Origin: Candidatus Acetothermia bacterium
GTDB taxonomy: Bacteria; Bipolaricaulota; Bipolaricaulia; RBG-16-55-9
DNA: 64,000 nt
NCBI GenBank assembly: GCA_016201405.1
Contig: JACQCZ010000017.1
Coordinates: 62,001 to 126,000, forward strand
Direction: 5' to 3'
Part shown: one piece after another, positions 1 to 64,000 of the stretch
Layout: every line of letters begins with the position of its first letter
Numbering within the stretch: the first letter of the stretch is position 1
Notes under the pieces: model-generated
Seen by the model: only the letters and a program-made list of their open reading frames with translations
Databases searched by the model: none
Told to the model about the DNA's origin: nothing
Translations under genes and position numbers: made by a program

Positions 1-1
1 A

Positions 2-319
2 TCCAATCTGAAAGAGCTTGATCTTGGAGCTAAATCGACTGTGATTCCCGATGATGTATTTAGAGCCCTGGACGCACTCGCCGGGCAAAACCAGAGATTC
101 GACCTCATCTTTGTGGGTCCGCCCTACGGGAAGGGCTTGGCAGATCGCACCATGCAAAAATTGTCAAGCTCTGCTCTTGTGCATTCACAAAGCATTGTCT
201 TTGTGGAAGTCTTCAAAAAAGAGATACTGCATCGCGAATACAATCTTTTGAAGAGCTTTGATGAGCGCTTTTACGGCGACAACCTTGTCCTATTCTTTCA
301 GCAAAAGGAGCCCTCATGA
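2..319 (+). CDS. rsmD: RsmD-like 16S rRNA (guanine-N2) methyltransferase, C-terminal part
   Basis: The reading frame is open from base 2, so the N-terminal part with the SAM-binding glycine loop lies outside the window. The visible ~105 residues match the end of the RsmD family, which methylates G966 of 16S rRNA in E. coli. They contain FDLIFVGPPYGKGL, equivalent to the family's catalytic [DN]PPY motif, followed by the conserved ending with a strongly hydrophobic strand. The motif reads GPPY: the codon is GGT where the family has GAT or AAT, a replacement of the residue that normally contacts the target base. It overlaps the next gene by ATGA, so the two are probably cotranslated. Family assignment is good; activity is uncertain because of the motif change. 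Confidence 0.75.
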   Translation, partial: SNLKELDLGAKSTVIPDDVFRALDALAGQNQRFDLIFVGPPYGKGLADRTMQKLSSSALVHSQSIVFVEVFKKEILHREYNLLKSFDERFYGDNLVLFFQQKEPS

Positions 320-1080
320 AGAAGAATGACTTTAAAGAGCGCCTTCACACCGGCGAAGTTCTCTTTGGAGCCTTCTCCACTATTTCGCACCCAGCCATTG
401 TAGAGATCATGGCGCTTGCAGGCATGGATTTTGTCATCTTGGATGGCGAGCATTCCAGCCTGACGCCCGAGAGTGCAGAAAATCTCTATCGGGCGGCGGA
501 GCTGCGTGGCATCGGCTGCGTCACGCGCATTGGCGAAAACAACCAGCAGCACATGCAAAAGTTTTTAGACAGCGGAGCCGGCAGCGTACTTATCCCACTG
601 GTGAATAGCCGAGAGGAAGCAGAGCGCGTCGTCGATGCTGTCAAATATGGCCCGATCGGAAGCCGAGGGCTGGCCGCAAGCCGTGCCTCTGATTGGGGTC
701 TCATTCCGGGAGGGCTTCCCGAGTATGTGAAACATGCCAATGAGGAGACTTTCATCGCTGTTCAAGTGGAGACCTTTGAAGCCGTGGAAAATTTTGATCA
801 CATTCTGGCCGTTGAGCACATTGATATGATCTTCTTTGGCCCATCGGATCTATCTTCATCACTCGGCCTGCCCGGACAGACGACGCATCCCAAAGTCGTA
901 ACGCTCATTGAAGATCTCGGCAGGCGGACTAAGAAGGCTGACAAACTGACCGGCACAATCGCCAGAGATGGCCAACAGGTCAAGCACTGGCGCGGCCTAG
1001 GTTTTCAATTTCTCTGCACCGGAGTCAACAATCTCTTTGCAAATGGAATTGCCAGCTATCTGAAAGAGGCCAAAAGCTAG
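316..1080 (+). CDS. HpcH/HpaI family aldolase (2-oxo acid aldolase)
   Basis: A 254-residue TIM-barrel class II aldolase of the HpcH/HpaI (2-dehydro-3-deoxyglucarate / 4-hydroxy-2-oxoheptanedioate aldolase) family. These enzymes reversibly split a hydroxy-2-oxo acid into pyruvate and an aldehyde with a divalent metal. Visible family signatures are FVILDGEHS near residue 40, the QVETFEAVEN segment carrying the metal-ligand Glu, and FFGPSDLSSSLG carrying the metal-ligand Asp. The length is normal for the family. Its ATG overlaps the stop of the upstream rsmD-like gene (ATGA), suggesting translational coupling. The natural substrate cannot be read from sequence. A role in aromatic or sugar-acid breakdown is typical of the family, and the window holds other aromatic-type genes, but no direct pathway partner is adjacent. 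Confidence 0.85.
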   Translation: MKKNDFKERLHTGEVLFGAFSTISHPAIVEIMALAGMDFVILDGEHSSLTPESAENLYRAAELRGIGCVTRIGENNQQHMQKFLDSGAGSVLIPLVNSREEAERVVDAVKYGPIGSRGLAASRASDWGLIPGGLPEYVKHANEETFIAVQVETFEAVENFDHILAVEHIDMIFFGPSDLSSSLGLPGQTTHPKVVTLIEDLGRRTKKADKLTGTIARDGQQVKHWRGLGFQFLCTGVNNLFANGIASYLKEAKS

Positions 1081-1270
1081 TTGATGGGTCTCTTCTGATG
1101 GCCTGAGCAGATCAAGACAGGCAGCTTTGGGTACCGAGGGAAAGATTTGTCTTTATAAGAGAGAGAACAGAGATAGAAGAGACTGCCTTTGGTGGAGCGG
1201 ATTAGCTTCATATTTTGGCAGCTTATGCAAAGCCCAATCTTCTTCATAAAGACTTTTCTATTTTAAAAGA

Positions 1271-1346
1271 TGGTGGAGACGACCGGACTCGAACCGGCGA
1301 CCCCCTGCTTGCAAAGCAGGTGCTCTCCCAGCTGAGCTACGTCCCC
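1271..1346 (-). tRNA. tRNA-Ala (TGC anticodon)
   Basis: The minus strand folds as a complete cloverleaf beginning GGGGACG, with a seven-pair acceptor stem (one G-T), anticodon loop TTTGCAA giving TGC, T-arm GGTTCGAGTCC and an encoded CCA. It lies 17 bases downstream of tRNA-Ile(GAT) on the same strand. That order is normally found in the 16S-23S spacer, but no rRNA is present here. Confidence 0.97.
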
Positions 1347-1363
1347 TCTTACAATAAGGGCGT

Positions 1364-1438
1364 TGGTGGGGCTAGGAGGAATCGAACCTACGACCTCACG
1401 CTTATCAGGCGTGCGCTCTACCACTGAGCTATAGCCCC
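1364..1438 (-). tRNA. tRNA-Ile (GAT anticodon)
   Basis: The minus strand reads a full tRNA: GGGGCTA acceptor pairing with TAGCCCC, a short D-loop (AGTGGTA), anticodon loop CTGATAA giving GAT, the T-arm GGTTCGATTCC, discriminator A and an encoded CCA. It is the first gene of the Ile-Ala pair and has a TTGACA promoter upstream at about 1453-1481. Confidence 0.97.
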
Positions 1439-1452
1439 CAAAAGCATCCCGT

Positions 1453-1481
1453 AGCGTACCCAATAGAGACATGGATGTCAA
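1453..1481 (-). promoter_or_regulatory. promoter of the tRNA-Ile/tRNA-Ala pair
   Basis: On the minus strand a perfect -35 TTGACA (1476-1481) stands 17 bases from TACGCT (1453-1458), followed by a GC-containing discriminator. The expected start is ~1447, about 9 bases before the tRNA-Ile 5' end. The -10 is weak against TATAAT, but the same TACGCT hexamer is seen behind TTGACT at 16476-16504. Confidence 0.55.
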
Positions 1482-1693
1482 CGTAAGCTTCACACTATAC
1501 CAGGCGAGATTCGTTGCTTATTTACTATGCGAGATTGTTGAACCCGTCGCGATAAGCTCGCGGAGTGTAATGAAAAAACCACGCGCCAGGGGCACGCTGT
1601 TCATCTGAAGCTTGAGCTTGTCTCGAAACAACGGGCTCTCGCTCCCCTTCAGGTTTTACAAACGAGAGCAATGTCCGTTCACATGGGCAAATA

Positions 1694-1723
1694 TTGACAA
1701 TTTTGACAAAACTATGCTAGTAT
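1694..1723 (+). promoter_or_regulatory. promoter of the branched-chain-type binding protein gene
   Basis: TTGACA at 1694-1699 is followed after 18 bases by TAGTAT (1718-1723). A second TTGACA lies at 1703-1708, with TGTATT 16 bases on as an alternative -10. A strong AGAGGAGGAGG ribosome site precedes the ATG at 1771. Confidence 0.5.
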
Positions 1724-1770
1724 GTGTATTTACCAGTAAAACCTCATCTAGAGGAGGAGGATTTAAAGTT

Positions 1771-3087
1771 ATGTTCAAGGACCTTTCGCTAGCAAAGAAG
1801 TCCGTCAGTCGAAGAACCCTTCTTAAGGGAATGGGTTTGGCCGTAGGGGCTTCTGTCATATCCGGTCCCATCTGGAGCTTTGCTCAGAGTGGGATGTTAA
1901 TGGGGGCCTGTATACCCCTCACCGGTGGTCTGGCAAGCTTCGGCCCGCGATTCAGCGTAGCCGCAGATATTGCAAAAGAAGAGATCAACGCTGCGGGCGG
2001 AATCCCAGGCGTAGGACCTCTGACGATTCTAGTTCGTGACGATGGCACGAACCCAGACACAGGTGTTGCAGCAGCGACCGACCTGATCAATGTGAACAAA
2101 GTCCCAGCGATCTTCGGCGCAGCCGCCAGCGGTGTGACCATTCCCATCTCTTCGGTCACAATCGCCAACGGAGTACTCTTAATCTCTCCATCAGCTACTT
2201 CTCCAGCCATCTCCAATCTGAAGGACAATGACTTGGTATGGAGAACTGCTCCACCAGACTCCTTGCAGGGTATCGTCTTGGCTGATTTGGCCTTCAACAA
2301 GAAGGGCTACAGGAAGATCTCCATCATCGCTCGCAACGACGCGTATGGTGAGGGATTGGCCGACTCTTTGCGAGACAACTTCACAAAGCTGGGCGGCACA
2401 GTGCTCAACCTTTCTCTGTACGACACGAAAGCAACCGATTATTCAGCAGAAATCGCTGCTGCAAGAGCCGGCAGCCCAGAGGCAATCAGCCTGATTACCT
2501 TCAATGAAGGTGAACAGCTTCTCACTCAAATGGTTCAGGCCGGGGTCACTAACTTCGATCTGTTTGTGGATGGGAACAAAGATCAGGACTTGATGACCCG
2601 AGTCGCGAAAGCGATTGGAGTTGCACTCTTGAAGGGCAAGGTCGGAACTGCCCCTGCAACGGCTACAACAGCAGGCGGTGCTGAGTTTACAGCCAAGTAT
2701 CGCGCTCGTTTGAATGAGGACCCCTTCGTCTTCACTCCACACTCATTTGACGCAATTGCCGTAACTGCATTGGCAGCGGCAAGGGCTAAAGGGCAGGGCC
2801 AGGCCATCACTGGCGCCAACCTTGCAGCGAACTTGCGCTCAGTTGCCAACACCCCAGGCACGGAATACACGATTGGTCAGCTTGGTGCCGCATTGGCTGA
2901 TGCTGCCGCTGGTAAGGACATCAACTACCAGGGTGTAAGCGGACCTGTGGAGTTTGACTCTCATGGTGATCCGTTCGGCCCAGTCGGAACTTGGACCATT
3001 GATGAAAATGGCAAGATTGTCGATACTGCGACTGTTGACTGTGGTTTCGATGCAAGTGGCGGTCCCTTCTGCGGTAAGCTGCCCTAA
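1771..3087 (+). CDS. branched-chain amino acid-type ABC transporter substrate-binding protein (Tat-exported)
   Basis: A 438-residue periplasmic binding protein of the LivJ/Leu-Ile-Val type (type I fold), the receptor of the importer encoded convergently at 3172-6944. ATG 1771 is chosen over upstream starts because GAGGAGGAGG lies 10 bases before it and the protein then begins with a twin-arginine signal (SRRTLLKG at residues ~13-20, hydrophobic core, cleavage near SFAQ). The mature part starts GACIPLTGGLASFGPRF, typical of the family. A cysteine pair near the C-terminus (VDCGF and GPFCG) may form a disulfide. The ligand may be an amino acid, an amide or an aromatic acid, since this family covers all of these. 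Tat rather than Sec export suggests folding before secretion. Confidence 0.88.
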   Translation: MFKDLSLAKKSVSRRTLLKGMGLAVGASVISGPIWSFAQSGMLMGACIPLTGGLASFGPRFSVAADIAKEEINAAGGIPGVGPLTILVRDDGTNPDTGVAAATDLINVNKVPAIFGAAASGVTIPISSVTIANGVLLISPSATSPAISNLKDNDLVWRTAPPDSLQGIVLADLAFNKKGYRKISIIARNDAYGEGLADSLRDNFTKLGGTVLNLSLYDTKATDYSAEIAAARAGSPEAISLITFNEGEQLLTQMVQAGVTNFDLFVDGNKDQDLMTRVAKAIGVALLKGKVGTAPATATTAGGAEFTAKYRARLNEDPFVFTPHSFDAIAVTALAAARAKGQGQAITGANLAANLRSVANTPGTEYTIGQLGAALADAAAGKDINYQGVSGPVEFDSHGDPFGPVGTWTIDENGKIVDTATVDCGFDASGGPFCGKLP

Positions 3088-3120
3088 GAGCCAAAATAAA
3101 ATAAGACCAGAAACAACGGA

Positions 3121-3156
3121 ACACGGGAGAGGTAATGCTCTCCCGTGTATTCTTTT
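3121..3156. terminator. bidirectional hairpin terminator between the convergent liv genes
   Basis: ACACGGGAGAG (3121-3131) pairs perfectly with CTCTCCCGTGT (3138-3148) across a six-base loop, followed by a T-rich ATTCTTTT. It lies between the binding protein gene (+) and the permease gene (-), so it can serve both. Confidence 0.85.
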
Positions 3157-3171
3157 GAACTGATTGAAGAC

Positions 3172-4398
3172 TTAATGGTCGATCTTTGTTGAGGTGTGCT
3201 TCTCTTCTGCGATCAATCCTCTTGGACGATATAACAGGATCACTTCTAGAGCTATCACAATAGCCATGATGCGGATCGGGCCGAAGAGTTGTGATGCGAC
3301 GTCAATCTTCCCCAGCGGCGTCAGTAATGTTGGCGGTAGAATGTCATTCAGGCGTGATGTGGTGCTCCAGATCGCCCACATCAAAAATGCTCCAAAGATT
3401 GCACCTTTGTTATTTCCCGTTCCTCCGACAATAAGCATCACCCATACCAGAAATGTTCTTTGCAGGGGGTCAAAAACGCTAGGATCAATGAACTTGACCA
3501 TGTGAGCTACAATGCTCCCTGCACCCCCCATGATAATGGCGCCAACGATCAGGGATTGCATTTTGAAGCGGAAGGTATTCTTTCCAAGAGCCAATGCCGC
3601 ATCTTCGTCTTCGCGTATTGCCCGGAGCGCCCGGCCCCATGGTGAGCGGGAGATCCGTTCTAATGCCAAAAAGGCAATCAGCAGAAAGCCCAAGACGATC
3701 AAAAAATAGAACCAGTCGTAATGGGCTAGGGAGATGAATTGTGGAATTTTGATCCCAAACAGATCACATGGCGGAGCAGGGTTCGCACCGACAGGGATCA
3801 CCAGACACTGATGCAAGGGTTGCGGAATATTCTCAATCCCGCGATTCCCTATGGTGATGCCACGCTCATTGGTCGCAATCAGACGTAAAATCTCAGAGAC
3901 CCCGATGGTGGCGATGGCCAGATAATCGGACCTCAAACGAAGGGTAGCGAACCCCACAACGACTGCAACAATTCCCGATGCAGCCATAGCTCCCAAAAGT
4001 CCTACTACAAAGGGAAGATTAAAGAAATGAACTGTGATAGACTCATTGCCTGCTCCAACCACGTTGATTGGGTCTTGAACCAGGATTGTGGACACATAAG
4101 CACCGACGCCAAAGAAGCCGGCTACGCCGATATTGAATAATCCCGTATAACCCCACTGGACGTTCAGTCCCAATGATAAGATGGCATATGTCCCACCAAG
4201 CATGAGGAAATCCACTAGAAAAGAGAACATACTCTCGGAAGGAGCGTCAAGGAGAGATCCAATAAGTACGGTCAAGCCTAAGGCTATGAGAGTGCCGACG
4301 AAAGCAATCCAACGGGAGCTTCTAGACTTTCGCGTCAACAAAATAGCAAGACCGGCAACGGAAATGATGACGAGAAGCAGCGAGATGATCTGTGACAT
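3172..4398 (-). CDS. livM: branched-chain amino acid-type ABC transporter permease (LivM)
   Basis: A 408-residue polytopic inner-membrane permease of the LivM family. It has many hydrophobic helices, the conserved NVQWGYTGLFNIGVAGFFG signature around residue 80, and the EAA-like loop ALGKNTFRFKMQSLIVGA with the preceding RAIREDEDAA motif that docks the ATPases. The ending (ALEVILLYRPRGLI) is the usual LivM close followed by a short tail. It is the last gene of the minus-strand livG-livF-livH-livM series and starts 7 bases after the end of livH. It forms the translocation pore with LivH; substrate specificity comes from the binding protein at 1771. Confidence 0.9.
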   Translation of the reverse strand: MSQIISLLLVIISVAGLAILLTRKSRSSRWIAFVGTLIALGLTVLIGSLLDAPSESMFSFLVDFLMLGGTYAILSLGLNVQWGYTGLFNIGVAGFFGVGAYVSTILVQDPINVVGAGNESITVHFFNLPFVVGLLGAMAASGIVAVVVGFATLRLRSDYLAIATIGVSEILRLIATNERGITIGNRGIENIPQPLHQCLVIPVGANPAPPCDLFGIKIPQFISLAHYDWFYFLIVLGFLLIAFLALERISRSPWGRALRAIREDEDAALALGKNTFRFKMQSLIVGAIIMGGAGSIVAHMVKFIDPSVFDPLQRTFLVWVMLIVGGTGNNKGAIFGAFLMWAIWSTTSRLNDILPPTLLTPLGKIDVASQLFGPIRIMAIVIALEVILLYRPRGLIAEEKHTSTKIDH

Positions 4399-4405
4399 AT
4401 TTGTG

Positions 4406-5473
4406 CTATCCCTTCCTTCCCGCCGACCCTAAAAGCCCTTGAGGACGGACCAGCAGCATAATGATCAGCAAAAGAAATGCTATTCCTGGCTTGTATTGAC
4501 TCGAGATCGTGGTGACTGGTGCGATCAGAATCGTCTGTGCGATTCCGATCACAAGCGCTCCAAGCATTGCACCGTAGGGGCTGCCAATGCCCCCTAAGAT
4601 CACTGCTGCAAAGAGATAGAGCAGAATGTCTGAGCCTTGGATCGGAGTAAGCCCGCCTAGATTGAGTCCTGCGAAGACTCCGGCGACGGCTGCAAGACCT
4701 GAGCCGATTCCCCAAGTCCAGCGAATCATCTTTTCGGTATTGATCCCGCTCACTCTGGCGAGATCCATGTTATCAGACATGGCTCTCATGGCTTTCCCAG
4801 TGCGAGTGTATCGCAAGAAGAGGTGCAGCAATATGATCAACGTAAATGCGGTCGTTATAGTCACGAGCTGCAAGAGAGTCATTCTGAACTGAAAGATTCC
4901 AAAGGCATCCACATACATTGGAAGGGTCACACGAACCGAATACGTATGAGTTGCGACTCCCCAGACGGCCTGCACCAGTGCACGGATGAAGAGTGCCATT
5001 CCAAAAGAGGCAATGACTAAGACTACTGACGCGCTTCGGCGTAATCGACGATAGAGGATCCGGTCGATGAGCAGCGCGAACCCGATAGCTCCAAAGACTG
5101 CCGAGATCATTGCGATGAAGAGGGCGATAAGCCGCAACAGATCATCATTGGCTGGGTCTGCAAGAATGGGAAAGAGTTGCGGCAGCGAATCCACCATAAG
5201 GCCATCGACAGAAAAGGCAATATATGCCCCAAAGATCAGAATGTCTCCATGTGCAAAATTGGCAAAGTTGAGAATTTTATAGGTGAGCGTCAGACCAATC
5301 GCGCCAAGCATCAGAATGCTGCCAAAGCGGATGCCATCTACAATAGGCTGGGGACCGCCATTGTCTGCGATGAAGAGCCCCCAGATCAGTCCCAAGGCGA
5401 TGATTCCCCAAATGACCCATTTGGTGATCGCTTCTCTATTGTGTCTGATCCATGAGAGCAGAGTAGCCGGCAA
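4406..5473 (-). CDS. livH: branched-chain amino acid-type ABC transporter permease (LivH)
   Basis: A 355-residue membrane protein of the LivH family. The conserved block GIRFGSILMLGAIGLTLTYK followed by the NFAHGD signature is present as DGIRFGSILMLGAIGLTLTY and NFANFAHGDI. The ATPase-contact loop (RAMSDNMDLARVSGINTEK) and the C-terminal GxGSPYGAMLGALVIG and VRPQGLLG segments are present too. It is longer than the usual ~290-300 residues because of an extra N-terminal helix and a longer periplasmic loop. It is cotranscribed between livF (10 bases upstream) and livM, and with LivM forms the pore of the importer. Confidence 0.9.
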   Translation of the reverse strand: MPATLLSWIRHNREAITKWVIWGIIALGLIWGLFIADNGGPQPIVDGIRFGSILMLGAIGLTLTYKILNFANFAHGDILIFGAYIAFSVDGLMVDSLPQLFPILADPANDDLLRLIALFIAMISAVFGAIGFALLIDRILYRRLRRSASVVLVIASFGMALFIRALVQAVWGVATHTYSVRVTLPMYVDAFGIFQFRMTLLQLVTITTAFTLIILLHLFLRYTRTGKAMRAMSDNMDLARVSGINTEKMIRWTWGIGSGLAAVAGVFAGLNLGGLTPIQGSDILLYLFAAVILGGIGSPYGAMLGALVIGIAQTILIAPVTTISSQYKPGIAFLLLIIMLLVRPQGLLGSAGRKG

Positions 5474-5482
5474 GAGAAAGAA

Positions 5483-6187
5483 TCAGCCTCCCAAATACAG
5501 GCGGGCTACTTCGGGGTCGTTCAGAAGATCTTTGCCTGCCCCTTCAATCTGATTTCTGCCTGTTGCCAACACATAGCCGCGATTGGAGAGCGCCAACGCC
5601 TGCTTCGCATTCTGCTCTACCATCAGAATCGAGACCCCAATCGCATTGATCTCCCGAATCTTCTCAAAGATCATCTGAACTAGTTTAGGAGAGAGTCCTG
5701 CTGATGGCTCATCAAGCAAGAGAAGTCTTGGGTCGAGCATAAGCGCACGCCCCATCGCCACCATCTGGCGCTGGCCACCGCTGAGGTCGCCGGCCTTCTT
5801 ATCTTTGAAGGTACGAAGATCAGGAAAGAGATTGAATATTTCTGCAATGCGGCCGGAGAAGTCATCTTTTCGAATGAATGCACCCATCTCCATGTTTTCT
5901 TTGACAGTGAGACTCTGAAAGACGTTTTCTGTCTGAGGCACATAACACATGCCGAGCTTCACAATCTGATCTGGGTCCCAGCTTGTGCAATCCCTACCAT
6001 TAAAAGTGATCTTGCCCTGGCGCGGCTTGAGCAGTCCGAAGATTGTCTTCATCAGAGTCGATTTGCCAGCTCCATTGGGGCCAATGAGCGAGACGATCTC
6101 GCCCTCTTCGAGGAATACAGAGACTTCATTGAGAATGTTCATCTCTCCGTAGCCCGCGGTCGTCTGCTCAACGGTCAGCAGCGGCAT
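5483..6187 (-). CDS. livF: branched-chain amino acid-type ABC transporter ATPase (LivF)
   Basis: A 234-residue cytoplasmic ATPase of the LivF type. It shows Walker A GPNGAGKST, the Q-loop region YVPQTENVFQSLTV, the ABC signature LSGGQRQMVAMGRALM, Walker B LLLLDEPSAGLSP and the switch His region ILMVEQN, ending with the family's ARLYLGG. The start at MPLLTVEQT (6187) is preferred to longer readings because it aligns with family starts and has a G-rich ribosome site. It then overlaps the end of livG by 20 bases, as is common in liv operons. It powers the importer together with LivG. Confidence 0.9.
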   Translation of the reverse strand: MPLLTVEQTTAGYGEMNILNEVSVFLEEGEIVSLIGPNGAGKSTLMKTIFGLLKPRQGKITFNGRDCTSWDPDQIVKLGMCYVPQTENVFQSLTVKENMEMGAFIRKDDFSGRIAEIFNLFPDLRTFKDKKAGDLSGGQRQMVAMGRALMLDPRLLLLDEPSAGLSPKLVQMIFEKIREINAIGVSILMVEQNAKQALALSNRGYVLATGRNQIEGAGKDLLNDPEVARLYLGG

Positions 6188-6944
6188 ATTGCCCCCCGAG
6201 ATAGGCGTCCAGCACTCGCTGGTCAGAGCGAACCTCATTGGGAGTCCCCTCCATGAGCTTCTTCCCTTCGCTCATTACGATGACCGGGTTGCAAAGCGCC
6301 ATGACGAGGTCCATATCATGCTCAATGAGAAAGAAAGTGATTCCTCGATCGGCGCACAGCCGCTCAATATAGCCCATCAACTTCTTAAGCAATGTCGGAT
6401 TTACGCCTGCCCCAGGCTCATCCAGCAGAATCATGGTTGGATCGGCCATCATGGCGCGAGCCAGCTCTAGCAGTTTCTTCTGGCCGCCTGAAAGGTTCCT
6501 GGCATATTCGTCTTTTAAATGGATTAAATTTACAAATTCAAGAGTCGCGATGGTTTTATCAAAGAGCTCCCGCTCCTCTTGCTTAACGCGACCCGGTTGT
6601 AACCAAGGTGAAAAGATTCTCTCGCCGCATTGTCCGGCGGGGACAAGCATCAGGTTTTCTAAAACAGTCATCTCTTTGAACTCTCGAGGGATTTGAAAGG
6701 TTCGGCAAAGCCCTTGGCGGAATAGTGTGTACGGCGGACGCCCGGTCACATCTGTATCTTCAAAAATGACGCGACCAGAGTCACTTTTATAAAAGCCAGT
6801 GATCAAATTAAAAAGTGTAGTCTTGCCAGCCCCGTTGGGGCCAATCAGCCCTGTAATCGTGCCCTCTCTTACCTCTAGCGAGCACCGATCAACGGCCCTA
6901 AGACCTCCGAAATCTTTGACAAGATTCTGAACGCTAAGCTGCAT
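6168..6944 (-). CDS. livG: branched-chain amino acid-type ABC transporter ATPase (LivG)
   Basis: A 258-residue ATPase of the LivG type, first gene of the livGFHM unit. It contains Walker A GPNGAGKTTLFNLITG, the LivG-specific CRTFQIPREF segment, the signature LSGGQKKLLELARAMM, Walker B ILLDEPGAGVNP and the switch region FFLIEHDMDLVM. It ends with the typical VLDAYLGG. The start MQLSVQNLV (6944) is set by homology; no good ribosome site is seen. A strong promoter lies at 7015-7043, giving a ~64-base leader that contains two mutually exclusive short hairpins (6978-7001). Confidence 0.9.
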   Translation of the reverse strand: MQLSVQNLVKDFGGLRAVDRCSLEVREGTITGLIGPNGAGKTTLFNLITGFYKSDSGRVIFEDTDVTGRPPYTLFRQGLCRTFQIPREFKEMTVLENLMLVPAGQCGERIFSPWLQPGRVKQEERELFDKTIATLEFVNLIHLKDEYARNLSGGQKKLLELARAMMADPTMILLDEPGAGVNPTLLKKLMGYIERLCADRGITFFLIEHDMDLVMALCNPVIVMSEGKKLMEGTPNEVRSDQRVLDAYLGGQYAAADR

Positions 6945-7014
6945 AAGGTTTGAAAGAGCGCTTTTTGTTTTAAGATTCCGCAAGCATTCTGCGGTGCTTG
7001 CCCTCAAGGTTTGG

Positions 7015-7043
7015 ATTATAGCCTGATCGGGCCTTCAGATCAA
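7015..7043 (-). promoter_or_regulatory. promoter of livGFHM
   Basis: Minus-strand TTGATC (7038-7043) is separated by 17 bases from a perfect TATAAT (7015-7020). Transcription would start near 7008. The site lies just beyond the stop codon of dnaB. Confidence 0.75.
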
Positions 7044-7057
7044 AAGGGGTGCTGCAT

Positions 7058-8473
7058 CTAGAATGGAGAGACCTCTCCAGTTGGGTTTCCGAAGGGCTGG
7101 AAGTCGTAAAAGCTGGCATGAATCTTGTGAAACATGAGCGTAAATGAGCCGACAGGGCCGTTACGCTGTTTGCCAATGATGATCTCCGTCTCACTTACAG
7201 AGGGCTCATGCTGTTCCCGCTCGCCGCCATTCAGATGTTCATCGCTGTCAGCTTTGACGTCGTCATAATAGTCTTTGCGATACAAGAACATAACGACATC
7301 AGCAGTCTGCTCAATCTCTCCGCTCTCGCGCAGATCAGAGAGTCGTGGCTTTTTAGAATCTCGCCGCTCCACGGCACGGGAGAGCTGAGAACAGGCCATC
7401 ACGGGGACATCGAGCTCGCGGGCCAGGCTCTTCAATGAACGAGCAATGTACGAGATCTCTTGCTCACGGACATCCACACGCCCTCCGCCTTCAATGAGCT
7501 GCAAATAGTCAACAATCAAGAGACTAAGTCCATGTTCGGCCTTCATGCGGCGGGCTTTGGCTTTGAGCTCCATCACAGAGATCGCGGGCATGTCATCAAT
7601 AAGAATCGATGACTTTTGCAACCGGTTGGCAGCGAGCATGATGCGCCGCCAGGCATCGCTGTCTGAGCCCAGATAGCCGCTTCTCAGCCTTAGTAAATTG
7701 ACCTGAGCTTCTGAGCAGAGCAGCCGCTCAACCACCTGCTCTTTGGTCATTTCCAGACTGAATATGCCGACAGACTTTCCCAGATGAAGAGCGACGTTGC
7801 GTGCGATCGAGAATACAAACGAGCTCTTTCCCATCGAAGGTCGGCCAGCGACAATCGTTAGATCCGCTGGATGAAAGCCTGCGGTGCGCTTGTCCATCTC
7901 TTTGAATCCAGAAGAGAGGCCAGTTACTGTGCTTCGCTTTGGGTCTTGAAGTTTTTCAAGTAAATCAAGATGCTCAGGCAGGATTTCTGAAATCGAATGA
8001 TAGCTCTCCTTCAACGTTTGGCGAGACAATAGAAAGATCTTCTCTTCGGCTCTATCGAGCAGCTGGTCTAGCTCTTTCTCTTCTTCAAACCCGAGCTCTG
8101 CAACTTCCTGCCCCGTCTGAACAAGATCACGAAGAATCGCTTTCTTTCGCACAATCTCGGCGTAATAGCCAGCCGAGGTCGTTGTGCTGACGCGGGAGAG
8201 AAGCTCAGTCAGATAGAGTCGGCCACCTGTCTCGCCAAGCACATTTCTCTCTTCGAGGCGGTTTCCCAGTGTGATTACGTCGACTGGCTGTGAGTTCTCA
8301 AAGAGCTCAAGCAGTGTCTGATAGATGAGTCTGTGGCTGCGGGCATAGAAATGATGAGGCGTGAGCTTTTCGGTCAACAGCGGCATGACTGTCTCGGCTT
8401 CGATGATGGCGCAGCCTAAGACAACCTGCTCTGCTTCATTATTTCTTGGAAGAGATCGGGCTTCGCTCGGCAA
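7058..8473 (-). CDS. dnaB: replicative DNA helicase DnaB
   Basis: A 471-residue hexameric 5'-3' replicative helicase. The N-terminal domain (NNEAEQVVLGCAI, residues ~10-110) is followed by the RecA-like motor. The motor has Walker A GRPSMGKSSFVFSIARNVA, the FSLEMTKEQVVERLL motif, Walker B LLIVDYLQLI, the CSQLSRAVERR motif with arginine contacts, and the C-terminal SGEIEQTADVVMFLYR and KQRNGPVG loops. All motifs look intact, with no intein. The start is a TTG at 8473. A promoter at 8488-8516 puts the RNA start only ~8 bases upstream, so the message may be nearly leaderless. The neighbour upstream is the DUF402 gene in the same direction. Confidence 0.95.
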   Translation of the reverse strand: MPSEARSLPRNNEAEQVVLGCAIIEAETVMPLLTEKLTPHHFYARSHRLIYQTLLELFENSQPVDVITLGNRLEERNVLGETGGRLYLTELLSRVSTTTSAGYYAEIVRKKAILRDLVQTGQEVAELGFEEEKELDQLLDRAEEKIFLLSRQTLKESYHSISEILPEHLDLLEKLQDPKRSTVTGLSSGFKEMDKRTAGFHPADLTIVAGRPSMGKSSFVFSIARNVALHLGKSVGIFSLEMTKEQVVERLLCSEAQVNLLRLRSGYLGSDSDAWRRIMLAANRLQKSSILIDDMPAISVMELKAKARRMKAEHGLSLLIVDYLQLIEGGGRVDVREQEISYIARSLKSLARELDVPVMACSQLSRAVERRDSKKPRLSDLRESGEIEQTADVVMFLYRKDYYDDVKADSDEHLNGGEREQHEPSVSETEIIIGKQRNGPVGSFTLMFHKIHASFYDFQPFGNPTGEVSPF

Positions 8474-8487
8474 AGTTAATCAGCACC

Positions 8488-8516
8488 AGTATAGCCCTTG
8501 TGCGAAGGGGAGTAAA
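8488..8516 (-). promoter_or_regulatory. promoter of dnaB
   Basis: Minus-strand TTTACT (8511-8516), 17 bases, then TATACT (8488-8493). The predicted start is ~8 bases before the TTG codon at 8473, leaving no room for a ribosome binding site. Confidence 0.5.
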
Positions 8517-8526
8517 GCAACGCCGC

Positions 8527-8997
8527 TCATTCTTCAAGTTCTTCGATGATTTGTCGATATTTTTTCAGTAAATGCTCTTTCGTGGATGAAATAATCTGGA
8601 GATTGTCCTGAGTAAGAAGTCCACGGGTCTGAGATTCATGCATCTCGTCTTCGTCGAGAATATGGATCTGTCCACTCGGCTCAACCCAGAGATCGAGTAG
8701 CAGATCGACCCAGGTGATCTCTCTGCTGATCTGGACCTTCTCGCAGACATCAAAGCGGTGCCCCAAGAGTGTGCCATCGGCAAGAGTGATCTTGTAGATG
8801 AGATAATTTCGGTCCCTCCAAAAATGAGCGCGTGTGTGGATCTCACCGGCTGGAAGATAGATGGGGCCATCTCGCAATGGCTTCTCGCGGTTCCAGATGA
8901 AATTGACGATGGCAACATCGGGCTTCAGTACGACGGCATCACAGGCAAATTCTTCTCTTCGCCCATCCAAGTGGATTTTTGTCTCTATGATTTTCAT
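8527..8997 (-). CDS. DUF402 domain protein
   Basis: A 156-residue protein resembling the DUF402 (FomD-like barrel) family. The family pattern is visible: an N-terminal beta-rich region with the IHTRAHFWRDRNYLIYKI strand pair, then the acidic HRFDVCEKVQ and TWVDLLLDLWVEPSGQIHILDEDE segments, whose aspartates bind divalent metal in FomD. A C-terminal helix (TKEHLLKKYRQIIEELEE) closes it. DUF402 proteins include nucleoside di/triphosphate hydrolases, but the substrate here is not predictable. ATG 8997 is preferred to a TTG eight codons upstream. It lies 53 bases before dnaB on the same strand and is divergent from the acyl-CoA dehydrogenase gene. Confidence 0.7.
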   Translation of the reverse strand: MKIIETKIHLDGRREEFACDAVVLKPDVAIVNFIWNREKPLRDGPIYLPAGEIHTRAHFWRDRNYLIYKITLADGTLLGHRFDVCEKVQISREITWVDLLLDLWVEPSGQIHILDEDEMHESQTRGLLTQDNLQIISSTKEHLLKKYRQIIEELEE

Positions 8998-9095
8998 CAG
9001 ACTACAAGGTAGCGGCCTCAAGGACTTAGGGCAAACAATGCGTGAATTGAAAGGATCATTTTGATAGAGTACTCAGTACGATCTGGAGGAATTGC

Positions 9096-10271
9096 ATGGG
9101 AACTTTGAGTGATTATCGAAGTGTAGATTATTTCAACCTAGACGAGTTATTAACAGAAGAGCAGAGACAGGTCCGCCGCACGGTACGTGCCTTTGTCACT
9201 GAAAAGATTCTGCCTATCATCGCCGATTGCTATGAACAGCAAAAATTTCCTGAAGAGCTCATCCCGGAGATGGCTGAGCTTGGCTTCTTTGGCGCGAACC
9301 TTCAAGGGTACGGAGCTGCAGGAATTGACAACATTGCCTATGGCCTGATGATGCAAGAGCTAGAGCGTGGCGATTCAGGGCTTCGCAGCATGGCCTCGGT
9401 GCAGGGTGGGCTGGTTATGTACCCGATTTACGCCTTTGGCTCAGAAGAGCAGAAGCAGAAGTATCTGCCGGCGATGGCCAAAGCCAAGATGATTGGCTGC
9501 TTCGGGCTAACAGAGCCAGAGCATGGCTCCGATCCGGCAGGCATGGAGACGACCGCTGTAAAAGATGGCAAGAATTACGTCCTCAATGGAAACAAGACAT
9601 GGATTACCAATGCCAATGTGGCGGATGTGGCGATTATCTGGGCCAAGACAGATGATCAGATTCGAGGCTTTTTAGTAGAGAAGGGCACAAAAGGATTCTC
9701 AACAGCCAAGATTGATGGAAAGTTCTCGATGCGCGCCTCTCATACAGGTGAGATTTACCTCAATGACTGTCGAGTTCCAAAAGATAATATGCTGCCCAGC
9801 GTAGAGGGGTTGAAAGGCCCGCTCAGCTGTCTCAATCAGGCTCGTTATGGCATTTCCTGGGGCGTCATTGGTGCGGCCATGGCCTGCTATGATGAAGCAC
9901 TCAAGTACTGCTTGGAGAGGAAGCAGTTTGATAAGCCAATCGCTTCATATCAGCTAGTGCAAGAGAAGCTTGTAGATATGCTGACTGAGATTACCAAAGC
10001 TCAGCTTCTATCTTATCGGCTGGGACAACTTAAAGATGCTGACACGCTCTTGCATACGCAGGTCTCCATGGCCAAGCGGAATAATTGCCGCATGGCTCTC
10101 GATGTGTCAAGAATGGCTCGTGATCTGCTGGGTGGAAATGGCATTACCTTGGATTACCAGGCGATTCGGCACATGACCAACCTTGAGACGGTCTATACGT
10201 ATGAGGGAACCGACCACATTCATACGCTGGTGATGGGAGCAGACATCACAGGCATTCAGGCCTTTCGTTAG
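9096..10271 (+). CDS. gcdH: glutaryl-CoA dehydrogenase-type acyl-CoA dehydrogenase
   Basis: A 391-residue FAD enzyme closest to glutaryl-CoA dehydrogenase, which oxidises and decarboxylates glutaryl-CoA to crotonyl-CoA in lysine, tryptophan and benzoate breakdown. The family-specific block GLRSMASVQGGLVMYPIYAFGS is split here by position: RSMASVQ carries the Arg that in human GCDH binds the substrate's distal carboxylate. The catalytic Glu is in TYEGTDHIH (residue ~370), and the protein ends ITGIQAF, a GCDH hallmark. FAD-binding GCFGLTEPEHGSDP is also present. A CTGGAGGAATTGC ribosome site precedes the ATG. The gene stands alone, flanked by divergent and convergent neighbours. Specificity for glutaryl-CoA rather than a related diacid is likely but unproven. 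Confidence 0.88.
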   Translation: MGTLSDYRSVDYFNLDELLTEEQRQVRRTVRAFVTEKILPIIADCYEQQKFPEELIPEMAELGFFGANLQGYGAAGIDNIAYGLMMQELERGDSGLRSMASVQGGLVMYPIYAFGSEEQKQKYLPAMAKAKMIGCFGLTEPEHGSDPAGMETTAVKDGKNYVLNGNKTWITNANVADVAIIWAKTDDQIRGFLVEKGTKGFSTAKIDGKFSMRASHTGEIYLNDCRVPKDNMLPSVEGLKGPLSCLNQARYGISWGVIGAAMACYDEALKYCLERKQFDKPIASYQLVQEKLVDMLTEITKAQLLSYRLGQLKDADTLLHTQVSMAKRNNCRMALDVSRMARDLLGGNGITLDYQAIRHMTNLETVYTYEGTDHIHTLVMGADITGIQAFR

Positions 10272-10286
10272 ATCCTTTTCTAGCAT

Positions 10287-10895
10287 TCAAAAATGGAAGA
10301 TCTCTTGGAGGCCCATGCGGAGCATCATTACGCCAATGGCTGCCAAGAAGAGGCTGCTCACTTTCGACAGAGCTGCCGCTCCGCCACCGCCCAATCTCTT
10401 ATAGAGCCAGTCCGAAGCTCTGAATAACCCCCAGACGATGGAGACGTTGAGCAAGAAAGATGCCATAGTGAATAGGGGGCCGCGAGTGTCGATCAGAATG
10501 AGCAATGTCGTAAAGACTGCCGGCCCGACGACCAGTGGGATGCCAATCGGCACGACTCCCATTGTAAGATGCGGCATTCGTCGCTTTTTGGGGACGGGCT
10601 GAAGCAGGTCATTGAGTGCAAGAATGAAGAGAAGAACGCCGCCAGCGATCTTGAAATCTGCCACTGTGACACCTAGAAAGCTGAGAATTCCTTTACCTAA
10701 CAACACAAAAGCAATTCCGGCGAAGAAGGCTGTTAGAACGGAATCCCGAATCACTTTCCGCTTATCATCGACAGAAAAGTTATGGGTCAGGCCGACAAAG
10801 ATGGGCAGCGTGCCGATCCCGTCCATTGCAACAAAGACCGGAACAAAACTGAGGAAGAATTCTTGTAAGATGCTGCCGATCGATTCCCAGGGCAC
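10287..10895 (-). CDS. MarC family integral membrane protein
   Basis: A 202-residue polytopic membrane protein of the MarC/YchE (UPF0056) family, function unknown despite the historic multiple-antibiotic-resistance name. Six hydrophobic helices are visible. Family signatures include FVPVFVAMDGIGTLPIFVGLT near the N-terminus, FKIAGGVLLFILALNDL in the middle and VPIGIPLVVGPAVFTTLLIL in the second half. Length is normal. It is followed on the same strand by nothing closely coupled and is convergent with gcdH across 15 bases. Confidence 0.85.
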   Translation of the reverse strand: MPWESIGSILQEFFLSFVPVFVAMDGIGTLPIFVGLTHNFSVDDKRKVIRDSVLTAFFAGIAFVLLGKGILSFLGVTVADFKIAGGVLLFILALNDLLQPVPKKRRMPHLTMGVVPIGIPLVVGPAVFTTLLILIDTRGPLFTMASFLLNVSIVWGLFRASDWLYKRLGGGGAAALSKVSSLFLAAIGVMMLRMGLQEIFHF

Positions 10896-10918
10896 GGATC
10901 AGAATAACACAATTATTC

Positions 10919-12571
10919 TCAGAAACGCGAAGCAGAGAGAGTCACATCGGCCCATCGCCATGCCTCATCAAATTGAGTCTTGATTTGCACTGCCTCTGTG
11001 GTTTTATTCTGCTTTTCCAGGCTCAGCATTAGCCCATAAAGCGACCAGCCATTCCTGGGGTAAATTTTCAAGTCTTCGCGATAGACGGCCTCTGCCTCAG
11101 ATGCCCGTCCTGCGTCGAGCAGAGCTGCTCCAAGAGACTGGCGGACGGGGTAGTACCAGGCTGGCGGCTCGGTATAAGCCAGCCCATCTTGCAATTCGAC
11201 TGCCTGTTTGAGCTGCGAGATGAGCGAGTCTGAATTGCCCTGTGCCCCTGCGAGCTCCCCGCCTACAATGAGCAATGCGATCTTAAGCATAACATCAGCC
11301 GTCGAGCCCGAGGCGAGGGGAAATTGCTTCATCTCTGCGCTATTCGCAATCTGGGTCAGCTTGTTCAGCTCGTCTGCTGCCTCTTGAAGCTGGTCTTTTC
11401 GTACATATGCAAGCCCTCTGGCGTAATGCCACATGCCAGTGGTGTACCTGTACTGAGATGAAGGTTGTGGCTCATTGAGGATCTCGTCCCATTTGCCAAA
11501 GCGCACCAGAGCAAAAAGGGGCATAGGCATAAAGTCTTCGATGGGCGGGAAGTCTTTGTAATGAGAAGCTGGAATCTCAGCCACTAGTTTACGAGCGGCT
11601 TGAATAGCCTCAGTGCTATTGCCCTCGATGGCGGATGCGGCAAAGAGAAAGTGAATATTATGAGGATAATAAGCTGTTAAGTACCAGCCCTGCATATTCA
11701 TGTCTGGCATATACGACTCATCCGCATGAATGGCATGCTCGTTGGCCACTGCTGCGTCGTGATAGCGCCCCACCCGCCAGAAGGTGTGAGCGGGCATGTG
11801 AACGAGATGTCCTGCGCCTGGCACAAGCGAAGGAAGCCGCTCTGCGCTTGGGATGGCCCGATCAGGAGTTTGCGATGCCTCTACGGCGTGGATGTAATAG
11901 TGATTCGCGCCAGGATGATTCTGGTTGCGTGCCAAGACAGACTCAAGAGTGGAGACGATCTCGTTTGTATATTGAGTCGGCTTGCCATCTTTGGTCCAGT
12001 AGGCCCAGGGTGTGACATCCATGAGTGCCTCGGCAAAGAGTGTGGCTGCGTCTATGTCATCGGGGAATTGCTTGACGACCTCACGCATGGCATTGGCATA
12101 ATCAATATCAAGTGAGAGCCTGTCGTCGGGTGGATTCTCAGCATAGCGGTGAGTAAGAGCTTGAATATATGCCTGCTCATTCGCACCTGCATTGGGCGCA
12201 GCTTGAAGTGCCTTTCGCACGAGTTGATTAGCCTTCTCATTCAAACTGGGATCCATTGGTGCATTGATATTGGGTCCAAGCACAAGTGCCTCGCCCCAGT
12301 AACAGATAGCACAATCAGGATCGAGCCGAGCAGCCTCCTCAAAGGATCGAAAAGCTTCATCATGGTTGAAGGCGTAGGTGAGAGTGAGCCCTTGATCGAA
12401 ATAGCGCTGCGCCATCGGAACTTTGGTAGAGATGACATGATGATAATTCCCAAGATTATTGAAGAGTTGTTCGTGCGAAGAGTGCTTCGAGAAAAAGCCG
12501 CTCTCGCATCCAGCCAAAAGAGCCAGTGGAGCAACAACTAGTGTCACGATCAGAACGAGGATCGATTTCAT
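10919..12571 (-). CDS. tetratricopeptide-repeat lipoprotein
   Basis: A 550-residue protein starting at an ATG preceded by GGAGGAAATT, which gives a clean lipoprotein signal (MKSILVLIVT then LALLAGC; lipobox LAGC with Cys at residue 21). Longer in-frame readings upstream lack a signal and are discarded. The mature part is a run of TPR helices: FNHDEAFRSFEEAARLDPDC near residue 70, more near residues 190-260, and C-terminal repeats around RASEAEAVYREDLKIYPRNG. Proteins of this architecture, with the N-terminal QRYFDQGLTLTYAFNHDEA block, are common in soil bacteria and of unknown function, presumably binding partners at the membrane surface. Confidence 0.8.
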   Translation of the reverse strand: MKSILVLIVTLVVAPLALLAGCESGFFSKHSSHEQLFNNLGNYHHVISTKVPMAQRYFDQGLTLTYAFNHDEAFRSFEEAARLDPDCAICYWGEALVLGPNINAPMDPSLNEKANQLVRKALQAAPNAGANEQAYIQALTHRYAENPPDDRLSLDIDYANAMREVVKQFPDDIDAATLFAEALMDVTPWAYWTKDGKPTQYTNEIVSTLESVLARNQNHPGANHYYIHAVEASQTPDRAIPSAERLPSLVPGAGHLVHMPAHTFWRVGRYHDAAVANEHAIHADESYMPDMNMQGWYLTAYYPHNIHFLFAASAIEGNSTEAIQAARKLVAEIPASHYKDFPPIEDFMPMPLFALVRFGKWDEILNEPQPSSQYRYTTGMWHYARGLAYVRKDQLQEAADELNKLTQIANSAEMKQFPLASGSTADVMLKIALLIVGGELAGAQGNSDSLISQLKQAVELQDGLAYTEPPAWYYPVRQSLGAALLDAGRASEAEAVYREDLKIYPRNGWSLYGLMLSLEKQNKTTEAVQIKTQFDEAWRWADVTLSASRF

Positions 12572-12669
12572 AATTTCCTCCTTGCGAGAGTGCGATACTA
12601 TTCTTATTAGAGTAGCGCAACATACACCCACATGACAAGAATTGCCATTAGAAGCAGAGTTTTTGCCTC

Positions 12670-12698
12670 TTGACAGTCGGTCAGAACTATGATAATAT
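12670..12698 (+). promoter_or_regulatory. plus-strand promoter upstream of small-ORF region
   Basis: A perfect TTGACA (12670-12675) is followed after 17 bases by TAATAT (12693-12698); GATAAT at 12691-12696 overlaps it. It points to the 16-codon frame at 12753 and the small protein genes beyond. Confidence 0.5.
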
Positions 12699-12752
12699 AC
12701 ACGAACTTTACGGCCAGAGTAAATTGACTGGCACAAGGGGGGTGGTATCACA

Positions 12753-12803
12753 ATGATCAGAATGCAAACAACAGTGGTATCCGCCCCGGTTAAGTCCCTC
12801 TAA
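12753..12803 (+). CDS. possible 16-residue leader peptide
   Basis: ATG 12753 follows a G-rich AAGGGGGGTGG stretch and encodes MIRMQTTVVSAPVKSL before a TAA. Its last codons lie inside the hairpin at 12782-12818, the layout of an attenuator or leader peptide. No homology is recognisable and translation is unproven. Confidence 0.25.
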   Translation: MIRMQTTVVSAPVKSL

Positions 12804-12818
12804 ACGGGCTCCGGGGCG
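12782..12818. repeat. GC-rich inverted repeat (possible attenuator or terminator)
   Basis: CGCCCCGG (12782-12789) pairs with CCGGGGCG (12811-12818) over a 21-base loop. No T-tract follows on either strand, so a classic intrinsic terminator is not supported. Confidence 0.45.
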
Positions 12819-13077
12819 TGATGCCCTACTCGCGGTCTTCCAGTGAGGAGTCCATCTTTTTTCAAATCCTCAGCGGTCAAAGATCTGTAGGCCTTTTTTA
12901 GTTCCCAAGTTCGGAGTTTATAGACGCTAGGCTTTCGTACGGAGTTTGGCGTTCGTTTTTCGATCGGGTTGGGTTCCATCGAAATCGAGAGATCCTTTGT
13001 GGGGAGCGTCTTGCCTGTCATGGCACGGGCAGCGATCTCTGTGGCAATTATCCAGTTCATATTTACTTGGAGGAACG

Positions 13078-13164
13078 ATGATATCTTCGATTCTTGAAGC
13101 AAAGACATTTCAACCGGATGTTCGATGTGCCCGCACTAGGGGAGGTGCGTCTGATCCTACATAA
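13078..13164 (+). CDS. possible 28-residue peptide upstream of small accessory protein
   Basis: ATG 13078 has a good ribosome site (TTGGAGGAACG). It encodes 28 residues beginning MISSILEAKTFQPDV and ending in TAA, 11 bases before the GTG start of the next frame. It has no recognisable domain. The strong ribosome site and tight spacing suggest a two-cistron unit or a leader peptide. An alternative minus-strand frame overlaps the region but lacks a ribosome site. Confidence 0.35.
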   Translation: MISSILEAKTFQPDVRCARTRGGASDPT

Positions 13165-13175
13165 AGGAGGGATCT

Positions 13176-13412
13176 GTGTTAGATAGCCCCCATAATCTGG
13201 AAAAGTTAGTTAGATTGAGCCATGCAAGTCGTTTGAGTGAAGCCGAGCGCGAGAGGATGCTTCGAAAAGTGAAGGTCTCTCAGCCCAGCCTGTTGGATAA
13301 AGTCCTTCTCCGGCTGGGCGAGTTGCTGATCGCGTTTGGGTCACAGCTAAAAAAGCGCTACACATTGGCACCCAGTGGGAGTCGCTGCCAGATCGAGCAC
13401 TCGATCGAATAG
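13176..13412 (+). CDS. small uncharacterised protein (LEK-AE-RML-LL family)
   Basis: A 78-residue protein with a GTG start behind AAAGGAGGGATCT. The N-terminal half is a charged amphipathic helix (LEKLVRLSHASRLSEAERER) followed by ML and a short linker. A second, hydrophobic amphipathic helix (LLDKVLLRLGELLIAFGSQL) ends in KKRY. The same layout occurs in the 59-residue protein at 41298-41477 (LEKIVKERH, AEEKRML, LLSRVFQRL), so the two are paralogues. I recall similar small proteins scattered in Chloroflexota genomes, without known function. A strong terminator follows. The second helix could lie on a membrane surface. Confidence 0.6.
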   Translation: MLDSPHNLEKLVRLSHASRLSEAERERMLRKVKVSQPSLLDKVLLRLGELLIAFGSQLKKRYTLAPSGSRCQIEHSIE

Positions 13413-13420
13413 AGAAGAGT

Positions 13421-13459
13421 GAGGGAGCGGGTGTGCATTGCATCCGCTCCCTCTTTTTT
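13421..13459 (+). terminator. intrinsic terminator after small protein gene
   Basis: GAGGGAGCGG (13421-13430) pairs with CCGCTCCCTC (13444-13453), followed by TTTTTTA. This confirms transcription of the plus-strand small ORFs to its left. Confidence 0.88.
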
Positions 13460-13727
13460 ATATGCGGCCAGAATGCGCTCAATTTCGAGTCCCTAGGAAA
13501 ATCACCGATTCGCAGCGCAGGGCTCGCATCATTGATGCTTACTCCAAGTCGGATGGGGGTTTCTCAACGATATTTTAAGATTAGCTTTCAATGAGATCCT
13601 ATTTTTGTTGCCCGTCATCGGCTACCCAGGCGATGATGTCAAAGTGCCTGATATCAGCAAAAGTCACTCCAAGAGATTGCATCATTTTTCAATGAATCCG
13701 AGCACTCCTATCTATTTACAGACTCTA
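13460..13727. other. intergenic region, no gene seen
   Basis: About 270 bases with stop codons in all frames and no convincing coding sequence, RNA fold or repeat. The promoter of the DinB-like gene begins at its right end. Confidence 0.5.
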
Positions 13728-13756
13728 TTGACCTGGCAATAAATAATCGCTACAAT
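13728..13756 (+). promoter_or_regulatory. promoter of the DinB-like gene
   Basis: TTGACC (13728-13733), 17 bases, TACAAT (13751-13756): each hexamer matches five of six consensus positions. The gene's AGGAGGCGAGTCAA ribosome site follows 30 bases later. Confidence 0.75.
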
Positions 13757-13799
13757 ATTGCAAGTGACAGTGATCTCCGAATCCTAGGAGGCGAGTCAA

Positions 13800-14288
13800 A
13801 TGAGTTTTCAGAAAGATACGGCGACGAATTATCTCACTCAAGTTGATCTGTTCAAGGTGACCTTGGAGAAGACTCCTAGCGACAAACTTCAGTGGAAGCC
13901 AGACCCAAATTCCATGTCTGCACAGGAGATGGTAGAGCATTTGACGGGCTCTCAATACTTTTTCGCAGCATTGATCAAAGGAGAGGATCCCCCGGCACCA
14001 CCGCCATCCGATTCCACACCCAAAGTCAAGACTCGTGAGCAGCTTCTAAAGGATTTTCAGCAGAGCTGCGATATGATGGCGAAAACAATTGGCTCTGCCC
14101 CAGACAAGTCACTCGACACTCCTATCAAATTACCATTTGGCCATACCGTAAAGACGCGCTTTATCATGACTGTTCCAGGCTTTCATGCCACCTATCATTG
14201 GGGCCAGCTCAGTTATGTACAAAAAATGTGGGGAGACAACAAAGACCACATGACTGACCCATCATTCCCATTGGGTGGGCGATATTAG
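13800..14288 (+). CDS. DinB-family (DUF664-like) putative metal-dependent protein
   Basis: A 162-residue four-helix-bundle protein of the DinB/YfiT superfamily. Expected histidines are visible: one in the second helix (MVEHLTGSQYFF, residue ~44) and two in the HATYHWGQLSYVQKMWG segment near residue 135, which together form the metal triad. The family holds thiol-dependent transferases and many proteins of unknown role. The ribosome site AGGAGGCGAGTCAA and a near-consensus promoter upstream suggest the gene is well expressed. It is monocistronic and convergent with the acetyltransferase operon. Confidence 0.75.
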   Translation: MSFQKDTATNYLTQVDLFKVTLEKTPSDKLQWKPDPNSMSAQEMVEHLTGSQYFFAALIKGEDPPAPPPSDSTPKVKTREQLLKDFQQSCDMMAKTIGSAPDKSLDTPIKLPFGHTVKTRFIMTVPGFHATYHWGQLSYVQKMWGDNKDHMTDPSFPLGGRY

Positions 14289-14295
14289 TAGAGGG

Positions 14296-14781
14296 TCATA
14301 AAAAACGGTGCATGACATAGGCATCGACAAGCCCTAATTGCTTGTGCTGAAAGACTTTGGGCAAAGTCCCAATAATCTGGAAGCCAAGCTTCTGCCATAA
14401 GGCTACAGCATTCATGTTGGTGCTTACCACAAAATTGAATTGCATCGCCTGGTAGCCAAGTCTTCGGGCTTCATTGAGTGCATGCTTACCCATCGTTTTG
14501 CCGATGCCTCTGCCCTGCGCAAGGGAATCAACCATAAATGCGGCATTGGCGACGTGAGAGCCAAGCCCTGGCTGATTGGGTTTCAAAATATAGGTCCCGA
14601 CAATTAAATCGCCATTACTCGCAACATAAGTTTTAACGATCGGCGTCATCCAGACAGAGCGTGCCTCTTCTTTGCTGATGTCCGGCGAGAATACGTAAGT
14701 ATCTCCTTTGGCAACGACCTGATGAAAGATATTCCAGATTGCTTCGAAATCATTTGATTTTGCTTCTCGAATCTCAATCAT
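14296..14781 (-). CDS. GNAT family N-acetyltransferase
   Basis: A 161-residue single-domain acetyltransferase. The acetyl-CoA binding loop is AQGRGIGKTMGKHAL (motif A, residues ~88-102). The family's NMNAVALWQKLGFQIIGTLP segment (motif B) and a C-terminal strand follow. The sequence resembles phosphinothricin/amino-group acetyltransferase-like proteins, but the substrate is unknown. Its ATG overlaps the stop of the upstream GNAT gene by ATGA. It is the last gene of a four-gene minus-strand unit (cupin, PhzF, GNAT, GNAT). Confidence 0.85.
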   Translation of the reverse strand: MIEIREAKSNDFEAIWNIFHQVVAKGDTYVFSPDISKEEARSVWMTPIVKTYVASNGDLIVGTYILKPNQPGLGSHVANAAFMVDSLAQGRGIGKTMGKHALNEARRLGYQAMQFNFVVSTNMNAVALWQKLGFQIIGTLPKVFQHKQLGLVDAYVMHRFL

Positions 14782-15221
14782 TTGGGATCTAAGAACTCAC
14801 GCGAAAAATGATAGGCCTGGATGTGCATGCCTTCGCGAAAATAGAAGCGATGCGCCCTGAAACGGTGGACTCCGGAATCTAGGTTGAGCCGCTCGCACTT
14901 CTCAGCCTTTGCATACCTCACGAGCCACTCAAAGAGAGCCTTGCCATAGCCAGCGGAGCGAGAATTCTCGTTGGTGACCAGATCATCGACATACATGAAG
15001 CGCCCGCGAGAGAGCATCTCAAAGATGCGAAAGCCAGCAACAGCATGAACGACTCCTCCATCTTCTGCATAGGCCAGATAATAGCCTTCGCTCTGCTGTC
15101 GCTTGACGCGCTCCATGAGCTCATGCTTGTCCTTGATATGGGGCCGAAGCTGTGCCACAACCTCAAAGCAACGCGCAATCTCTTTCTCAGAGTTCGCAAT
15201 CTGGATCTTCGTAGTGCTCAT
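14778..15221 (-). CDS. GNAT family N-acetyltransferase
   Basis: A 147-residue acetyltransferase. Motif A appears as SRSAGYGKALFEWLVRYA with the preceding FMYVDDLVTNENSR strand, and the C-terminal RAHRFYFREGMHIQAYHF segment is typical of the family. ATG 15221 is chosen over an upstream ATG (15254) because it forms an exact ATGA overlap with the stop of the PhzF-like gene. The next gene is again coupled by ATGA. The substrate is unknown. Two unrelated GNATs in tandem suggest an accessory modification or detoxification unit. Confidence 0.82.
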   Translation of the reverse strand: MSTTKIQIANSEKEIARCFEVVAQLRPHIKDKHELMERVKRQQSEGYYLAYAEDGGVVHAVAGFRIFEMLSRGRFMYVDDLVTNENSRSAGYGKALFEWLVRYAKAEKCERLNLDSGVHRFRAHRFYFREGMHIQAYHFSREFLDPK

Positions 15222-16126
15222 AGATGCAAGTATCCCTCTCCCATATAGACGCACTGGCCTCCCACGCGCACGGCAGTGATTTTATTGTTTTGAAGTCCAA
15301 TTCCAATGTGGAGAATGCTGGGTCTTCCAATCTCAAAGCCCTGTTCGCTGATGATCCTCTCGCTCTTTGCGGGCGGAACGATGTCATGTTTGACGAGGTA
15401 GCAGCCGAGCGGGCCACTCGCGCTCCCTGTCGCTGGATCTTCGAGAACCCCCGCTGAAGGGGCGAACATGCGGCAGTGGACAGTCGAAGATTTGCGCTCT
15501 GTTTCCGTGGTGAAGACGAAGATATGATCTGACTCATAGTGCTTCAGATGTTTTTTCCATAGATCGAGCCGCAATTTGATGCTCTGTATTGTCTTCAGAT
15601 TTACTATCGGAACAATCAGATAGGGCAGTCCACATGAGACGACTTCCAGTGGATAATCAGGATGCAAACCAGATGAGTGAATTGAAAGCATCTCAGCGAT
15701 CAGTTCTCGATCTGGAAATATTGAGCCAAACTTTGGATGAGGCTGAGTCATTGTGATGAGGTCTGGTTTATTCTCGTTCCAGTCGATGCTAACGGAGATA
15801 TCACCAACACCCTCTTCGAGTGTAATCTCCGTTACATTTCCGGCTCTCTTCAAAAGCTTCTCTTTTACCAGAACAAATGTTGTTCCTACTGTTGGATGTC
15901 CAGCCATGGGAAGCTCGCGGGCTGGCGTAAAGATTCGCACCCAGGCATCGTTTTTTGGATTCTTGGGCGGGAAGATGAATGTAGACTCAGAAAAGTTGAG
16001 CTCTTTGGCGATGCGTTGCATCAACTCGCTCGGGATCGATGGCCCATCTGGAAAGACGGCCAATTGATTGCCACCAAATGGTTGATCAGTAAAGACATCT
16101 ACGAGATGATATTTCAGTTTTCGCAT
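15218..16126 (-). CDS. PhzF family isomerase/epimerase-like protein
   Basis: A 302-residue protein of the PhzF (phenazine biosynthesis) fold related to diaminopimelate epimerase. The N-terminal YHLVDVFTDQPFGGNQLAVF and SESTFIF motif with the family's Glu/Asn region, AGHPTVGTTFVL, and the C-terminal DPATGSASGPLGCYLV signature are all present. The catalytic Glu of PhzF (motif [ST]ET[ASV]F) corresponds to SESTF here. No other phenazine gene is nearby, so it is more likely a general isomerase of unknown substrate. It lies 9 bases after the cupin gene and overlaps the next GNAT gene by ATGA. Confidence 0.85.
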   Translation of the reverse strand: MRKLKYHLVDVFTDQPFGGNQLAVFPDGPSIPSELMQRIAKELNFSESTFIFPPKNPKNDAWVRIFTPARELPMAGHPTVGTTFVLVKEKLLKRAGNVTEITLEEGVGDISVSIDWNENKPDLITMTQPHPKFGSIFPDRELIAEMLSIHSSGLHPDYPLEVVSCGLPYLIVPIVNLKTIQSIKLRLDLWKKHLKHYESDHIFVFTTETERKSSTVHCRMFAPSAGVLEDPATGSASGPLGCYLVKHDIVPPAKSERIISEQGFEIGRPSILHIGIGLQNNKITAVRVGGQCVYMGEGYLHL

Positions 16127-16135
16127 GATTGTTGT

Positions 16136-16468
16136 CTAGGTGGACTTGTTTGAATATTCTGCAGGAGCAAAGAAGACCAAAATGCCCAAATCTTCGGTGA
16201 TTGAGTGAAAGCGGTGCTCCGCGTTGGCTGCCACATAGATAATCGAGCCCGGTTTGACGTTGCGGTCTTCGTTATCTACAAAGATCTTTCCGCACCCGCT
16301 AACAACGTAATAGACTTCGTCTTCAGTATGTGGCTTTTGAGGATCTTTTGAGCCTGCTTTCAACCCATAAAGCCCCATGCTTAAAGACGGAACTTTGAGA
16401 AATTCAAGATATAGCTTTCCGCTCTTCTCTCGTTGTTGGGTGAGCTCAGTAAATTCGAAGGACTTCAT
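16136..16468 (-). CDS. cupin domain protein
   Basis: A 110-residue single cupin barrel. Motif 1 is KPHTEDEVYYVVSGCGKIFV (metal ligands His, Glu and an expected further residue) and motif 2 is PGSIIYVAANAEHRFHSI with a His ligand. Such mini-cupins act as isomerases, dioxygenases or binding proteins; no specific function can be given. The start at MKSFEF (16468) fits the domain. A promoter at 16476-16504 would start transcription at the ATG itself, so the message is predicted leaderless. An inverted repeat overlaps that promoter. First gene of the cupin-PhzF-GNAT-GNAT unit. Confidence 0.8.
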   Translation of the reverse strand: MKSFEFTELTQQREKSGKLYLEFLKVPSLSMGLYGLKAGSKDPQKPHTEDEVYYVVSGCGKIFVDNEDRNVKPGSIIYVAANAEHRFHSITEDLGILVFFAPAEYSNKST

Positions 16469-16472
16469 GCAT

Positions 16473-16488
16473 ATAAGCGTATGCTTAT
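16473..16488. promoter_or_regulatory. inverted repeat, possible operator of the cupin operon
   Basis: ATAAGC (16473-16478) and GCTTAT (16483-16488) form six-base arms around four bases. The repeat overlaps the predicted -10 and lies 5 bases upstream of the cupin ATG, a position where a bound repressor would block initiation. Confidence 0.4.
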
Positions 16489-16504
16489 GTCTTATAAAAG
16501 TCAA
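16476..16504 (-). promoter_or_regulatory. promoter of cupin-phzF-GNAT-GNAT unit
   Basis: Minus-strand TTGACT (16499-16504), 17 bases, TACGCT (16476-16481). The predicted start is at or next to the ATG (16468). Confidence 0.45.
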
Positions 16505-16580
16505 ACAGAACTATGTGGCCAGAGAATTGCTGCCTCAATTTACTGAATCAGCGAGACGGCTTAGAAGATGGCTGGCATCA

Positions 16581-17060
16581 CTACTTTGAAACCGTCAGCT
16601 TGTAGGCACCGCTGCTCTCTCTCCATGCCCCTACCCAAATCCAGACGTCATCCGGGTCGCTGACAAATGCGGACAATGACTTGGGCGCTGTGTACGTCTT
16701 TAGATCGCAGGCTGCATATTTGCGGTTGATCCAGATACAGAAATCTAGGTCACCATTGGAGATGAATTGGGCGGAGAGCTTATCACCATAAACAAGACCT
16801 TGAACGTGGTACCAATCTTGACCGCTCCAGGTCTCCGTGTTATTTCCATAGAGTGTGCCTGTGACACTGTTCCCAATGCTGAGGACTACCCCGTAAACCC
16901 CTTGGCCTTGGAGTGCTCCGCCTGAGATCGCCATGTTTGGAGGCGTTATAGAGCCAGTGGATTTGACTCCACCGTCTAACCCAACCAAACTGCTTGCACA
17001 TCCAGTCAAAATGACAAATAACCCAAGAATGCCTACTCCAAGCAATGCCATCTTATTCAT
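16581..17060 (-). CDS. uncharacterised lipoprotein
   Basis: A 159-residue protein with a clear lipoprotein signal (MNKMALLGVGILGLFVILTG followed by Cys; lipobox LTGC). The mature domain is beta-rich with many Gly, Trp and Tyr residues and one likely disulfide (DFCIWINRKYAACDL). It looks like a small extracellular beta-sandwich similar to bacterial pre-peptidase C-terminal-type modules (closing SGAYKLTVSK). This resemblance is weak. A near-consensus promoter and AGGGAGGGG ribosome site suggest strong expression. It is monocistronic. Confidence 0.7.
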   Translation of the reverse strand: MNKMALLGVGILGLFVILTGCASSLVGLDGGVKSTGSITPPNMAISGGALQGQGVYGVVLSIGNSVTGTLYGNNTETWSGQDWYHVQGLVYGDKLSAQFISNGDLDFCIWINRKYAACDLKTYTAPKSLSAFVSDPDDVWIWVGAWRESSGAYKLTVSK

Positions 17061-17113
17061 TGCTGAACCCCTCCCTATATCTGTCTGATCTTTATTAGAT
17101 GAACGATATGCCG

Positions 17114-17142
17114 ATTATAGGAAGATGGGCGGATATTGCCAA
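17114..17142 (-). promoter_or_regulatory. promoter of the lipoprotein gene
   Basis: Minus-strand TTGGCA (17137-17142), 17 bases, perfect TATAAT (17114-17119). Confidence 0.85.
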
Positions 17143-17157
17143 GTGTCAGAAGTTCTT

Positions 17158-18510
17158 TCATTTTGCACCGAGTGCAGCATCTAAAACTGGGTCGTGATGC
17201 TGAAAGTACTCTGTGGAAGACAAGTCAACGGGAAGATCGGGTGGGATTGTCAGCCGATCATCTTGTGGAGCGCCCTTGGGCCAGAATCGAGAAGAGATAC
17301 AGAGATCAATCTTGGAGCTTGGAAGAGTCACTCTATTGCAATCACCATACATGTGGGGGCGATTGCCTGAAGACTCACCCACCAGAATTGCATCCGTTTT
17401 GAACTTTAGTTCAGCGAGAAAGTTGACGGCGGCTGAAAAAGTTGATCGGCTAATCAGCACATAGAGTCTGTTTTTCCCGTTGATCGCCGGATCGTCAACG
17501 AGAAGATTGAGAAGCGGTCCATAGGTTGTGTTATCGCCCCCGCCGTTGTGGCGAATGTCTAGAATAATTCGATCTGGGTTGTGCTGCTGGACGAGATCAC
17601 GCACTCGTTTGCTAAAAGCAGAGAGACCCTCTCCGGACTGGGTACTGCTTCGTACATTGTTGTATTGGATGTAAAGCGCGTTGGAGTCATCAAGGTACTG
17701 AAGCCAAAAGTTCTCATCAGGTTTTTGCAAATAGAGAGGTGCATTGGTGGAATGATCAACAATGGCCGTTGTGGCAAAGAAACCTTGTGGAGCCTTGTCA
17801 TACCCCATGGCTGAGAGTTGAAGTGAAAACAGCTCTCCACTTGGTGACTCAAACTCCCATGTTGCTTGATCAGGGCTGTCTGAAAAGCCAAAGGCATAAA
17901 GAAACTCTGCAACCCTCAGCCGGGTCGGAAATATGAACTCTGTCCGGCTCTCGTTTTCAGATGATATATAGGGTTCATATTGTTTGTAAATCTCATTAAA
18001 TGGTGTGACTCCGATGCTCACGACACGGGCACCGATTGCCTTTTCATAGGGAGGGAGTGCATCGATGACGTAGAGTCCATCGCTAAATAGATACATGTTG
18101 AGAGGATAGAAATGGATCGGGTAGTTCCCGGATAACAGATTGAGCTGAGTGTGAGCGTCATGAATAAGAGCAATGATTTTCAACAACCCAGCTACCACTT
18201 GAGTATCTGTCAGCGATGGGATTCTCTCATGGAGATCTTGAATTGCACGGTCGAAATCAGCTTTTGCAGTAACATAAAATGGGTTGGGGTGGCGCTTTTG
18301 TAAAGCGCTGTACAAATAATCCACATCGGCTTGCCATTTGGCATCGCGAGATACAGATTCGGTCTGTTGTTGTGCTGAGCCCCGTGATTGAACTGAAGAA
18401 TCGCCATTTTGCAAGAATTTGTAGCCTACAAAAATCGCCAAAACGATAAGCGCAATCAGTGCAATTTTAGAAATCATCTTCCTCCAATGATGCGTTGCAT
18501 TATTAGGCAT
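17158..18510 (-). CDS. S41-like peptidase, membrane-anchored
   Basis: A 450-residue protein with an N-terminal signal anchor (residues ~12-32) and a domain resembling the S41 (C-terminal processing protease/tricorn core) family. The family's LILDIRHNGGG strand (here RIILDIRHNGGGDN) and the catalytic-serine segment SRSTFSAAVNF are present, followed by LVGESSGNRPHMYGD. The N-terminal region (DVDYLYSALQKRHPNPFY) matches the helical part seen in related secreted peptidase-like proteins. A PDZ domain is not obvious. Two starts are possible (18510 with AGAGGT close by, or 18477 with GGAGGA very close). It is divergent from the LysM-amidase gene. Confidence 0.75.
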   Translation of the reverse strand: MPNNATHHWRKMISKIALIALIVLAIFVGYKFLQNGDSSVQSRGSAQQQTESVSRDAKWQADVDYLYSALQKRHPNPFYVTAKADFDRAIQDLHERIPSLTDTQVVAGLLKIIALIHDAHTQLNLLSGNYPIHFYPLNMYLFSDGLYVIDALPPYEKAIGARVVSIGVTPFNEIYKQYEPYISSENESRTEFIFPTRLRVAEFLYAFGFSDSPDQATWEFESPSGELFSLQLSAMGYDKAPQGFFATTAIVDHSTNAPLYLQKPDENFWLQYLDDSNALYIQYNNVRSSTQSGEGLSAFSKRVRDLVQQHNPDRIILDIRHNGGGDNTTYGPLLNLLVDDPAINGKNRLYVLISRSTFSAAVNFLAELKFKTDAILVGESSGNRPHMYGDCNRVTLPSSKIDLCISSRFWPKGAPQDDRLTIPPDLPVDLSSTEYFQHHDPVLDAALGAK

Positions 18511-18650
18511 AGACCTCTTGTTGCGGAGCCCTCACTATGTGCATGCAAAAAATCACCAGGGGGTTCATGCGGATCCCAAAGTCCAACACAATTTCATTCT
18601 CGCGCCACACTGATGCTAAGATTTCAGAAGAAAAGCCATCAAAGGAGCGA

Positions 18651-20513
18651 ATGACTGTGAACCATACTTTGAATCCGATTCTGTTGGCCGTGATTGCCGT
18701 TCTGGTCGTCGTCTCAGGACTCTTTTTGACGAGCCCGAGCTCACCCACCCTTCAGCCTAAGACCAATCAGGTCTATATTGTCCAAAAAGGGGACGATCTG
18801 GGCAAAGTGGCCAAGATGTTCTATGGCTCAGATGAGCTGGCTCCTGCCATAGTCTGGTTTAGCACGATCAAGGCGGATGAAGACCCTGCCTTTGCTATCA
18901 ACACACAAGATAACAACCTCAAGGAAGGCCAGAAGCTCTGGATTCCCAGCATTGAAGAGGTCTTTAGCGCCCAGGCCAAAATCAGCGTAGCGGCCAGAAC
19001 CCGTACCGACCTCATGGAGCTTAGCATTCCTCAAATCCAGAGAATGATGGATGCAGGTCAGCTCACCTCGCATCAGCTTGTTGCAGCCTACATCGATAGA
19101 ATTCATGCCCTGGACAGAACTGGGCCGATGCTTGACTCGATCATTGAGCTCAACCCCGATGCCCTGGCCATGGCAGACGCGCTGGACGCCGAGCGAAAAG
19201 CATCTGGGCCCCGCGGGCCACTTCATGGAATCCCGATTTTGCTCAAAGATAATATTGACACAGCCGATAAATTGGAGACGACAGCAGGCTCTTTTGCGCT
19301 CACAGGCACAGTGCCCGGTCAAGATGCCTTTGTTGTTGAGGGGCTACGAAAAGCAGGCGCTGTCATTCTGGGCAAAGCCAACCTCAGCGAGTGGGCCAAT
19401 TACCGCGACAATGCCTCCATCAGCGGCTGGAGCGCGCGGGGGGGTCTGACCCGCAATCCATATCGGCTTGATTCGACGCCTTGGGGCTCAAGCTCTGGAT
19501 CGGGTGTAGCTGTATCGTCAAACTTAGTCACAGTTGCTCTAGGAACCGAAACAGCGGGCTCAATTACAGCTCCTTCTGTGATCAATGGCATCGTGGGCAT
19601 CAAGCCGACAATTGGATTGACGAGCAGAGCCGGCGTCGTGCCCATTGCCCATAGCTTTGACACCGTTGGGCCGATGGCTCGCAGCCTTACGGATGCTGCG
19701 ATTGTGCTTGGCGCGATCACGGGTGTCGATCCGCGAGACCCGATGACTTCCAATAGCGCGGGAAAGTTTTATTTTGACTACACTCAATTTCTTGATCCCA
19801 ATGGACTAAAAGGCGCGCGGCTCGGCATCGTTCGCCCCCTCATCGGTGACATGCCACCCGATGTTGAGCGGCTCTTCAACAAAGCAATTGCTCTGATGAA
19901 GGCTGCCGGAGCGGAGATTGTCGAGATCAAAGACATGCCCCATCTGCAGGAAGTCTTTGACTACAACGACAAGACGGTTGGAATTACACCCGTTCTGTCA
20001 TACGAGTTCAATGGTGATATCGCGGCCTATTTGTCAACCCGTGTTCCAGCGCCCAATGTAAAACTCTCCCGAATTCCAAGAACGATGGATGATCTGATTG
20101 CGCTCAACAAAGATTTTTCAGCTCAAGAATTGAAATTCTTTGGTCAGGATCTCTTTGAAGATACAGCCGTGCATGGCAAGATCAGCGACGCCCAGTACCA
20201 AGAGGCATTGGCCACCTATCGCCGCTGGACGGGAGCCGAGGGCATCGAAGCTGTCATGAAAGATAACAATCTCACGGCACTGGTCATGCCCACCAATGAG
20301 TCGCTGGCCCGAATCTATGCGGCATTGGCTGGCTATCCTATCATCACAGTGCCCGGTGGATTTACAGATAATGGCTTGCCATGGGGGCTCGGATTTGTTG
20401 GCCCAGCCTATAGTGAGCCCTCTTTGCTCAGGGTCGCATATCCCTACGAACAGCTATCCCAAGAGCGGCGGCCACCGCAGTTTTTGCTGACGCTCAATCG
20501 AAAGAACCGCTAG
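18651..20513 (+). CDS. LysM domain fused to amidase-signature hydrolase
   Basis: A 620-residue protein starting at an ATG behind AAAGGAGCGA. An N-terminal membrane anchor or signal (residues 8-27) is followed by a LysM-like module (residues ~40-99, YIVQKGDDLGKVAKMFYGSD to KEGQKLWIPS). A complete amidase-signature domain (from ~120) follows. The catalytic triad is visible: Lys199 in ILLKDN, the cis-Ser in GSSSGSG (~280-286) and the nucleophile Ser304 in TAGSITAPS. Amidase-signature enzymes cleave amides or make Gln-tRNA as GatA; the signal and LysM argue for an exported enzyme held at peptidoglycan. The exact substrate is unknown. It is divergent from the S41-like gene and followed by an outer-membrane-type protein 39 bases on. 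Confidence 0.85.
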   Translation: MTVNHTLNPILLAVIAVLVVVSGLFLTSPSSPTLQPKTNQVYIVQKGDDLGKVAKMFYGSDELAPAIVWFSTIKADEDPAFAINTQDNNLKEGQKLWIPSIEEVFSAQAKISVAARTRTDLMELSIPQIQRMMDAGQLTSHQLVAAYIDRIHALDRTGPMLDSIIELNPDALAMADALDAERKASGPRGPLHGIPILLKDNIDTADKLETTAGSFALTGTVPGQDAFVVEGLRKAGAVILGKANLSEWANYRDNASISGWSARGGLTRNPYRLDSTPWGSSSGSGVAVSSNLVTVALGTETAGSITAPSVINGIVGIKPTIGLTSRAGVVPIAHSFDTVGPMARSLTDAAIVLGAITGVDPRDPMTSNSAGKFYFDYTQFLDPNGLKGARLGIVRPLIGDMPPDVERLFNKAIALMKAAGAEIVEIKDMPHLQEVFDYNDKTVGITPVLSYEFNGDIAAYLSTRVPAPNVKLSRIPRTMDDLIALNKDFSAQELKFFGQDLFEDTAVHGKISDAQYQEALATYRRWTGAEGIEAVMKDNNLTALVMPTNESLARIYAALAGYPIITVPGGFTDNGLPWGLGFVGPAYSEPSLLRVAYPYEQLSQERRPPQFLLTLNRKNR

Positions 20514-20552
20514 AATCAAGATGCCGACGTTGAGTCCAAAGAGAGGAGATCT

Positions 20553-21314
20553 ATGCAGAAGAGGTTCATAAGCTTACTGTTGCTGGCCTGCGCGTTAACA
20601 GTCTGGCATGGTGCAGTTGCTCAAAACTCAGCTGGAGATGCAAGCGGAGTGACGCAGGCTGGGCCAGGCGGTATTGGATTTCGGTTTATGCCATCGGCCC
20701 TAACACCGACTTCGGGCTATTCCAGTGACCCATCACTCGGAACGGCACTTTCGCTGCGATATTGGGTCAACCCGCTCTTTGCAGTCGAAGCGGGTGGCTG
20801 GGCATATTCGTATGAAGATGCCTCATCCAAGAACTCAAACACGCTCATCACCGGCGGGCTTCTCTTCAAGCTCGCTTCGATGCAGACCCACGATTTCTAT
20901 TTGGCAGGACGCGGGATTCACTTTGTCACTGCCTCCGCGGGGTCTGGCTATTACTGCCCGCTCGATGGCGTGCCTCCACCACCCCCTGCCCCCGGTCCCA
21001 AGGATGTGAAGCCAGGTCCGATTATGCCCCCATGCTGGCCCTGGTCCAGCTCAAAGAGTGAGACGACAACATTGGCTATGGAAGGGACTCTTGGTGCTGA
21101 GTGGAAGCCGCTTCCCAAGATTGGAGTTGACTTGGAGTTTGGCTTCATCTACTCCCAGACTGTGACCACCAATCAGATGCCTGTGCCCCCTCCGTTTCCG
21201 GTGCCGAGTGAGCCATCTCAGCCACCCGTCAAATCCTCTCAGACGCAAGAGACCTATGCCTCATCAACATTCAGCCCAACCATGCACTTCGAGGTGATCT
21301 TCTACATCTTCTAG
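20553..21314 (+). CDS. secreted beta-barrel-like (outer membrane) protein
   Basis: A 253-residue protein with a Sec signal (MQKRFISLLLLACALTVWHG, cleavage near AVAQ) and a mature part of alternating strands, Gly/Tyr-rich. It ends MHFEVIFYIF, a terminal strand with aromatic last residue as recognised by the BAM machinery. It resembles OmpA/OmpW-like small barrels by pattern only. Two proline-rich segments (PPPPPAPGPKDVKPGPIMPP near residue 145, and PVPPPFPVPSEPSQPP near residue 215) interrupt strand regions and probably form long surface loops. The AGAGGAGATCT ribosome site supports the start. It is one of the better hints that the organism has an outer membrane. Confidence 0.65.
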   Translation: MQKRFISLLLLACALTVWHGAVAQNSAGDASGVTQAGPGGIGFRFMPSALTPTSGYSSDPSLGTALSLRYWVNPLFAVEAGGWAYSYEDASSKNSNTLITGGLLFKLASMQTHDFYLAGRGIHFVTASAGSGYYCPLDGVPPPPPAPGPKDVKPGPIMPPCWPWSSSKSETTTLAMEGTLGAEWKPLPKIGVDLEFGFIYSQTVTTNQMPVPPPFPVPSEPSQPPVKSSQTQETYASSTFSPTMHFEVIFYIF

Positions 21315-21320
21315 AAATTA

Positions 21321-22796
21321 TCAGGCTGGTTTTTCTTGAAGCGCCTTGCCAAGACGCAAGACCTCGTGCACCAGCAGATCAAAGTCAGAGCGCTCGCTGC
21401 GGTGGTTGGTGATCGCCACGCGGATTGCATAATTTTTGTCGATAATTGTATACGATGGCACGGCGATTCCCTCTTCATGAAGGCGCATCAAGATCTCTTG
21501 GTTGAGTTTATTTAGTGCTTGGTCTGAAAGCTTGTTTGAAGCATATCTAAAGCAGACGATATTGAGTGGAACTGGGGCAAGCAGCTCCAGTCCCTTCTCT
21601 TTTCTAACCAGACTTGCTAAATAGTGGGCCTGATCCACATTTTGCTGAATCAAGCGACCATATTTCTCGATGCCATGCTCTTTGAGCGACATCCAGACCT
21701 TGAGCGCCCGGAAGCCGCGGGAGAGCTGAATGCCATAATCGCTAAACCAGACAGGGCCAGCCGCGACGCCGCGCTCATGCTTGGCCAAATAAGTTGGGAC
21801 GTAGCTAAATGCGTCGTAATGAGCTTTTTTGTCGCGCACTAGAGCGCAGCCCACTTCATAAGGGACATACATCCATTTGTGAAAATCAAAGGCAATCGAG
21901 TCTGCCCGCTCCATGCCAGAGACGATCTTTTTCAATTGCGGTGAAAGTGCGGCCAGCGCGCCAAAGGCTCCATCTACATGAAACCACAGGCCCTCGCGCT
22001 CGCAGATGTCAGCCAGCCGGTTCAAGTCATCAGTCGCTGCGGTATTGACTGTGCCAGCATTTCCGATGATACAGAACGGGTAATGGCCCGATCTTTTATC
22101 GCGTTTGATCGCCTCTTCCAGAGCATCAAGATTGATCTCAAACTCGGAATTGACGGGAAGAAGCCGTAAGGCCTCACGCCCAAGCCCCAAAAGCTCTGCC
22201 GCTTTGATATTGGAGCTATGTGTCTCGTTAGAGCTGTAAAAGACCATCTGGTGCGGAGCCTTTTGCAAACCCTCTTCGCGAATATTAAATTTTGCCTTTG
22301 CATTGCGGGCGACAGTCAGGCCAACCAGATTGGCCATTGAGCCGCCACTGACGAGAAGACCGCTCGCCTCTTTAGGGAAGCCGAGCATCTCTTTGGACCA
22401 GTTGATGACTTGTCCTTCCATCAAGTTGCCTGCATGATTGCCGCCACCCATGTTCGGATTCATTGTCGCCGCCAGAAAATCGGCCAGCGCACCGAGCGGA
22501 GTTCCTGACCCGATCACCCAGCCCCAGAAGCGCGGGTGCACATTTCCCATGTTGTAGGGCGGGACATTTTTCAGAAACTCTTCATAGATGCTCTCAGGCG
22601 CTTGGGGCTTTTGTGGTAAAGGCTCTTTGAAGAATTGCTGGACGTCATCGGGCATCGGCTGCCAGATGGGGCGCTCCCGCACAGTCTCCAAATACGTCAT
22701 CATCTCATCCACCATGCGATGGCCCAACTTGCGCATCCCGTCCCAGTCCTGCGGATCGAGATTCTCTTCCTGTGTCACGCGCTCAATCGCGTCCAA
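21321..22796 (-). CDS. PLP-dependent group II amino acid decarboxylase (aromatic-L-amino-acid decarboxylase-like)
   Basis: A 491-residue fold-type I PLP enzyme of the aromatic amino acid/histidine/glutamate decarboxylase group. Signatures are the N-terminal HPRFWGWVIGSGTPLGALAD, SGGSMANLVGLTVARN (phosphate site), IGNAGTVNTAATDD, the cofactor aspartate in WFHVDGAFGA, and the PLP lysine in SIAFDFHKWMYVPYEVG. It ends with the usual NHRSERSDFDLLV segment. It may decarboxylate an aromatic amino acid or act as an aldehyde synthase; substrate choice cannot be read with confidence. It is convergent with the barrel protein gene (6 bases) and lies 13 bases after msrB in the same direction. Confidence 0.85.
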   Translation of the reverse strand: MDAIERVTQEENLDPQDWDGMRKLGHRMVDEMMTYLETVRERPIWQPMPDDVQQFFKEPLPQKPQAPESIYEEFLKNVPPYNMGNVHPRFWGWVIGSGTPLGALADFLAATMNPNMGGGNHAGNLMEGQVINWSKEMLGFPKEASGLLVSGGSMANLVGLTVARNAKAKFNIREEGLQKAPHQMVFYSSNETHSSNIKAAELLGLGREALRLLPVNSEFEINLDALEEAIKRDKRSGHYPFCIIGNAGTVNTAATDDLNRLADICEREGLWFHVDGAFGALAALSPQLKKIVSGMERADSIAFDFHKWMYVPYEVGCALVRDKKAHYDAFSYVPTYLAKHERGVAAGPVWFSDYGIQLSRGFRALKVWMSLKEHGIEKYGRLIQQNVDQAHYLASLVRKEKGLELLAPVPLNIVCFRYASNKLSDQALNKLNQEILMRLHEEGIAVPSYTIIDKNYAIRVAITNHRSERSDFDLLVHEVLRLGKALQEKPA

Positions 22797-22809
22797 CGTC
22801 CCTCCTCAT

Positions 22810-23223
22810 TTACTTTGCAGACTTCTTCTCTTTCTTTTCCAGTCTCAATGAGGCCGAGTTGATGCAGAAGCGCTGCCCGGTCGGGTTTGGGCCATCATCA
22901 AAGAGATGTCCCAAATGCGCGTCGCAGGCCCTGCAGAGAACTTCCGTGCGCTCCATGCCGTGGCTCTCATCCGATTCTATGCGCACATTCTCACTCTTGG
23001 CCGGAGCCCAAAAGCTCGGCCATCCGCTCCCGGAATCATATTTGGTCTCGGAAGTGAATAGCTCTGTGCCGCAGCAGCTACAGCGATAACTGCCCTCATC
23101 TTTGGTCTTGTTGTACTCGCCTGTGAAAGGCCTTTCAGTCGCCTTCTTACGGGTGATCATGTACTGCTCGGGTGTGAGCTGCTCTCGCCATTCTGCATCG
23201 CTCTTTACGATCTTCTTGGGCAT
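22810..23223 (-). CDS. msrB: peptide-methionine (R)-S-oxide reductase
   Basis: A 137-residue MsrB. The four zinc cysteines (CSCCGTELF as the first CxxC and CRACDAHLG as the second), the [10 protein letters not shown] active-site loop and the catalytic Cys in [11 protein letters not shown] are all present. It reduces R-methionine sulfoxide in oxidised proteins using thioredoxin. Ribosome site CCAAAGGAGTGAGTCC precedes the ATG. No signal peptide is present, so it is cytoplasmic. It lies between an HxlR regulator and the decarboxylase gene on the same strand. Confidence 0.95.
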
Positions 23224-23311
23224 GGACTCACTCCTTTGGAAGTCAGTTCGAAAAAATTTATAGCCTGATGATAGCTGAGGAGAGTCAAATCTATACTTAT
23301 TGCAACGTCAT

Positions 23312-23665
23312 CTAGTGGCAATTCTCTTTGCCCCACTGGATGACGGAATCCACGACTGGCTTCAGATTGAGCCCCTTTTCTGTCAGCTTGTACTCATAGC
23401 GTGGTGGATGCTCGCTGTAGAGCCTCTTGCTGATGACGCCTGCCAGCTCAAGGCGCTTCAGCCGCTCGGCGAGGATGTTGGTTGGAATTCCCTCTGGAGA
23501 GACGAGAAAATCTCGATAGCGGCTCTTCTTCAGATAGAGCAGATCACGGATGAGCAGCAAGGTCCAGCGATCTCCAAGGATGTCTAGTGTCTTTGCAATG
23601 GGGCATTCAGAGCGCTTGGGTTTGATCCGGGGATCTGTTGCAGATCGCCTCTCTTGGGTGGCCAT
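23312..23665 (-). CDS. HxlR family transcriptional regulator
   Basis: A 117-residue winged-helix regulator. The HxlR signature CPIAKTLDILGDRWTLLLIRD with the N-terminal redox-type Cys, the recognition region IPTNILAERLKRLELAGVI and the wing PPRYEYKLTEKG are complete. Such proteins bind palindromes as dimers and often sense electrophiles or redox state. A TTGCA-CTT-TGCAA palindrome lies between its own -35 and -10 (23696-23708), suggesting autoregulation. The AAGGAGTAGATCGGG ribosome site supports the start. msrB lies downstream on the same strand and could be coregulated. Confidence 0.88.
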   Translation of the reverse strand: MATQERRSATDPRIKPKRSECPIAKTLDILGDRWTLLLIRDLLYLKKSRYRDFLVSPEGIPTNILAERLKRLELAGVISKRLYSEHPPRYEYKLTEKGLNLKPVVDSVIQWGKENCH

Positions 23666-23688
23666 CCCGATCTACTCCTTCAAAGAGC

Positions 23689-23716
23689 ATTATACTTGCA
23701 CTTTGCAATCAAGCAA
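23689..23716 (-). promoter_or_regulatory. promoter and putative operator of the HxlR gene
   Basis: Minus-strand TTGCTT (23711-23716), 16 bases, perfect TATAAT (23689-23694). The spacer holds the palindrome TTGCA-N3-TGCAA (23696-23708), ideally placed for repression. Confidence 0.6.
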
Positions 23717-23784
23717 AATCCCACTAGGTGCGTATTTGGTCTTCTGCGTGCAATTCTGTTACCCTTTGTCAGTTTCGAGGACCT

Positions 23785-24336
23785 ATGCCAACAGGGCAAG
23801 ACAAAAATTCCGACCCAATACTTTTTCGCCGGGCAGACCTGAAGGACGCATCGGCCATCGCCAAAGTGCACGTAGATAGTTGGAGGACAACATACGCTGG
23901 AATCGTGTCGGACGACTATCTGGCCAATCTCTCGTATGACAAAAGAGAGAAGACATGGCAAGACGTACTATCAAAACATGAAAGCTTGACCTTTGTGGCG
24001 GAGACTACAGATCGAAAGATCGTTGGATTTGTATCTGGAGGACGGAGTCGTATGGAAGAGCCTGCATATTTGGGTGAAATGTTCGCCATCTATTTACTTA
24101 AGGAATTTCAAGGCCAGGGGATCGGTAAAAGGCTTGTTCAGACTCTGGTCGGGTGGTTCCTTGATCAAGACATTGATTCCATGATGGTCTGGGTCCTGAG
24201 AAAGAATCCAGCGTGCCGCTTCTATGAAATGCTAGGAGGCAGAAAGATTGCTGAGAAAAAGATTGATCTCGGAGGCCAGATTTTGAATGAATGTGCCTTT
24301 GGCTGGAAGGATCTCAGAGTATTCTTGCCAAACTAA
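23785..24336 (+). CDS. GNAT family N-acetyltransferase
   Basis: A 183-residue RimI-like acetyltransferase. VHVDSWRTTYAGIV near residue 30 is the typical opening of this subgroup, EFQGQGIGKRLVQTL is the acetyl-CoA loop, and WVLRKNPACRFYEMLGGRKI is motif B. ATG 23785 is chosen over an upstream frame because GAGGACCT precedes it and the domain begins soon after. It starts divergently from the HxlR gene and is followed 30 bases on by the methyltransferase-like gene in the same direction. Substrate unknown. Confidence 0.85.
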   Translation: MPTGQDKNSDPILFRRADLKDASAIAKVHVDSWRTTYAGIVSDDYLANLSYDKREKTWQDVLSKHESLTFVAETTDRKIVGFVSGGRSRMEEPAYLGEMFAIYLLKEFQGQGIGKRLVQTLVGWFLDQDIDSMMVWVLRKNPACRFYEMLGGRKIAEKKIDLGGQILNECAFGWKDLRVFLPN

Positions 24337-24366
24337 ATCTAAATATGAGAACTGGAGGCGAGCGAG

Positions 24367-24840
24367 ATGACTCGAGAAAAGAATTTGACAACCGCAGGTG
24401 TGATTGCGCTCCCTCCACTTATTTACTTGGCTGGGGTGCTCGCAGGAGCCATTCTTCAAGTAGCCTTTCCATTAACATTCCTGCCCAGCTGGGTTTTTCA
24501 ACTCATAGGAATACCCTTCATTTTGTTTGGAGTCTATCTTGCCATCTGGGCCAAGGGCTGTATGGAGAAGATTGGAACTAACGTCAATCCATATGAGCCG
24601 ACTTTGTCGTTGGTCAACGAAGGGCCGTATCGCTTTACCCGAAATCCGATGTATCTCGGCATGACGCTGGGTCAGATTGGCCTGGGACTTCTCTTCAATT
24701 GCCTCTGGATTTTGCTCACCCTGCCTGTGGTGCTCGTGGTTATGCAACTGGGCGTGATCTTGCGAGAAGAGAGATATTTAGAGAGCCTCTTTGGCGAAGA
24801 GTATCGCAACTACAAGTCTCGCGTGCGCCGCTGGCTGTAA
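24367..24840 (+). CDS. isoprenylcysteine carboxyl methyltransferase-like membrane protein
   Basis: A 157-residue membrane protein of the ICMT/PEMT (phospholipid methyltransferase) superfamily. Two or three N-terminal helices lead to the SAM-binding core: GPYRFTRNPMYLGMTLGQIG, then hydrophobic helices, then REERYLESLFGEEYRNYKSRVRRW. In bacteria these enzymes methylate lipids or small lipophilic thiols; no prenylated protein substrate is expected. Ribosome site CTGGAGGCGAGCGAG. Probably cotranscribed with the upstream GNAT and downstream lipoprotein genes. Confidence 0.8.
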   Translation: MTREKNLTTAGVIALPPLIYLAGVLAGAILQVAFPLTFLPSWVFQLIGIPFILFGVYLAIWAKGCMEKIGTNVNPYEPTLSLVNEGPYRFTRNPMYLGMTLGQIGLGLLFNCLWILLTLPVVLVVMQLGVILREERYLESLFGEEYRNYKSRVRRWL

Positions 24841-24931
24841 CACACATGGAGAATGAACAGCATTGAACCGAATTGCCTCTCTCCAACACCTACTTGAGCA
24901 GAAAAGGTACATCTCATTGGGGAGGGGCAGA

Positions 24932-25708
24932 ATGAACATTGCATTGATCACGATGGGCGTTCTAGTTGCAGGGCTTCTGATAGCAGCCGCGGGTTGCTCG
25001 CTCGACATCTCTGCCGAGTCAAGTGCCAATTTTCGTTTCACGGAGATGATTCAGCGTGATTTTACATTTACTCAGTTAGAGTCACTCCGGCTGGAGAATT
25101 CCGTCGGCCGTATCAAGATTGAAGGCTGGTCTGAAAATCGAGTCACTTTGACAGCCATCAAGAAGGCAAAGACGCAAGAGTATCTTGCCCAAGCCACTGT
25201 TGAGATCAAGAGTACAGCAGATACCTTAGAGATTCGCTCCATCCATCCCAAGGGCTGGGCTGTCCATTGGAATGTCGACTACACGCTCAAAGTCCCCTTT
25301 GGAACGGCTCTTAACCTTGATCAGGGAGTCGGAGATATTGAGGTAAAGAATTACCATGGGAAGATCTCCGCAAATCAAGGTGTGGGCGAAGTGATCTTTA
25401 TCGATACCCAGGCTCCTGAATTTGATTTCGATTTGGGCATCGGAGATCTAGATCTGAAGAACCTGCAGGCCAACTCCATCCACGCCAGCGTCGGAACCGG
25501 CGATCTTACTGCCCACCTGAGCCAAGATGCATCGTTTCAAGTATCAGCCAGCGTGGGGTTCGGCGATCTCTCAATCTCCGGCTTTGAGAAGATGACCGTC
25601 AGGAAAGAGGGATTCATAGCCCATAGCGCGCATGGAACCTTGGGTGATGGTGTCGGACTTTTGCGGCTTGATGTAGGCGTCGGCGATCTCTCTGTGGAGC
25701 CGATCTAA
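24932..25708 (+). CDS. DUF4097-like repeat lipoprotein
   Basis: A 258-residue protein whose ATG follows GGGGAGGGGCAGA, giving a lipoprotein signal with lipobox AAAGC. The mature part is a right-handed beta-helix-like array with a recurring G-x-G-[DE]-[LI] step: GVGDIEVKN, GVGEVIF, GIGDLDLKN, GTGDLTAHL, GFGDLSISG, GVGDGVG and a final GVGDLSVEP. This matches the DUF4097/putative adhesin family, often found with envelope-stress genes. It is probably exposed at the membrane surface. A longer in-frame start 23 codons upstream is less likely because it would bury the signal. Function unknown. Confidence 0.72.
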   Translation: MNIALITMGVLVAGLLIAAAGCSLDISAESSANFRFTEMIQRDFTFTQLESLRLENSVGRIKIEGWSENRVTLTAIKKAKTQEYLAQATVEIKSTADTLEIRSIHPKGWAVHWNVDYTLKVPFGTALNLDQGVGDIEVKNYHGKISANQGVGEVIFIDTQAPEFDFDLGIGDLDLKNLQANSIHASVGTGDLTAHLSQDASFQVSASVGFGDLSISGFEKMTVRKEGFIAHSAHGTLGDGVGLLRLDVGVGDLSVEPI

Positions 25709-25741
25709 AAGTCAAAAAAGTCCTTGCCAAGCCCTAAACTC

Positions 25742-25770
25742 TTGATTTTTCTCTTGATTTTCTGTAGAAT
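25742..25770 (+). promoter_or_regulatory. promoter of the CxxC-CxxC protein gene
   Basis: TTGATT (25742-25747), 17 bases, TAGAAT (25765-25770). The RNA would start near 25777, six bases before the ATG at 25783. Confidence 0.5.
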
Positions 25771-25782
25771 TTGTTTGTCTCT

Positions 25783-26166
25783 ATGAGAAATTATCGCGGG
25801 GAAGGGAGCCACTTCCAGTCGGAAATGAAAGCGCCTGTAGTGTATAGAGCTATGTTGTCAGCAAGAGGGCAGGTTGCAGTGCGGTGCGTGCGATGCGGCG
25901 CTCTGTTTGCAGGAGACCAGCCCTACCGAGGTGAAGAGGAACCCCTCAAAATTGTCTTGGAGCTAAATTCTCTCTGCCCACGTTGTCAAGCAGGACTTGG
26001 TCGAGTCGATTTGTCCAAGAGATTGTCGGCTTCTCATCAACCTCAGTACAGCTCGTGTCGACCGGTCTCTTCTCTGCAACATTTCAATAGCTTTAGCAGG
26101 CCAAAAAGAATTACCGGGACCTTACCTGACAGGATCCCGGTAGCTCGTGAAACTCTTTTGCGTTAA
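25783..26166 (+). CDS. small putative zinc-ribbon protein
   Basis: A frame of up to 127 residues from ATG 25783. Its central part carries CVRCGALFAG and, 30 residues later, LCPRCQAGLGRVDLS: two CxxC knuckles of a zinc ribbon. The remaining sequence is basic and low in structure. No ribosome site precedes any ATG, but the promoter at 25742-25770 fits a near-leaderless message. A hairpin (26112-26142) lies inside the last codons, so the true end may be earlier or the hairpin may be intragenic. No family could be named. Confidence 0.45.
   Translation: MRNYRGEGSHFQSEMKAPVVYRAMLSARGQVAVRCVRCGALFAGDQPYRGEEEPLKIVLELNSLCPRCQAGLGRVDLSKRLSASHQPQYSSCRPVSSLQHFNSFSRPKRITGTLPDRIPVARETLLR
26112..26142 (+). 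terminator. possible hairpin terminator
   Basis: TACCGGGA (26112-26119) pairs with TCCCGGTA (26135-26142); three more inner pairs form with a one-base bulge. No immediate T-tract follows, and it lies before the stop codon of the overlapping frame, so the role is uncertain. Confidence 0.35.
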
Positions 26167-26199
26167 CTACAAGTCCGCGTTTCTAGTCTTTCATATCAC

Positions 26200-26613
26200 T
26201 CATAACATCGCGCCACTTGTGCCATTCATTCTTGACCTCTCTTCGTTGTTGGGTACAGGCGCATCGGATGGATCCAGAATGGGGATCCAAAGGGCCGCCT
26301 TACCGTTGGAAGCGACCTGCAGCATGCACTGATTCTCATCGGCCTGAGCAAAGACCGCAGGCTGCACATAATTCACAGAGCTGAGAGCTGTAGCATCAGC
26401 GCTCCTCGGCTGACCAAGGGCGCCACTCAGGATTGTGACTGTAAGAATGAAGACAAATAATAACAAGAGGAGAAGATTGATCCTTGGCCTGCGAGCCAGA
26501 GGCGGAAGGCTGAATGGTCCGTCGGAGACTGTACTAAGACGTCCTCCAAATGAGCGCATCCAGGAAGACTCCTGATGTTGATGCAACCGCTCTTCCATAT
26601 TGAAGATCCGCAT
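26200..26613 (-). CDS. small single-pass membrane protein, unknown
   Basis: A 137-residue protein with a good ribosome site (AAAGGAGTGAAGCTCC). A cytoplasmic N-terminal segment of ~45 residues rich in Arg/His/Ser is followed by one strong transmembrane helix (LLLLLLFVFILTVTILSGAL, residues ~47-66). A ~70-residue extracytoplasmic tail has one Cys (ENQCMLQVAS). No known domain is recognised. The arrangement resembles a small anti-sigma or signalling anchor, but nothing in sequence proves that. It is convergent with the zinc-ribbon frame. Confidence 0.6.
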   Translation of the reverse strand: MRIFNMEERLHQHQESSWMRSFGGRLSTVSDGPFSLPPLARRPRINLLLLLLFVFILTVTILSGALGQPRSADATALSSVNYVQPAVFAQADENQCMLQVASNGKAALWIPILDPSDAPVPNNEERSRMNGTSGAML

Positions 26614-26826
26614 GGAGCTTCACTCCTTTCTTCTGATACGTATGTGTTGAAATTCTCTCGGAGGTTCACCCGAGACCGAACACTGCGAGGCTTTCTGTGA
26701 ACTTGCAAGATGTGCTCTTGGTGATTGACGAGACTTTATCATGCTTCCATGAGCTTCCGATAGAGAGAAGAGAATGGCAAGGAAATTTGGGAATATTTAA
26801 AATGATCCTTGGTCTGAGGAGGCTCC

Positions 26827-27615
26827 ATGCGAATCGGCTTTTATCAGTTTTCGCCTGAGTTTGGTGCGATAGATAAGAATCTGAACAAGATGGCCTCAAC
26901 ACTTCTCACCACCGAAGCGGATCTGATTGTCTTTCCAGAATTGGCCAACAGCGGCTATCTCTTCTTAAACTCAGCCGAAGCAGAGAGTCTTGCTGAACCC
27001 ATTCCCGGCCCGAGCACAGAATTCCTGACGAAGCTCGCAGTCGAGAGAGGCTGCCATATTGTGATGGGGATGCCAGAGAAATCTGGCCAAAAGCGGTTTA
27101 ACAGCGCCGTGCTCATCGGGCCGCAGGGCGTCGTTGGCAGCTATCGCAAAGCTCATCTCTTTGATGAAGAGAAGCTTCACTTTCAGCCAGGTGACCGAGG
27201 TTTTCCGGTCTTTGAGATTCATGGAGTCAAGATCGGAATTCTGATCTGTTTTGATCACATCTTTCCAGAATCGGCGCGCACGCTTGCGCTTCAGGGGGTG
27301 CAGATTCTTTGTTACCCTTCCAATCTCGTTCTGCCTACGTATGGGCAGCTTACCACGCGAGTTCGCGCAATTGAGAATCATCTCTTTACGATCTTGGCCA
27401 ATCGCTGTGGCACCGATGATCGCGGCTCGAAACAATTGAGCTATACGGGCGGCAGCCAGATTGTCGCTCCCGATGGCCTTGTGCTGGCAAGCGCCCCCGA
27501 AGAACGCGAACAGCTTAGCGTGGTCGAGATCGATCCGAGCCAAGCTTGTGGCAAGGGAGTCTCATTGCGCAATGATCTCTTTGCAGATCGGCGACCTGAT
27601 CTCTACAAGCTCTAA
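26827..27615 (+). CDS. carbon-nitrogen hydrolase (nitrilase superfamily amidase)
   Basis: A 262-residue enzyme of the nitrilase superfamily, amidase branch. The Glu-Lys-Cys triad is visible: Glu38 in IVFPELANSGY, Lys108 in GSYRKAHLF and Cys141 in ILICFDHIFPES. A further typical segment is TRVRAIENHLFTILANR. It hydrolyses a non-peptide C-N bond, perhaps an omega-amide or N-carbamoyl compound. The TGAGGAGGCTCC ribosome site marks the start. It is convergent with the sugar dehydrogenase-like gene (8 bases apart). Confidence 0.88.
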   Translation: MRIGFYQFSPEFGAIDKNLNKMASTLLTTEADLIVFPELANSGYLFLNSAEAESLAEPIPGPSTEFLTKLAVERGCHIVMGMPEKSGQKRFNSAVLIGPQGVVGSYRKAHLFDEEKLHFQPGDRGFPVFEIHGVKIGILICFDHIFPESARTLALQGVQILCYPSNLVLPTYGQLTTRVRAIENHLFTILANRCGTDDRGSKQLSYTGGSQIVAPDGLVLASAPEEREQLSVVEIDPSQACGKGVSLRNDLFADRRPDLYKL

Positions 27616-27623
27616 AGCCGCGC

Positions 27624-28835
27624 TTATTTTGTAATCTTGTATACGGCGCCACCAAGATCAACAATGTAGAGCTCGCCCTCTTGATCTTCACCCAATGAGC
27701 TGATGTTGAAGCCCAGATCTCGAAGCTGGGTCATTTGCCACTGGCCAGTGCTGTCTTGAACGAGCGACCAGAGATGTCCGGTGCAGTAGTCTGCGAATAG
27801 ATAATGTCCATCGAGGTCTGGAATCTCTGTGCCGCGATAAACATATCCACCAGTCACGGCGCAATCGCCAGCGGAATGATCATATTCTGCGATGGGCAGG
27901 GTCAGGCCAGTCCGGTTGCAGCCAGACGAGGGATGAAAGCAGTGAGTGCCTTCCATAGTGTTCCAGCCATAGTTGCCACCTGAATCGATCAGATCGATCT
28001 CCTCATAATTTCCCTGGCCCACATCGGCCAAGAAGAGGCGTCCGTTGCAGCGGTCAAAGGAATAGCGCCAAGGGTTACGGAGTCCATAGGCGTAGACTTC
28101 TTTTCCGGCGACAGTTGTGTTGATAAACGGGTTGTCAGCAGGGATGGCATAAGGCTTGCCATCAGTGTTGTCCACATCAATGCGCAAGAGTTTTCCCAAT
28201 AATACAGAGAGATTCTGCCCATTCCCTTGGGGGTCGCCACCCGATCCGCCATCTCCCATGCCGATGTAAAGATAGCCATCGGGGCCGAACTTGACGAGTC
28301 CGCCATTGTGATTGCTAAAGGGCTGGCGAATGACGAGCAAGACGTGCTCGCTAGCGAGATCGGCCAGGTTCGGATCAGAGCCGACGTGAAACTCGGCAAT
28401 GATGGTTGCGCCATCTCCGGCTCGCGTGTAATCCACGAAGAGGCGGCCATTCTGAGCATAGTTAGGATGGAAGGCGACGCTGAGCAGACCTTGCTCACCG
28501 CCTCCTCGAGTGCGGTTGCCAAGATTCAAGAACGGGGCTGCCAGAGGCTTTCCATCTTGCAAGATGCGAATCGTTCCAGTCTGTTCGACGATAAAGAGTC
28601 TGCCGGAATTATCTCGTGCGCTTGTCACATAGAGCGGGGATGAGAGACCGCTGGCGATCTGGACAAGATTGAAGTCCGGTTTTTGCACGATGGGATTTGG
28701 TCCGGTGCAGGGGTCTGCTGTCTGTGGGTCCGAAGCGTGAACGATGGCATTTGGCATTCCGAAACAGCCCGTTGCAAAGAGAGATGTCATAAGAATGAGA
28801 ACCAGGCTTCGAAGAGTCGTGCAAAAATGATGCAT
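27624..28835 (-). CDS. PQQ-type sugar (glucose/sorbosone) dehydrogenase-like lipoprotein
   Basis: A 403-residue secreted six-bladed beta-propeller of the soluble glucose/L-sorbosone dehydrogenase family (YliI/Asd type). The signal ends in a lipobox (SLFATGC). Family features are LSSPLYVTSARDNSGRLFIV, RTRGGGEQGLLSVAFHPNYA with the His base, FSNHNGGLVKFGPDGYLYIG, GLRNPWRYSFDRCNGRLF and GNYGWNTMEG. It probably oxidises an aldose or similar compound in the periplasm using PQQ. The start is set at 28835 because a GAGG motif lies 8 bases upstream and the signal begins there; longer frames upstream are unlikely. Confidence 0.85.
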   Translation of the reverse strand: MHHFCTTLRSLVLILMTSLFATGCFGMPNAIVHASDPQTADPCTGPNPIVQKPDFNLVQIASGLSSPLYVTSARDNSGRLFIVEQTGTIRILQDGKPLAAPFLNLGNRTRGGGEQGLLSVAFHPNYAQNGRLFVDYTRAGDGATIIAEFHVGSDPNLADLASEHVLLVIRQPFSNHNGGLVKFGPDGYLYIGMGDGGSGGDPQGNGQNLSVLLGKLLRIDVDNTDGKPYAIPADNPFINTTVAGKEVYAYGLRNPWRYSFDRCNGRLFLADVGQGNYEEIDLIDSGGNYGWNTMEGTHCFHPSSGCNRTGLTLPIAEYDHSAGDCAVTGGYVYRGTEIPDLDGHYLFADYCTGHLWSLVQDSTGQWQMTQLRDLGFNISSLGEDQEGELYIVDLGGAVYKITK

Positions 28836-28916
28836 TTCCATCACCTCGCTCAAAATTTTAGCATCTTTTAAAAAAATCTGATTGAATTGGCCGCTTGGAG
28901 AGAGGAAAATAGAGAT

Positions 28917-30320
28917 GTGCTTGAGAAGAAGATTGAGCAAACAATCAAAAAATATAAGATGCTTGCTCCTGGAGACCGGGTGCTGATCGCCGTCTCTGGT
29001 GGAGTAGATTCTGTTGTGTTGTTTAGAACTCTCTGCGAATTGGCCAAGGATTGGGATTTCAAATTGGCCGTCGCGCACCTCGATCATCAGATGCGAATGG
29101 ATTCCCACAAAGACGCAGAGTTTGTGAGCAAGCTGGCGAAAGAGCTTGGTGTTCCGGTCTTTGTGAAGGCTGTCGATGTACCCCAGTTGATCAAAAAGAT
29201 GAAGCGTTCCCCGGAAGAAGTCGCACGTGAAGCACGCTATGCGTTTCTGAAAGAGGCTGCACGAAAATTCAAGGCTAACCCAATCGCATTAGGACACCAT
29301 CTCAATGACCGGGTTGAGACCTTTCTGCTCAATCTGCTGCGCGGCTCCGGGCTGCAAGGGCTGGCAGGGATGCCACCAGTTCGCAGCCAAGCTGCTTTAA
29401 GGTTCATTCGGCCTTTGATTGATTGCACCCGTGATGAGATTGAAGAGCTGGCTCATTCAGGGAAATGGAAGTACCGAAATGATCCAAGCAATCAAAAGTC
29501 AATCTATACCCGCAACCGGGTGAGACAAGAGCTTCTTCCAGTCATCATGGGATTCAATCCCAATGCACTAGAGACGATTGCTCGCGCCTCAGAGACTTTG
29601 CACAAAGCCAATCGCTTTGTGGATCAAATCGCGAGTGAGTTTTTAGAAAAAGTCCTTTTATCACAAAATAAAAATGAGATCGCTCTTGATAGAGAGATGC
29701 TGCGAAGCCACGATGAGTTCTTGCTAGAGTCTGTTTTGCGAGAGGCGATTCGCAGGGTGAAAGGCAATGTGCATGGCATCGAATCTGCGCATATAGAGCG
29801 TGCACTTCATGAGCTTGACAAGAAAAGCTCTGGGTCGTGGATTCCGCTAGGCAGTGGTCTCTTCATCGCGTTTGAGTCCAGCAGAATTGTGATCACAACA
29901 AGCGAGCCTTCAACAAAGCGCACCAAGAGTTTCTGCTTTGAGTTAAGTCTGGGGGGGAATCTGGTATCTTCCGCCATTGGCTGGCACTTTGAGGTCGAGG
30001 TTCTGGCAGGCAGAAGGACTCGTGTTGCTGACTGTTGGGAAGCGCTCTTTGATTTCGATAAGATTAAGCACCCCCTGGTGGTGAGGAATCGCCGTCGCGG
30101 TGACCGTGTTAGGACGTTAGGCCTTAAGGGGGAGAAGAAGATTCAAGATATCTTGGTAGATGCCAAAATTCCAAGAGGAAATCGGGATCTGATCCCGATT
30201 ATCTGTGATTCAGATGGAATCTTATGGGTCGTTGGATTGCGAATGAGCGAGCGCGCCCGGGTGACCGCCAAGACCCGCAAAATCATGAGAATCCGGGCTA
30301 TCCCGCGTGAACAGGAGTGA
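28917..30320 (+). CDS. tilS: tRNA(Ile)-lysidine synthetase
   Basis: A 467-residue TilS, which converts C34 of tRNA-Ile(CAU) to lysidine. The PP-loop is SGGVDS at residues ~27-32 (VLIAVSGGVDSVVLF). The AHLDHQMR motif, the LGHHLNDRVETFLLNLLRG motif and the C-terminal TilS domain (RNRRRGDRVRTLGLKGEKKI) are all present. A GTG at 28917 is preferred to a TTG ten codons upstream: it has AGAGAGGA upstream and aligns with the family start (MLEKKIEQTIKKYKML). It is cotranscribed with rseP, 12 bases downstream. Confidence 0.92.
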   Translation: MLEKKIEQTIKKYKMLAPGDRVLIAVSGGVDSVVLFRTLCELAKDWDFKLAVAHLDHQMRMDSHKDAEFVSKLAKELGVPVFVKAVDVPQLIKKMKRSPEEVAREARYAFLKEAARKFKANPIALGHHLNDRVETFLLNLLRGSGLQGLAGMPPVRSQAALRFIRPLIDCTRDEIEELAHSGKWKYRNDPSNQKSIYTRNRVRQELLPVIMGFNPNALETIARASETLHKANRFVDQIASEFLEKVLLSQNKNEIALDREMLRSHDEFLLESVLREAIRRVKGNVHGIESAHIERALHELDKKSSGSWIPLGSGLFIAFESSRIVITTSEPSTKRTKSFCFELSLGGNLVSSAIGWHFEVEVLAGRRTRVADCWEALFDFDKIKHPLVVRNRRRGDRVRTLGLKGEKKIQDILVDAKIPRGNRDLIPIICDSDGILWVVGLRMSERARVTAKTRKIMRIRAIPREQE

Positions 30321-30332
30321 CAGCCACCTGAG

Positions 30333-31943
30333 ATGAATATTTCGCTGGATTCAATCCTCTCATTTTTGACAACCCTTCTCACATTCGGCTTTACGATCAG
30401 CTTATTGGTCTTTATTCATGAGGGGGGCCATTTTCTGGTTGCCAAATGGTCGCGAGTCTGGGTGCATGAGTTTGCTATCGGCTTTGGCCCGGCGATCTGG
30501 CGCAAGAAGAAGGGTGAGACTCAATATACGTTTCGCCTCCTCCCGCTTGGCGGATTCGTCCGCATGGCTGGAGAAGATGCCCAGACAGAAGAAGATGACC
30601 AAGTTCCACAAGAGCGCCTCTTCAATACAAAGCCGCCGCTCTCACGAATTGCGATCATCGTAGCTGGGCCGGTAGCCAACATTATCTTTGCTGTCATCTT
30701 GATGATCATTTACATCAGCTCCTTTGGCGTCCCCTTTGTCGAGGTTGGGGAGGTGAATCCGGGCTCGCACATCGTGGGTGTGCTCCAGAGCGGCGACAAG
30801 ATCAAGCAACTGAATGGCGAAGACATCTATTTTAGCGATCAGATCCAGACGATTGTGCAGAAGGCCAAAGAGAATCCCATTTCTGCCGTGATCGAGCGGG
30901 ATGGAAAAGATCTCAATGTCACGATCCAGCCCTATTATGACAAATCCGTAAGTCGCTATGTCATCGGCATATTCTTCAATTTCCCCACTAACAAGATCGC
31001 CGTCCTCCCGCAAGATGCCTCATTCGTCAAACAAGGAATTCTCAAAGAGAATGACGTAATTTTGGCCGTCAATGGCACACCGACCCCAAGCAGCCCAGAA
31101 GTGACTGCGGCGATGGATGATGCTCTGGCCCAAGGGATTCCCATCAAATTGAAGATTCAGCGAGGTCAAGAGGTGTTGCCAGAGGCGCAGATTGACCCAG
31201 CCAGCACGAGCAAAGAAGAGATTGATAAGATTCAAGGACTATCTCTTGGAATCACGTCCACCTTGCCTGTGGTCGAGAGAGTCGCTAAAGACTCATTCAT
31301 GTATCAGCAGGGTCTGCGTGCAGGAGATGTGCTCGTATCTGCCGATGGCAATCCTGTCGGCACCATCACCAGTCTGCTGCGAGTTGTGCTAACCGCCCAG
31401 GCGACTAGTGGCTCTATGACGCTAATTCTCAATCGAAGTGGCCAGTCTCAAAGCCTCACCCTTGATGTTTCCGGAAAAGATTTTGTCGATATTCTTTTAG
31501 GAATACAGCTCAAATCGGCCCAGAGAAAGCCTGCAGGGATCTTTGCAAGCATCTTCATCGGCTTCAAGAGGATTCTGGATACGATCAATCTTCTTTATCA
31601 AGGCATATTGAACGTCATACGGGGGCAGGTGAGCGCTGGCGAAGCCTTCCGAGGCCCAGTGGGAATTGCAAACATCCTTGGCGTCAGCATCATGCAGGGC
31701 TTTGACCGCTTCTTCCAGCTTGTAGCCCTGCTCAGCCTTGTGCTTGGAATCTTCAACCTAGTCCCCTTCCCGGCGCTGGATGGCAGCCGCATTCTTTTCA
31801 TTTTCGTGGAGTTGGTACGAGGCAGACCCATTCCACCCGAGAAAGAGGGTTGGGTACATTACATCGGATTTATCTTTCTTATGGGACTCATTCTGATCAT
31901 CACCTGGCAAGACATTCAGCGATTGTTCAGAGGCGGTTTATAA
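30333..31943 (+). CDS. rseP: RseP-type site-2 intramembrane zinc metalloprotease
   Basis: A 536-residue membrane protease with the zinc motif H29-E30-G-G-H33 (LVFIHEGGHFLVAKW), the conserved GFGPAIW segment and the second metal ligand in FNLVPFPALDGSRIL near residue 490. Two PDZ domains occupy the periplasmic middle (around residues 130-215 and 290-370). It is longer than the usual ~420-450 residues, mainly through the PDZ region. It cleaves anti-sigma factors and signal peptide remnants in the membrane. It follows tilS closely and is bounded downstream by a hairpin terminator. Confidence 0.92.
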   Translation: MNISLDSILSFLTTLLTFGFTISLLVFIHEGGHFLVAKWSRVWVHEFAIGFGPAIWRKKKGETQYTFRLLPLGGFVRMAGEDAQTEEDDQVPQERLFNTKPPLSRIAIIVAGPVANIIFAVILMIIYISSFGVPFVEVGEVNPGSHIVGVLQSGDKIKQLNGEDIYFSDQIQTIVQKAKENPISAVIERDGKDLNVTIQPYYDKSVSRYVIGIFFNFPTNKIAVLPQDASFVKQGILKENDVILAVNGTPTPSSPEVTAAMDDALAQGIPIKLKIQRGQEVLPEAQIDPASTSKEEIDKIQGLSLGITSTLPVVERVAKDSFMYQQGLRAGDVLVSADGNPVGTITSLLRVVLTAQATSGSMTLILNRSGQSQSLTLDVSGKDFVDILLGIQLKSAQRKPAGIFASIFIGFKRILDTINLLYQGILNVIRGQVSAGEAFRGPVGIANILGVSIMQGFDRFFQLVALLSLVLGIFNLVPFPALDGSRILFIFVELVRGRPIPPEKEGWVHYIGFIFLMGLILIITWQDIQRLFRGGL

Positions 31944-31962
31944 ATTAAGGTTGTGCATGTGA

Positions 31963-32010
31963 ATAGAGAGGGCGCTGGCACGCGATGTGCTTTGCGCCCT
32001 CTCTATTTAA
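31963..32010. terminator. bidirectional hairpin terminator
   Basis: ATAGAGAGGGCGC (31963-31975) pairs over 13 bases with GCGCCCTCTCTAT (31994-32006), followed by TTAA. It lies between rseP (+) and the thioesterase gene (-). Confidence 0.8.
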
Positions 32011-32020
32011 TCTACCTGAT

Positions 32021-32548
32021 CTAAATTAACTCTTCTGCTCTCCATTGGAGCTTCAATTGCCGGCGGCGCCTGGCTTCTTCGTAACGTTGCTTCTCCTGCT
32101 CTGTCGTTGGAACGACCTTTGGAATTGGAGTTGGCTTGCCCCGCCCATCGAGGGCAACAAAGGTCAAATACCCGCTTAAGGTGTGGTGGCGTTGCCCTGT
32201 TTGTGGATCTTCCGATTCGATAGAGACTCCAACTTCCATGGATGTCGTGCCTGCATAGTTGACGGCAGCCTTGATGATGACAAAGTCTCCGACATGGATG
32301 GGTGCGAGAAAGCTCAAGTGATCGACAGAGGCCGTAACGACTGGGCGCCGGGCATGGCGCGTTGCGGCTACTGCGCCTGCCAAATCCATCCATTGCATCA
32401 CCTTACCGCCAAAGGCCACGCCCATTGGGTTGGTATCTTCTGGCTGGACCACTTGTATCACTTCTGTCTGAGACTCACTCACCAGCTTGGAATTGAGTCG
32501 CTTATCTTCCTCCGTCTTAGACTCGCGTTCGGCTACTTCAAGTGTCAA
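32021..32548 (-). CDS. acyl-CoA thioesterase (hotdog fold, YciA/BFIT-like)
   Basis: A 175-residue hotdog thioesterase that hydrolyses acyl-CoA. The family core is QPEDTNPMGVAFGGKVMQWM with the catalytic Asp/Asn region, followed by the long central helix and the ASVDHLSFLAPIHVGDFVII strand pair. A charged C-terminal helix (TTEQEKQRYEEARRRRQLKL) is typical of the BFIT/ACOT group. A TTG at 32548 is chosen because AAGGAG lies 7 bases before it; the frame extends 15 codons further without a ribosome site. It could recycle CoA from the acyl-CoA operon at 34-38 kb, but it is on the other strand. Confidence 0.85.
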   Translation of the reverse strand: MTLEVAERESKTEEDKRLNSKLVSESQTEVIQVVQPEDTNPMGVAFGGKVMQWMDLAGAVAATRHARRPVVTASVDHLSFLAPIHVGDFVIIKAAVNYAGTTSMEVGVSIESEDPQTGQRHHTLSGYLTFVALDGRGKPTPIPKVVPTTEQEKQRYEEARRRRQLKLQWRAEELI

Positions 32549-32956
32549 TGTCGTGCTCCTTGCATATAAATATGGCTTCAGACTCTCAGCCAATGAGCAG
32601 AGAGACTTTGATCGATGTTCGATGAGACTGAGGCCACTAGCGCCCTAGTGCGCCGACAACTTGTTATGAATTTACAGAGACAGCTTTTGAATTATTGAGC
32701 TTATCGCCAACAGGAAGCTTTGTGTCGCATATGACAGGAGGGTTTATAGGTGGGGAATAGGGAAGGGGTGAGGCTGAAAGAGAATCCTATGCGTTTTGTA
32801 AAGACGCTGTCTTGCAAGACTTCAACGACAAAAAACTGCTGCACTTGAATCACCCTCCAAATAAATAGTATGCGAATTATACAGTGGGACGGAGACTTCG
32901 TCAATGGGAAAGTAGAATGGATTGGACGGATTCAGTAGGATTTCTTGAAGGATTTT
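32549..32956. other. intergenic region, AT-rich towards the right
   Basis: About 400 bases. It contains a short inverted repeat (CACTAG 32635-32640 with CTAGTG 32645-32650) and no supported gene. Base composition becomes AT-rich from about 32.66 kb into the next gene, consistent with a transfer boundary. Confidence 0.4.
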
Positions 32957-33873
32957 ATGCAAAACAACTATGGAAAGAAAATTAATGATGAAAGACGTAA
33001 AGCGATTGAGAAATTGCGAGGTTTGGGTGGCCACTCTGAACCATTGATCTCATACAGTAGTGAGATAAAGGCATTCTTATCGGCAATATCTGAGGACCTT
33101 GAAGACACAGAACAAATGATGATTCTTTTAGAGGCTCATCCAATGTTGCCTTTCGGCAAGGGATACTCTTTTGGCGCTGATCTCTTAGATTTAAGAAGAG
33201 CTCTTGTCTATGAATGCATTCTTAGAATTTTAGGACATACGCGAAGCTTAATTAGCAATGTCAATATAAGAAATCATATTGGAACTGCCACTTCGGTACG
33301 ATGCTTATTGGAAATTGTTTTTTTCTTAAATACGTGCAGGAACAACTCTTAGATGACGAAAAAACCTTAGATAAACTTTTGCATGGAAGAAATTTTCATG
33401 GGAAAGGAAATTGGTACGACTTTGAACAGGCATGGTTTGAAAAGCACGGAGGACAACTGTCAGATGAAACCAAAGAATTTTTCACTAAACTATTGCAAAC
33501 ACCAAGAACTGAGAAATATCTAAAACACATAACTAAAGAAGATGAGGGTTTTCCATATATTTATTCAGTTTATAGCGAATATATCCATACGGGGTTTGCG
33601 CGTCCACGAGACGATCTTCTTTCGGATTTAGGGTTTAAAGGAGAATTTGGGACAGTATTTAACATCCCGACCCCTTACTTCACAGAAGGGCAGAAAACAC
33701 TTGCTCCTGAGATGACATTAAAGCGGCACATTTCATTGGCAAACTTTTGTCTAGAGTTATCAATTAGATCAATCTTCGAAATCGATCCATTTTTTGATGA
33801 AGCTATTCGCGCTGGGTACATTAGAACTTTAACAGAACGTGGAAGTGTTCCTCCAGACATTAACATCTCTTAA
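32957..33873 (+). pseudogene. uncharacterised protein (DUF5677-like), interrupted by a frameshift in a T7 run
   Basis: Two overlapping frames together encode one ~305-residue protein. The first runs from ATG 32957 (ribosome site GAAGGATTTT) and stops at ~33352. The second continues the protein from about 33318 to the TAA at 33873. The join lies in seven T residues (33318-33324), where one extra T restores the frame: TSVRCLLEIVFF then LKYVQEQLLDDEKT. The sequence is mainly helical. The R-x-L-x-E...LKYV pattern and later YSEYIHTGF resemble DUF5677-type proteins of unknown function. It is clearly AT-richer than its neighbours and uses different codons, so it was probably acquired. Sequencing error, decay or -1 slippage (T TTT TTC) are all possible. 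Confidence 0.65.
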
Positions 33874-33954
33874 AATCTCAAAACGGAGACTCTCCTCTGG
33901 AAGCAGACTGACGTGTACTTGACTCTATCCTCATTCTTGAAGACGATTAAGCTT

Positions 33955-34764
33955 ATGAAAATGTCAGACTTCAAGCCAAAGCACTTCCGCTGGGAGATGC
34001 GTGAAAATATTGCGGTAATCACACTCAGCATCCCTGCGAAGAAAAACCCCCTCACGTTTGAATCGTATGCCGAGCTTCGAGATACATTCAGGGATCTGGT
34101 CTATGCAGAAGATGTGAATGGTGTTGTAATTACTGGAGCTGAAGGCAACTTCTGCTCTGGCGGCGATGTCAATGACATCATTGGCCCACTCACCAAAATG
34201 GGCATGGATGGTCTACTAAAATTCACGCGCATGACTGGAGATCTGGTCAAGGCAATTCGTAATTGCCCGCAGCCAGTCATCGCTGCCATCGATGGTGTCT
34301 GCGTCGGAGCCGGAGCGATGGTCGCTACCTTTTCGGATATTCGCTTTGCAACTCCTAACACGCGCACGGCCTTCTTATTTGTCAAAGTCGGGCTCTCGGG
34401 CTGCGACATGGGAGCCTGCGCTATGCTGCCACGAATTATCGGCCAAGGACGTGCCGCAGAATTGTTATTCACTGGTCGAACAATGAGTGCCGAAGAAGGC
34501 TTTCAGTGGGGATTCTTCAACAAGATTTGCCCTTCAGAGAAAGTTTTAGAGGAAGCGGTGGCTTTCATGCAGGAGATCACAAAAGGCCCGAATTTCGCTC
34601 ACTCGATGACCAAGAATATGCTTAATCAAGAATGGAGTATGAGCTTGGATACGGCCATCGAGATGGAGGCTCAGGCGCAAGCCATCTGCATGCAGACCGA
34701 AGATTTCAAGCGGGCTTACAACGCATTTCTGAAAAAAGAGAAGCCTGTATTTGAGGGCGATTGA
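33955..34764 (+). CDS. enoyl-CoA hydratase/isomerase (crotonase) family protein lacking both canonical glutamates
   Basis: A 269-residue crotonase-fold protein, first gene of a four-gene operon with acyl-CoA dehydrogenase, CoA ligase and RidA-like genes. The oxyanion-hole segments ([13 protein letters not shown] near residue 65, and [16 protein letters not shown] near 115) are intact. The two Glu of rat hydratase (in GGGCELA and in PEILLG) are replaced here by Met (GAGAMVA) and Lys (FVKVGLSG). The segment [20 protein letters not shown] is characteristic of a separate subgroup associated with aminobenzoate-type ligases. It therefore probably performs another crotonase reaction, such as ring or C-C bond hydrolysis or isomerisation, perhaps with the Asp of GCDMG. 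Confidence 0.85.
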
Positions 34765-34775
34765 TCATAAAAGCC

Positions 34776-35948
34776 ATGAGTGATCTGACCTTTTTAGAGT
34801 GGCCTTTTCTAAGTGGAGAGCACAAAGTGTTGGCTAAGAATTTGCGTTCTTGGGCAGAACGAGAGCTTGCTTCTATTGCGGACGAAGATGTGGATGAGGC
34901 TTGCAAAGAACTGGTCAAGAAACTGGCAAAATCAGGGTGGCTCAGGTTTTGCGTGCCATCTGAATTTGGCGGCGCTCATGAAAAATTGGACGTGCGATCG
35001 CTTTGCATCATCCGTGAAACCTTGGCCTATCACAATGGCTTGGCAGACTTCTCATTTGCGATACAGGGCTTGGGGAGCGGATCAATCTCACTTTTCGGAT
35101 CAGATGAATTACAGAAAAAATATCTGCCAGCCGTCTGTTCAGGCAAAAAGATCGCAGCCTTTGCGCTCTCTGAGCCTGACGCAGGCTCAGATGTTGCCGC
35201 AATCTCTACGAGTGCCACGCTAGACAAAAATGACTTTGTGCTCAATGGCACGAAGACCTGGATCTCCAATGGTGGCATTGCCGATTATTACATCGTCTTT
35301 GCGCGCACTGAAACGACTCCAGGAGCCAAGGGTCTATCGGCCTTTGTTGTCGATGCGGACACTGCGGGATTGAAGCTCAAAGAGCGCATTCACGTGATTG
35401 CTCCACATCCTTTGGCGACTATAGAATTTCATGGCTGTAGGGTGCCAAAATCATGTCTGATCGGACAGCGAGGCGACGGATTTAAGGTCGCAATGGCCAC
35501 GCTCGATGTCTTTCGAGCTACGGTGGGGGCGGCGGCATTGGGCTTCGCGCGGCGCGCGCTGGATGAGGCACTCAGTCGCGCTTCCACACGCAAGATATTC
35601 GATGGAACTCTGGCCGATCTTCAACTGACACAAGAAAAGTTGGCCGAGATGGCACTCAATATTGATGCCAGCGCTCTATTAATTTACCGGGCTGCCTGGT
35701 GCAAAGATTCCCGTGGCGAGCGCGCCACAAAAGAGGTCGCAATGGCCAAGCTTTACGCCACAGAGACGGCGCAAAGCGTCATCGATAAGGCGGTACAAAT
35801 ACTGGGCGGGCTGGGTGTTGTCTCGGGCAATCCTGTCGAGAAATTGTATCGAGAGATCCGCGCACTTCGAATTTATGAGGGGGCGTCTGAGGTCCAAAAA
35901 ATTGTCATTGCCCGCCAGCTTCTGGCAAACTTCTCTAAACCGGGTTGA
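34776..35948 (+). CDS. acyl-CoA dehydrogenase
   Basis: A ~390-residue FAD-dependent acyl-CoA dehydrogenase. FAD and substrate motifs are [40 protein letters not shown] and the C-terminal [20 protein letters not shown]. The catalytic Glu is in [20 protein letters not shown]. The start is ATG 34776; a TTG at 34761 with GAGGG just upstream, overlapping the stop of the crotonase gene, is an equally plausible start. It is the second gene of the operon. It probably oxidises an alicyclic or short-chain acyl-CoA made by the neighbouring ligase; this is inferred from context. Confidence 0.88.
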
Positions 35949-35966
35949 AGAGGATTTTTGAAAGTG

Positions 35967-37610
35967 ATGGCGTACACAGCGCACAAAGATACGTTCGCCA
36001 AAGATAATTTGCCACCGCGCGATCAGTGGCCGCATTTCAAATTTGATCTGCCTGAGCTCCAGTATCCAGATAAATTGAATTGCGCGGCAAGTCTGCTCGA
36101 TGCGCGAATTGCAGAAGGACTGGGCGAAAAGGTCGTCTTTTACACACCCAACGAGGCGTGGAGCTATCAGGATTTGTTAGATAAATCAAATCAGGTTGCG
36201 CGTGTGCTGACAGAAGATTTTGGGCTCGTCCCCGGCAATCGCGTTCTCATCCGCTCGGCTAACAATCCCATGTTTATGGCCTGCTGGTTTGGCATTGCCA
36301 AAGCGGGAGGGATTGTGGTGGCCACCATGCCTCTGCTCCGCGCCAGAGAGCTCTCTGTTATGCTAGAAAAGGCACAGATCCAGTTTGCTCTCTGTGACGA
36401 GCGCCTGGATGAAGAGATGAAGAGATCCCAAGGCTCTGCCTTGAAAAGAATCTGCTATTTCAATGGCTCCGGCGCGACAGGATCAGGTGCGGAGCTGGAA
36501 GAGCGCATGGCCACAAAGCCCGTTGAATTCAAGAATGTTTTGACAGCAAGCGATGACACAGTGCTGATTGCCTTTACATCCGGCACGACTGGAAAGCCCA
36601 AAGGGACGATGCACTTTCACCGCGACATCTTGGCCATGTGCGACTCGTATTCTAATAAGATTCTGCAGCCCCATTCTGAAGATGTCTTCATCGGGAGTCC
36701 GCCCATTGCCTTCACATTTGGGCTCGGAGGACTTGTGACATTTCCAATGTGCGCGGGGGCTTCTTCAATTCTTCTTGAGATGGCTTCACCAGAATTGCTG
36801 ATCAATGCTATTCAGGATTTCAAAACTACAATCTGCTTTACGTCCCCCACGGCCTATCGCATGATGTGCGACAAGACAAATGGCATCAATGTCTCAAGCC
36901 TGCAGAAGTGCGTCTCGGCAGGAGAGACTCTTCCGCTGCCGACATTTGAAGCTTGGAAGCGTGCCACAGGCATCAAGATCATGGACGGCATTGGCTCTAC
37001 TGAGATGCTTCACATCTTTATTTCTGCTACTGAGAATGAGATTCGTCCCGGCGCCACCGGAAAGCCTGTGCCAGGATATGAAGCTATGGTGGTCGATGAA
37101 AACATGCAACCTTTGCCTGCTGGACAAGTTGGGCGTCTGGCAGTGCGCGGCCCGACAGGCTGCCGCTATCTTGCCGATGAGCGTCAGCGGGATTATGTGG
37201 TGGATGGCTGGAACCTCACCGGTGATGCGTACACCATAGACAAAGATGGCTACTTCTGGTTCCAGGCCCGTGCTGATGACATGATCATCTCCAGTGGCTA
37301 CAACATCTCTGGCCCCGAAGTGGAGGAGGCCTTGCTGGAGCACAAAGCCGTGAAAGAGTGCGCCGTGGTCGCCTCACCCGATGAGACTCGCGGACATATC
37401 GTGAAGGCATTTGTGGTTCTGCGAGATGCCACTCAAAAGAGCCAGGAGCTTGGTGAGGAGCTTCAAAGCTATGTAAAGAATTCGATTGCGCCCTACAAAT
37501 ATCCACGCGCGATTGAATTCATTGATGCGCTTCCGCGCACCGAGACTGGAAAGATTCAGCGCTTTAAGCTGCGTCAGCTTGAGGAAGAGAAGTTTAAGAA
37601 TAGATTATGA
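35967..37610 (+). CDS. benzoate/2-aminobenzoate-CoA ligase-type AMP-binding enzyme
   Basis: A ~547-residue acyl-CoA synthetase of the ANL superfamily. It shows the P-loop FTSGTTGKPKG, the A5-like DGIGSTEML, the hinge region FQARADDMIISSGYNISGPE and the C-terminal catalytic Lys in PRTETGKIQRF. The opening (HKDTFAKDNLPPRDQWPHFK) and the general sequence resemble 2-aminobenzoate/benzoate-CoA ligases. It activates an aromatic or related acid to its CoA ester using ATP. ATG 35967 is used; TTG 35958 and GTG 35964 are alternatives near the AGAGGA site. It overlaps the RidA-like gene by ATGA. Confidence 0.85.
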   Translation: MAYTAHKDTFAKDNLPPRDQWPHFKFDLPELQYPDKLNCAASLLDARIAEGLGEKVVFYTPNEAWSYQDLLDKSNQVARVLTEDFGLVPGNRVLIRSANNPMFMACWFGIAKAGGIVVATMPLLRARELSVMLEKAQIQFALCDERLDEEMKRSQGSALKRICYFNGSGATGSGAELEERMATKPVEFKNVLTASDDTVLIAFTSGTTGKPKGTMHFHRDILAMCDSYSNKILQPHSEDVFIGSPPIAFTFGLGGLVTFPMCAGASSILLEMASPELLINAIQDFKTTICFTSPTAYRMMCDKTNGINVSSLQKCVSAGETLPLPTFEAWKRATGIKIMDGIGSTEMLHIFISATENEIRPGATGKPVPGYEAMVVDENMQPLPAGQVGRLAVRGPTGCRYLADERQRDYVVDGWNLTGDAYTIDKDGYFWFQARADDMIISSGYNISGPEVEEALLEHKAVKECAVVASPDETRGHIVKAFVVLRDATQKSQELGEELQSYVKNSIAPYKYPRAIEFIDALPRTETGKIQRFKLRQLEEEKFKNRL

Positions 37611-37999
37611 AAATACTACAGCCGAAAGAGTGGTTGAGACCCAGCGGTTACTCTAATGGAATTGAAGCAGAAGGCAAAGTTATCTTTGTGGCTGGTCAGG
37701 TTGGCTGGAATGCGAAGCAGCAATTTGAATCGGACGACTTTGTGGATCAAGTGAGGCAGACTCTCAAGAATGTACTGGCTGTGCTCAAGGAATCACGAGC
37801 AGGACCTGAGAATATCACGCGCCTGACCTGGTTTATTGTTGACAAAAGAGAGTACAAGGCTCGCTCCCGAGAGGTGGGGGAGGTCTATCGAGAGCTGCTT
37901 GGAAAACACTTTCCAGCGATGACTCTGGTTGAAGTCTCCGCCCTATTGGAAGATGGAGCCAAAGTGGAGATTGAAGCCACGGCGGTGCTATCGAAATAA
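37607..37999 (+). CDS. RidA (YjgF/YER057c) family protein, non-archetypal
   Basis: A 130-residue trimeric-fold RidA-type protein. RidA deaminates reactive enamine/imine intermediates. The fold markers (VIFVAGQVGWNAK, ENITRLTWFIVDKREY, and the ending VEIEATAVL) are clear. The Arg that E. coli RidA needs to bind the substrate carboxylate (in PARSCVEV) is Met here (PAMTLVEV), so it belongs to one of the Rid subfamilies with other or unknown activity. RidA-like genes are recurrent in aminobenzoyl-CoA catabolic operons, where a nitrogen must be removed, which fits its coupling (ATGA) to the ligase gene. Confidence 0.85.
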   Translation: MKILQPKEWLRPSGYSNGIEAEGKVIFVAGQVGWNAKQQFESDDFVDQVRQTLKNVLAVLKESRAGPENITRLTWFIVDKREYKARSREVGEVYRELLGKHFPAMTLVEVSALLEDGAKVEIEATAVLSK

Positions 38000-38015
38000 G
38001 TCTTCCATTCTAATA

Positions 38016-38476
38016 ATGCAGACCTCAAAAGCTGTTCGACCAATTCCAATCTGTGTCTTCCGCAATGGCACGAAGATCTTGGTAGGTAGTTATCACGATC
38101 CAATAAAACGAGAAGTAGTCTATCGCCCTCTTGGTGGCGGAATTCACTTCGGTGAATCGAGTGAAGCGGCACTTCATCGAGAAATTCGAGAAGAGATTGG
38201 CGCTGAAATTGAAAAGCCCAAACTTCTTGGAGTGTTGGAAAATTTATATACTTTCAAAGGAGAATTGGCTCATGAGATTGTCTTTGTCTACGATGCGCGG
38301 TTTTTAAAGACAGCTCCCTATATTCAGTTGAAAGATTTGACGCACAGGAAGATGGTGGACGACCTTTTAATGGTCATTGGATTGATCTTGGCTCAATTAA
38401 TTCCAGCCCTTCGCTGATTAACCCAGATGGATTGGCGGATCTTCTCGCAACAGCCAAAATTTTCGACGAAGAGTAG
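38016..38476 (+). pseudogene. Nudix hydrolase with a C-terminal frameshift
   Basis: From ATG 38016 the frame encodes a Nudix protein with an intact Nudix box (GGIHFGESSEAALHREIREE then IGA, residues ~42-64) and stops at 38417. After LKDLTH (about 38346) its sequence stops looking like the family. The -1 frame instead continues EDGGRPFNGHWIDLG and ends NPDGLADLLATAKIFDEE at the TAG at 38474-38476, which is a normal Nudix C-terminus. One base is therefore missing near 38345-38348. The catalytic box is untouched. Nudix enzymes hydrolyse nucleoside diphosphate-X compounds; the substrate is unknown. It begins 17 bases after the RidA-like gene. Confidence 0.75.
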
Positions 38477-38641
38477 CAGTTTCTGCTACAAGCTTCCGTG
38501 CTAATCGCGATTGACGTGGGAATTCCATCGAGTCAAAAGATAACCTACCTCGACAAAACTCGGAATGAAACGAACACCACAGGATCTCAACATATTTGCG
38601 CTATTGATAAGAGGAGGGTTTTCTTACGTGTACTATTAAAG

Positions 38642-38682
38642 CTGGGCACTGACCGGAGATTTTCACTTCAGCCAGTGCCCAG
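38642..38682 (-). terminator. hairpin downstream of the beta-propeller gene
   Basis: CTGGGCACTG (38642-38651) pairs with CAGTGCCCAG (38673-38682) across 21 bases. It lies just beyond the stop of the minus-strand gene at 38709. No T-run follows, so termination strength is uncertain. Confidence 0.5.
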
Positions 38683-38708
38683 GCTAGGTTCATCTAGAAG
38701 AGGGTCTC

Positions 38709-39890
38709 TTATTTCTTCAGGACCGCAATCCCATGTGGGTCGTTTGGCGAGTCTGTCGAGAGGGCTCCGATATTGTAGAAGCCCCAGAACTGGCCATCTG
38801 CCCCATCATCGAGCACCTGAATTACATCGACTCCTGGCGTCTCACCTTGGCCATTGTGAGTGGCCGTCATGCTGTTTGGGCCTTGTAGCGTCGCGTAGAC
38901 CCATTGCCCATCGGAAGATGCGGACAGCATGCCTGAAGCTGCTCCGATGTCATCAATCTCGCTGACAATAACTTGATTGACAGTGTCGAAGACGATAATG
39001 CGGTCTTCAGAGCCTTCCATTGCGATCCAGAGATACTTTCCAAGACCAACTTTGATTACCCCATGAGCCGTTGTGCCCCAGTGGCTTATATCTTTGCATA
39101 GGACCAGCTGATCAGTCTTGGCATCAAAAACATAGAGTGTGGCCCCCGCGGTGATGTAGACTTGCCCGTTGGCATAGACTCCTCCGCATCCTGCAGGCGC
39201 AATTTCAGACTTGCTAAAAGCTTTGATAATGTGCATCGGCTTGCTGGCCGTGTCCACAATGTAAAGACCGCCGCCTCGCAAAGCGACATACGCCTTGCGC
39301 CCCACTAGCAGTGGGCAGGAGGGTGCGTTATCAGGGTTGTAAATATTCTCATATGCAGCCAGATCTAAGTCTTCCTTGGAGTCATAGCTGTACATATCAA
39401 AGACATAATCCGTTCGGATCAGGCCCAGCTTCTTCTCGTTCTCTTTGGCGACCAGGATCACTTGGTCATCCCAGGTTGGCAGAGCGTGGTGCGCTGCATC
39501 CCCAACATCGATGCTGGCGACAATCTGGTGATCAGAAGTGTGCATGATATAGACGTGGCCACTTCCCATGTTGGGGATGATGGCATCGCTGCCCGAGCGG
39601 TTGAATGTGATCATGTGCGGAATGGAGCCGGCCCCATCGCCGATCCCCTGGGCAGCAACCCCGAGGTCTATCATCTCATCATGCTGCAGCTTACCATCCG
39701 GAATTGCCGAGTAGATGTGAAGCTCTCCTGCATTCTCCTCGCCCACATTGCCCTGATCCAGCACCCAGACTTCATTCCCTGTGGTTGCCTGGCTGGAGTT
39801 GAGAGGTCTGGAGATTGCATTCCCCACTGATAATAGGGTGAAGAGGCCCAATACCAACAGACTCAAAAATAGTTTAAAGTTCGCTTTCAC
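38709..39890 (-). CDS. secreted YVTN-like beta-propeller protein
   Basis: A 393-residue protein with a GTG start behind AAAAGGAGCGACT and a Sec signal (FKLFLSLLVLGLFTLLSVGN, cleavage near AIS). The mature part consists of repeated four-strand units: GHVYIMHTSDHQIVASIDVG, GGGLYIVDTASKPMHIIKAF, ATLYVFDAKTDQLVLCKDIS, DRIIVFDTVNQVIVSEIDDI. This is a seven-bladed propeller of the YVTN/lactonase type. No catalytic residue set is clear. Several histidines (AAHHALPTWDD, WGTTAHGV, DPHGIAVLK) recur at blade tips and might bind metal or haem-like cofactors; this is speculative. Monocistronic. Confidence 0.75.
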   Translation of the reverse strand: MKANFKLFLSLLVLGLFTLLSVGNAISRPLNSSQATTGNEVWVLDQGNVGEENAGELHIYSAIPDGKLQHDEMIDLGVAAQGIGDGAGSIPHMITFNRSGSDAIIPNMGSGHVYIMHTSDHQIVASIDVGDAAHHALPTWDDQVILVAKENEKKLGLIRTDYVFDMYSYDSKEDLDLAAYENIYNPDNAPSCPLLVGRKAYVALRGGGLYIVDTASKPMHIIKAFSKSEIAPAGCGGVYANGQVYITAGATLYVFDAKTDQLVLCKDISHWGTTAHGVIKVGLGKYLWIAMEGSEDRIIVFDTVNQVIVSEIDDIGAASGMLSASSDGQWVYATLQGPNSMTATHNGQGETPGVDVIQVLDDGADGQFWGFYNIGALSTDSPNDPHGIAVLKK

Positions 39891-40014
39891 AGTCGCTCCT
39901 TTTCCTCATTCATTGATGAAACTTCGCTCAGAGGAATGGTAGTCCTGTAAAAGTTTGGTGAATATAACTCTAATTACATTCGGTAGGAGTCCGGTTCGCC
40001 TCGGGAAGTGGCGC

Positions 40015-41088
40015 TTACTGAGGCCGGATCAGCTCATAGGTCATGTCGGTGTGACCCGTGATCGGAATCGCAGTCTGCTGAAATCCCAACTGATCGATCT
40101 TCATCGACATGTGGCCTTTAAAATCCTGGGTGACCGTTTCTTTGACGATCCAGCCAGTCTTTTCATCAATCTGAAGCTCTGCTGATTGAGTTCCTGAGAG
40201 ATCTTGGTAGCTTGTTTCTACAGGTCCAATCTTTAATGGGGCTGCATGAGGATTGGTATTCAATGTCGTTTGGATGCTAATGGTAGCCACTCCAGCCTCC
40301 CGCTTTTTTAGAGTCATGGTGTTCTCCATGACTAGCGGAACACCCGAGGAGACTGTGGTCGTGCTCTGCCAGGAATCTCCGACGGCTACCAGGTGATCTG
40401 GCAAGGGAGCAAAGTAATCACTCATCTGGTCCTTGAAATACTGATCACTGAATGTGCTTCGCAGCGTCGGCTCTATGAGTTTGCGCTTTGCATCATCGTA
40501 TTGCTTCAAGACATGATCGAGAACATCGGATACACCCTGGACCTCTTGGACTTGGCCTTGTCGTGAGAGCACCATGGTGATTGGAGCAGCCATGACGGCA
40601 TCCCACATCTTAGCCTCAGGGTCTTGGGAGGCTGATGGATTCGTCGAATCATAAGCGCTTGCTTGGGTGCCACTGTGCGATTGGGTATTGACCGATTCAT
40701 ATTTTGAAACCACGGTCATGAGCCCCACTGCATCCACACCACTCACATCAAATTTCATCACGGCATCCATCGTGCTGTCGGAGTTCTGCGTCTGCCCATC
40801 CATGACTACCGTGGTTGTCTGGCTGGTCGTCATCTTGGAGCGATAGGACTGCCCGGTTTGCACATTCAACTTGAGCGAGACTTTGGTGGCATCAGCTGCT
40901 GGCGACGTTGGAGTGGAAGCTGGGGATGTCGTATTGGGTGGCGTCGAGCCTGTTGGGTTGCTGGAGGAGCTAGACGAGTTCTGGTTGCCCGGCTGTGTGC
41001 TTGTGCTCGGCGATTTGCCACAACTGGTGACGAAGATTACCGAAAGGACAAGCAATAGCGATAGAATGAAAATATTTCTTCTGTTCAT
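40015..41088 (-). CDS. DUF6263-like lipoprotein
   Basis: A 357-residue lipoprotein: signal RRNIFILSLLLVLSVIFVTS then Cys, followed by a ~50-residue Ser/Thr/Pro/Asn-rich linker (residues ~25-75) and a beta-rich domain. The domain begins KLNVQTGQSYRSKMTTSQTT, typical of the DUF6263 family of unknown function. It also has the recurring MKFDVSGVDAVGLMTVVSKY and later GDSWQSTTTV strands seen in that family. The start at MNRRNIF is chosen for the signal; upstream in-frame codons are possible. It is divergent from the small protein gene at 41298. Confidence 0.65.
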   Translation of the reverse strand: MNRRNIFILSLLLVLSVIFVTSCGKSPSTSTQPGNQNSSSSSSNPTGSTPPNTTSPASTPTSPAADATKVSLKLNVQTGQSYRSKMTTSQTTTVVMDGQTQNSDSTMDAVMKFDVSGVDAVGLMTVVSKYESVNTQSHSGTQASAYDSTNPSASQDPEAKMWDAVMAAPITMVLSRQGQVQEVQGVSDVLDHVLKQYDDAKRKLIEPTLRSTFSDQYFKDQMSDYFAPLPDHLVAVGDSWQSTTTVSSGVPLVMENTMTLKKREAGVATISIQTTLNTNPHAAPLKIGPVETSYQDLSGTQSAELQIDEKTGWIVKETVTQDFKGHMSMKIDQLGFQQTAIPITGHTDMTYELIRPQ

Positions 41089-41297
41089 AATTGATCTCAT
41101 TTCTTCCGACACTATACGGACAGCTCAACGAAGAAGCAAAGTAGGAGCTTGCCTAAATTTTCTCCATCATTTGTCCTAGAAGCTCATAAATTCACCCCGT
41201 CAAATGTCTTGGCCAAATCGCATCATTGGTCGGATGGATTGAGCCACTCTTTCATTTAGGCTTTTCACAGATCGCAGAAAAGAGAGGAGTGAGCAAA

Positions 41298-41477
41298 ATG
41301 ATGGAAAGCAGCATGACACTCGAAAAGATCGTCAAAGAGCGGCACTCCACACTGATACGCGATGCAGAAGAGAAGCGAATGTTAAGCCTCCTTGCACCGG
41401 CTAGAATCGATACCAGGAGTGGCCTGCTTAGCCGAGTATTTCAGCGCCTGATGCACCAAGTCAGGATGATCATCTAA
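41298..41477 (+). CDS. small uncharacterised protein, paralogue of the 13.2-kb small protein
   Basis: A 59-residue protein whose ATG follows AGAGGAGTGAGCAAA. It has LEKIVKERHSTLIRDAEEKR followed by ML, a linker, then SGLLSRVFQRLMHQVRMII. This is the same two-helix plan as the 78-residue protein at 13176-13412, but it lacks that protein's C-terminal tail. The first helix is highly charged and the second amphipathic. No known domain is recognised. It stands alone between a divergent lipoprotein gene and the peptide-binding protein gene. Confidence 0.6.
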   Translation: MMESSMTLEKIVKERHSTLIRDAEEKRMLSLLAPARIDTRSGLLSRVFQRLMHQVRMII

Positions 41478-41608
41478 GCAAAGGGCATACGGACCTTCCA
41501 CATTGTCTTCTGCCATCAGTTCAATCAAAAACCCTCGTCCAGGCGACGATTTCCTCAGGATTTCCAACCTTCAATAAATTAGACATTAAAAAGCTCCGAT
41601 ATTTCATA

Positions 41609-41651
41609 TATAATCCAGATAAGCTGATCTCGATCAAAAGATCACGAGATC
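41609..41651 (+). promoter_or_regulatory. -10 element and overlapping hairpin before the peptide-binding protein gene
   Basis: A perfect TATAAT (41609-41614) has only a weak -35 (TTAAAA 41586-41591). The expected start is next to an inverted repeat: GATCTCGATC (41626-41635), AAAA, then GATCACGAGATC (41640-41651), with two extra bases bulged. This could be an operator or a stable 5' hairpin of the message. Confidence 0.5.
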
Positions 41652-41695
41652 GTGCGGAGCATGTATTTACACAATCAAGAAAATGGGGGTATGGC

Positions 41696-43966
41696 ATGAC
41701 GTTCAAGCGATGGGGTCTCTTTGCTTTACTTGTAGTATTTGGCCTGTTGACAGTGGGATTGACGGGCTGTGGCGGAAATAAGACAGGCACATCTTCGAAT
41801 TCTTCAAGCAATAACAACTCAAATAACGACGCCAACAAACCTGCTACAGCACCCAATACCAACGCAAACACTGCTCAGCAAAACCCAACAACGCCTAATA
41901 CTTCGAGTACACCCGGCACACAGACGCAAAATCCACCGACTTCAACCACTCTTCCTGCTACGACTACTCCAACGACTCCACCCACCACCCCACCTGTGAC
42001 CACAACTCCGACGACTCCCACCACTTCGCCACAGAACCCGGCTTCGACTCCTCAACCGCCGGCATCAAGCCCGCCAACCAGCACTCCTCCGCCTGCTTCA
42101 GCCGCAGTGGTCAAGAACCCCGATACATTGGTGCTCACGCTCACAGCTGACCCTATCGAGACGCTTGATCCGGCCTATGCATATGACAGCGGCAGCGGAT
42201 GGATCATCTTCAATATTTACGAGACGCTCATCTTTTGGGATGGCGATAAACCAGACAAGTTCGTTCCCATGCTCTCCACTGCTGTCCCGAGCCTGGACAA
42301 CGGGCTGATCAAAGACGATGGCAAGACCTACGTCTTCCCCATTCGAAAGGGAATCAAGTTTCATGCTGGACCCGTAAAAGATGCTCAGGGGAACGTCATC
42401 CCTGGCAGCGGCGAGCTCACCCCCGACGACGTCGCTTATTCCATACAACGCCTGTTGCTTGAGGATCGCTCCGGTGGGCCAAGCTGGCTGATGATGGAGC
42501 CACTTCTTGGATCAAGCTCCATCATGGACTTTGGCTATGCTCTTCAGCCTTCGGCCAAAGCTGGCGCAGCGAAGTTGAGTGAAAAGTTGAGCGCTGCAGA
42601 GAGACTGAGGACCATCTTTAGTCCGGAGACGTTGAAGTCCATCTGTGATCAAGTCAAATCAGCTGTGACTGTGGATGGAGACAACGTTGCTTTCCATCTC
42701 AAAGAGTCCTTCGCGCCATTCCTTCAGGTCGTTGTCGGCTACTGGGCTTCGATTCTGGACAAGGAGTGGGTAATGACGGATATCCACAATGACGCGGGAG
42801 CTTTGGTCAAGAAGGCGGGCTGGGATGGCAATTGTGCGAGCTGGCCAGACTTCTACGACCCTGACCAAAGCGCCTCAAGTCTCTATAGCATTGCCAATGG
42901 AACGGGCCCGTATAAGTTCGTGCGCTGGAGGCCGAACGAGGAGATTTATCTGGAGAGAGATGAAGGGTATTGGCGTGAGCGCCCTGCCAATCTCAAGTAT
43001 GTCTCCTTCAAGTTTAGCCCTGAGCTCTCTACCCGGCTTTTGATGCTGCAAAACGGGGATGCAGACATCGTCACCATCCCTCTTGCCAGTCAGGATCAAG
43101 TCGAGCCCCTGGTTCAGAGAGAGCTGGTCTCAAAATATGAGAATCAGCCCACTGGCAGTGCCTATTTCTGGATCTTCAACCAGAAGATCAGCATGACAGA
43201 CAACCCCTATGTGGGCAGTGGCAAGCTTGATGGCGATGGCATACCAGCCGACTTCTTTAGCGACCTCGATGTTCGTCAGGGCTTTGGCTTCGTCTTTGAC
43301 TGGCAGTCTTATTTGCAGAATGCCATCCATGGCGAGGGCACGCGTTTCCGTGGTGCGATTGAGAGCTCGGTCTTTGGCTACAACCCCGAACAGCCTGTCT
43401 TTGACATCGATCTCGACAAAGCTAAAGAACACTTTCAGAAGGCTTTTGGGGGCCAGCTTTGGGACAAGGGCTTCAAGTTCATCGTCCCCTATGTCCAGGG
43501 CGGTCAAGCCGTCAAGATCACTACCCAGATCATGGCCAAGAACTTGGCTTCCATCAACCCCAAATTCCAATTGATTTCCCAAGACTTCCAGAGCAACACG
43601 ATCAGCCAGGACGGTGATTTGGGGAAGATTCCGATGGACTATAACGGCTGGGGAGAAGATTACCATGACCCCAATAACTGGGTCTTCCCGATCTTGGACA
43701 GCAATGGCTATTACGCCCGCAACATGGGTATGGATCCCGAGCTCCAGAGCCAGCTGGATGACATGATTGTCAAGGCCAGGCGTGAGCTCGACCCAGAGAA
43801 GCGCAAGGAGACCTATTTCGAGCTGCAAAAGATCGTCTATGACAAAGCGCTGATCATCCCATTGGAGGAATGGCACCGGCGCCGCTATACCCGCAGCTGG
43901 CTGCACGGGTATCTGAACAACACGGCATTTCCCGACTACTATTTCTGGTACTTCTCCAAGAGCTAA
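41696..43966 (+). CDS. ABC transporter substrate-binding lipoprotein, family 5 (peptide/oligosaccharide type)
   Basis: A 756-residue binding protein of the OppA/DppA type. The signal ends in the lipobox GLTGC (Cys ~25). It is followed by an unusually long low-complexity linker of ~110 residues rich in Asn, then Thr/Pro/Ser (residues ~27-140). The binding domain starts at LVLTLTADPIETLDPAYAYD. Typical segments are GIKFHAGPVKDAQGNVIPGS, NGTGPYKFVRWRPNEEIYLE and SPELSTRLLMLQNGDADIV. Ligands of this family include peptides, nickel, sugars and opines. It starts an operon with the two permease genes. Ribosome site GGGGGTATGGC. Confidence 0.9.
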   Translation: MTFKRWGLFALLVVFGLLTVGLTGCGGNKTGTSSNSSSNNNSNNDANKPATAPNTNANTAQQNPTTPNTSSTPGTQTQNPPTSTTLPATTTPTTPPTTPPVTTTPTTPTTSPQNPASTPQPPASSPPTSTPPPASAAVVKNPDTLVLTLTADPIETLDPAYAYDSGSGWIIFNIYETLIFWDGDKPDKFVPMLSTAVPSLDNGLIKDDGKTYVFPIRKGIKFHAGPVKDAQGNVIPGSGELTPDDVAYSIQRLLLEDRSGGPSWLMMEPLLGSSSIMDFGYALQPSAKAGAAKLSEKLSAAERLRTIFSPETLKSICDQVKSAVTVDGDNVAFHLKESFAPFLQVVVGYWASILDKEWVMTDIHNDAGALVKKAGWDGNCASWPDFYDPDQSASSLYSIANGTGPYKFVRWRPNEEIYLERDEGYWRERPANLKYVSFKFSPELSTRLLMLQNGDADIVTIPLASQDQVEPLVQRELVSKYENQPTGSAYFWIFNQKISMTDNPYVGSGKLDGDGIPADFFSDLDVRQGFGFVFDWQSYLQNAIHGEGTRFRGAIESSVFGYNPEQPVFDIDLDKAKEHFQKAFGGQLWDKGFKFIVPYVQGGQAVKITTQIMAKNLASINPKFQLISQDFQSNTISQDGDLGKIPMDYNGWGEDYHDPNNWVFPILDSNGYYARNMGMDPELQSQLDDMIVKARRELDPEKRKETYFELQKIVYDKALIIPLEEWHRRRYTRSWLHGYLNNTAFPDYYFWYFSKS

Positions 43967-43981
43967 GCGAAGGGTGGTACG

Positions 43982-45034
43982 ATGCTGGCTTATATCATCC
44001 GGCGCGTTGCTTTGCTGCCTCTGATGTGGCTAGCAGCCACGCTCATCATCTTCATTGTGATGAGCTTTCTCGGCCCATATCAGCGGCTCAGCCTCTATCT
44101 GCGCAGTGACCCGGAGATGATCGTCAGCGCAAAGCACCTCAATGATGAGCAGCGCCAGCGCATCTTTGAGAAGTACGGGCTTAATGACCCATTTTATGTG
44201 CAGTACTTCAACTGGCTGGGACAAGTCTTTCAGGGCAACTTTGGTTGGTCAAAGACGGCTCAGAAGCCCGTGCTCGACGCCCTTGTTGAGCGCCTTCCTG
44301 CTACGCTAGAGCTCACGCTGCTCTCGATTGGCCCCTTGATATTTCTGGCAATATGGATGGGAGTGAAGTCTGCCGTCTACCAAAATAAATTTCTTGACCA
44401 TGTTACGCGCTTTGTAGCCATCACTGGATATTCGCTTCCCAGCTTTGTCTTTGCCATATTCGCGCTTGTCATCTTTTACGGGTTACTGGACTGGCTGCCG
44501 CCGGGTCGCCTCTCACTCTGGGCAGAGCATATTGTCTATTCGAGTGAGTTCATCCGCTACACCGGCCTCAATCTCGTCGACTCGATTTTGAATGAGCGCT
44601 GGGATATCTGGTGGGATGCCTTTAAGCACTTGATCTTGCCGGTCGTCAGCCTCTCCTATCTCAGTTGGGCAGGGCTGTTGCGCGTCACCCGCAGCAGCAT
44701 GCTGGAGACGCTGCAACAAGATTATGTTGTGACCGCGCACGCCAAAGGTCTGCCCGAAAAGAAGGTCATCAAGAAGCATGCGCGGCGTAATGCACTCATT
44801 CCCGTCTTGACTCTCTCGGGCTTTGTGATTGTGGGTTTATTGACGGGCGTATTTATCATTGAGACCGTCTTCAACTATAGAGGCGTCGGTTTTTGGGCTG
44901 TCGATGCGACCCTCAAGTTTGATGTACCCGCCGTGATTGGGATCACGCTCTTCACCGCGACTCTGATTGTGCTAGCCAACCTGATCATCGACATTCTATA
45001 TACCATCTTTGATCCGCGGGTCCGGTATGACTGA
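43982..45034 (+). CDS. ABC transporter permease, DppB/OppB type
   Basis: A 350-residue inner-membrane permease. The N-terminal helix (YIIRRVALLPLMWLAATLII) is followed by the family motif on the periplasmic side (FEKYGLNDPFYVQYFNWLGQ), and the EAA loop near residue 245 reads DYVVTAHAKGLPEKKVIKKH then ARRNALIPV. GVFIIETVFNYRGVG, the signature before the last helices, is present. Ribosome site GAAGGGTGGTACG. It pairs with the DppC-type permease that begins inside its last codons. No ATPase genes follow. Confidence 0.9.
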   Translation: MLAYIIRRVALLPLMWLAATLIIFIVMSFLGPYQRLSLYLRSDPEMIVSAKHLNDEQRQRIFEKYGLNDPFYVQYFNWLGQVFQGNFGWSKTAQKPVLDALVERLPATLELTLLSIGPLIFLAIWMGVKSAVYQNKFLDHVTRFVAITGYSLPSFVFAIFALVIFYGLLDWLPPGRLSLWAEHIVYSSEFIRYTGLNLVDSILNERWDIWWDAFKHLILPVVSLSYLSWAGLLRVTRSSMLETLQQDYVVTAHAKGLPEKKVIKKHARRNALIPVLTLSGFVIVGLLTGVFIIETVFNYRGVGFWAVDATLKFDVPAVIGITLFTATLIVLANLIIDILYTIFDPRVRYD

Positions 45035-46028
45035 CGAGATTAAGCCAGCGCCCAGTATTTGGAAACGCCTCAAGAAGAACAAGCTCTCTTTCGTCGCGAT
45101 TGGGTTGCTCATCTTCTTTATTGGGGTCATGTTTGCAGCGCCCTGGCTCGCTCCCCCTGAACAGACTTGCCCATCTTATATCTATTACATCTTTCCCGAT
45201 TGGCTCCTCTCGCCTTTTATGAAAGATATCCCATGCAAGCCGCATGAGATGCCGCGTGATGGCTTTACGACCACCCCTCTGCCACCCAATGCCGCGGCCT
45301 GGGCAACATTCCCACCGGATTGGCACTTACATCCACTGGGCACGACAGAGAACCGCTATGACATCTGGTATGGTCTCGTCTGGGGGACTCGAACAGCACT
45401 ATTTGCTGGTGCGTTGATCGTGCTCTTCAGCTTTGTCATTGGGCTTCTGGTTGGTGGGATGTCTGGGTATTTTGGTGGCTGGGTGGATGCCATTGCGATG
45501 CGCTTTGTTGACTTCATGCTGGCTCTTCCCGGGTTCTTAGTGACCCTGGTGCTGGTCTCAGTCATTGGCCGTGGTCTTGACAAAATTATTCTTGCGTCAA
45601 TTATATTTGGCTGGACGACCTATGCGAGGCTCATTCGCGGTGACATTCTCTCAGTTCGAGAGCGAGAGTACATTCAAGCAACTCGCGCTTTGGGAGCGGG
45701 GCACGCTCGAATTCTCTTTCAGCATATTGTTCCCAACATGATCTATCCTGCGCTCATCCTGGCTTCGCTGGATATTGGCACGGTGGTCTTGGGGCTTTCA
45801 GCCTTCAGCTTTTTGGGACTTGGGTCAGGAGAGAATTATGCGGATTGGGGGCAGATGATCGCATTGGCTCGCAATCGCATTGCAGGCGTAGCGGGTGGCA
45901 GCTCACTGGAATTCTGGTACACCTATATCTTCCCGGGGTTGGCCATCTTCTTCTTTGTGCTGGCCTGGAACCTCATTGGCGACACTGTGCGAGATATCCT
46001 GGATCCGAGACAACGCGGAAATCGATGA
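45027..46028 (+). CDS. ABC transporter permease, DppC/OppC type
   Basis: A 333-residue permease starting at ATG 45027, overlapping the end of the DppB-type gene by 8 bases. The N-terminus (PSIWKRLKKNKLSFVAIGLL) and the EAA loop (EREYIQATRALGAGHARILF then QHIVPN) are typical, as is the ending WNLIGDTVRDILDPR. A ~100-residue periplasmic insert with several Cys/Pro between helices 1 and 2 (residues ~40-110) is longer than usual. The dppD/dppF-type ATPases needed to power it are not in the window. A tRNA gene on the opposite strand follows immediately. Confidence 0.9.
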   Translation: MTDEIKPAPSIWKRLKKNKLSFVAIGLLIFFIGVMFAAPWLAPPEQTCPSYIYYIFPDWLLSPFMKDIPCKPHEMPRDGFTTTPLPPNAAAWATFPPDWHLHPLGTTENRYDIWYGLVWGTRTALFAGALIVLFSFVIGLLVGGMSGYFGGWVDAIAMRFVDFMLALPGFLVTLVLVSVIGRGLDKIILASIIFGWTTYARLIRGDILSVREREYIQATRALGAGHARILFQHIVPNMIYPALILASLDIGTVVLGLSAFSFLGLGSGENYADWGQMIALARNRIAGVAGGSSLEFWYTYIFPGLAIFFFVLAWNLIGDTVRDILDPRQRGNR

Positions 46029-46060
46029 AGATAGATAAATTTTCGTGGAAATACGGGGTC

Positions 46061-46134
46061 TGGCTGGGAGAGGAGGATTCGAACCCCCACTAACCGGTCC
46101 AGAGCCGGTTGTCCTGCCTTTAGACGATCTCCCA
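46061..46134 (-). tRNA. tRNA-Gln (CTG anticodon)
   Basis: The minus strand folds as a cloverleaf starting TGGGAGA, pairing with TCTCCCA. The anticodon stem ACCGG/CCGGT holds loop CTCTGGA, giving CTG (reads CAG), and a T-arm and encoded CCA are present. Its promoter lies at 46146-46174. Confidence 0.95.
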
Positions 46135-46145
46135 AAGGGTGTCGT

Positions 46146-46174
46146 ATCTTAATTCACGCCTCTAAAGCTGTCAA
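46146..46174 (-). promoter_or_regulatory. promoter of tRNA-Gln
   Basis: Minus-strand TTGACA (46169-46174), 17 bases, TAAGAT (46146-46151), about 12 bases before the tRNA 5' end. Confidence 0.7.
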
Positions 46175-46226
46175 ATGAATTGCTGCCTTTCAGATTGCCA
46201 ATGAATGGAATTGCATGACAAAATCA

Positions 46227-47438
46227 TCAACACGATACCCAGTTGACTCGGCTGCCCCTTTTTATCACTGCATTTCCTTCGGCTATTCTGGCAAGCGCAT
46301 TACACTCAGCAAAATTTGTGATCATGTGAGATGACTGGTTGGGGAGCGGATTGAGCCAAATCTCACCCGACTCTGAAATAGAGGTCGAACTGCGCATAAA
46401 GAACTCACGATCTGGGCTCTGCTTCACAGCTTGGGAGATTCGCCCAATCACCGGGCATGGTCTTGGATGCGCGTCTCTTTCCAGAAGATCAAGCACGCGA
46501 ATGGCGTGAAGATTGAGACAGACAAATACAGAACCGGGATTGCCCGGTATTCCCAGTACAATCTTTTTGCCGCGCATTCCAAAATAGAGCGGCTTGCCTG
46601 GCCTCTGACGTACTTGCCAGAAGATCTCCTTGACCCGCAGCTTCTGGGTTGCGCGCAGAATAAAGTCCCGGTCTCCTACTGAAATTCCGCCACAGGTAAG
46701 AACAAGATCAGAGCTTTTAAGAGCATCACTCATCGCGCCGGCTGTGGCTTCCAGGCTGTCCAGCACGGGATAAGTCTCCACCTGGGAATAGCCCAGGTTT
46801 TTGAGCCAGGAGTTCGTCAAAATCTCATCGCCATCGTAGACTTCGCCGGGTCTCAGCCTCTTACCAGGCTTGACAACCTCATCTCCGGTAGTAAGCACTG
46901 TAATTCTCGGCTCTCGAATCACTTTTACGGAGTCAACACCTGCTATTGATAGGACAGTAAGAAGACCGGGAGTCACACGCGTTCCAGCCTTGGCTAGTGG
47001 TCCCCCCACTAGGATCTCTTCTCCACGATGGCGCATATTTTCGTGTAGCGGAATCGGCCTCGAGATGATCAGAAAATGCCCTTCCACTCTTGCATCTTCT
47101 TGGCGCAGCACAGCGGTCGTCCCTTCTGGAATATGCGCCCCGGTGAAGATACGCATAGTCTCTCCAGATCCTATTCCCGGGATTTTTCCCAGGCCCCCCG
47201 CGGGAACTTCGCCTACAATACGCAGCTTGACCGTAATTTTTTCTGAAGCTACCTCAACATCTTCGGCCCGAAGGGCATAGCCATCCATTGCGCTCTGAGG
47301 AAATGGGGGGAGGTCAATCTTGGAAGTAGCATCTTGAGCCAGGACTCGTCCCAATGCCTCTTTTAATGGAACTTTGCTGGAAGGAAGCGCTGAAATAAAG
47401 CTGGCATAAAGCTCCCAAGCCTCTTGGACCGAGATCAT
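46227..47438 (-). CDS. moeA: molybdopterin molybdenumtransferase
   Basis: A 403-residue MoeA, which inserts molybdate into adenylated molybdopterin. Family motifs are LPPFPQSAMDGYALR (N-terminal), TGAHIPEGTTAVLRQED, RHRGEEILVGG as MRHRGEEIL, VLTTGDEVVKPGKRLRPGEV with the downstream DGDEIL, GGISVGDRDF, and the C-terminal GKPLYFGMRGKKIVLGIPGNP then GSVFVC. It is the last gene of the Mo operon. Its ATG begins at the base after the stop of the moaC-moaB fusion gene, indicating strong coupling. Confidence 0.93.
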   Translation of the reverse strand: MISVQEAWELYASFISALPSSKVPLKEALGRVLAQDATSKIDLPPFPQSAMDGYALRAEDVEVASEKITVKLRIVGEVPAGGLGKIPGIGSGETMRIFTGAHIPEGTTAVLRQEDARVEGHFLIISRPIPLHENMRHRGEEILVGGPLAKAGTRVTPGLLTVLSIAGVDSVKVIREPRITVLTTGDEVVKPGKRLRPGEVYDGDEILTNSWLKNLGYSQVETYPVLDSLEATAGAMSDALKSSDLVLTCGGISVGDRDFILRATQKLRVKEIFWQVRQRPGKPLYFGMRGKKIVLGIPGNPGSVFVCLNLHAIRVLDLLERDAHPRPCPVIGRISQAVKQSPDREFFMRSSTSISESGEIWLNPLPNQSSHMITNFAECNALARIAEGNAVIKRGSRVNWVSC

Positions 47439-48362
47439 TTAGCTGTACCCGTGCTTGTGCGGTATTTTTCTTAAGACTTGGAAGATGTGCAGCACGGCAG
47501 GAAAGAGGGCATCGAAAGTCTCCTTGGCTCCTTTTGTGCTGCCTGGCATAGTGATGACTAGCGTGTCGCCAATCATGCCTGCGATGCCGCGTGAGAGCAT
47601 GGAGTAGCGCGTTCTCTTCTGCCCATGGTTTCGCGCTGCCTCCATCAAGCCTGGGATCTCGCGCTCGATGAGCGGTTGCAAGGTTTCAACCGTGATGTCG
47701 GTATGAGAGAGACCCGTTCCGCCCACCGTGAGCAGCAAATCCGCCCCTTCGTTTACCAACTCTTTGACACGTTTTGCAAGAGCCTGTGCATCATCGGGCA
47801 GAATCTCATAGCTCAAAATCTCGACATTTTTGTCTGCTTCCAATCTAAATATAACTGCCTCGCCGGCTCTGTCCTCTTTCTTGCCCGATGCCACAGAATC
47901 CGAGAGCACGATCACGGCTGTCTTGATCGGAGGCTCAATCTTTTCACGATAGTCACTCTTGCCACCAGTCTTGGAGACCAGCTTCAAATAGCCGATTTCA
48001 ATCTCTTGGTTGTAGGGCTTCAGCATGTCATAGACTGTGAGGGCAGTGATACTGGCTGCCGTGAGAGCCTCCATCTCAACTCCTGTGCTGGCAATGCTTT
48101 TGACTCTGACCTGGATGCGCAGCCCACCCTTTTCAAAGTGATATTTGATCTCCACATGAAAAACAGGGATAGGGTGGCAGAGAGGAATCAGCTCCCACGT
48201 CCTTTTGGCAGCCATGATGCCAGCAGCGCGAGCAATTTCGAGCGCATCCCCTTTTTCTGTCTTGCCTTGTTCTAGGAGCGGCTGAAGCTCACCGGGCACG
48301 CTGATCCATGTCTCGGCCAGAGCCTCACGCAGAGTCTCGACTTTATGGGAGATATCTCTCAT
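47439..48362 (-). CDS. bifunctional MoaC-MoaB/Mog fusion protein
   Basis: A 307-residue fusion. Residues 1-~145 are MoaC (cyclic pyranopterin monophosphate synthase) with LEIARAAGIMAAKRT, ELIPLCHPIP, TGVEMEALTAASITALTVYD and the catalytic D-M-x-K (DMLK); the usual AVDK after it is replaced by PYNQ. Residues ~147-307 are a MoaB/Mog-type molybdopterin adenylyltransferase domain (KTAVIVLSDSVASGKKED, LLLTVGGTGLSHTDITVETL, IVTMPGS-like VITMPGSTKGAKE). Two steps of the pathway, ring formation and MPT adenylation, thus sit on one chain, an arrangement known in other bacteria. It overlaps moaE slightly and abuts moeA. Confidence 0.9.
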   Translation of the reverse strand: MRDISHKVETLREALAETWISVPGELQPLLEQGKTEKGDALEIARAAGIMAAKRTWELIPLCHPIPVFHVEIKYHFEKGGLRIQVRVKSIASTGVEMEALTAASITALTVYDMLKPYNQEIEIGYLKLVSKTGGKSDYREKIEPPIKTAVIVLSDSVASGKKEDRAGEAVIFRLEADKNVEILSYEILPDDAQALAKRVKELVNEGADLLLTVGGTGLSHTDITVETLQPLIEREIPGLMEAARNHGQKRTRYSMLSRGIAGMIGDTLVITMPGSTKGAKETFDALFPAVLHIFQVLRKIPHKHGYS

Positions 48363-48796
48363 TTCCGCTCTTTCACTGTCATGGGGACGCCAGCCTGAAA
48401 TTCGCTATCTCCCGTCTTGTAGTGCTCCTCTTTCCAGATGGGAACGCGCTTCTTTAGCTCGTCAATGCCATAGCGGGCCGCCTCGAATGCCTCAGCACGA
48501 TGCTTGGAGCGCACCACAACGTAAACACTCGGCTCGCCCAATTCGAGCCTGCCAATCCGATGTTGAAGTCTGCACTGCTTTACAGGAAATTTCTCCAAAA
48601 TCTCCAGCTCAAGCTCTTTGAGGACATTCTCAGCAATCTCGATATGGGCGTCGTATGTAATCGCTTCCACAGCCTTTCCTTCATTTTCATTACGCACGAT
48701 CCCGGAGAAGATGACAAGACCTCCACAGCTTGGATCTTCAGTCTCTGACAAGAGTCTGTTCAAATCCATCGGCTTCTTTGCAATCCAGCACCCCAT
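48359..48796 (-). CDS. moaE: molybdopterin synthase catalytic subunit
   Basis: A 145-residue MoaE, which with MoaD inserts the dithiolene sulfurs. Visible are GGLVIFSGIVRNENEGKAVE with the RNxN(D)xG region, YDAHIEIAENVLKELELEIL, QHRIGRLELGEPSVYVVVRS then KHR, and the catalytic-Lys region KRVPIWKEEHY. The start is ATG 48796, two bases after the moaD stop; a much longer open frame upstream is out-of-frame moaD sequence and is rejected. It overlaps the moaC-moaB start by a few bases. Confidence 0.93.
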   Translation of the reverse strand: MGCWIAKKPMDLNRLLSETEDPSCGGLVIFSGIVRNENEGKAVEAITYDAHIEIAENVLKELELEILEKFPVKQCRLQHRIGRLELGEPSVYVVVRSKHRAEAFEAARYGIDELKKRVPIWKEEHYKTGDSEFQAGVPMTVKERK

Positions 48797-48798
48797 CT

Positions 48799-49047
48799 TT
48801 ACCCCCCACTCACAGGCGGCAGGAGCGCAATCTCGTTGCCATCTTGGATCTGCGAATTGCTTGGAACAATCTGGTTGTCCACAGCAAAGACCACGGATTG
48901 CAGATGCGGCATCAGCTCTGGAGTTCTTTCGATCAAATATTCGGAGAGCTTTTGGAGATTGAGAATTTGTGCCGGAAGATTGAGGGAAATATCTCTTGAG
49001 CCGACCACTCGTTGAAGTCCGCCATAAAAGACGACACGAACCTGCAC
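48799..49047 (-). CDS. moaD: molybdopterin synthase sulfur carrier subunit
   Basis: An 82-residue ubiquitin-like sulfur carrier starting with GTG and ending PPVSGG, the Gly-Gly terminus that becomes a thiocarboxylate. The family's acidic/hydrophobic block EIALLPPVSGG is complete. It lies three bases after moaA and two bases before moaE. The MoeB-type activating enzyme that charges MoaD is not in the window. Confidence 0.92.
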   Translation of the reverse strand: MQVRVVFYGGLQRVVGSRDISLNLPAQILNLQKLSEYLIERTPELMPHLQSVVFAVDNQIVPSNSQIQDGNEIALLPPVSGG

Positions 49048-49050
49048 GGC

Positions 49051-50037
49051 TTAGCCCCCCAGGCTCGACATCAGCGTCTGTGTCACTTGGCCCACTTCCC
49101 AATGATGGCCTTCGGGCTTCATGTCTGCTGCCTCCAAAAAACCTGCGCGAATAGCATCCTCATCGCCAGCTCTGATAACATCGAGCAGTTTCACATGCAC
49201 GTCATAGGCCAGACAAGGACGAATCTCGCCATTGGCCGTGAGACGAAAGCGGTTGCAGGTATCGCAATATTTTTCAGAGATGGGCAGAATAAAGCCGATC
49301 ATCCCTTTGGCGCCAGGCACTTTCCAGTAACGCGCCGGGCCATTGCCGCGCCCCGGTTTGGCAGGCACAAGACCGAATTTTTCAATCAGCTCATTACGGA
49401 TTTCAGAGAGGTTGGCGAAGCCTCCCAGATGTGTGAGGTCGGCTCCCTCTCCGATTGGCATCAATTCCAAAAACCGCACCACAAACTCATTGTTCATGGT
49501 GAGATCGAGCCAATCTTCCACCTCGTCTTCGTTGAAATTCTTTAATACAAGCGTATTAATTTTGATGGGCTTTAAGCCAACTTCGGTCGCGCGCCTCAGC
49601 CCTGCCCATACAGTCTCCAAGAGCCCAAAGCGTGTGATTCTTGTAAAGCGGTCGGGTCTTAATGAATCTAAGCTCACATTAATCCAGTCCAAGCCACTAG
49701 TGGCAAGCTCCTCAGCCAGCCGCTCCAGAAGGAGGCCGTTGGTGGTGAGCGAAAGCTCTTTCAAGTCCGTCTCATTGCGAAGCATTTTGATGAGAACAGG
49801 CAGATCGCGTCTGACGAGCGGCTCTCCACCGGTGAGCCTGGCGCGGTCGATTCCTAGGCGATTGGCGATTTGGACCGTGTGGACGATCTCTTCAAAGCTG
49901 AGGATCTCCTCTTTCTTATGAAACTGAAGGCCATGGAGAGGCATACAATAATGACAGCGCAGATTGCAGCGGTCTGTCACCGAGATTCGCAGGTAATTGA
50001 CCCTGCGTCCGTAGCGATCCTTCAGGAATTCCATCAT
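49051..50037 (-). CDS. moaA: GTP 3',8-cyclase
   Basis: A 328-residue radical-SAM MoaA catalysing the first molybdopterin step (GTP to 3',8-cyclo-GTP). The N-terminal [4Fe-4S] motif CNLRCHYC occupies residues ~24-31, RLTGGEPLVRRDLPVLIKML is present, and the C-terminal cluster is YCDTCNRFRLTANGEIRPCL. It ends LGG, the required C-terminal Gly-Gly. Its ATG overlaps the mobA stop. Confidence 0.95.
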   Translation of the reverse strand: MMEFLKDRYGRRVNYLRISVTDRCNLRCHYCMPLHGLQFHKKEEILSFEEIVHTVQIANRLGIDRARLTGGEPLVRRDLPVLIKMLRNETDLKELSLTTNGLLLERLAEELATSGLDWINVSLDSLRPDRFTRITRFGLLETVWAGLRRATEVGLKPIKINTLVLKNFNEDEVEDWLDLTMNNEFVVRFLELMPIGEGADLTHLGGFANLSEIRNELIEKFGLVPAKPGRGNGPARYWKVPGAKGMIGFILPISEKYCDTCNRFRLTANGEIRPCLAYDVHVKLLDVIRAGDEDAIRAGFLEAADMKPEGHHWEVGQVTQTLMSSLGG

Positions 50038-50681
50038 TGAGAATTATCAGACATATTGTGTCCACTTTCAATAGCGTTGAGCAGCCGCTGAAGCTCATCG
50101 GGTCTATTCACGTCTGTGAAGTTCTCTCGAATCCCCCATCGTTGCCAGACTGAAGGAGTGAGGGTCGCAATCCCCTCTGGGTTTTTTTCGATCCAGCGAT
50201 AGAGAGAGAGCTCACCACTCTCAAAAGCATCTTTTAGCTCTGAGTAGAGCGATTTATGATAAAGAGCGCAAGTCACTTGCAGATTCTCTTTATCAATGGG
50301 AATGAGCGCTCTGGGCTGAGGTTGCAGCCCTTGAAGATATTCTTGCATCTTCGACAAAAAATCGCTTGTCAATAATGGAAAATCTACCGCAAGCAACAGA
50401 CCATAATCACCGCTCATCGCCTGCAATCCACCGATCAGCGCCCCCAGCGGGCCTGAGTTTGGATTCTCATCGATGAGAAAGCGATGCTCTGATCCCAAGA
50501 GCTCTATTATTTTTTGTTGATCTTCGCTTTTTGCGACTAGAATGAGTACTTCAGCAGCAACTTTTGTCGCGGCCTGAAAGGTTCTTTCGATGAGAGGCTG
50601 CCCCTGAAGTTTAAGAAATCGCTTGTCTTGCCCCATGCGCTGGGACTCTCCGCCTGCCAGAATGAGTGCTGAGACACGCAT
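50034..50681 (-). CDS. mobA: molybdenum cofactor guanylyltransferase
   Basis: A 215-residue nucleotidyltransferase. Its LILAGGESQRMGQDKRFLKL motif is the MobA GTP-binding loop, with NSGPLGALIGGLQAM and LAVDFPLLTSDFL following. MobA joins GMP to Mo-MPT, whereas molybdenum hydroxylases usually use the CMP form made by MocA (also in the operon), so the operon supplies both dinucleotide routes. It overlaps moaA by ATGA and lies three bases after the DJ-1/PfpI gene. Confidence 0.88.
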   Translation of the reverse strand: MRVSALILAGGESQRMGQDKRFLKLQGQPLIERTFQAATKVAAEVLILVAKSEDQQKIIELLGSEHRFLIDENPNSGPLGALIGGLQAMSGDYGLLLAVDFPLLTSDFLSKMQEYLQGLQPQPRALIPIDKENLQVTCALYHKSLYSELKDAFESGELSLYRWIEKNPEGIATLTPSVWQRWGIRENFTDVNRPDELQRLLNAIESGHNMSDNSQ

Positions 50682-50684
50682 CGA

Positions 50685-51287
50685 TCAGCCTGCTCTTAGC
50701 TTCGGATTCCAAGGATATTCAATATAGCGTGCCGTTTCTGCAGCGGCCCTCTTCCCCAAAATCTTGGATACGACATAGAATGACATATCGATCCCAGCCG
50801 AGACGCCTGCCGATAAGATAATCTTTCCGTTGTCTACCACGCGCTCTTTATCCAGGACCTTAGCATCGGGAGCGAGCTCTTTGAGCATATCTAGTGCCAT
50901 AAAATGAGTTGTCGCTTTTAAGCCTTTGAGCAGCCCTGCCTCGGCCAAGACCAATGCTCCCGTGCAGACAGAGAGCAGATATTCACAACTCTCTGATTTC
51001 TCGCGTATCCAGTTTAGAACGTTCTCATTCTGTAGAAGCTTCCGCGTTCCGAATCCCCCAGGCACAACAATGATATCGGGCTCGGGGCATTGATCAATCA
51101 GATAACGCGGGTTGATGCTGAGAAGATTTCTGGCCAGCACGGGCTTTGGTCTCTCTGCGACTGTGTAGACGTTGAAAGGCTCTAAATTATCACGTTTGCC
51201 AGTTACGGAAAAGACTTCAAATGGACCGCAAAAATCAAGAACCTCAACCTCGTCAAAGATGAGAATGGCCACATTACGACTCTTCAT
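50685..51287 (-). CDS. DJ-1/PfpI family protein
   Basis: A 200-residue class I glutamine amidotransferase-like protein. The nucleophile elbow is LLSVCTGALVLAEAGLLKGL with Cys near residue 107, and an N-terminal FDEVEVLDFCGPFEVFSV segment and VVPGGFG are present. The sequence is closest to the isonitrile hydratase/AraC-associated subgroup (ATTHFMALDML, VVDNGKIILSAGVSAGIDMS). There is no HTH domain, so it is not a regulator. Its presence inside a Mo-cofactor operon is unusual. The ATG overlaps the mocA stop by ATGA and AAAAGGAGC supports the start. Its role is unknown; hydration of an isonitrile or protection against glycation are family options. Confidence 0.85.
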   Translation of the reverse strand: MKSRNVAILIFDEVEVLDFCGPFEVFSVTGKRDNLEPFNVYTVAERPKPVLARNLLSINPRYLIDQCPEPDIIVVPGGFGTRKLLQNENVLNWIREKSESCEYLLSVCTGALVLAEAGLLKGLKATTHFMALDMLKELAPDAKVLDKERVVDNGKIILSAGVSAGIDMSFYVVSKILGKRAAAETARYIEYPWNPKLRAG

Positions 51288-51913
51288 CCCAAGCTCCTTT
51301 TATCAAAGTCTCTTTTGATCAGCTCATACTCTTCTGGTGTGTCCATATCCCACTGGGTCACTTCTTCTCCAGATTCTAGAAGAATCTTTTCGGAATCTGC
51401 CCAGTGAGTTTTGACCAGACTCATCGCACTCGTCTCGCCCTGCAGCTTCATTACTTCTGGCCAAAGCTCACGGGGAAATAAAACTGGATGCCCCTTTTCG
51501 TCGTTCAGAACTGGAAACGTCAATTTACCCAGCTTAGCAAATTGCTCAATGACTCGATTGATAAGCGCACTTGTCATGAGGGGCATATCTCCAGGGAGGA
51601 AGAGCGCACCCAAAGCATTGCTTGGCATCTTTTTGATGGCTGTTCGAACAGAAGAAGCCCTTCCGGTCGGCCAATTCGGATTCTCGATCACACTCAGTTT
51701 TGAATGACGCCCAAGCTCTTCCAATGCTCGAATGATCTTTGGTCTCTCAAATCCAGTGATCAAAAAGATGCTCTCAAGCTGAGACTCAAGCATCGCTCTG
51801 GTCGTGTGATAAATTACAGCATGCCCGCAGAGAGGCATCAAAAGCTTGTTTCCGATCTCAAAACGGCTGCTATCTCCGGCGGCCAAAACTACACCGGGAA
51901 TCTTATCGCTCAT
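51284..51913 (-). CDS. mocA: MocA-like molybdenum cofactor cytidylyltransferase
   Basis: A 209-residue nucleotidyltransferase related to MobA but of the MocA type. The N-terminal loop is VVLAAGDSSRFEIGNKLLMP, and NPNWPTGRASSVRTAI, FLPGDMPLMTSALINRVI and FPVLNDEKGHPVLFPRELWP follow. MocA makes the cytosine dinucleotide form used by xanthine-oxidase-family enzymes, fitting the coxSLM-type genes upstream. The start (ATG 51913, or 51916) lies inside the end of the xdhC-like gene; the longer open frame upstream is rejected because the family begins here. It overlaps the DJ-1/PfpI gene by ATGA. Confidence 0.85.
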   Translation of the reverse strand: MSDKIPGVVLAAGDSSRFEIGNKLLMPLCGHAVIYHTTRAMLESQLESIFLITGFERPKIIRALEELGRHSKLSVIENPNWPTGRASSVRTAIKKMPSNALGALFLPGDMPLMTSALINRVIEQFAKLGKLTFPVLNDEKGHPVLFPRELWPEVMKLQGETSAMSLVKTHWADSEKILLESGEEVTQWDMDTPEEYELIKRDFDKRSLG

Positions 51914-53027
51914 CATGGATTGGAGAATTTCGCTCGCGTAAAAAGCCGCCGAGCCGCCCATTCTGGTAGGCCAGAATCTCGCTGAGGATGCTGAGTGCAA
52001 TCTCTTCAGGGGTCTCTGCGCCGAGGTCAAGCCCAATTGGGGCATGCAATCTTGCTAATGTTTTTTTACTTGGCTTGCCTATCTCTTTCTCGATCTCGGC
52101 CAGCAACTCTTCCGTCCGTGATCGCGGACCAATTTGCCCAATGTACTGCACATCACTTTTGATGACATTCTTCAAAATCTCAAGATCATAGAGATAGTTG
52201 TGCGTCATAATAACAACAAACATTCTGGAATCGAGTGAAACTTTGTCTGGGAATTCTGTAGGATGGGCATAGATGAGCTTCTCGATATCAGGAAATCTTT
52301 CTCTTCTTAAATATTCCGCACGGTGATCGACAACTGTGACTTGGAACCCCAATTGGAGCGCCATCTGGGCGAGCGGCTGGGCATCAAAACCGGCTCCAAA
52401 GATGACAAGTCTTTCTGACGGCTCTATTCTCTCAGCATAGATTCGGATCTTCTCTTTCCCAAGAGAGAGTGACTTTGTAAAGGTTCTCGTTTTTTCGGGA
52501 AACTTTTCTAGCTCTGCAAAGATGGCTTCATCCCATTTTGATGGGTCTGAAGTCATGCCAACAAGTTTTTCTGGAATAAAGAGCCAGTGCTTCCCAGTCG
52601 ACAAGTCGGTTGACTGACTCTCGATTGCCACAGCGAGAGTGCAAGAGACTTCATTCTGCAGCAATCCAAGCAGCGATGAATAAAGATGAGTTTCTGATTT
52701 TTTTTGTACGACAGGTTCAATAAAAACCTCAATGGTGCCCCGGCAACCTAGACCCGTGCCGGCGATGATGTCCATCTCTTCTCTCGTATCAAAGTGAAGA
52801 AGGTTTGATTTACCCGATGCGATAACTCTCTTTGCGGTGGAGATGACCTCGTCTTCAAGACAGCCTGCGCTAACAGCACCAAACTTCTCTGACTTGGTAA
52901 CAAGAAGACGAGCGCCTGGTTTGCGATAGGTCGAGCCGCTGGTGGCAACGACGGTCGCCAACGCGATGGGAGTCTTGGGCTGAAGAAGCGAATCTAATCG
53001 TGCGAAGATTTGGTGCTTCTCATACAT
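51903..53027 (-). CDS. XdhC/CoxI family Mo-hydroxylase maturation protein
   Basis: A 374-residue protein that in related systems binds the molybdenum cofactor, helps its sulfuration and passes it to the enzyme. The N-terminal XdhC domain has LATVVATSGSTYRKPGARLL and GAVSAGCLEDEVISTAKRV then GTGLGCRG. The C-terminal Rossmann domain has VIFGAGFDAQPLAQMALQLG and the VMTHNYLYDLEILKN, YIGQIGPRSRTEELLAEIEK and APIGLDLGAETPEEIALSIL blocks. All are complete. It overlaps both coxM (8 bases) and mocA, consistent with one translationally coupled operon. Confidence 0.92.
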   Translation of the reverse strand: MYEKHQIFARLDSLLQPKTPIALATVVATSGSTYRKPGARLLVTKSEKFGAVSAGCLEDEVISTAKRVIASGKSNLLHFDTREEMDIIAGTGLGCRGTIEVFIEPVVQKKSETHLYSSLLGLLQNEVSCTLAVAIESQSTDLSTGKHWLFIPEKLVGMTSDPSKWDEAIFAELEKFPEKTRTFTKSLSLGKEKIRIYAERIEPSERLVIFGAGFDAQPLAQMALQLGFQVTVVDHRAEYLRRERFPDIEKLIYAHPTEFPDKVSLDSRMFVVIMTHNYLYDLEILKNVIKSDVQYIGQIGPRSRTEELLAEIEKEIGKPSKKTLARLHAPIGLDLGAETPEEIALSILSEILAYQNGRLGGFLRERNSPIHDER

Positions 53028-54066
53028 TACTGCCCATTGTAGCGAGTTCTGTGAGCGCTCGCTTTAGATAGACTGGAGCCATCCGCTTGCGATAGAAGAG
53101 ATGAAAGTCAGTATTGTCAAGCGGACGGGCAGGATTAAAGACAGATTGAGATGCAGCTTCAATCTGATTCTCTGTCAGCCTCTTCCCAGTCAGAATATTC
53201 TGAGCCTCTGCCATCTCAAAGGGACAGGAGCCAATACCACCCAGAACTACTTTTGCATGTTCCACTGTGCCATCCTTTGCCTGCTTCAGTGCCACGGCAA
53301 CTCCAAGCACAGGGAAATCAAACGACTCACGCCGTCGCAGCTTCCAATAGGTGCTCTTGATGCCGTCCGATGGCGGCAATTGAATCTCAGTGAGGATCTC
53401 ATCATGAGCTTTGCTGAGATAGAACATGCCATCGTCGTTGTACAAGTCTTTTACTGAAATGACACGCTCACCTTTGCTGCCGATGAGCTTTAGTTTTGCG
53501 CCAAGTGCAATTAACATCGGTGCGCTATCGGTCGATGAGACGGCCCAGCAGCGTGAGCTTCCTGGTGCCACCCGGCATGGGACTCCACTCTGGTTGAGCT
53601 TTGAGTCTTGCAGAACGGGCCAGCCCTTGCCGCTTGGAGCCTTCATACACCATCCAATCGCTTGTCGCCAGTGATGAGTCTGATCGTAATAATTGCACCT
53701 CGTATCGAGACAGAGATTGCCGCCAATCGTGCCCATGTTTCGTAGTATCGGTGTCGATACGGCTCCTGCTGCTTTGGCAAGTCCTGCATAGCTCTCCTGA
53801 ACAACAGAGTGACTACTGACCTCCGTAAGAGTCGCACTTGCGCCCAGTGTGAGCCCAGATTTTGCACTGCCCGAAATCCTATCCAGATCATCAATTTTGC
53901 GCAGTCCGATGAGTGTCTTGGGAAGGAACTGGCGGCGCTTCATCTTCGGGTAGATATCGGTTCCGCCAGCTACAATCATGGCCGCAGGTCCTTGATCTGC
54001 CAGAATCTTGCAGGCATCATTGATGTTTTGAGGGGTAAGGTATTGAAACTTAGGGAGTCGTAGCAT
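53020..54066 (-). CDS. FAD-binding subunit of a 4-hydroxybenzoyl-CoA reductase-like molybdenum hydroxylase
   Basis: A 348-residue FAD subunit (CoxM/CutM fold). The FAD motif AMIVAGGTDIYPKMKRRQ is near residue 30 and TIGGNLCLDTRCNYYDQTHH follows. Four Cys at positions 124, 140, 164 and 173 match the spacing of the [4Fe-4S] ligands known in the 4-hydroxybenzoyl-CoA reductase beta subunit (first-to-second 16, third-to-fourth 9). The second-to-third gap is 24 instead of 8, an insertion of about 16 residues. VAPGSSRCWAVSSTDSAP is another hallmark of that subgroup. The subunit would carry electrons between FAD, the extra cluster and the 2Fe-2S subunit. It lies three bases after coxL. Confidence 0.88.
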   Translation of the reverse strand: MLRLPKFQYLTPQNINDACKILADQGPAAMIVAGGTDIYPKMKRRQFLPKTLIGLRKIDDLDRISGSAKSGLTLGASATLTEVSSHSVVQESYAGLAKAAGAVSTPILRNMGTIGGNLCLDTRCNYYDQTHHWRQAIGWCMKAPSGKGWPVLQDSKLNQSGVPCRVAPGSSRCWAVSSTDSAPMLIALGAKLKLIGSKGERVISVKDLYNDDGMFYLSKAHDEILTEIQLPPSDGIKSTYWKLRRRESFDFPVLGVAVALKQAKDGTVEHAKVVLGGIGSCPFEMAEAQNILTGKRLTENQIEAASQSVFNPARPLDNTDFHLFYRKRMAPVYLKRALTELATMGSNV

Positions 54067-54069
54067 GAT

Positions 54070-56454
54070 CTATCTTTTCCACTCGGCCGGAACTTCCACT
54101 TTGACGGGCTCCGGAAAGTTGTAGCTGGGGATGCCCTTGGGGCCGACTCGCGGCGGATTACCCTTCTTCTTCTCTTCCAGAGCTTTGAGGACCTTTTCTG
54201 GAGTGATCGGAATCTCGTCAATGTGGATTCCCAGCGCATTATAGACGGCATTGGCCACGGCAGGAATGACCGGGCTGAGTGGGCCTTGCCCTGCTTCCTT
54301 GGCACCAAACGGGCCATTTGGCTCATCGGTCTCGACCAGAATTGTCTCAACCGGAGGCATCTCTTTGAAAGTGAGGCTCTTATAGTCCAGAAGCGATGGA
54401 ATTTTGTGCAAATTTTTCCTGAAATCTTGTTCTTCCATCAAGACCTCGCCAAGCCCCATATAGACGCTGCCTTCGACTTGGCCAATGACCGAGAGAGGAT
54501 TGAGTGCCCGGCCAATGTCATGCGCGATCCAGATCTTTTCCACCTTGACCTCGCCCGTCTCTGCATCACAATCAACTTCTGCCACACAGGTCGAAAAGCT
54601 GTAAGCGGGTGATGGCCCAACGCCCGAGCCTTTGTACTGGCCTATTTTGGGGGCGGGCTTGTAGCTCCCTACGGCGCCTATGGGTCCAAATTTGGCTTCA
54701 GCCAATTGTGCTGCATCTTTGAATGAAAGCTTGTTTTCAGGGTTTTCTTTATCAAAAATGACTCGGTCTCGTGCTTCTAATTTCTCAATGGAGACATCCA
54801 TCTCTTCGGCTGCCGCCTCGAAGATCGGCTCTCGCACTTTCATTGCGGCATCGATCGCTGCGTGCCCCATCATCATGGTCACGCGGCTTGAATAGGTCCC
54901 CAGATCGATCGGCGTCAGATCCGTATCTGCAGTCACAAGGCTGACATCCGTTTGGTAGAGTCCGAGGACTTCTGCTACCAGTGAGGCCAGCACGGTGTTT
55001 GAGCCCTGGCCAATATCAATCGCTCCTGAAAATGCCGTCACCAAGCCAGAGCGGTCGACCTGAATCTGGACTTCAGACTGAGGCAGCTCGTTCCAGTAAA
55101 TAGGAAGCCCAGCGCCGCAAATATAAGTGCTGAGCGCAAAGCCGATTCCTTTGCCTTTGGGAAGCTTTCCAAATTTTGTCTTCCAGCCTGATGCCTTGAG
55201 TACTTCCTCGGTGCACTCTTTTGAGCCATTGCTGTTGATCTTGAGCCAGTTGACCGTGACATGGTTTGGTCCGGTCATGTTCTTCTGCCGGATAGCGATG
55301 GGGTCGAGCTTCAGATCCTCGGCCAGTCTGTCGAGCTGGCGCTCGATCGCAAATCGCGGCTGTGGAGTGCCGTGAGCTCGCTTTGGTCCGCAGGCAGGTT
55401 TATTGGTGAAAGCCCGAATCGCCTGGAATCTGTAATTGGGAATTTTGTATGTGACGGTTTGTAATGCTCCTGTGTAATATATGCTCGCGGGCCCGTATGA
55501 GCCATAGGCGCCGCCGTCAAGAAAAGACTTGAAGTGCATTGCGGTGATTTTCCCATCTTTCGTCACACCCGTTTTGACCCACATCAGAACCGGGTGGCGC
55601 CCACGATGGGCATAGAAGACCTCTTCACGGGTCAGCGTGATCTTGATGGGTCTGCCAATCAGCATACTCAGCTTGCAGGCGCAGATTTCGTGTGAGAAGG
55701 GATCATCTTTGCCGCCAAAGCCGCCGCCAACAGGAGCAGCGACCACCCGAATCTTGTGATCCGGAAGCTCTAAGACTTTGGCCAACGCCCGATGCACATA
55801 GTGAGGGGTCTGTGTTGCGCTCCAAATCGTCATCTTCTCCTCTGATGGATTCCAGGATGCAACGGCAGAGTGCTGTTCCATGGGAAGGTGCGTATTTCCC
55901 TGATAGAAATAGACATCTTCTCGGATGTGATCGGCCTCTCCAAACCCGCCATCCACATCTCCAAAATCGATCGAGACAATTTTGTGAAGATTGCCCTCCG
56001 GCCCATAGTCATGAATGCGAGGCTCTTTGATATTGATCGCATCTTCAAGCGACATGACGGCCTTGAGTGGCTCATATTGGACGTCAATGAGCAAGAGAGC
56101 CTCTTCGGCAGTCTCTTCATCCAGCGCTGCAACCGCAACAACGGGCTCGCCGACATAGCGAACTCTGTCCAATGCCAATGCATGCTCGTCCTGGCTGGTC
56201 GGCATGATTCCGAATTGTATTGGAAGATCTCTTCCAGTAATCACTCCCAAAACGCCAGGCAGCTTTTCGGCTCTGCTCACATCGATCTTTTTGATGAGCG
56301 CGTGGGGGTGAATGCTGGGAAGAATTTTCCCATAGACCATGCGGGGCAGACGAAGATCATCGGCATATTTGGTGCGACCAGTGCATTTATCTCCGGCATC
56401 CACTCGTGGCAAGGACTTTCCAATGACTGAGAATTCGCTCTTTGCTTTGGCCAC
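54070..56454 (-). CDS. molybdenum-binding large subunit of a 4-hydroxybenzoyl-CoA reductase-like hydroxylase
   Basis: A 794-residue molybdopterin subunit of the xanthine oxidase family. Mo-pterin contacts are APVGGGFGGKDDPFSHEICA, YLDGGAYGSYG-like FLDGGAYGSYGPASIYYTGA, TNKPACGPKRAHGTPQPRFA and SGAIDIGQGSNTVLASLVAE. The proposed catalytic Glu is in GPFGAKEAGQGPLSP near residue 745. REEVFYAHRGRHPV and TNKPACGPKRAHG resemble HcrA rather than CO dehydrogenase, whose CSFR-type active-site loop is absent. The enzyme probably hydroxylates or dehydroxylates an aromatic CoA ester or heterocycle; the substrate is inferred, not read. Confidence 0.9.
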   Translation of the reverse strand: MAKAKSEFSVIGKSLPRVDAGDKCTGRTKYADDLRLPRMVYGKILPSIHPHALIKKIDVSRAEKLPGVLGVITGRDLPIQFGIMPTSQDEHALALDRVRYVGEPVVAVAALDEETAEEALLLIDVQYEPLKAVMSLEDAINIKEPRIHDYGPEGNLHKIVSIDFGDVDGGFGEADHIREDVYFYQGNTHLPMEQHSAVASWNPSEEKMTIWSATQTPHYVHRALAKVLELPDHKIRVVAAPVGGGFGGKDDPFSHEICACKLSMLIGRPIKITLTREEVFYAHRGRHPVLMWVKTGVTKDGKITAMHFKSFLDGGAYGSYGPASIYYTGALQTVTYKIPNYRFQAIRAFTNKPACGPKRAHGTPQPRFAIERQLDRLAEDLKLDPIAIRQKNMTGPNHVTVNWLKINSNGSKECTEEVLKASGWKTKFGKLPKGKGIGFALSTYICGAGLPIYWNELPQSEVQIQVDRSGLVTAFSGAIDIGQGSNTVLASLVAEVLGLYQTDVSLVTADTDLTPIDLGTYSSRVTMMMGHAAIDAAMKVREPIFEAAAEEMDVSIEKLEARDRVIFDKENPENKLSFKDAAQLAEAKFGPIGAVGSYKPAPKIGQYKGSGVGPSPAYSFSTCVAEVDCDAETGEVKVEKIWIAHDIGRALNPLSVIGQVEGSVYMGLGEVLMEEQDFRKNLHKIPSLLDYKSLTFKEMPPVETILVETDEPNGPFGAKEAGQGPLSPVIPAVANAVYNALGIHIDEIPITPEKVLKALEEKKKGNPPRVGPKGIPSYNFPEPVKVEVPAEWKR

Positions 56455-56458
56455 GCTC

Positions 56459-56947
56459 TTACTCCTTTGAAGCGCCCAGCCGGGAGGCTGTCAATTCGAC
56501 GGCTTCAATAATCTTCCAGTAGCCAGTGCAGCGGCAGAGATTTCCAGAGAGCGCCTCTTTGATCTCATCTTGGCTTGGATTCTTATTCTCATCAAGCAAT
56601 GCTTTGGAGCTCAGCAGCATTCCCGGAGTGCAGTAGCCACACTGAGCCGCTTGCAGCTCGATAAATGCCTGCTGAATGGGGTGAAGCTTTCCGTTCTGCT
56701 CAAGTCCTTCAATGGTGGTGATCTTCTGCCCCTGGATCTCAACTCCTAATGTGAGGCATGAAAGAATGGGCTGGTCATTGATCAGCACTGTGCAGGTCCC
56801 ACACTCACCCACTTCACAGCCGTGCTTCGTTCCGGTCAGGTCTAAATCTTCACGCAGAATCTCTAATAGGGTCTTGTTGACTGTAACAGCAACCTCATAA
56901 CGCTCGCCATTGATTTGAAGAGTGATCAGAGTTTTTTGAGATTCCAA
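56459..56947 (-). CDS. [2Fe-2S] subunit of the molybdenum hydroxylase
   Basis: A 162-residue small iron-sulfur subunit. The plant-type cluster motif is CEVGECGTCTVL, followed by C in PILSCLTL. The second cluster motif is CGYCTPGM with CRCTGYWKIIEAVE near the C-terminus. The start is set at a TTG (56947) behind AAGGGGGG: a promoter inside the longer open frame (56984-57013) would start transcription near 56977, so codons further upstream cannot be translated. It is the first gene of the twelve-gene run and passes electrons from the Mo site. Confidence 0.9.
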   Translation of the reverse strand: MESQKTLITLQINGERYEVAVTVNKTLLEILREDLDLTGTKHGCEVGECGTCTVLINDQPILSCLTLGVEIQGQKITTIEGLEQNGKLHPIQQAFIELQAAQCGYCTPGMLLSSKALLDENKNPSQDEIKEALSGNLCRCTGYWKIIEAVELTASRLGASKE

Positions 56948-56983
56948 CAGGCCCCCCTTAGTCTTCGCTGTGCCGACCGCACC

Positions 56984-57013
56984 AGTATAGAACATAATCA
57001 AGGAGCCTTACAA
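56984..57013 (-). promoter_or_regulatory. promoter of the molybdenum hydroxylase/cofactor operon
   Basis: Minus-strand TTGTAA (57008-57013), 18 bases, TATACT (56984-56989). It lies in the short gap between the giant regulator gene and the coxS-type gene. No obvious palindrome overlaps it. Confidence 0.55.
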
Positions 57014-57056
57014 GAATCTTGGGGGTGAGACTCTGTCAGACTATTTTTCGATCTAC

Positions 57057-60000
57057 TTAGCTGAAGTTGGGAAATTTACGCAATTGCTCTACAAGCCCCT
57101 GATATAAAGCCTCGCTCTCTAGAGCGGAAGTGAGCTTCTTATGAAGAGTTCTTGCGCTGCGCGGATGAATCTCCAGGCGGTCGATCAGCGTATCTCTTGC
57201 ACCCTCATTGCTGCCTAAATCTGCGATCAGCAAAAGACCTTGAAAGAGCTTGGAGATAGGCAGATTGCTGTTGGCAAAGATCGTCCCTGTGCGGTCGGCA
57301 AAGGTCTTTTTGCAATTCGTGCAGAGATAGCGCTTCTCTCTTGAGCTGCTTACATGGCCATGAATTCGCACCTTTTGCCCCTGGCAATAGGGACAAATCA
57401 CTCCATTGGCCCAACGGATCCGCCGCAGCAGCTCATAGCATTCCGGGTCGTCGCGCTGAATAGATCGCACAGAATCCTCCAGACTCTTGGCAATCTCGCT
57501 GTGAATAGGGACATTCTTGAGGTAACTCGAGCGCAGCCGCTCATTGCATATTTTTGCAGCCTGCTCCATCAGAATGTGATAGGCTTTGCGGAGCGAGGCC
57601 TTCGCCTCCTCGGGGCGGTCCATGCCCGACAAGACCTGATAGCTGCGAAACCAGACCCACGGTCCATACAAAGTGTGGTTCAGCACGCCCAAGATCTCTA
57701 AAGCCATTTCTGAGCTCTGAAAGGCGCCTGTGAGATTCCCCAGAATTAGATGGCTGTGACTCTCATCCATGTGAAGAAGCATCTCTTCACCCTTTTGTTT
57801 CATGGCGCGGCTGATCACCAATGCTTCTCGATAATGATCTAAGGCGAGTTGTGGGTCTCCAGAATCATGCAGCATCTCTCCTACGTTTCTCAGCACCACA
57901 CCCATGTTCCTTTGATCGTTGTTCTGCCGATGCAGGCGAATGGCCTCTCGCCCTATTTGAATAGCCTGTTGCATCTCGCCAAGACGCCAATAGATTATGC
58001 TCAGATTTCCCAATGCCAGTGCTTCGCCCTGCTGTGAGCGAACTTCACAAAATGTGGTCAAAGAGTCGCTCAGGCACTCTTGTGCCTTTTTGTGCTCACC
58101 CAAAAACCAATATACCGCCCCCAGATTATTGAGATCGCTGGCACAAGCTCTCCGGTCACCGATCTCTTGGTGAATGCGAGCGGCCTCTCTCATATGTTCG
58201 ATGGCAACTTCAAATTGCCCGATATTGTGAGAGGCCAGGCCTAGATTTCCTAAAGAGCGGGCCTCCCCCCGGCGGTCTCCAATCTTGGCCGCTAGCTCCC
58301 GAACCTCGCTCAAGATCTTAATGGCCTCAGAATAATTCTCCTGCGTCCAGTGCATAGCTCCTCTAGCCAGCAGTGTCAGCGCCTTGCCGGGCAAGTCGTT
58401 GAGTCTCTCCCGTAATGCCAGCGCTTCGCTAAGCTGTTTCTCAGCCCTTTCAAAATCTCCTCTGCGCCACGATATACCAGCGAGATAATGCAGAGTTTCG
58501 GCGCGACTCTTATCATCGCCAAGCCTGATTTGCAGCTTGTATTCATCGTTCAGATAACTTAGAGCTGAGTCATAATCGGTCGTATACCAATAAATGAGAG
58601 CGATGCTGTGGAGGGAGCGGGCTTCCAGGGGTTCATCCGATATTGTCTTAGCGATTTCTAGAGCTTTATAACTCTCAAGCTGGGCCTCGGGGTACTTCGT
58701 CATGTCAATACAATATTTGGCTCTGAGGAGATGGGCATGTGCACTTTTAGCAGGATCTTGCAGACTCGCAGAAACCGCCAATACATCCTCGATATCTTTA
58801 GCTTGTGCCTCGCGATTGGCCAGGATCTCATGGAGCTTTATCCGCTCACAAAGAACCTCAAATTTCATTTCGTCTAGATGAGAATTGGCCTTGTCTTCTG
58901 AGGTTAAGCGGGCTAGATGCTCCAATGCCCTTTCGGCGAGCGAGAGCCCTTCTGAATTGCGAAAGCCGCGAACTGCGCGTTTCAATGAGGGAAGAATGTC
59001 ACGGAGTGCCTGCTCATGCAGACCGGCCAATCCATAGTGATAGGCAAAGAGCTCATAAGGGCGCTGATCGCCGTCTTCCAGGGAGTCTTCTAGAGATGCA
59101 GCCCAAATTCCGTGTAGATATGCGCGGCGATCTTGAGGAATCTCTTGATAGACCACCTCACGGATTTTGTCATGGGCGAAGTTGTAGCCCCCAGGATCTG
59201 AGAAGATTACCTGCATCTTCTCGAGGCTCTCTAGCTTTTGTCTGAGATCCTGCTCATTCTCGCCCAGATCCAATTGCTGACAGAACGTGGAAAGAAGTTT
59301 CGGGTCAGCATTCGACCCGATCACACTGATGGCTTGTGACAACGTGAGTAGTGGTGGATCCAGCCGGGCGATGCGCGTCCGGATGACTTGCTGAATCTCT
59401 TTGGGCAGGCGGCCTTCTCTCTGGTTGTCAATTTGGCTAATGTGATGCGCCCATCCTCCATCCGGAGCCATCTCGATCCTCTTCTCTTCAAACATAGATT
59501 GAAGCAAAAAGACGACAAAGAGCGGGTTGCCTCCGCTCTCTCTATGCAGAAAGCGCGCTAAGAGATCCAGATGAGGGGTCTGCGGAGCCGTTTTTTGCAA
59601 TAAATCATCCATCTCTATCCGCGTCAGGCGGTTCAATAAAAGACTTTTTGTATTCTTCTGGCGCGTTGGATGATCGGCATAACGGACCAGACGCCTGACT
59701 GGATGGGATTCATGCACTTCCTCACCTCGATAGGTGGCCATCAAAAGGACGCGGCTTTGGGACAGGCGTGCGCTGGCATAGTCCATCCAGTCAAGAATGG
59801 AAGAGTCTGCCCATTGGAGATCATCCAGAAAGAGCAAGATAGGAGACTGAGTCTCGCTAAGCCGTAAAAGAAGCTGAGTGACTGCCTCGAAAAAACGCAA
59901 CCGCTCAAGCTCTGGACCGAGCGTAGGAATAACTTCTGGGGTTTGGATCAGACCTTCAACACCATGCAGCCAGGGGCGCAGAACAGATAGGCTAAACGCA

Positions 60001-61109
60001 GGTAGCTCCTCAAGCTGCAGTCGTGAGAGCTGGGCAAGCTGATTTCTGATGGCCATCATCAGCGCCTGATAGGGTGTGAGGCTGGCCGACTCGCTGCATC
60101 GCCCTTGAAGCACTGAAAAACCGAATTCCTGTCGAGCGATTTGGATTACCTCTTGAGCCAGCCGGGTCTTGCCAATGCCCGCCTCTCCTCCAATTAGCAC
60201 CAGTCTTCCGCTTCGCTCTCGCGTCTTTTGAAGGCACTCCAGCAAGCTTTCCCATTGGTGTTGACGCCCAGTGAAGGGTAAGCGGCTGAATGAATGGTGG
60301 ATGGGATGACGCACCAAAGCAGGCGGGCGGTATTCCGGATCGACACCAGGGACATAGCCAGCGGAAATCTGCTCTCTCAGCCTGCGGGTCTGAGAGTCTG
60401 GAAGTCGGTCAAACTCTCTTTCTAAGAAGCTCTCGCAGTCTTGATAAATCTTGAGCGCCTCGTTGGAGTTTCCCATCAAATAGCAGTAGAGCATCGCTTG
60501 CCGGTAGAGGTCTTCGCGAACGGGAGATGCGAGTATTGCCTCTCGGCACCGCTCTAGGGCTTGACGATAGTGCCCAAGTTTCGCCAGACAGTCGGCCAGC
60601 TCTAGCAAAATAGAGACATGGATCTCATTCCAGCGCTGGGAATCGGTAAAGGCCCACGCTTCGTACCGATCTTCAGGCAGATATTCACCTTGAAAGAGAC
60701 CAAGAGCCTTCTCAAACCACTCAGCAGCCTGTTCGAGCCTCTTCTCATGCAGAAAACTTCTGGCTCTTTTGGCCGTGTCAAGCAGCTCAAGAATGTCGAT
60801 CGCACAATTGGGCTGCGGATTAAAGCGATAGCCTCCTGGGCAGGTCTGCACATATTGATAAGTCGAGCCCGCATGGGGCTCCAGGACTTGACGAAGAGAA
60901 TGAACCCGTGCGCGCAAGAATTGGAGGGCTTTCTCAAGATTGACGTCAGGCCAGATATGCTCAATTAGCTGTTCATGCAAAAAGACGCGTCCAGGCTCAG
61001 AGAGCAGAATCTTGAGCAAAATCTTGGCTTGCTCTGAACCCCATTCCTCAATGACAACACCATCTCGATAGACAGTAAGCCCCCCAAGAAGTCTGATGCG
61101 GAGTCCCAT
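57057..61109 (-). CDS. giant BTAD/SARP-ATPase-TPR regulator with C-terminal IS1595-type zinc-ribbon/HTH domain
   Basis: A 1350-residue regulator. Residues 1-~100 form a winged-helix DNA-binding domain (MGLRIRLLGGLTVYRDGVVI to PGGYRFNP). Residues ~105-250 are a bacterial transcriptional activation (BTAD) helical domain. From ~280 comes an AAA/STAND-type ATPase: Walker A GGEAGIGKTR at 307-316, Walker B ILLFLDDLQW at 424-433. TPR helices run from about 700 to 1190. The last 121 residues (1230-1350) begin RIRWANGVICPYC and continue YLCTNCKKTFADRTGTIF, a CxxC-x20-CxxC zinc ribbon (Cys 1239, 1242, 1263, 1266) like the N-terminus of IS1595-family transposases, then NLPISKLFQGLLLI and a helix-turn-helix. 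No DDE catalytic domain follows. It sits directly upstream of the Mo operon, on the same strand. Confidence 0.88.
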   Translation of the reverse strand: MGLRIRLLGGLTVYRDGVVIEEWGSEQAKILLKILLSEPGRVFLHEQLIEHIWPDVNLEKALQFLRARVHSLRQVLEPHAGSTYQYVQTCPGGYRFNPQPNCAIDILELLDTAKRARSFLHEKRLEQAAEWFEKALGLFQGEYLPEDRYEAWAFTDSQRWNEIHVSILLELADCLAKLGHYRQALERCREAILASPVREDLYRQAMLYCYLMGNSNEALKIYQDCESFLEREFDRLPDSQTRRLREQISAGYVPGVDPEYRPPALVRHPIHHSFSRLPFTGRQHQWESLLECLQKTRERSGRLVLIGGEAGIGKTRLAQEVIQIARQEFGFSVLQGRCSESASLTPYQALMMAIRNQLAQLSRLQLEELPAFSLSVLRPWLHGVEGLIQTPEVIPTLGPELERLRFFEAVTQLLLRLSETQSPILLFLDDLQWADSSILDWMDYASARLSQSRVLLMATYRGEEVHESHPVRRLVRYADHPTRQKNTKSLLLNRLTRIEMDDLLQKTAPQTPHLDLLARFLHRESGGNPLFVVFLLQSMFEEKRIEMAPDGGWAHHISQIDNQREGRLPKEIQQVIRTRIARLDPPLLTLSQAISVIGSNADPKLLSTFCQQLDLGENEQDLRQKLESLEKMQVIFSDPGGYNFAHDKIREVVYQEIPQDRRAYLHGIWAASLEDSLEDGDQRPYELFAYHYGLAGLHEQALRDILPSLKRAVRGFRNSEGLSLAERALEHLARLTSEDKANSHLDEMKFEVLCERIKLHEILANREAQAKDIEDVLAVSASLQDPAKSAHAHLLRAKYCIDMTKYPEAQLESYKALEIAKTISDEPLEARSLHSIALIYWYTTDYDSALSYLNDEYKLQIRLGDDKSRAETLHYLAGISWRRGDFERAEKQLSEALALRERLNDLPGKALTLLARGAMHWTQENYSEAIKILSEVRELAAKIGDRRGEARSLGNLGLASHNIGQFEVAIEHMREAARIHQEIGDRRACASDLNNLGAVYWFLGEHKKAQECLSDSLTTFCEVRSQQGEALALGNLSIIYWRLGEMQQAIQIGREAIRLHRQNNDQRNMGVVLRNVGEMLHDSGDPQLALDHYREALVISRAMKQKGEEMLLHMDESHSHLILGNLTGAFQSSEMALEILGVLNHTLYGPWVWFRSYQVLSGMDRPEEAKASLRKAYHILMEQAAKICNERLRSSYLKNVPIHSEIAKSLEDSVRSIQRDDPECYELLRRIRWANGVICPYCQGQKVRIHGHVSSSREKRYLCTNCKKTFADRTGTIFANSNLPISKLFQGLLLIADLGSNEGARDTLIDRLEIHPRSARTLHKKLTSALESEALYQGLVEQLRKFPNFS

Positions 61110-61138
61110 AGTATATCGTTTCCGTTGACTGACATTTT

Positions 61139-61166
61139 ATTCTATGGTAACTCGAAGAGTCTACAA
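61139..61166 (-). promoter_or_regulatory. promoter of the giant regulator gene
   Basis: Minus-strand TTGTAG (61161-61166), 16 bases, TAGAAT (61139-61144). The start would be ~25 bases before the ATG. Confidence 0.5.
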
Positions 61167-61202
61167 GTGACAATCTCATTGATTTGGGGGATTCTCAAAG
61201 CT

Positions 61203-61236
61203 AGAAAGAGCAGATTGCCTCGAATCTGCTCTTTCT
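61203..61236 (-). terminator. hairpin terminator after the small secreted protein gene
   Basis: AGAAAGAGCAGATT (61203-61216) pairs perfectly over 14 bases with AATCTGCTCTTTCT (61223-61236) across a six-base loop. It separates the secreted protein gene from the regulator promoter. Confidence 0.75.
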
Positions 61237-61264
61237 GAGTCTATGTCAATCTTTAGCTGCAGAA

Positions 61265-61621
61265 CTAGCTTTGGGGTTTAAGATTCAAGATAACATGACA
61301 ACTCCCGCTCGATTCAAATTCCAATTGCACGCCGTCGACACGGAGCTGTGTAAAGCTGAGGCTAGAGGTCGTTTGATCTGCAAGAGAGGTCTTATTGCCA
61401 TCCGCATTGACCAAATAGAACTCACTGGTGCAGGTGCTGAGGCTCTGGAAACTGAGATTGGCAGGTTGTACTCCTTGGAACTGGCCCCAATGGGGGTCTG
61501 TCGTTTGGGCTTGGGTAGCAGGATAGAGAAGGCCGAATGCTGCAATAAATAGCCCGACTCCGAAAAGAATTGTCACGCCACGAATGGCCTTGCGATATGT
61601 TGAAAATTCCCTGTTCAACAT
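61265..61621 (-). CDS. small secreted protein, unknown
   Basis: A 118-residue protein with an ideal ribosome site (AAGGAGGTGTGTAGCG). It has a Sec signal (hydrophobic core VTILFGVGLFIAAFGLLYPA, cleavage near TQAQ). The mature ~80 residues are beta-rich with two Cys (STCTSEFYLVNADGNKTSL and SGSCHVILNLKPQS) that may form a disulfide. It resembles a small extracellular beta-sandwich; no family is recognised. Its message has a long structured leader (to about 61734) in which the ribosome site is inside a hairpin, so translation may be regulated. Confidence 0.65.
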   Translation of the reverse strand: MLNREFSTYRKAIRGVTILFGVGLFIAAFGLLYPATQAQTTDPHWGQFQGVQPANLSFQSLSTCTSEFYLVNADGNKTSLADQTTSSLSFTQLRVDGVQLEFESSGSCHVILNLKPQS

Positions 61622-61627
61622 CGCTAC

Positions 61628-61643
61628 ACACCTCCTTAGGTGT
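61628..61643 (-). promoter_or_regulatory. ribosome-site-sequestering hairpin
   Basis: On the minus strand ACACCT-AAGG-AGGTGT folds as a six-pair stem with a four-base loop. The AAGGAGGTG ribosome site of the secreted protein is divided between loop and stem, which would reduce initiation when folded. Confidence 0.6.
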
Positions 61644-62131
61644 AAATAGACTCATGTCGCTTCTATTCGAGTAGCGATTTGAGGAGCCCGTTGGGACTAG
61701 ATGGCAATGAATCGTCGGGTAACCTTGCTACTCGGACAGTTCGGGACCAAGGTCTGCTGTCAAGCTGAGCCCCAGTCTTGATCTCTCTTCCGCCCGTATT
61801 GCTTTGTTAGCGCCACTGAACTTCGTTTTGCCCGCCCACGCGGCTGGAGTGCCGGACTTCGTTTTCAAAGCACAAAGGGCAATGTAGGAGAAGAGCGTTA
61901 AAATGAGTGAAATGATGGAAAATTGAGACTGAAAGCGATCTCAAGTGAAGCAAAGCCATTGAATAGAATCAATGTTGTGTTAAAAGTGGTCCAGCTTCGT
62001 TTGGCAGGCACTTGTGACGAATGCTGTGGTGAGTATTGCGACGTAAGACGGACAACGTTGAGTCAGTCTTATCTATGGATAGGCAATTGAATCGGACGCC
62101 TGAGCTGCCTCTTTGCAGACTGCGGAAGTGT
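61644..62131. other. intergenic region with a wide inverted repeat
   Basis: About 490 bases without a supported gene. An eight-base inverted repeat (CGAGTAGC 61668-61675 with GCTACTCG 61727-61734) encloses ~50 bases in the leader of the secreted protein gene. The remainder shows no gene, tRNA or repeat. Confidence 0.45.
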
Positions 62132-62596
62132 CTAAGGGATTGGGGGATTCCCGAATATTTTGGTCAATTGCTGTTGCCGATGGGCAAAGAGTCGCCTTAG
62201 ATCCGGCTGGACAAACCAGCGCTGAATGAGAGAGCCACCATGCACGGCATATTCCACGTCGTCACGCGTCAATGTTCCGCCTTTTTGTGATTCAAACGTG
62301 TGAGTGTGAATCCAGAGTCTATAGGGCCCCTTCCGCTGTTCGTCGACAAAGCGATATGGAGGCTCCCAAGCTGTGATCTCACTCTGCCAGCGAAGCGGTA
62401 TTCCATGTAACTTGAGCCGATAATCGATGACAGCCCCCTTTTGCAGGACGATGGGACTGGGAGTTAGAACCCTAAAGCCAAGCCAGCGTGGCGTGAGAGT
62501 CTCTAGATTGTGGGCATCAGAGAAGAAACGAAAGATTTCACTAGCAGAAGCTGGAAGCCTCTGCTCCATATGCAGATGAAATCGTTTCATTGTCAA
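62132..62596 (-). CDS. SRPBCC (START-like) family protein
   Basis: A 154-residue protein of the Bet v 1/SRPBCC fold: FHLHMEQRLPASASEIFRFF then the DAHNLETLTPRWLGFRVL segment, and the long C-terminal helix (LRRLFAHRQQQLTKIFG). It resembles the cyclase/dehydrase subgroup that binds hydrophobic ligands. Its ATG overlaps the TIGR01777 gene stop (ATGA). The two families are frequently fused or adjacent in bacteria, suggesting a shared task on a lipid-like or cofactor molecule; the reaction is unknown. Confidence 0.85.
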   Translation of the reverse strand: MTMKRFHLHMEQRLPASASEIFRFFSDAHNLETLTPRWLGFRVLTPSPIVLQKGAVIDYRLKLHGIPLRWQSEITAWEPPYRFVDEQRKGPYRLWIHTHTFESQKGGTLTRDDVEYAVHGGSLIQRWFVQPDLRRLFAHRQQQLTKIFGNPPIP

Positions 62597-63507
62597 TTAT
62601 TGACCAAAATCTCTCGCACGGCAGATTCAAGCTCAGGATATTGAAACTTGAATCCAGCCTGAAGAGCTCGCTCTGGACTTACGCGCTTGCTGGTCAGTAG
62701 CTCTGAGGAGAATTCACCCAAGAGCAGCTTGATGGCAAAAGCAGGCGCAGGCATAAAGGCTGGGCGTCTCATCACTCTGCTTAGGATTTTGGCAAACTCT
62801 CTTTGTGGAAGCGGGTTTGGAGAGGTAGCGTTGATTGCCCCTTCAAGCTGATTCTCCAACGCAAATTGAATCAGCCCCACAAGATCATCCCGATGAATCC
62901 ACGACCACCACTGCTTTCCGGATCCCATCGGCCCGCCCAGCCCTAGCTTGAAGGGAAGCAGCATGGCAGAGAGAGCTCCGCCATTTGGGCCAAGCACGAC
63001 TCCAATCCGCACATGGGCCACGCGAAGACCAGACTCTTTTGCGCGAGACGCCTCTCTCTCCCACTCTTGACAGACTTGAGCGAGAAAGTCTGATTGGGAC
63101 CCTGATTTTACATTCAAGGCTTCATTGCCTCGATCACCGTAATAACCGATCGCAGAGGCCGAGATCATGACCTTGGGGCGATTCTTCACATTAGAAATTT
63201 GCTGGACGAGGTGCCGGGTTCCTAGGATGCGGCTCTCTCGAATGGCGCGTTTCTTCGCCTGCGTCCAGCGGCCTGAGACACTCTCTCCGGCCAGATGAAT
63301 GACGGCATCGACGCCATCCAATGCCGCGGCTGGCGGAAGGGTCTTTTCGGGCTCTGCCCACAGATAGGCCTTTGTTAATTGAGGTATATTTTTTTGAGCT
63401 GAAACTGGATCTCGTGAAAGGGCAACAAGAAGATGCCCATGTCCTGCGAGCGCTTCACACAGACGACTCCCAATGAAGCCTGTTGCGCCTGTCAATAGGA
63501 TTTTCAT
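62593..63507 (-). CDS. TIGR01777 family NAD(P)-dependent epimerase-like protein (YfcH-like)
   Basis: A 304-residue extended short-chain dehydrogenase. The nucleotide motif KILLTGATGFIGSRLCEALA opens the protein. DAVIHLAGESVSGRWTQAKK is the family hallmark, and SASAIGYYGDRGNEAL holds the YxxxK-equivalent region. WWSWIHRDDLVGLIQFALEN and the C-terminal RVSPERALQAGFKFQYPELE complete the TIGR01777 pattern. The start at MKILLTG (63507) is chosen over five extra codons. It precedes and overlaps the SRPBCC gene. Confidence 0.9.
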   Translation of the reverse strand: MKILLTGATGFIGSRLCEALAGHGHLLVALSRDPVSAQKNIPQLTKAYLWAEPEKTLPPAAALDGVDAVIHLAGESVSGRWTQAKKRAIRESRILGTRHLVQQISNVKNRPKVMISASAIGYYGDRGNEALNVKSGSQSDFLAQVCQEWEREASRAKESGLRVAHVRIGVVLGPNGGALSAMLLPFKLGLGGPMGSGKQWWSWIHRDDLVGLIQFALENQLEGAINATSPNPLPQREFAKILSRVMRRPAFMPAPAFAIKLLLGEFSSELLTSKRVSPERALQAGFKFQYPELESAVREILVNN

Positions 63508-63592
63508 CTCTTTATCATCCAATCTGCGATATTTGTTTATCTAGTATGACATATCCCATTATGATTTAGGCGGCTTTGCCTCAAATCTATCG

Positions 63593-64000
63593 TTACACGC
63601 CGACTTCTGAGGCAGAGTTGGGACATTTGGGGCAAGGGTTTTTTGTTTGTATTGTCTCGGAACTTATTCTTTCAGTTATTTCGTCCAAATCGTGTAGAGA
63701 ATGCTCCCAAAATCTTAAGACTTTCCATCCCTGTTCTATCAAAATGCCATTTATCCTTTTATCTCTTAAAATATTTGAATCGATTTTGTTCGACCAGTAC
63801 TTCCGGTTCGACTTTGGCCTTCGATGACATTGAGGGCATCCATGCCAAAAGCACCCGTCTACAAAAACCGCAACTTTATCTGCTTCAAAAATGAAATCGG
63901 GGCAACCTGGAACCTCTTTCATGTGCATTCTCCATCCTCGAAGTTTCGCCCTCATCAAAGCGCATCTTAGTCTTCGTTCAGTGGAGACGTTACCCGTTGA
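63593..64000 (-). CDS. Vsr-like very short patch repair endonuclease, N-terminus cut by window end
   Basis: The frame is open to the window edge. It reads STGNVSTERRLRCALMRAKL then RGWRMHMKEVPGCPDFIF, KVAVFVDGCFWHGCPQCHRR, YWSNKIDSNILRDKRINGIL and GWKVLRFWEHSL. These match the Vsr/patch-repair nuclease family (restriction-endonuclease fold) with the PD-x(n) core and the DGCFWHGC zinc/DNA segment. A ~20-residue C-terminal tail with CPKC is unusual. Vsr nicks T:G mismatches arising at methylated cytosines and usually travels with a cytosine methyltransferase. None is visible inside the window, so partners may lie beyond 64000. The region is AT-richer than the epimerase gene. Confidence 0.85.
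   Translation of the reverse strand, partial: STGNVSTERRLRCALMRAKLRGWRMHMKEVPGCPDFIFEADKVAVFVDGCFWHGCPQCHRRPKSNRKYWSNKIDSNILRDKRINGILIEQGWKVLRFWEHSLHDLDEITERISSETIQTKNPCPKCPNSASEVGV

What the first reader, a model, noticed from the sequence alone, without database searches (positions are those of the whole stretch)
13176..13412. Paralogous family of tiny two-helix proteins (here and at 41298-41477)
Both proteins share L-E-K-[LI]-V, an H-x(4-6)-AE-x-x-RML helix and a second amphipathic LL-x-x-V-x-x-RL helix. Both have strong ribosome sites, different neighbours and no known domain. A conserved dispersed family of small proteins may have a structural or regulatory role that annotation pipelines miss.
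Basis: partly seen in the sequence, partly recalled or inferred. Interest (0 to 1): 0.5.

Follow-up and report, generated by a model that had tools for sequence, protein, structure and literature searches.

The report
Family of tiny two-helix proteins
Two tiny, separate genes in a little-known bacterium belong to a genuine, so far unnamed family of 50-80-residue helical proteins, other members of which sit beside gene regulators or head a cell-skeleton operon, which hints at a role in coping with stress although no function has been tested.

Summary
P1 (13176-13412) and P2 (41298-41477) share LEK[LI]V, H-x6-AExxRML and LLxxVxxRL; 0 of 5000 shuffles reach their alignment score. They are dispersed members of a real family in the phylum Bipolaricaulota (Acetothermia): a profile matches 34 of 100 held genomes of the phylum, and 0 of 22 and 0 of 151 elsewhere. 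The own genome has four copies. No Pfam model matches any of 33 members.

The informative contexts are those of other copies. In many relatives a copy is the first gene of a DUF4004(YhbD)-bactofilin operon, behind a promoter with the palindrome GTAACA-N6-TGTTAY. That site also lies just upstream of yhbD in Bacilli and Clostridia, without the tiny gene. An HMM built from these operon-defined proteins ranks P2 and P1 first and second among 833 window frames. Another type sits under a conserved promoter divergent from an ABATE-CGNR regulator, also in the own genome. AlphaFold gives two helices.

Mechanism is unproven: I favour a stress-induced small adaptor. P1 and P2 themselves have no regulator neighbour and no syntenic orthologue.

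The parts
13163..13171 (+). Shine-Dalgarno-like AAAGGAGGG of P1
   Evidence: read from the sequence; 4 nt before the GTG
13176..13412 (+). P1, 78-aa member of the family (GTG start)
   Evidence: 3.0e-23 with profile A1, of which it is a row; 1.9e-5 with an HMM built without it; helices 5-33 and 39-63
13421..13459 (+). intrinsic-terminator-like hairpin and T tract directly after P1
   Evidence: stem 13421-13453, -30.3 kcal/mol, z -6.65
41285..41289 (+). Shine-Dalgarno-like AGGAG of P2
   Evidence: read from the sequence
41298..41477 (+). P2, 59-aa member of the family
   Evidence: 3.0e-16 with A1, of which it is a row; 9.8e-7 with an HMM built without it; helices 2-32 and 43-58, the second at low confidence

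Best explanation
Shown: P1 and P2 are dispersed paralogues of a family of 50-80-aa proteins of Bipolaricaulota, made of a conserved polar N-terminal helix (consensus about LxxLAxxRHxELLREAExxRLxR) and a variable, more hydrophobic second helix (often LGxLLIxxGxxLKxR, ending RP[VI]L). Shown for other copies, not for P1 or P2: they are placed directly behind regulated promoters, one type with the YhbD-linked palindrome heading the DUF4004-bactofilin operon, another divergent from an ABATE-CGNR regulator, and two lie next to arsM, one of them in a gene row arsR-arsN2-tiny-arsM. Inferred: the proteins are small, stress-induced adaptors. The conserved N-helix would be the docking face for a partner protein, and the second helix would give dimerisation or a membrane contact, so that each copy tunes a larger envelope or detoxification protein made in the same response. 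P1, a one-gene unit closed by its own terminator, and P2 would be free-standing copies that act in trans.
For: Family: and the reciprocal tests (18 of 47 small ORFs taken after the site reach E <= 0.01 with an HMM of 17 dispersed members including P1 and P2). Restriction: 34 of 100 phylum genomes against 0 of 22 (E <= 0.01) and 0 of 151 (E <= 0.001). Purifying selection: dN/dS 0.06-0.69 in 19 pairs of 6 orthologue sets, 16 of them at 0.45 or less. Two helices predicted for P1 (pLDDT 86.7, pTM 0.42) and P2 (76.9, 0.43). Regulated placing of other copies: palindrome, DUF4004 and Bactofilin by Pfam, MFS_3 and ABC exporter genes behind the same site or in the same gene row, ABATE-CGNR, ArsR, ArsN2 and ArsM. 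Seven loci carry two sites, one of them 67-111 nt before the yhbD signature as in Bacilli; in six of the seven a small ORF lies after the first site, so that it can be a unit of its own under the same regulator.
Against: No regulator is adjacent to P1 or P2 and neither has one of the two promoter types. Membrane contact is weak: helical moments do not beat shuffles (1 of 12), and a TM-like tail was seen only by eye in two members (L081, L055). Low pTM (0.42, 0.43) means that the packing of the helices is unknown. The own genome's YhbD operon has no tiny gene (L123), so the protein is dispensable for that operon. A surplus of regulators next to dispersed copies is not significant: at least 10 of 46 immediate against at least 4 of 41 second neighbours (counted by hand).
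Confidence: 0.35

Rival explanations
1. Feedback co-regulator: each tiny protein binds the transcription regulator next to it (YhbD, ABATE-CGNR, ArsR, MarR) and acts as an anti-repressor or co-repressor, so that the regulator switches on its own modulator first.
For: First-gene position behind the palindrome in many Bipolaricaulota operons; duplicated site before yhbD; divergent ABATE-CGNR at 4 loci; MarR-like gene 10 nt upstream in G050 and ArsR-type gene 1 nt upstream in G008:C26.
Against: The regulators belong to unrelated families, so one conserved N-helix would have to recognise all of them. P1, P2 and several others have no regulator beside them. The surplus of regulators is not significant.
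Confidence: 0.2
2. The ORFs are leaders: their translation or transcription tunes the downstream genes and the product itself has no job.
For: Position between promoter and yhbD, in several loci 30-80 nt before the next start.
Against: Purifying selection, protein similarity between copies in unrelated contexts, P1 with nothing between it and its terminator, and a second site after the small ORF in six loci.
Confidence: 0.07
3. Small toxic peptides, or the toxin part of a toxin-antitoxin pair.
For: Small, mostly basic, helical, rapidly diverging, dispersed copies; one copy faces an antitoxin-like gene (L269, by eye).
Against: No recurring partner gene beside the dispersed copies in the neighbour clustering; no PHROGs match except one member at 0.001; copies set tightly into ordinary operons. 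PADLOC was not searched.
Confidence: 0.08
4. No family: charged helices that look alike by chance.
For: Only the N-helix is conserved in many members; mean column identity of the 33-row alignment is 19%.
Against: 0 of 22 and 0 of 151 genomes outside the phylum match.
Confidence: 0.03

Closest known systems
yhbD(DUF4004)-yhbE-yhbF (bacE-bacF) operon of Bacillus subtilis
   Same: Same regulator-like family and bactofilins; the same GTAACA-N6-TGTTAY site lies about 20 nt before yhbD in Bacilli. PMC4627819 (passages read) calls yhbD, yhbE and yhbF a putative operon.
   Different: The Bacillus loci have no tiny gene between site and yhbD. P1 and P2 are not in such an operon at all.
ABATE-CGNR (PF07336/PF11706) putative stress-induced transcription regulators
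   Same: Divergent neighbour of four tiny-gene loci, including the own genome's pair on contig C8.
   Different: The tiny protein is not a member; it is only a likely target. P1 and P2 lack this neighbour. PMC2954205 was seen only in a search listing with the start of its abstract.
Small stress-induced membrane-modulator proteins such as AcrZ or MgtS of E. coli (recalled, from no call)
   Same: Size class and supposed mode of work: a small helical protein induced by stress that tunes a bigger membrane protein.
   Different: No sequence relation was tested; a transmembrane helix is not evident in P1 or P2.
Pfam DUF4072 (PF13284)
   Same: Weak match of P1 residues 4-23.
   Different: 12.8 bits against a cut-off of 24.6, E 0.16; no member matches at E <= 0.01.

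Membership tests
Tiny two-helix family described here | N-helix with AExxRL core, found by an HMM built without P1 and P2 | tested here: met
   P2 9.8e-7, P1 1.9e-5, ranks 1 and 2 of 833
Tiny two-helix family described here | two predicted helices and no other element | tested here: met
   second helix of P2 only at pLDDT about 66
Tiny two-helix family described here | codon-level purifying selection | tested here: inconclusive
   Met for six sets of operon-borne orthologues; not testable for P1 and P2, which have no close orthologue in the genomes searched
YhbD-bactofilin operon member | GTAACA-N6-TGTTAY site upstream of the tiny gene | tested here: not met
   P1 and P2: no such site upstream; the own genome's one match is at G000:C3 before DUF4004. 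Met for other copies, e.g. G006, G013, G017
YhbD-bactofilin operon member | DUF4004 and bactofilin genes downstream | tested here: not met
   P1 is followed by a DinB_2 gene, P2 by a lipoprotein-like substrate-binding gene
ABATE-CGNR-linked copy | divergent ABATE-CGNR gene and the TAACCRTCRTAA / TTGACA-17-TATAMT promoter | tested here: not met
   Not at P1 or P2; met at G000:C8, G010:C14, G013:C130, G001:C43; promoter alone at G017:C295
DUF4072 (PF13284) | score over Pfam's gathering cut-off | tested here: not met
   12.8 against 24.6 bits
Small membrane-modulator proteins (recalled class) | membrane localisation through a TM or amphipathic helix | tested here: inconclusive
   helical moment not above shuffles for P1 (0.32) or P2 (0.08); localisation not testable with these tools
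Toxin-antitoxin pair | recurring partner gene next to the small gene | tested here: not met
   beside dispersed copies only regulators and peptidase- or hydrolase-like genes recur, no toxin-antitoxin partner

The most novel reading that the evidence does not exclude
Bipolaricaulota own a modular stress-output protein: one small helical scaffold that has been placed, with its own ribosome site, behind the operators of several unrelated sensors (YhbD, ABATE-CGNR, arsenic regulators), each copy acting as the first-made effector or feedback partner of that response; P1 and P2 are free-standing copies of it. The YhbD-linked DNA site, shared across phyla, would be the entry point for testing this.
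Probability: 0.15. Interest if true: 0.8.

Novelty: new variant of a known kind. Interest (0 to 1): 0.5.

Why it matters
Small proteins are the least annotated part of bacterial genomes, and this family has no match in Pfam (33 members), in NCBIfam (P1 and P2) or in PDB sequences below E 0.48. It links three things of unknown function in one testable set: tiny proteins, the regulator-like YhbD/DUF4004, and a DNA site with the same letters in Bacilli and Bipolaricaulota. The site makes YhbD's role directly testable in laboratory B. subtilis. For the window genes alone the gain is modest: they are real members with no telling context of their own.

Tried and rejected
Rejected: (1) first guess that the genome is of Dehalococcoidia (written in the notebook); record titles and contig lengths of relatives show Bipolaricaulota/Acetothermia. 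(2) The P1 hits in G011, G012, G014 and G018 with a 67-aa frame (MSKPTHPKV...) look like another family and were not used. (3) A P1-like stretch in L035 near 4696 (E 0.04) has no N-helix in any frame. (4) Loci on the minus strand were first read in the wrong orientation; redone. (5) Neighbour clustering failed twice by script errors and was redone. (6) search for related loci with P1 found no relative in genome contigs; with alignment A3 it was not possible. (7) Plasmid search with one member: no match. (8) Helical moments gave no support for amphipathicity. (9) The surplus of regulators beside dispersed copies is not significant; counts were read by hand from tables cut at 25 families. For that test the 11 loci with a DUF4004 operon, one of the two tandem copies, and proteins over 1100 aa, with unknown bases or off the contig were left out. 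(10) No fold search was run: two helices match too much. Not done: PADLOC search; a test of Chloroflexota or Actinomycetota, where I recall similar-looking small proteins (recollection only).

Literature: searches. No paper in that library holds DUF4004 or the site's letters, and none holds both Bipolaricaulota and 'small proteins'. PMC12837462 and PMC4627819: passages read. PMC2954205: search listing only.

Full report
Observation. P1 (window 13176-13412, GTG start) and P2 (41298-41477) are open frames with strong ribosome sites. BLASTP of the pair gives E 1e-5; 0 of 5000 shuffles of P2 reach the alignment score, and no other SD-led small ORF of the window comes near (10 ORFs including the two). 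P1 is closed by a strong terminator-like hairpin. P2 has none.

Where it lies. The window is part of contig C6 of a 1.99-Mb genome in 19 contigs, 90.76% complete.

The family. tblastn with P1 in 60 relatives gave small ORFs in other genera, the best at 3.9e-5; P2 finds the same place in G010. A profile of 11 members (A1) matched 24 of 100 phylum genomes at E <= 0.01, with strong hits that were not in the alignment: G017:C295 2e-19, G008:C26 9e-13, G006:C12 1.4e-12. A profile of 33 (A2) matched 34 of 100; many of those rows are members of the alignment itself, and the weakest rows (E above about 1e-3) may be chance. Matches at E <= 0.01: own genome 4, G013 8, G008 5, G010, G017 and G047 3 each. 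The own genome's other two lie side by side at C8:133362-133529 and 133537-133764. Outside the phylum nothing matched: 0 of 22 genomes at E <= 0.01 (mostly Firmicutes that have the YhbD site) and 0 of 151 of the phylum of G100 (an Armatimonadetes record by title) at E <= 0.001. 0 of 33 members match Pfam at 0.01, one matches a PHROG at 0.001, P1 and P2 match nothing in NCBIfam, and no PDB sequence is below E 0.48.

An unexpected anchor. Upstream of many members a near-consensus promoter carries a palindrome, TTGACAAC-GTAACA-GTGTTA-TGTTAY-AMT. The pattern TAACAGTGTTATGTTANAMT with at most one mismatch occurs in 55 of 100 phylum genomes, once or twice in each; the reversed control pattern occurs in none. 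Of 69 listed sites, 58 in 52 genomes lie within 700 nt upstream of a DUF4004 gene on the same strand; DUF4004 itself is in 78 of 100 genomes. Across all genome contigs an exact pattern gave 101 stretches, of which 80 loci were returned and examined: 69 of 80 have the DUF4004 signature within 2.6 kb downstream; of the 11 others, 6 are cut within 550 bases, and two of the 11 (L135, L201) have a bactofilin-like frame next. Most records are Bacilli, with some Clostridia, one Armatimonadetes record and the Bipolaricaulota. In Bacilli yhbD mostly starts about 20-25 nt after the site and no tiny gene lies between. In Bipolaricaulota a tiny gene often does. Seven loci have two sites, one of them at a Bacillus-like distance (67-111 nt to the signature) before yhbD; in six of the seven a small ORF follows the first site. 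In two genomes of one genus (G003, G004) the tiny gene lies upstream of both sites instead. The own genome has the site and DUF4004 but no tiny gene there.

Independent test of membership. An HMM from 22 distinct proteins, extracted as the first SD-led small ORF after this site and not by resemblance to P1 or P2, was run on 833 frames of at least 40 residues from the window. The two best hits are P2 (9.8e-7) and P1 (1.9e-5); the third is at 0.16. The list of loci was drawn up after earlier hits had been seen, so the choice was not blind, and one of the 22 (L163) probably has a wrong frame. In the reverse direction an HMM of 17 dispersed members finds 18 of 47 ORFs after the site at E <= 0.01, the best at 1.7e-15; others in the same position score poorly (L111 0.079, L127 0.21, L128 0.025, L144 0.39, L103 0.95).

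Other contexts. Pfam confirms DUF4004 and Bactofilin in the own operon, ABATE plus CGNR zinc finger divergent from the tiny genes at G000:C8 and G010:C14, and an ArsR-type HTH_20 with AHSA1 around G008:C26. ABATE is found in 4 of 46 immediate neighbours of dispersed copies. The five promoters of this type align: TAACCATCATAA, CTTGACAGGTTA, TGCTATAATCTAACCGTCRTAA. In G013:C116 the gene row is arsR-arsN2-tiny-arsM and in G017:C295 tiny-arsM. The YhbD-linked site also precedes an MFS_3 exporter in G008 and an ABC-transporter ATPase frame in Bipolaricaulis-type genomes (the ABC one read from its sequence). P1 and P2 stand apart: P1 is between a divergent TPR-like lipoprotein and a DinB_2 gene, P2 between lipoprotein genes (lipoproteins by eye). 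Their flanking genes occur in other genomes without a tiny gene within 1.5 kb. One further DinB_2 neighbour exists, at G013:C24, which may be chance.

Selection. In six sets of close orthologues, all but the G003/G004 pair lying directly after the site, dN/dS is 0.06-0.69 in 19 pairs, 16 of them at 0.45 or less (Nei-Gojobori). The three highest values (0.51-0.69) come from very close pairs with few changes. P1 and P2 could not be tested.

Structure. AlphaFold: P1 helices 5-33 and 39-63, mean pLDDT 86.7, pTM 0.42; P2 helices 2-32 and 43-58, 76.9 and 0.43. The packing is not resolved.

Mechanism. The helices (as predictions) and the placing behind regulated-looking promoters are shown; that YhbD and ABATE-CGNR bind those promoters is inferred from position and symmetry, and everything beyond is inference. 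I favour a stress-induced small adaptor because the constant element is a polar docking-like helix while the second helix varies, and because the linked genes (bactofilins, exporters, arsenic detoxification) are envelope or detoxification functions. B. subtilis yhbD is of unknown function; its loss gave a small effect against one antibiotic producer (PMC12837462, passages), and BacE/BacF matter for motility (PMC4627819, passages). A feedback partner of the neighbouring regulator is the main rival.

Verdict. A real, apparently phylum-restricted, unnamed small-protein family, found by a correct reading. The more surprising part is not in the window: a DNA site shared by Bacilli and Bipolaricaulota upstream of yhbD.

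Noticed in passing
L123:4072-4091 (G000:C3:147571-147590), and L133-L212: Palindrome GTAACAGTGTTATGTTAY in the promoter of DUF4004/YhbD genes, with the same letters in Bacilli, Clostridia and Bipolaricaulota (69 of 80 named loci); no paper with the letters in the library. A candidate YhbD operator.
   Followed up: partly
L120:2641-3966; L085, L086, L089: The same site also stands before an MFS_3 exporter (G008) and an ABC-transporter ATPase frame (Bipolaricaulis-type genomes), a possible wider regulon.
   Followed up: partly
L033, L132, L264, L265, L266: Conserved promoter with TAACCRTCRTAA repeats between tiny genes and a divergent ABATE-CGNR gene (four loci) or without it on the contig (L265).
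   Followed up: partly
L132:4063-4311 and 4238-4471 (G000:C8): Two family copies in tandem with overlapping frames in the window's own genome.
   Followed up: no
L283:2189-4187: Tiny gene inside the row arsR-arsN2-tiny-arsM, overlapping arsN2 by a few bases.
   Followed up: no
window 12670-12803: Promoter-like TTGACA-17-TAATAT with TG, then a short frame behind a GGGGGG run and a GC-rich inverted repeat, about 500 bp before P1; unexplained.
   Followed up: no
window 41696-43966: Substrate-binding-like lipoprotein with a very long T/P/S/N-rich linker after the lipobox-like cysteine (read).
   Followed up: no

Follow-up and report, generated by a model that had tools for sequence, protein, structure and literature searches.

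Can a bacterial transcription regulator take over the DNA-recognition part of a transposase and keep it for a use of its own? The question is raised by a 1350-residue protein encoded in a 64,000-nucleotide stretch of DNA (the window) from a Candidatus Acetothermia bacterium. The initial annotation read this protein as a SARP/BTAD-ATPase-TPR regulator fused to an IS1595-type transposase DNA-binding region, and proposed that the regulator had captured the transposase module. Eukaryotic host regulators are well known to have captured DNA-binding domains from transposases; the case described here is bacterial, rests on gene trees and has been retained in several families.

Domain architecture of the regulator

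The gene and the domains preceding its C-terminal module are as follows.

57057..61109, minus strand: fused regulator gene, 1350 aa (SARP-type wHTH, BTAD, AAA NTPase, TPRs, IS1595-type zinc ribbon plus HTH module)
60816..61109, minus strand: N-terminal OmpR-type winged helix, residues 1-98 (Pfam Trans_reg_C at 31-96; phmmer matches to the AfsR structures 8k60, 8jke and 8hvr)
60366..60797, minus strand: BTAD, residues 105-248 (Pfam, 82.8 bits, cut-off 22.1)
59742..60278, minus strand: AAA_16 NTPase, residues 278-456 (Pfam, 94.4 bits, cut-off 32.6)
57480..58829, minus strand: TPR superhelix, approximately residues 761-1210 (Pfam, many TPRs; unfused paralogues end at about 1200-1212)

From the ATG at 61109 to the stop at 57057 the frame runs without interruption, in agreement with the continuous frame first reported, and Pfam matches above their cut-offs bear out the combination of winged helix, BTAD, ATPase, TPRs and C-terminal zinc ribbon in one protein. 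Trans_reg_C (residues 31-96) scores 36.2 bits against a cut-off of 26.2. The NTPase contains a Walker A motif (GGEAGIGKTR) and a Walker B motif (LLFLDD), which are kept in relatives, and the TPRs that follow it reach 149.4 bits for TPR_12.

Large SARPs are built from OBD, BTAD, NTPase and TPR (PMC12692060). The same anatomy is present here, the winged helix, BTAD, NTPase and TPRs following each other in the order of AfsR-type large SARPs, and residues 3-330 align to 8k60 and 8jke. The regulator is nevertheless not AfsR proper, as it scores 161 bits against the NCBIfam AfsR equivalog cut-off of 1430. It also differs from AfsR-type SARPs in having an extra transposase-type module and in its host, which belongs to the Bipolaricaulota and is not an actinomycete. 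By its domain content, the protein is predicted to be a large SARP-type transcription activator carrying an additional, transposase-derived module at the C-terminus.

The C-terminal module matches the transposase part before the DDE domain

57060..57464, minus strand: transposase-derived C-terminal module, residues 1216-1350, ~135 aa (Pfam, module profile, AlphaFold2)
57303..57452, minus strand: IS1595-type zinc ribbon, residues 1220-1269 (Pfam PF12760 above cut-off; C1239, C1242, C1263, C1266)
57078..57257, minus strand: helical, HTH-like part, diverged from transposases (predicted helices at about 1285-1298, 1302-1312, 1316-1332 and 1334-1344; AlphaFold2, residue comparison)

The ribbon profile Zn_ribbon_IS1595 (PF12760) scores 34.9 bits in the whole protein and 38.6 bits with the module alone, against a cut-off of 25.4, and is matched by all four fused proteins described below. 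A profile of the module aligns to IS1595 transposase N-termini over both ribbon and HTH (positions 3-122 of 132, best E 6.5e-22 per genome). The similarity to IS1595 transposases originally claimed is thus confirmed by the profile comparison that had been proposed as its check. The cysteines show the expected CxxC-x20-CxxC spacing (C1239-x2-C1242-x20-C1263-x2-C1266). The IS1595 ribbon profile also covers the segment YELLRRIRW ahead of the first cysteine pair, and trimming the beginning of this segment lowers the score to 24.4 bits, marginally under the cut-off. Because the ribbon match needs YELLRRIRW, the module is taken to start at about residue 1216 (nt 57464), which makes it slightly longer than the interval 57060-57422 first assigned. 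The HTH placed in that interval does align, but has lost Trp and Arg residues conserved in transposases.

The DDE domain PF12762 was absent from the regulator in the Pfam search, as the initial annotation had stated. A free-standing IS1595 transposase encoded in a genome of the order has its ribbon at residues 10-60 and its DDE domain at residues 130-271. Since the regulator ends where PF12762 would begin, the fused module corresponds to the transposase part before the DDE domain. What is shared with IS1595 (ISXO2-like) transposases is the PF12760 ribbon and a homologous, though diverged, HTH region, ~120 residues in all; the regulator differs in having no DDE domain, a single copy in its genome and no mobile-element context. 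No convincing pair of terminal inverted repeats was found around the module.

AlphaFold2 prediction of the module together with those of the three relatives gave a β ribbon followed by four helices forming a helical bundle (pLDDT 86.2, pTM 0.77), an arrangement that is only moderately sure because the other four models of the run scored 64-72. In a longer construct, the module was predicted as a separate unit past the TPR helices, with a low-confidence link between them. Fold comparison with the PDB gave no match at E <= 0.001, the best being a Dof DNA-binding zinc finger at E 0.077. Some of the weak matches were to ribbon subunits of RNA polymerase II.

The fusion recurs in three relatives

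Proteins with the same domain order were sought in 150 genomes with the C-terminal 131 residues as query, which retrieved three further proteins of 1351-1401 aa bearing the C-terminal module, in genomes G013, G004 and G008 of the same order. In a separate scan of genome contigs, a single-sequence query gave no match, whereas an alignment query retrieved these three relatives (records Candidatus Acetothermia JACOSB010000066.1, Candidatus Bipolaricaulota JALSGO010000128.1 and Candidatus Fraserbacteria JAJCYT010000034.1). Aligned over their full length, they are 44% (G013), 35% (G004) and 33% (G008) identical to the window protein and have its domain order. The three relatives share the junction, which refutes an assembly join. 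Even though the genomes were assembled from metagenomes, an artefact of assembly or gene prediction has a negligible probability, given that four separate assemblies of diverged sequence show the same junction and that the frame is uninterrupted and the base composition even.

The four fused regulators are spread over three families of one Bipolaricaulota order, in 4 of the 19 genomes of the order searched, several of the other genomes being incomplete. The module profile was also run on 389 genomes, on 377 from the phylum of a BTAD-rich 9.2-Mb genome and on 400 from the phylum of another BTAD-rich genome, the SARP-rich phyla having been picked by a BTAD census. No fusion was found outside the order in these ~1,160 genomes, SARP-rich phyla included, among the matches listed (the best ~10 candidates per genome). 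The matches listed outside the order contained no frame longer than 575 aa, and nearly all were 280-350 aa, the size of a transposase, or shorter fragments. Similarly, the PF12760 matches listed for the 150 genomes were, besides the four fusions, frames of transposase size and a few fragments. Viral contigs contained no relatives of the fused regulator, and the module relatives on plasmids were almost all annotated as IS1595 transposases. Two candidates for another fusion were rejected: the 560-aa frame of G387, with an IS1595-like ribbon/HTH, has no Pfam match and is not a SARP, and a 430-aa open frame in G293 contains a normal 324-aa transposase. The module profile also listed frames of 495-540 aa in G941, G415, G400 and G1110. 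A rare fusion may exist in other lineages.

A single origin of the fusion

A maximum-likelihood tree calculated without the module for 40 SARP-type proteins from the order places the four fusions in one clade (100/100). The four fusion modules likewise form one clade (100/100) in a tree with 33 IS1595 transposase N-termini, where a long branch separates them from all sampled transposases. The internal branching is alike in both trees, (G004,(G013,(G000,G008))), G000 being the window genome; in each of them, support for the inner grouping of G000 with G008 is only moderate. Because the body tree and the module tree branch alike, one fusion followed by joint inheritance is indicated. Unfused paralogues end at query residue ~1200-1212 with a common TPR-end sequence (SFLKN...REI), immediately before the module. 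The capture first proposed from one protein thus gains from three distant relatives and from the single clades in both trees, which suggest that the module was joined once, before the four fused regulators diverged, and has been retained since. G000 and G004 belong to the same family, yet G004 is the first to branch; transfer or duplication and loss therefore took part as well.

The search for an IS1595 element in the same genome, also proposed at the outset, came back empty: apart from the fusion, the window genome (90.8% complete) has no PF12760 match above cut-off, and a recent donor within that genome was rejected on the same ground. A second match below cut-off (C8, a 732-aa frame) was discarded as a transposase, being a PriA-like helicase by sequence. 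Free-standing IS1595 transposases do occur in the G008 and G013 genomes.

The ribbon is conserved and the HTH half has drifted

Of all segments in the four fusions, the zinc ribbon varies least, with a pairwise identity of 49-63%, compared with 29-55% for the winged helix, 32-45% for BTAD, 34-49% for the NTPase and 28-42% for the TPRs. Across proteins of 33-44% overall identity, 21 of the 57 ribbon positions are invariant. The ribbon cysteines are present in all four fusions and in all 33 transposases, and the fusions have further kept RW, CPxC, CxxC, F, T-x-F and hydrophobic core positions of the transposases. The HTH half, at 27-41% identity, is no better kept than the TPRs.

The fusions depart from the transposases at positions that are invariant or nearly so in the latter. 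A Trp found in 33/33 transposases is replaced by Leu (Leu1288) in 4/4 fusions; another, near residue 1320 and present in 30/33 transposases, is lost in all four; and an Arg near residue 1327, again present in 33/33, is kept by G004 only. All four fusions have a D-R pair after the ribbon where transposases have V (22/33) and T (25/33). This pattern is that of a part released from its partnership with the DDE domain and kept for another purpose.

Genomic surroundings

61203..61236, no strand assigned: perfect 14-bp inverted repeat with a 6-nt loop, between the stop of the upstream gene and the start of the regulator
56459..56947, minus strand: Fe-S (gamma) subunit of a 4-hydroxybenzoyl-CoA-reductase-like Mo enzyme, next gene downstream of the regulator (likely TTG start at 56947 after AAGGGGGG)
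54070..56454, minus strand: Mo-binding (alpha) subunit, HcrA-like (TIGR03194, 844.8 bits, below the cut-off of 994.55)
53020..54066, minus strand: FAD (beta) subunit, HcrB-like (TIGR03195, 257.1 bits, below the cut-off of 404.55)
41696..46028, plus strand: oligopeptide-type ABC transporter, SBP and two permeases (closest relative in G008, immediately downstream of its fused regulator)

The inverted repeat is probably a terminator, and because this hairpin separates the upstream gene from the regulator, the latter may begin its own transcription unit. The same-strand genes that follow the regulator, down to 46227, encode the Mo-enzyme subunits, all three of which score below the cut-offs of TIGR03193-03195, an XdhC-type factor, a MocA-like enzyme, a DJ-1/PfpI protein, MobA, MoaA, MoaE, a MoaC/MoaB fusion and MoeA. 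The regulator therefore does lie directly upstream of a Mo-enzyme operon in the window, as was noted initially, but this position is not conserved in the relatives. An hcrC-hcrA-hcrB cluster is present in G004 (64-76% identity) and G013 (62-67%), in both on a contig other than that of the fused gene, and the Mo enzyme was rejected as a conserved target operon on this basis. The G004 cluster adjoins an epimerase-like gene that is also present in the window, past the regulator; the window regulator thus sits inside an otherwise shared neighbourhood. Since the adjacency to the Mo enzyme is not conserved, it says little about the function of the regulator, and the neighbourhood of the fused regulators as a whole is not conserved either.

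The proteins of the G008 transporter are 59, 75 and 73% identical to their best match in the window genome, the transporter that lies 11-15 kb from the fused regulator. Upstream of the candidate targets, no shared motif was found (16-mers, 2 mismatches); heptamer repeats with an 11-nt period near these targets were about as frequent as by chance and nothing clear emerged, one upstream of the transporter excepted. Aromatic-acid metabolism and the ABC transporter are reasonable first candidate targets, and no more.

Proposed working and alternatives

The domain layout, the homology to a transposase region, the single origin, the ribbon conservation and the lack of a DDE domain are established, and the following working is proposed on them. 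A signal received by the TPR/NTPase part would switch the regulator; promoter binding and contact with RNA polymerase would fall to the N-terminal winged helix and BTAD, as they do in AfsR; and the C-terminal module would touch nucleic acid at a second site, anchoring or bridging DNA, as suggested by InsA of IS1. We give a probability of about 0.6 to the reading that the module provides a signal-gated SARP activator with a second DNA contact, for which we infer the DNA binding, the gating and the targets. Counting against a DNA contact are the drift of the HTH with the lost Trp and Arg, the weak fold matches, the lack of a shared upstream motif and the neighbourhood that is not conserved.

The main rival holds that the module, though transposase-derived, is no longer a DNA reader and now serves a protein-contact or structural role (RNA polymerase contact, oligomerization or autoinhibition of the TPR/NTPase part). 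Retention of the ribbon core beside a drifted HTH without the transposase-conserved Trp and Arg would fit such a role, as would the new D-R pair common to all four and the RNA polymerase II ribbon subunits among the weak fold matches. We nevertheless consider it less likely: ribbon and helical region are both retained in 4/4 fusions, not the ribbon alone; a change of DNA target would itself be expected to alter the recognition helices; and the zinc finger and HTH of the IS1 analogue bind DNA (PMC12428005). It is far less probable that the module still recognizes IS1595 ends and that the fusion represses or controls IS1595 elements. InsA does repress IS1 by competing for its ends (PMC12428005), and G008 and G013 do have free-standing IS1595 transposases, but the ribbon is kept in the window genome, which has no other PF12760 match above cut-off, and the long branch of the fused modules sets them apart from the sampled transposases. 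Equally improbable, and already disfavoured, is a decaying, functionless relic of a chance fusion; the HTH half does rank low in conservation among the named segments, as do the TPRs, but the ribbon tops all segments in conservation, its four cysteines and 21 of 57 positions staying invariant while the proteins have diverged to 33-44% identity.

Relation to known systems

The second DNA contact favoured here has a precedent in InsA, a zinc finger plus HTH without DDE domain that acts as a DNA-binding repressor (PMC12428005). The regulator resembles it in having the DNA-binding part of a transposase without the DDE part, a part that InsA puts to regulatory use; unlike InsA, which is small, free-standing and controls its own element, the part is here fused to a host regulator. 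NCBIfam IS1 matches of the regulator are weak and below cut-off. In eukaryotes, host-transposase fusions are a recognized class, including F-box proteins with a Tc1/mariner HTH (PMC12062965). Like these, the regulator joins a host domain to a transposase DNA-binding domain; it differs in being bacterial, in its SARP/NTPase host protein and in its IS1595 donor.

The component parts are of known kinds and their combination was not found described: the open-access literature searched, a limited set, yielded no bacterial case of this make-up. We give even odds to the wider view that the protein is a bacterial counterpart of the eukaryotic host-transposase fusion transcription factors, namely a signal-gated NTPase regulator that would read DNA at both ends, the second site stemming from a transposon-end recognition module kept in at least three families for host regulation. 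Clean unfused sister proteins and free-standing transposases are at hand as controls for a direct comparison of DNA targets in the presence and absence of the module.

The Mo-enzyme array and other genes of the window

46227-57001, 4-hydroxybenzoyl-CoA-reductase-like (Hcr) Mo enzyme and accessory genes, arrayed on one strand
35958-37610, CoA ligase, nearest subfamily benzoate-CoA ligase (TIGR02262)
63593-63958, mismatch endonuclease of the Vsr type (above the TIGR00632 cut-off, at 103.7 bits)

The accessory genes of the array encode XdhC, MocA, DJ-1/PfpI, MobA, MoaA, MoaE, a MoaC/MoaB fusion, and MoeA. Complete hcrCAB is likewise held by G004 and G013, two genomes of the same order that both carry the fused regulator. 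The CoA ligase scores 373.6 bits against TIGR02262, under the cut-off of 375.25, and its position near the Hcr-like enzyme would be consistent with aromatic-acid metabolism.

Related loci in other genomes

SARP/BTAD-NTPase-TPR paralogues are numerous in G013 (15 matches from 76 candidates) and in G008, also of this order (9 matches), exceeding the counts in the order's other genomes; these loci are L059, L071, L109-L119, and L121-L123.

L039 (G004) 8107-10125, fusion of a protein kinase with a LanC-like domain, adjoining an ABC exporter
L161 (G387) 1617-3299, 560-residue protein with an N-terminal IS1595-like ribbon and HTH

The kinase/LanC-like fusion neighbours the fused regulator of G004 and, together with the exporter, possibly constitutes a lanthipeptide locus. 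A Pfam search of the G387 protein returned zero matches. Its DDE-like region appears degenerate (VELDSTHRSGG), and the protein may be a further domesticated IS1595 transposase.
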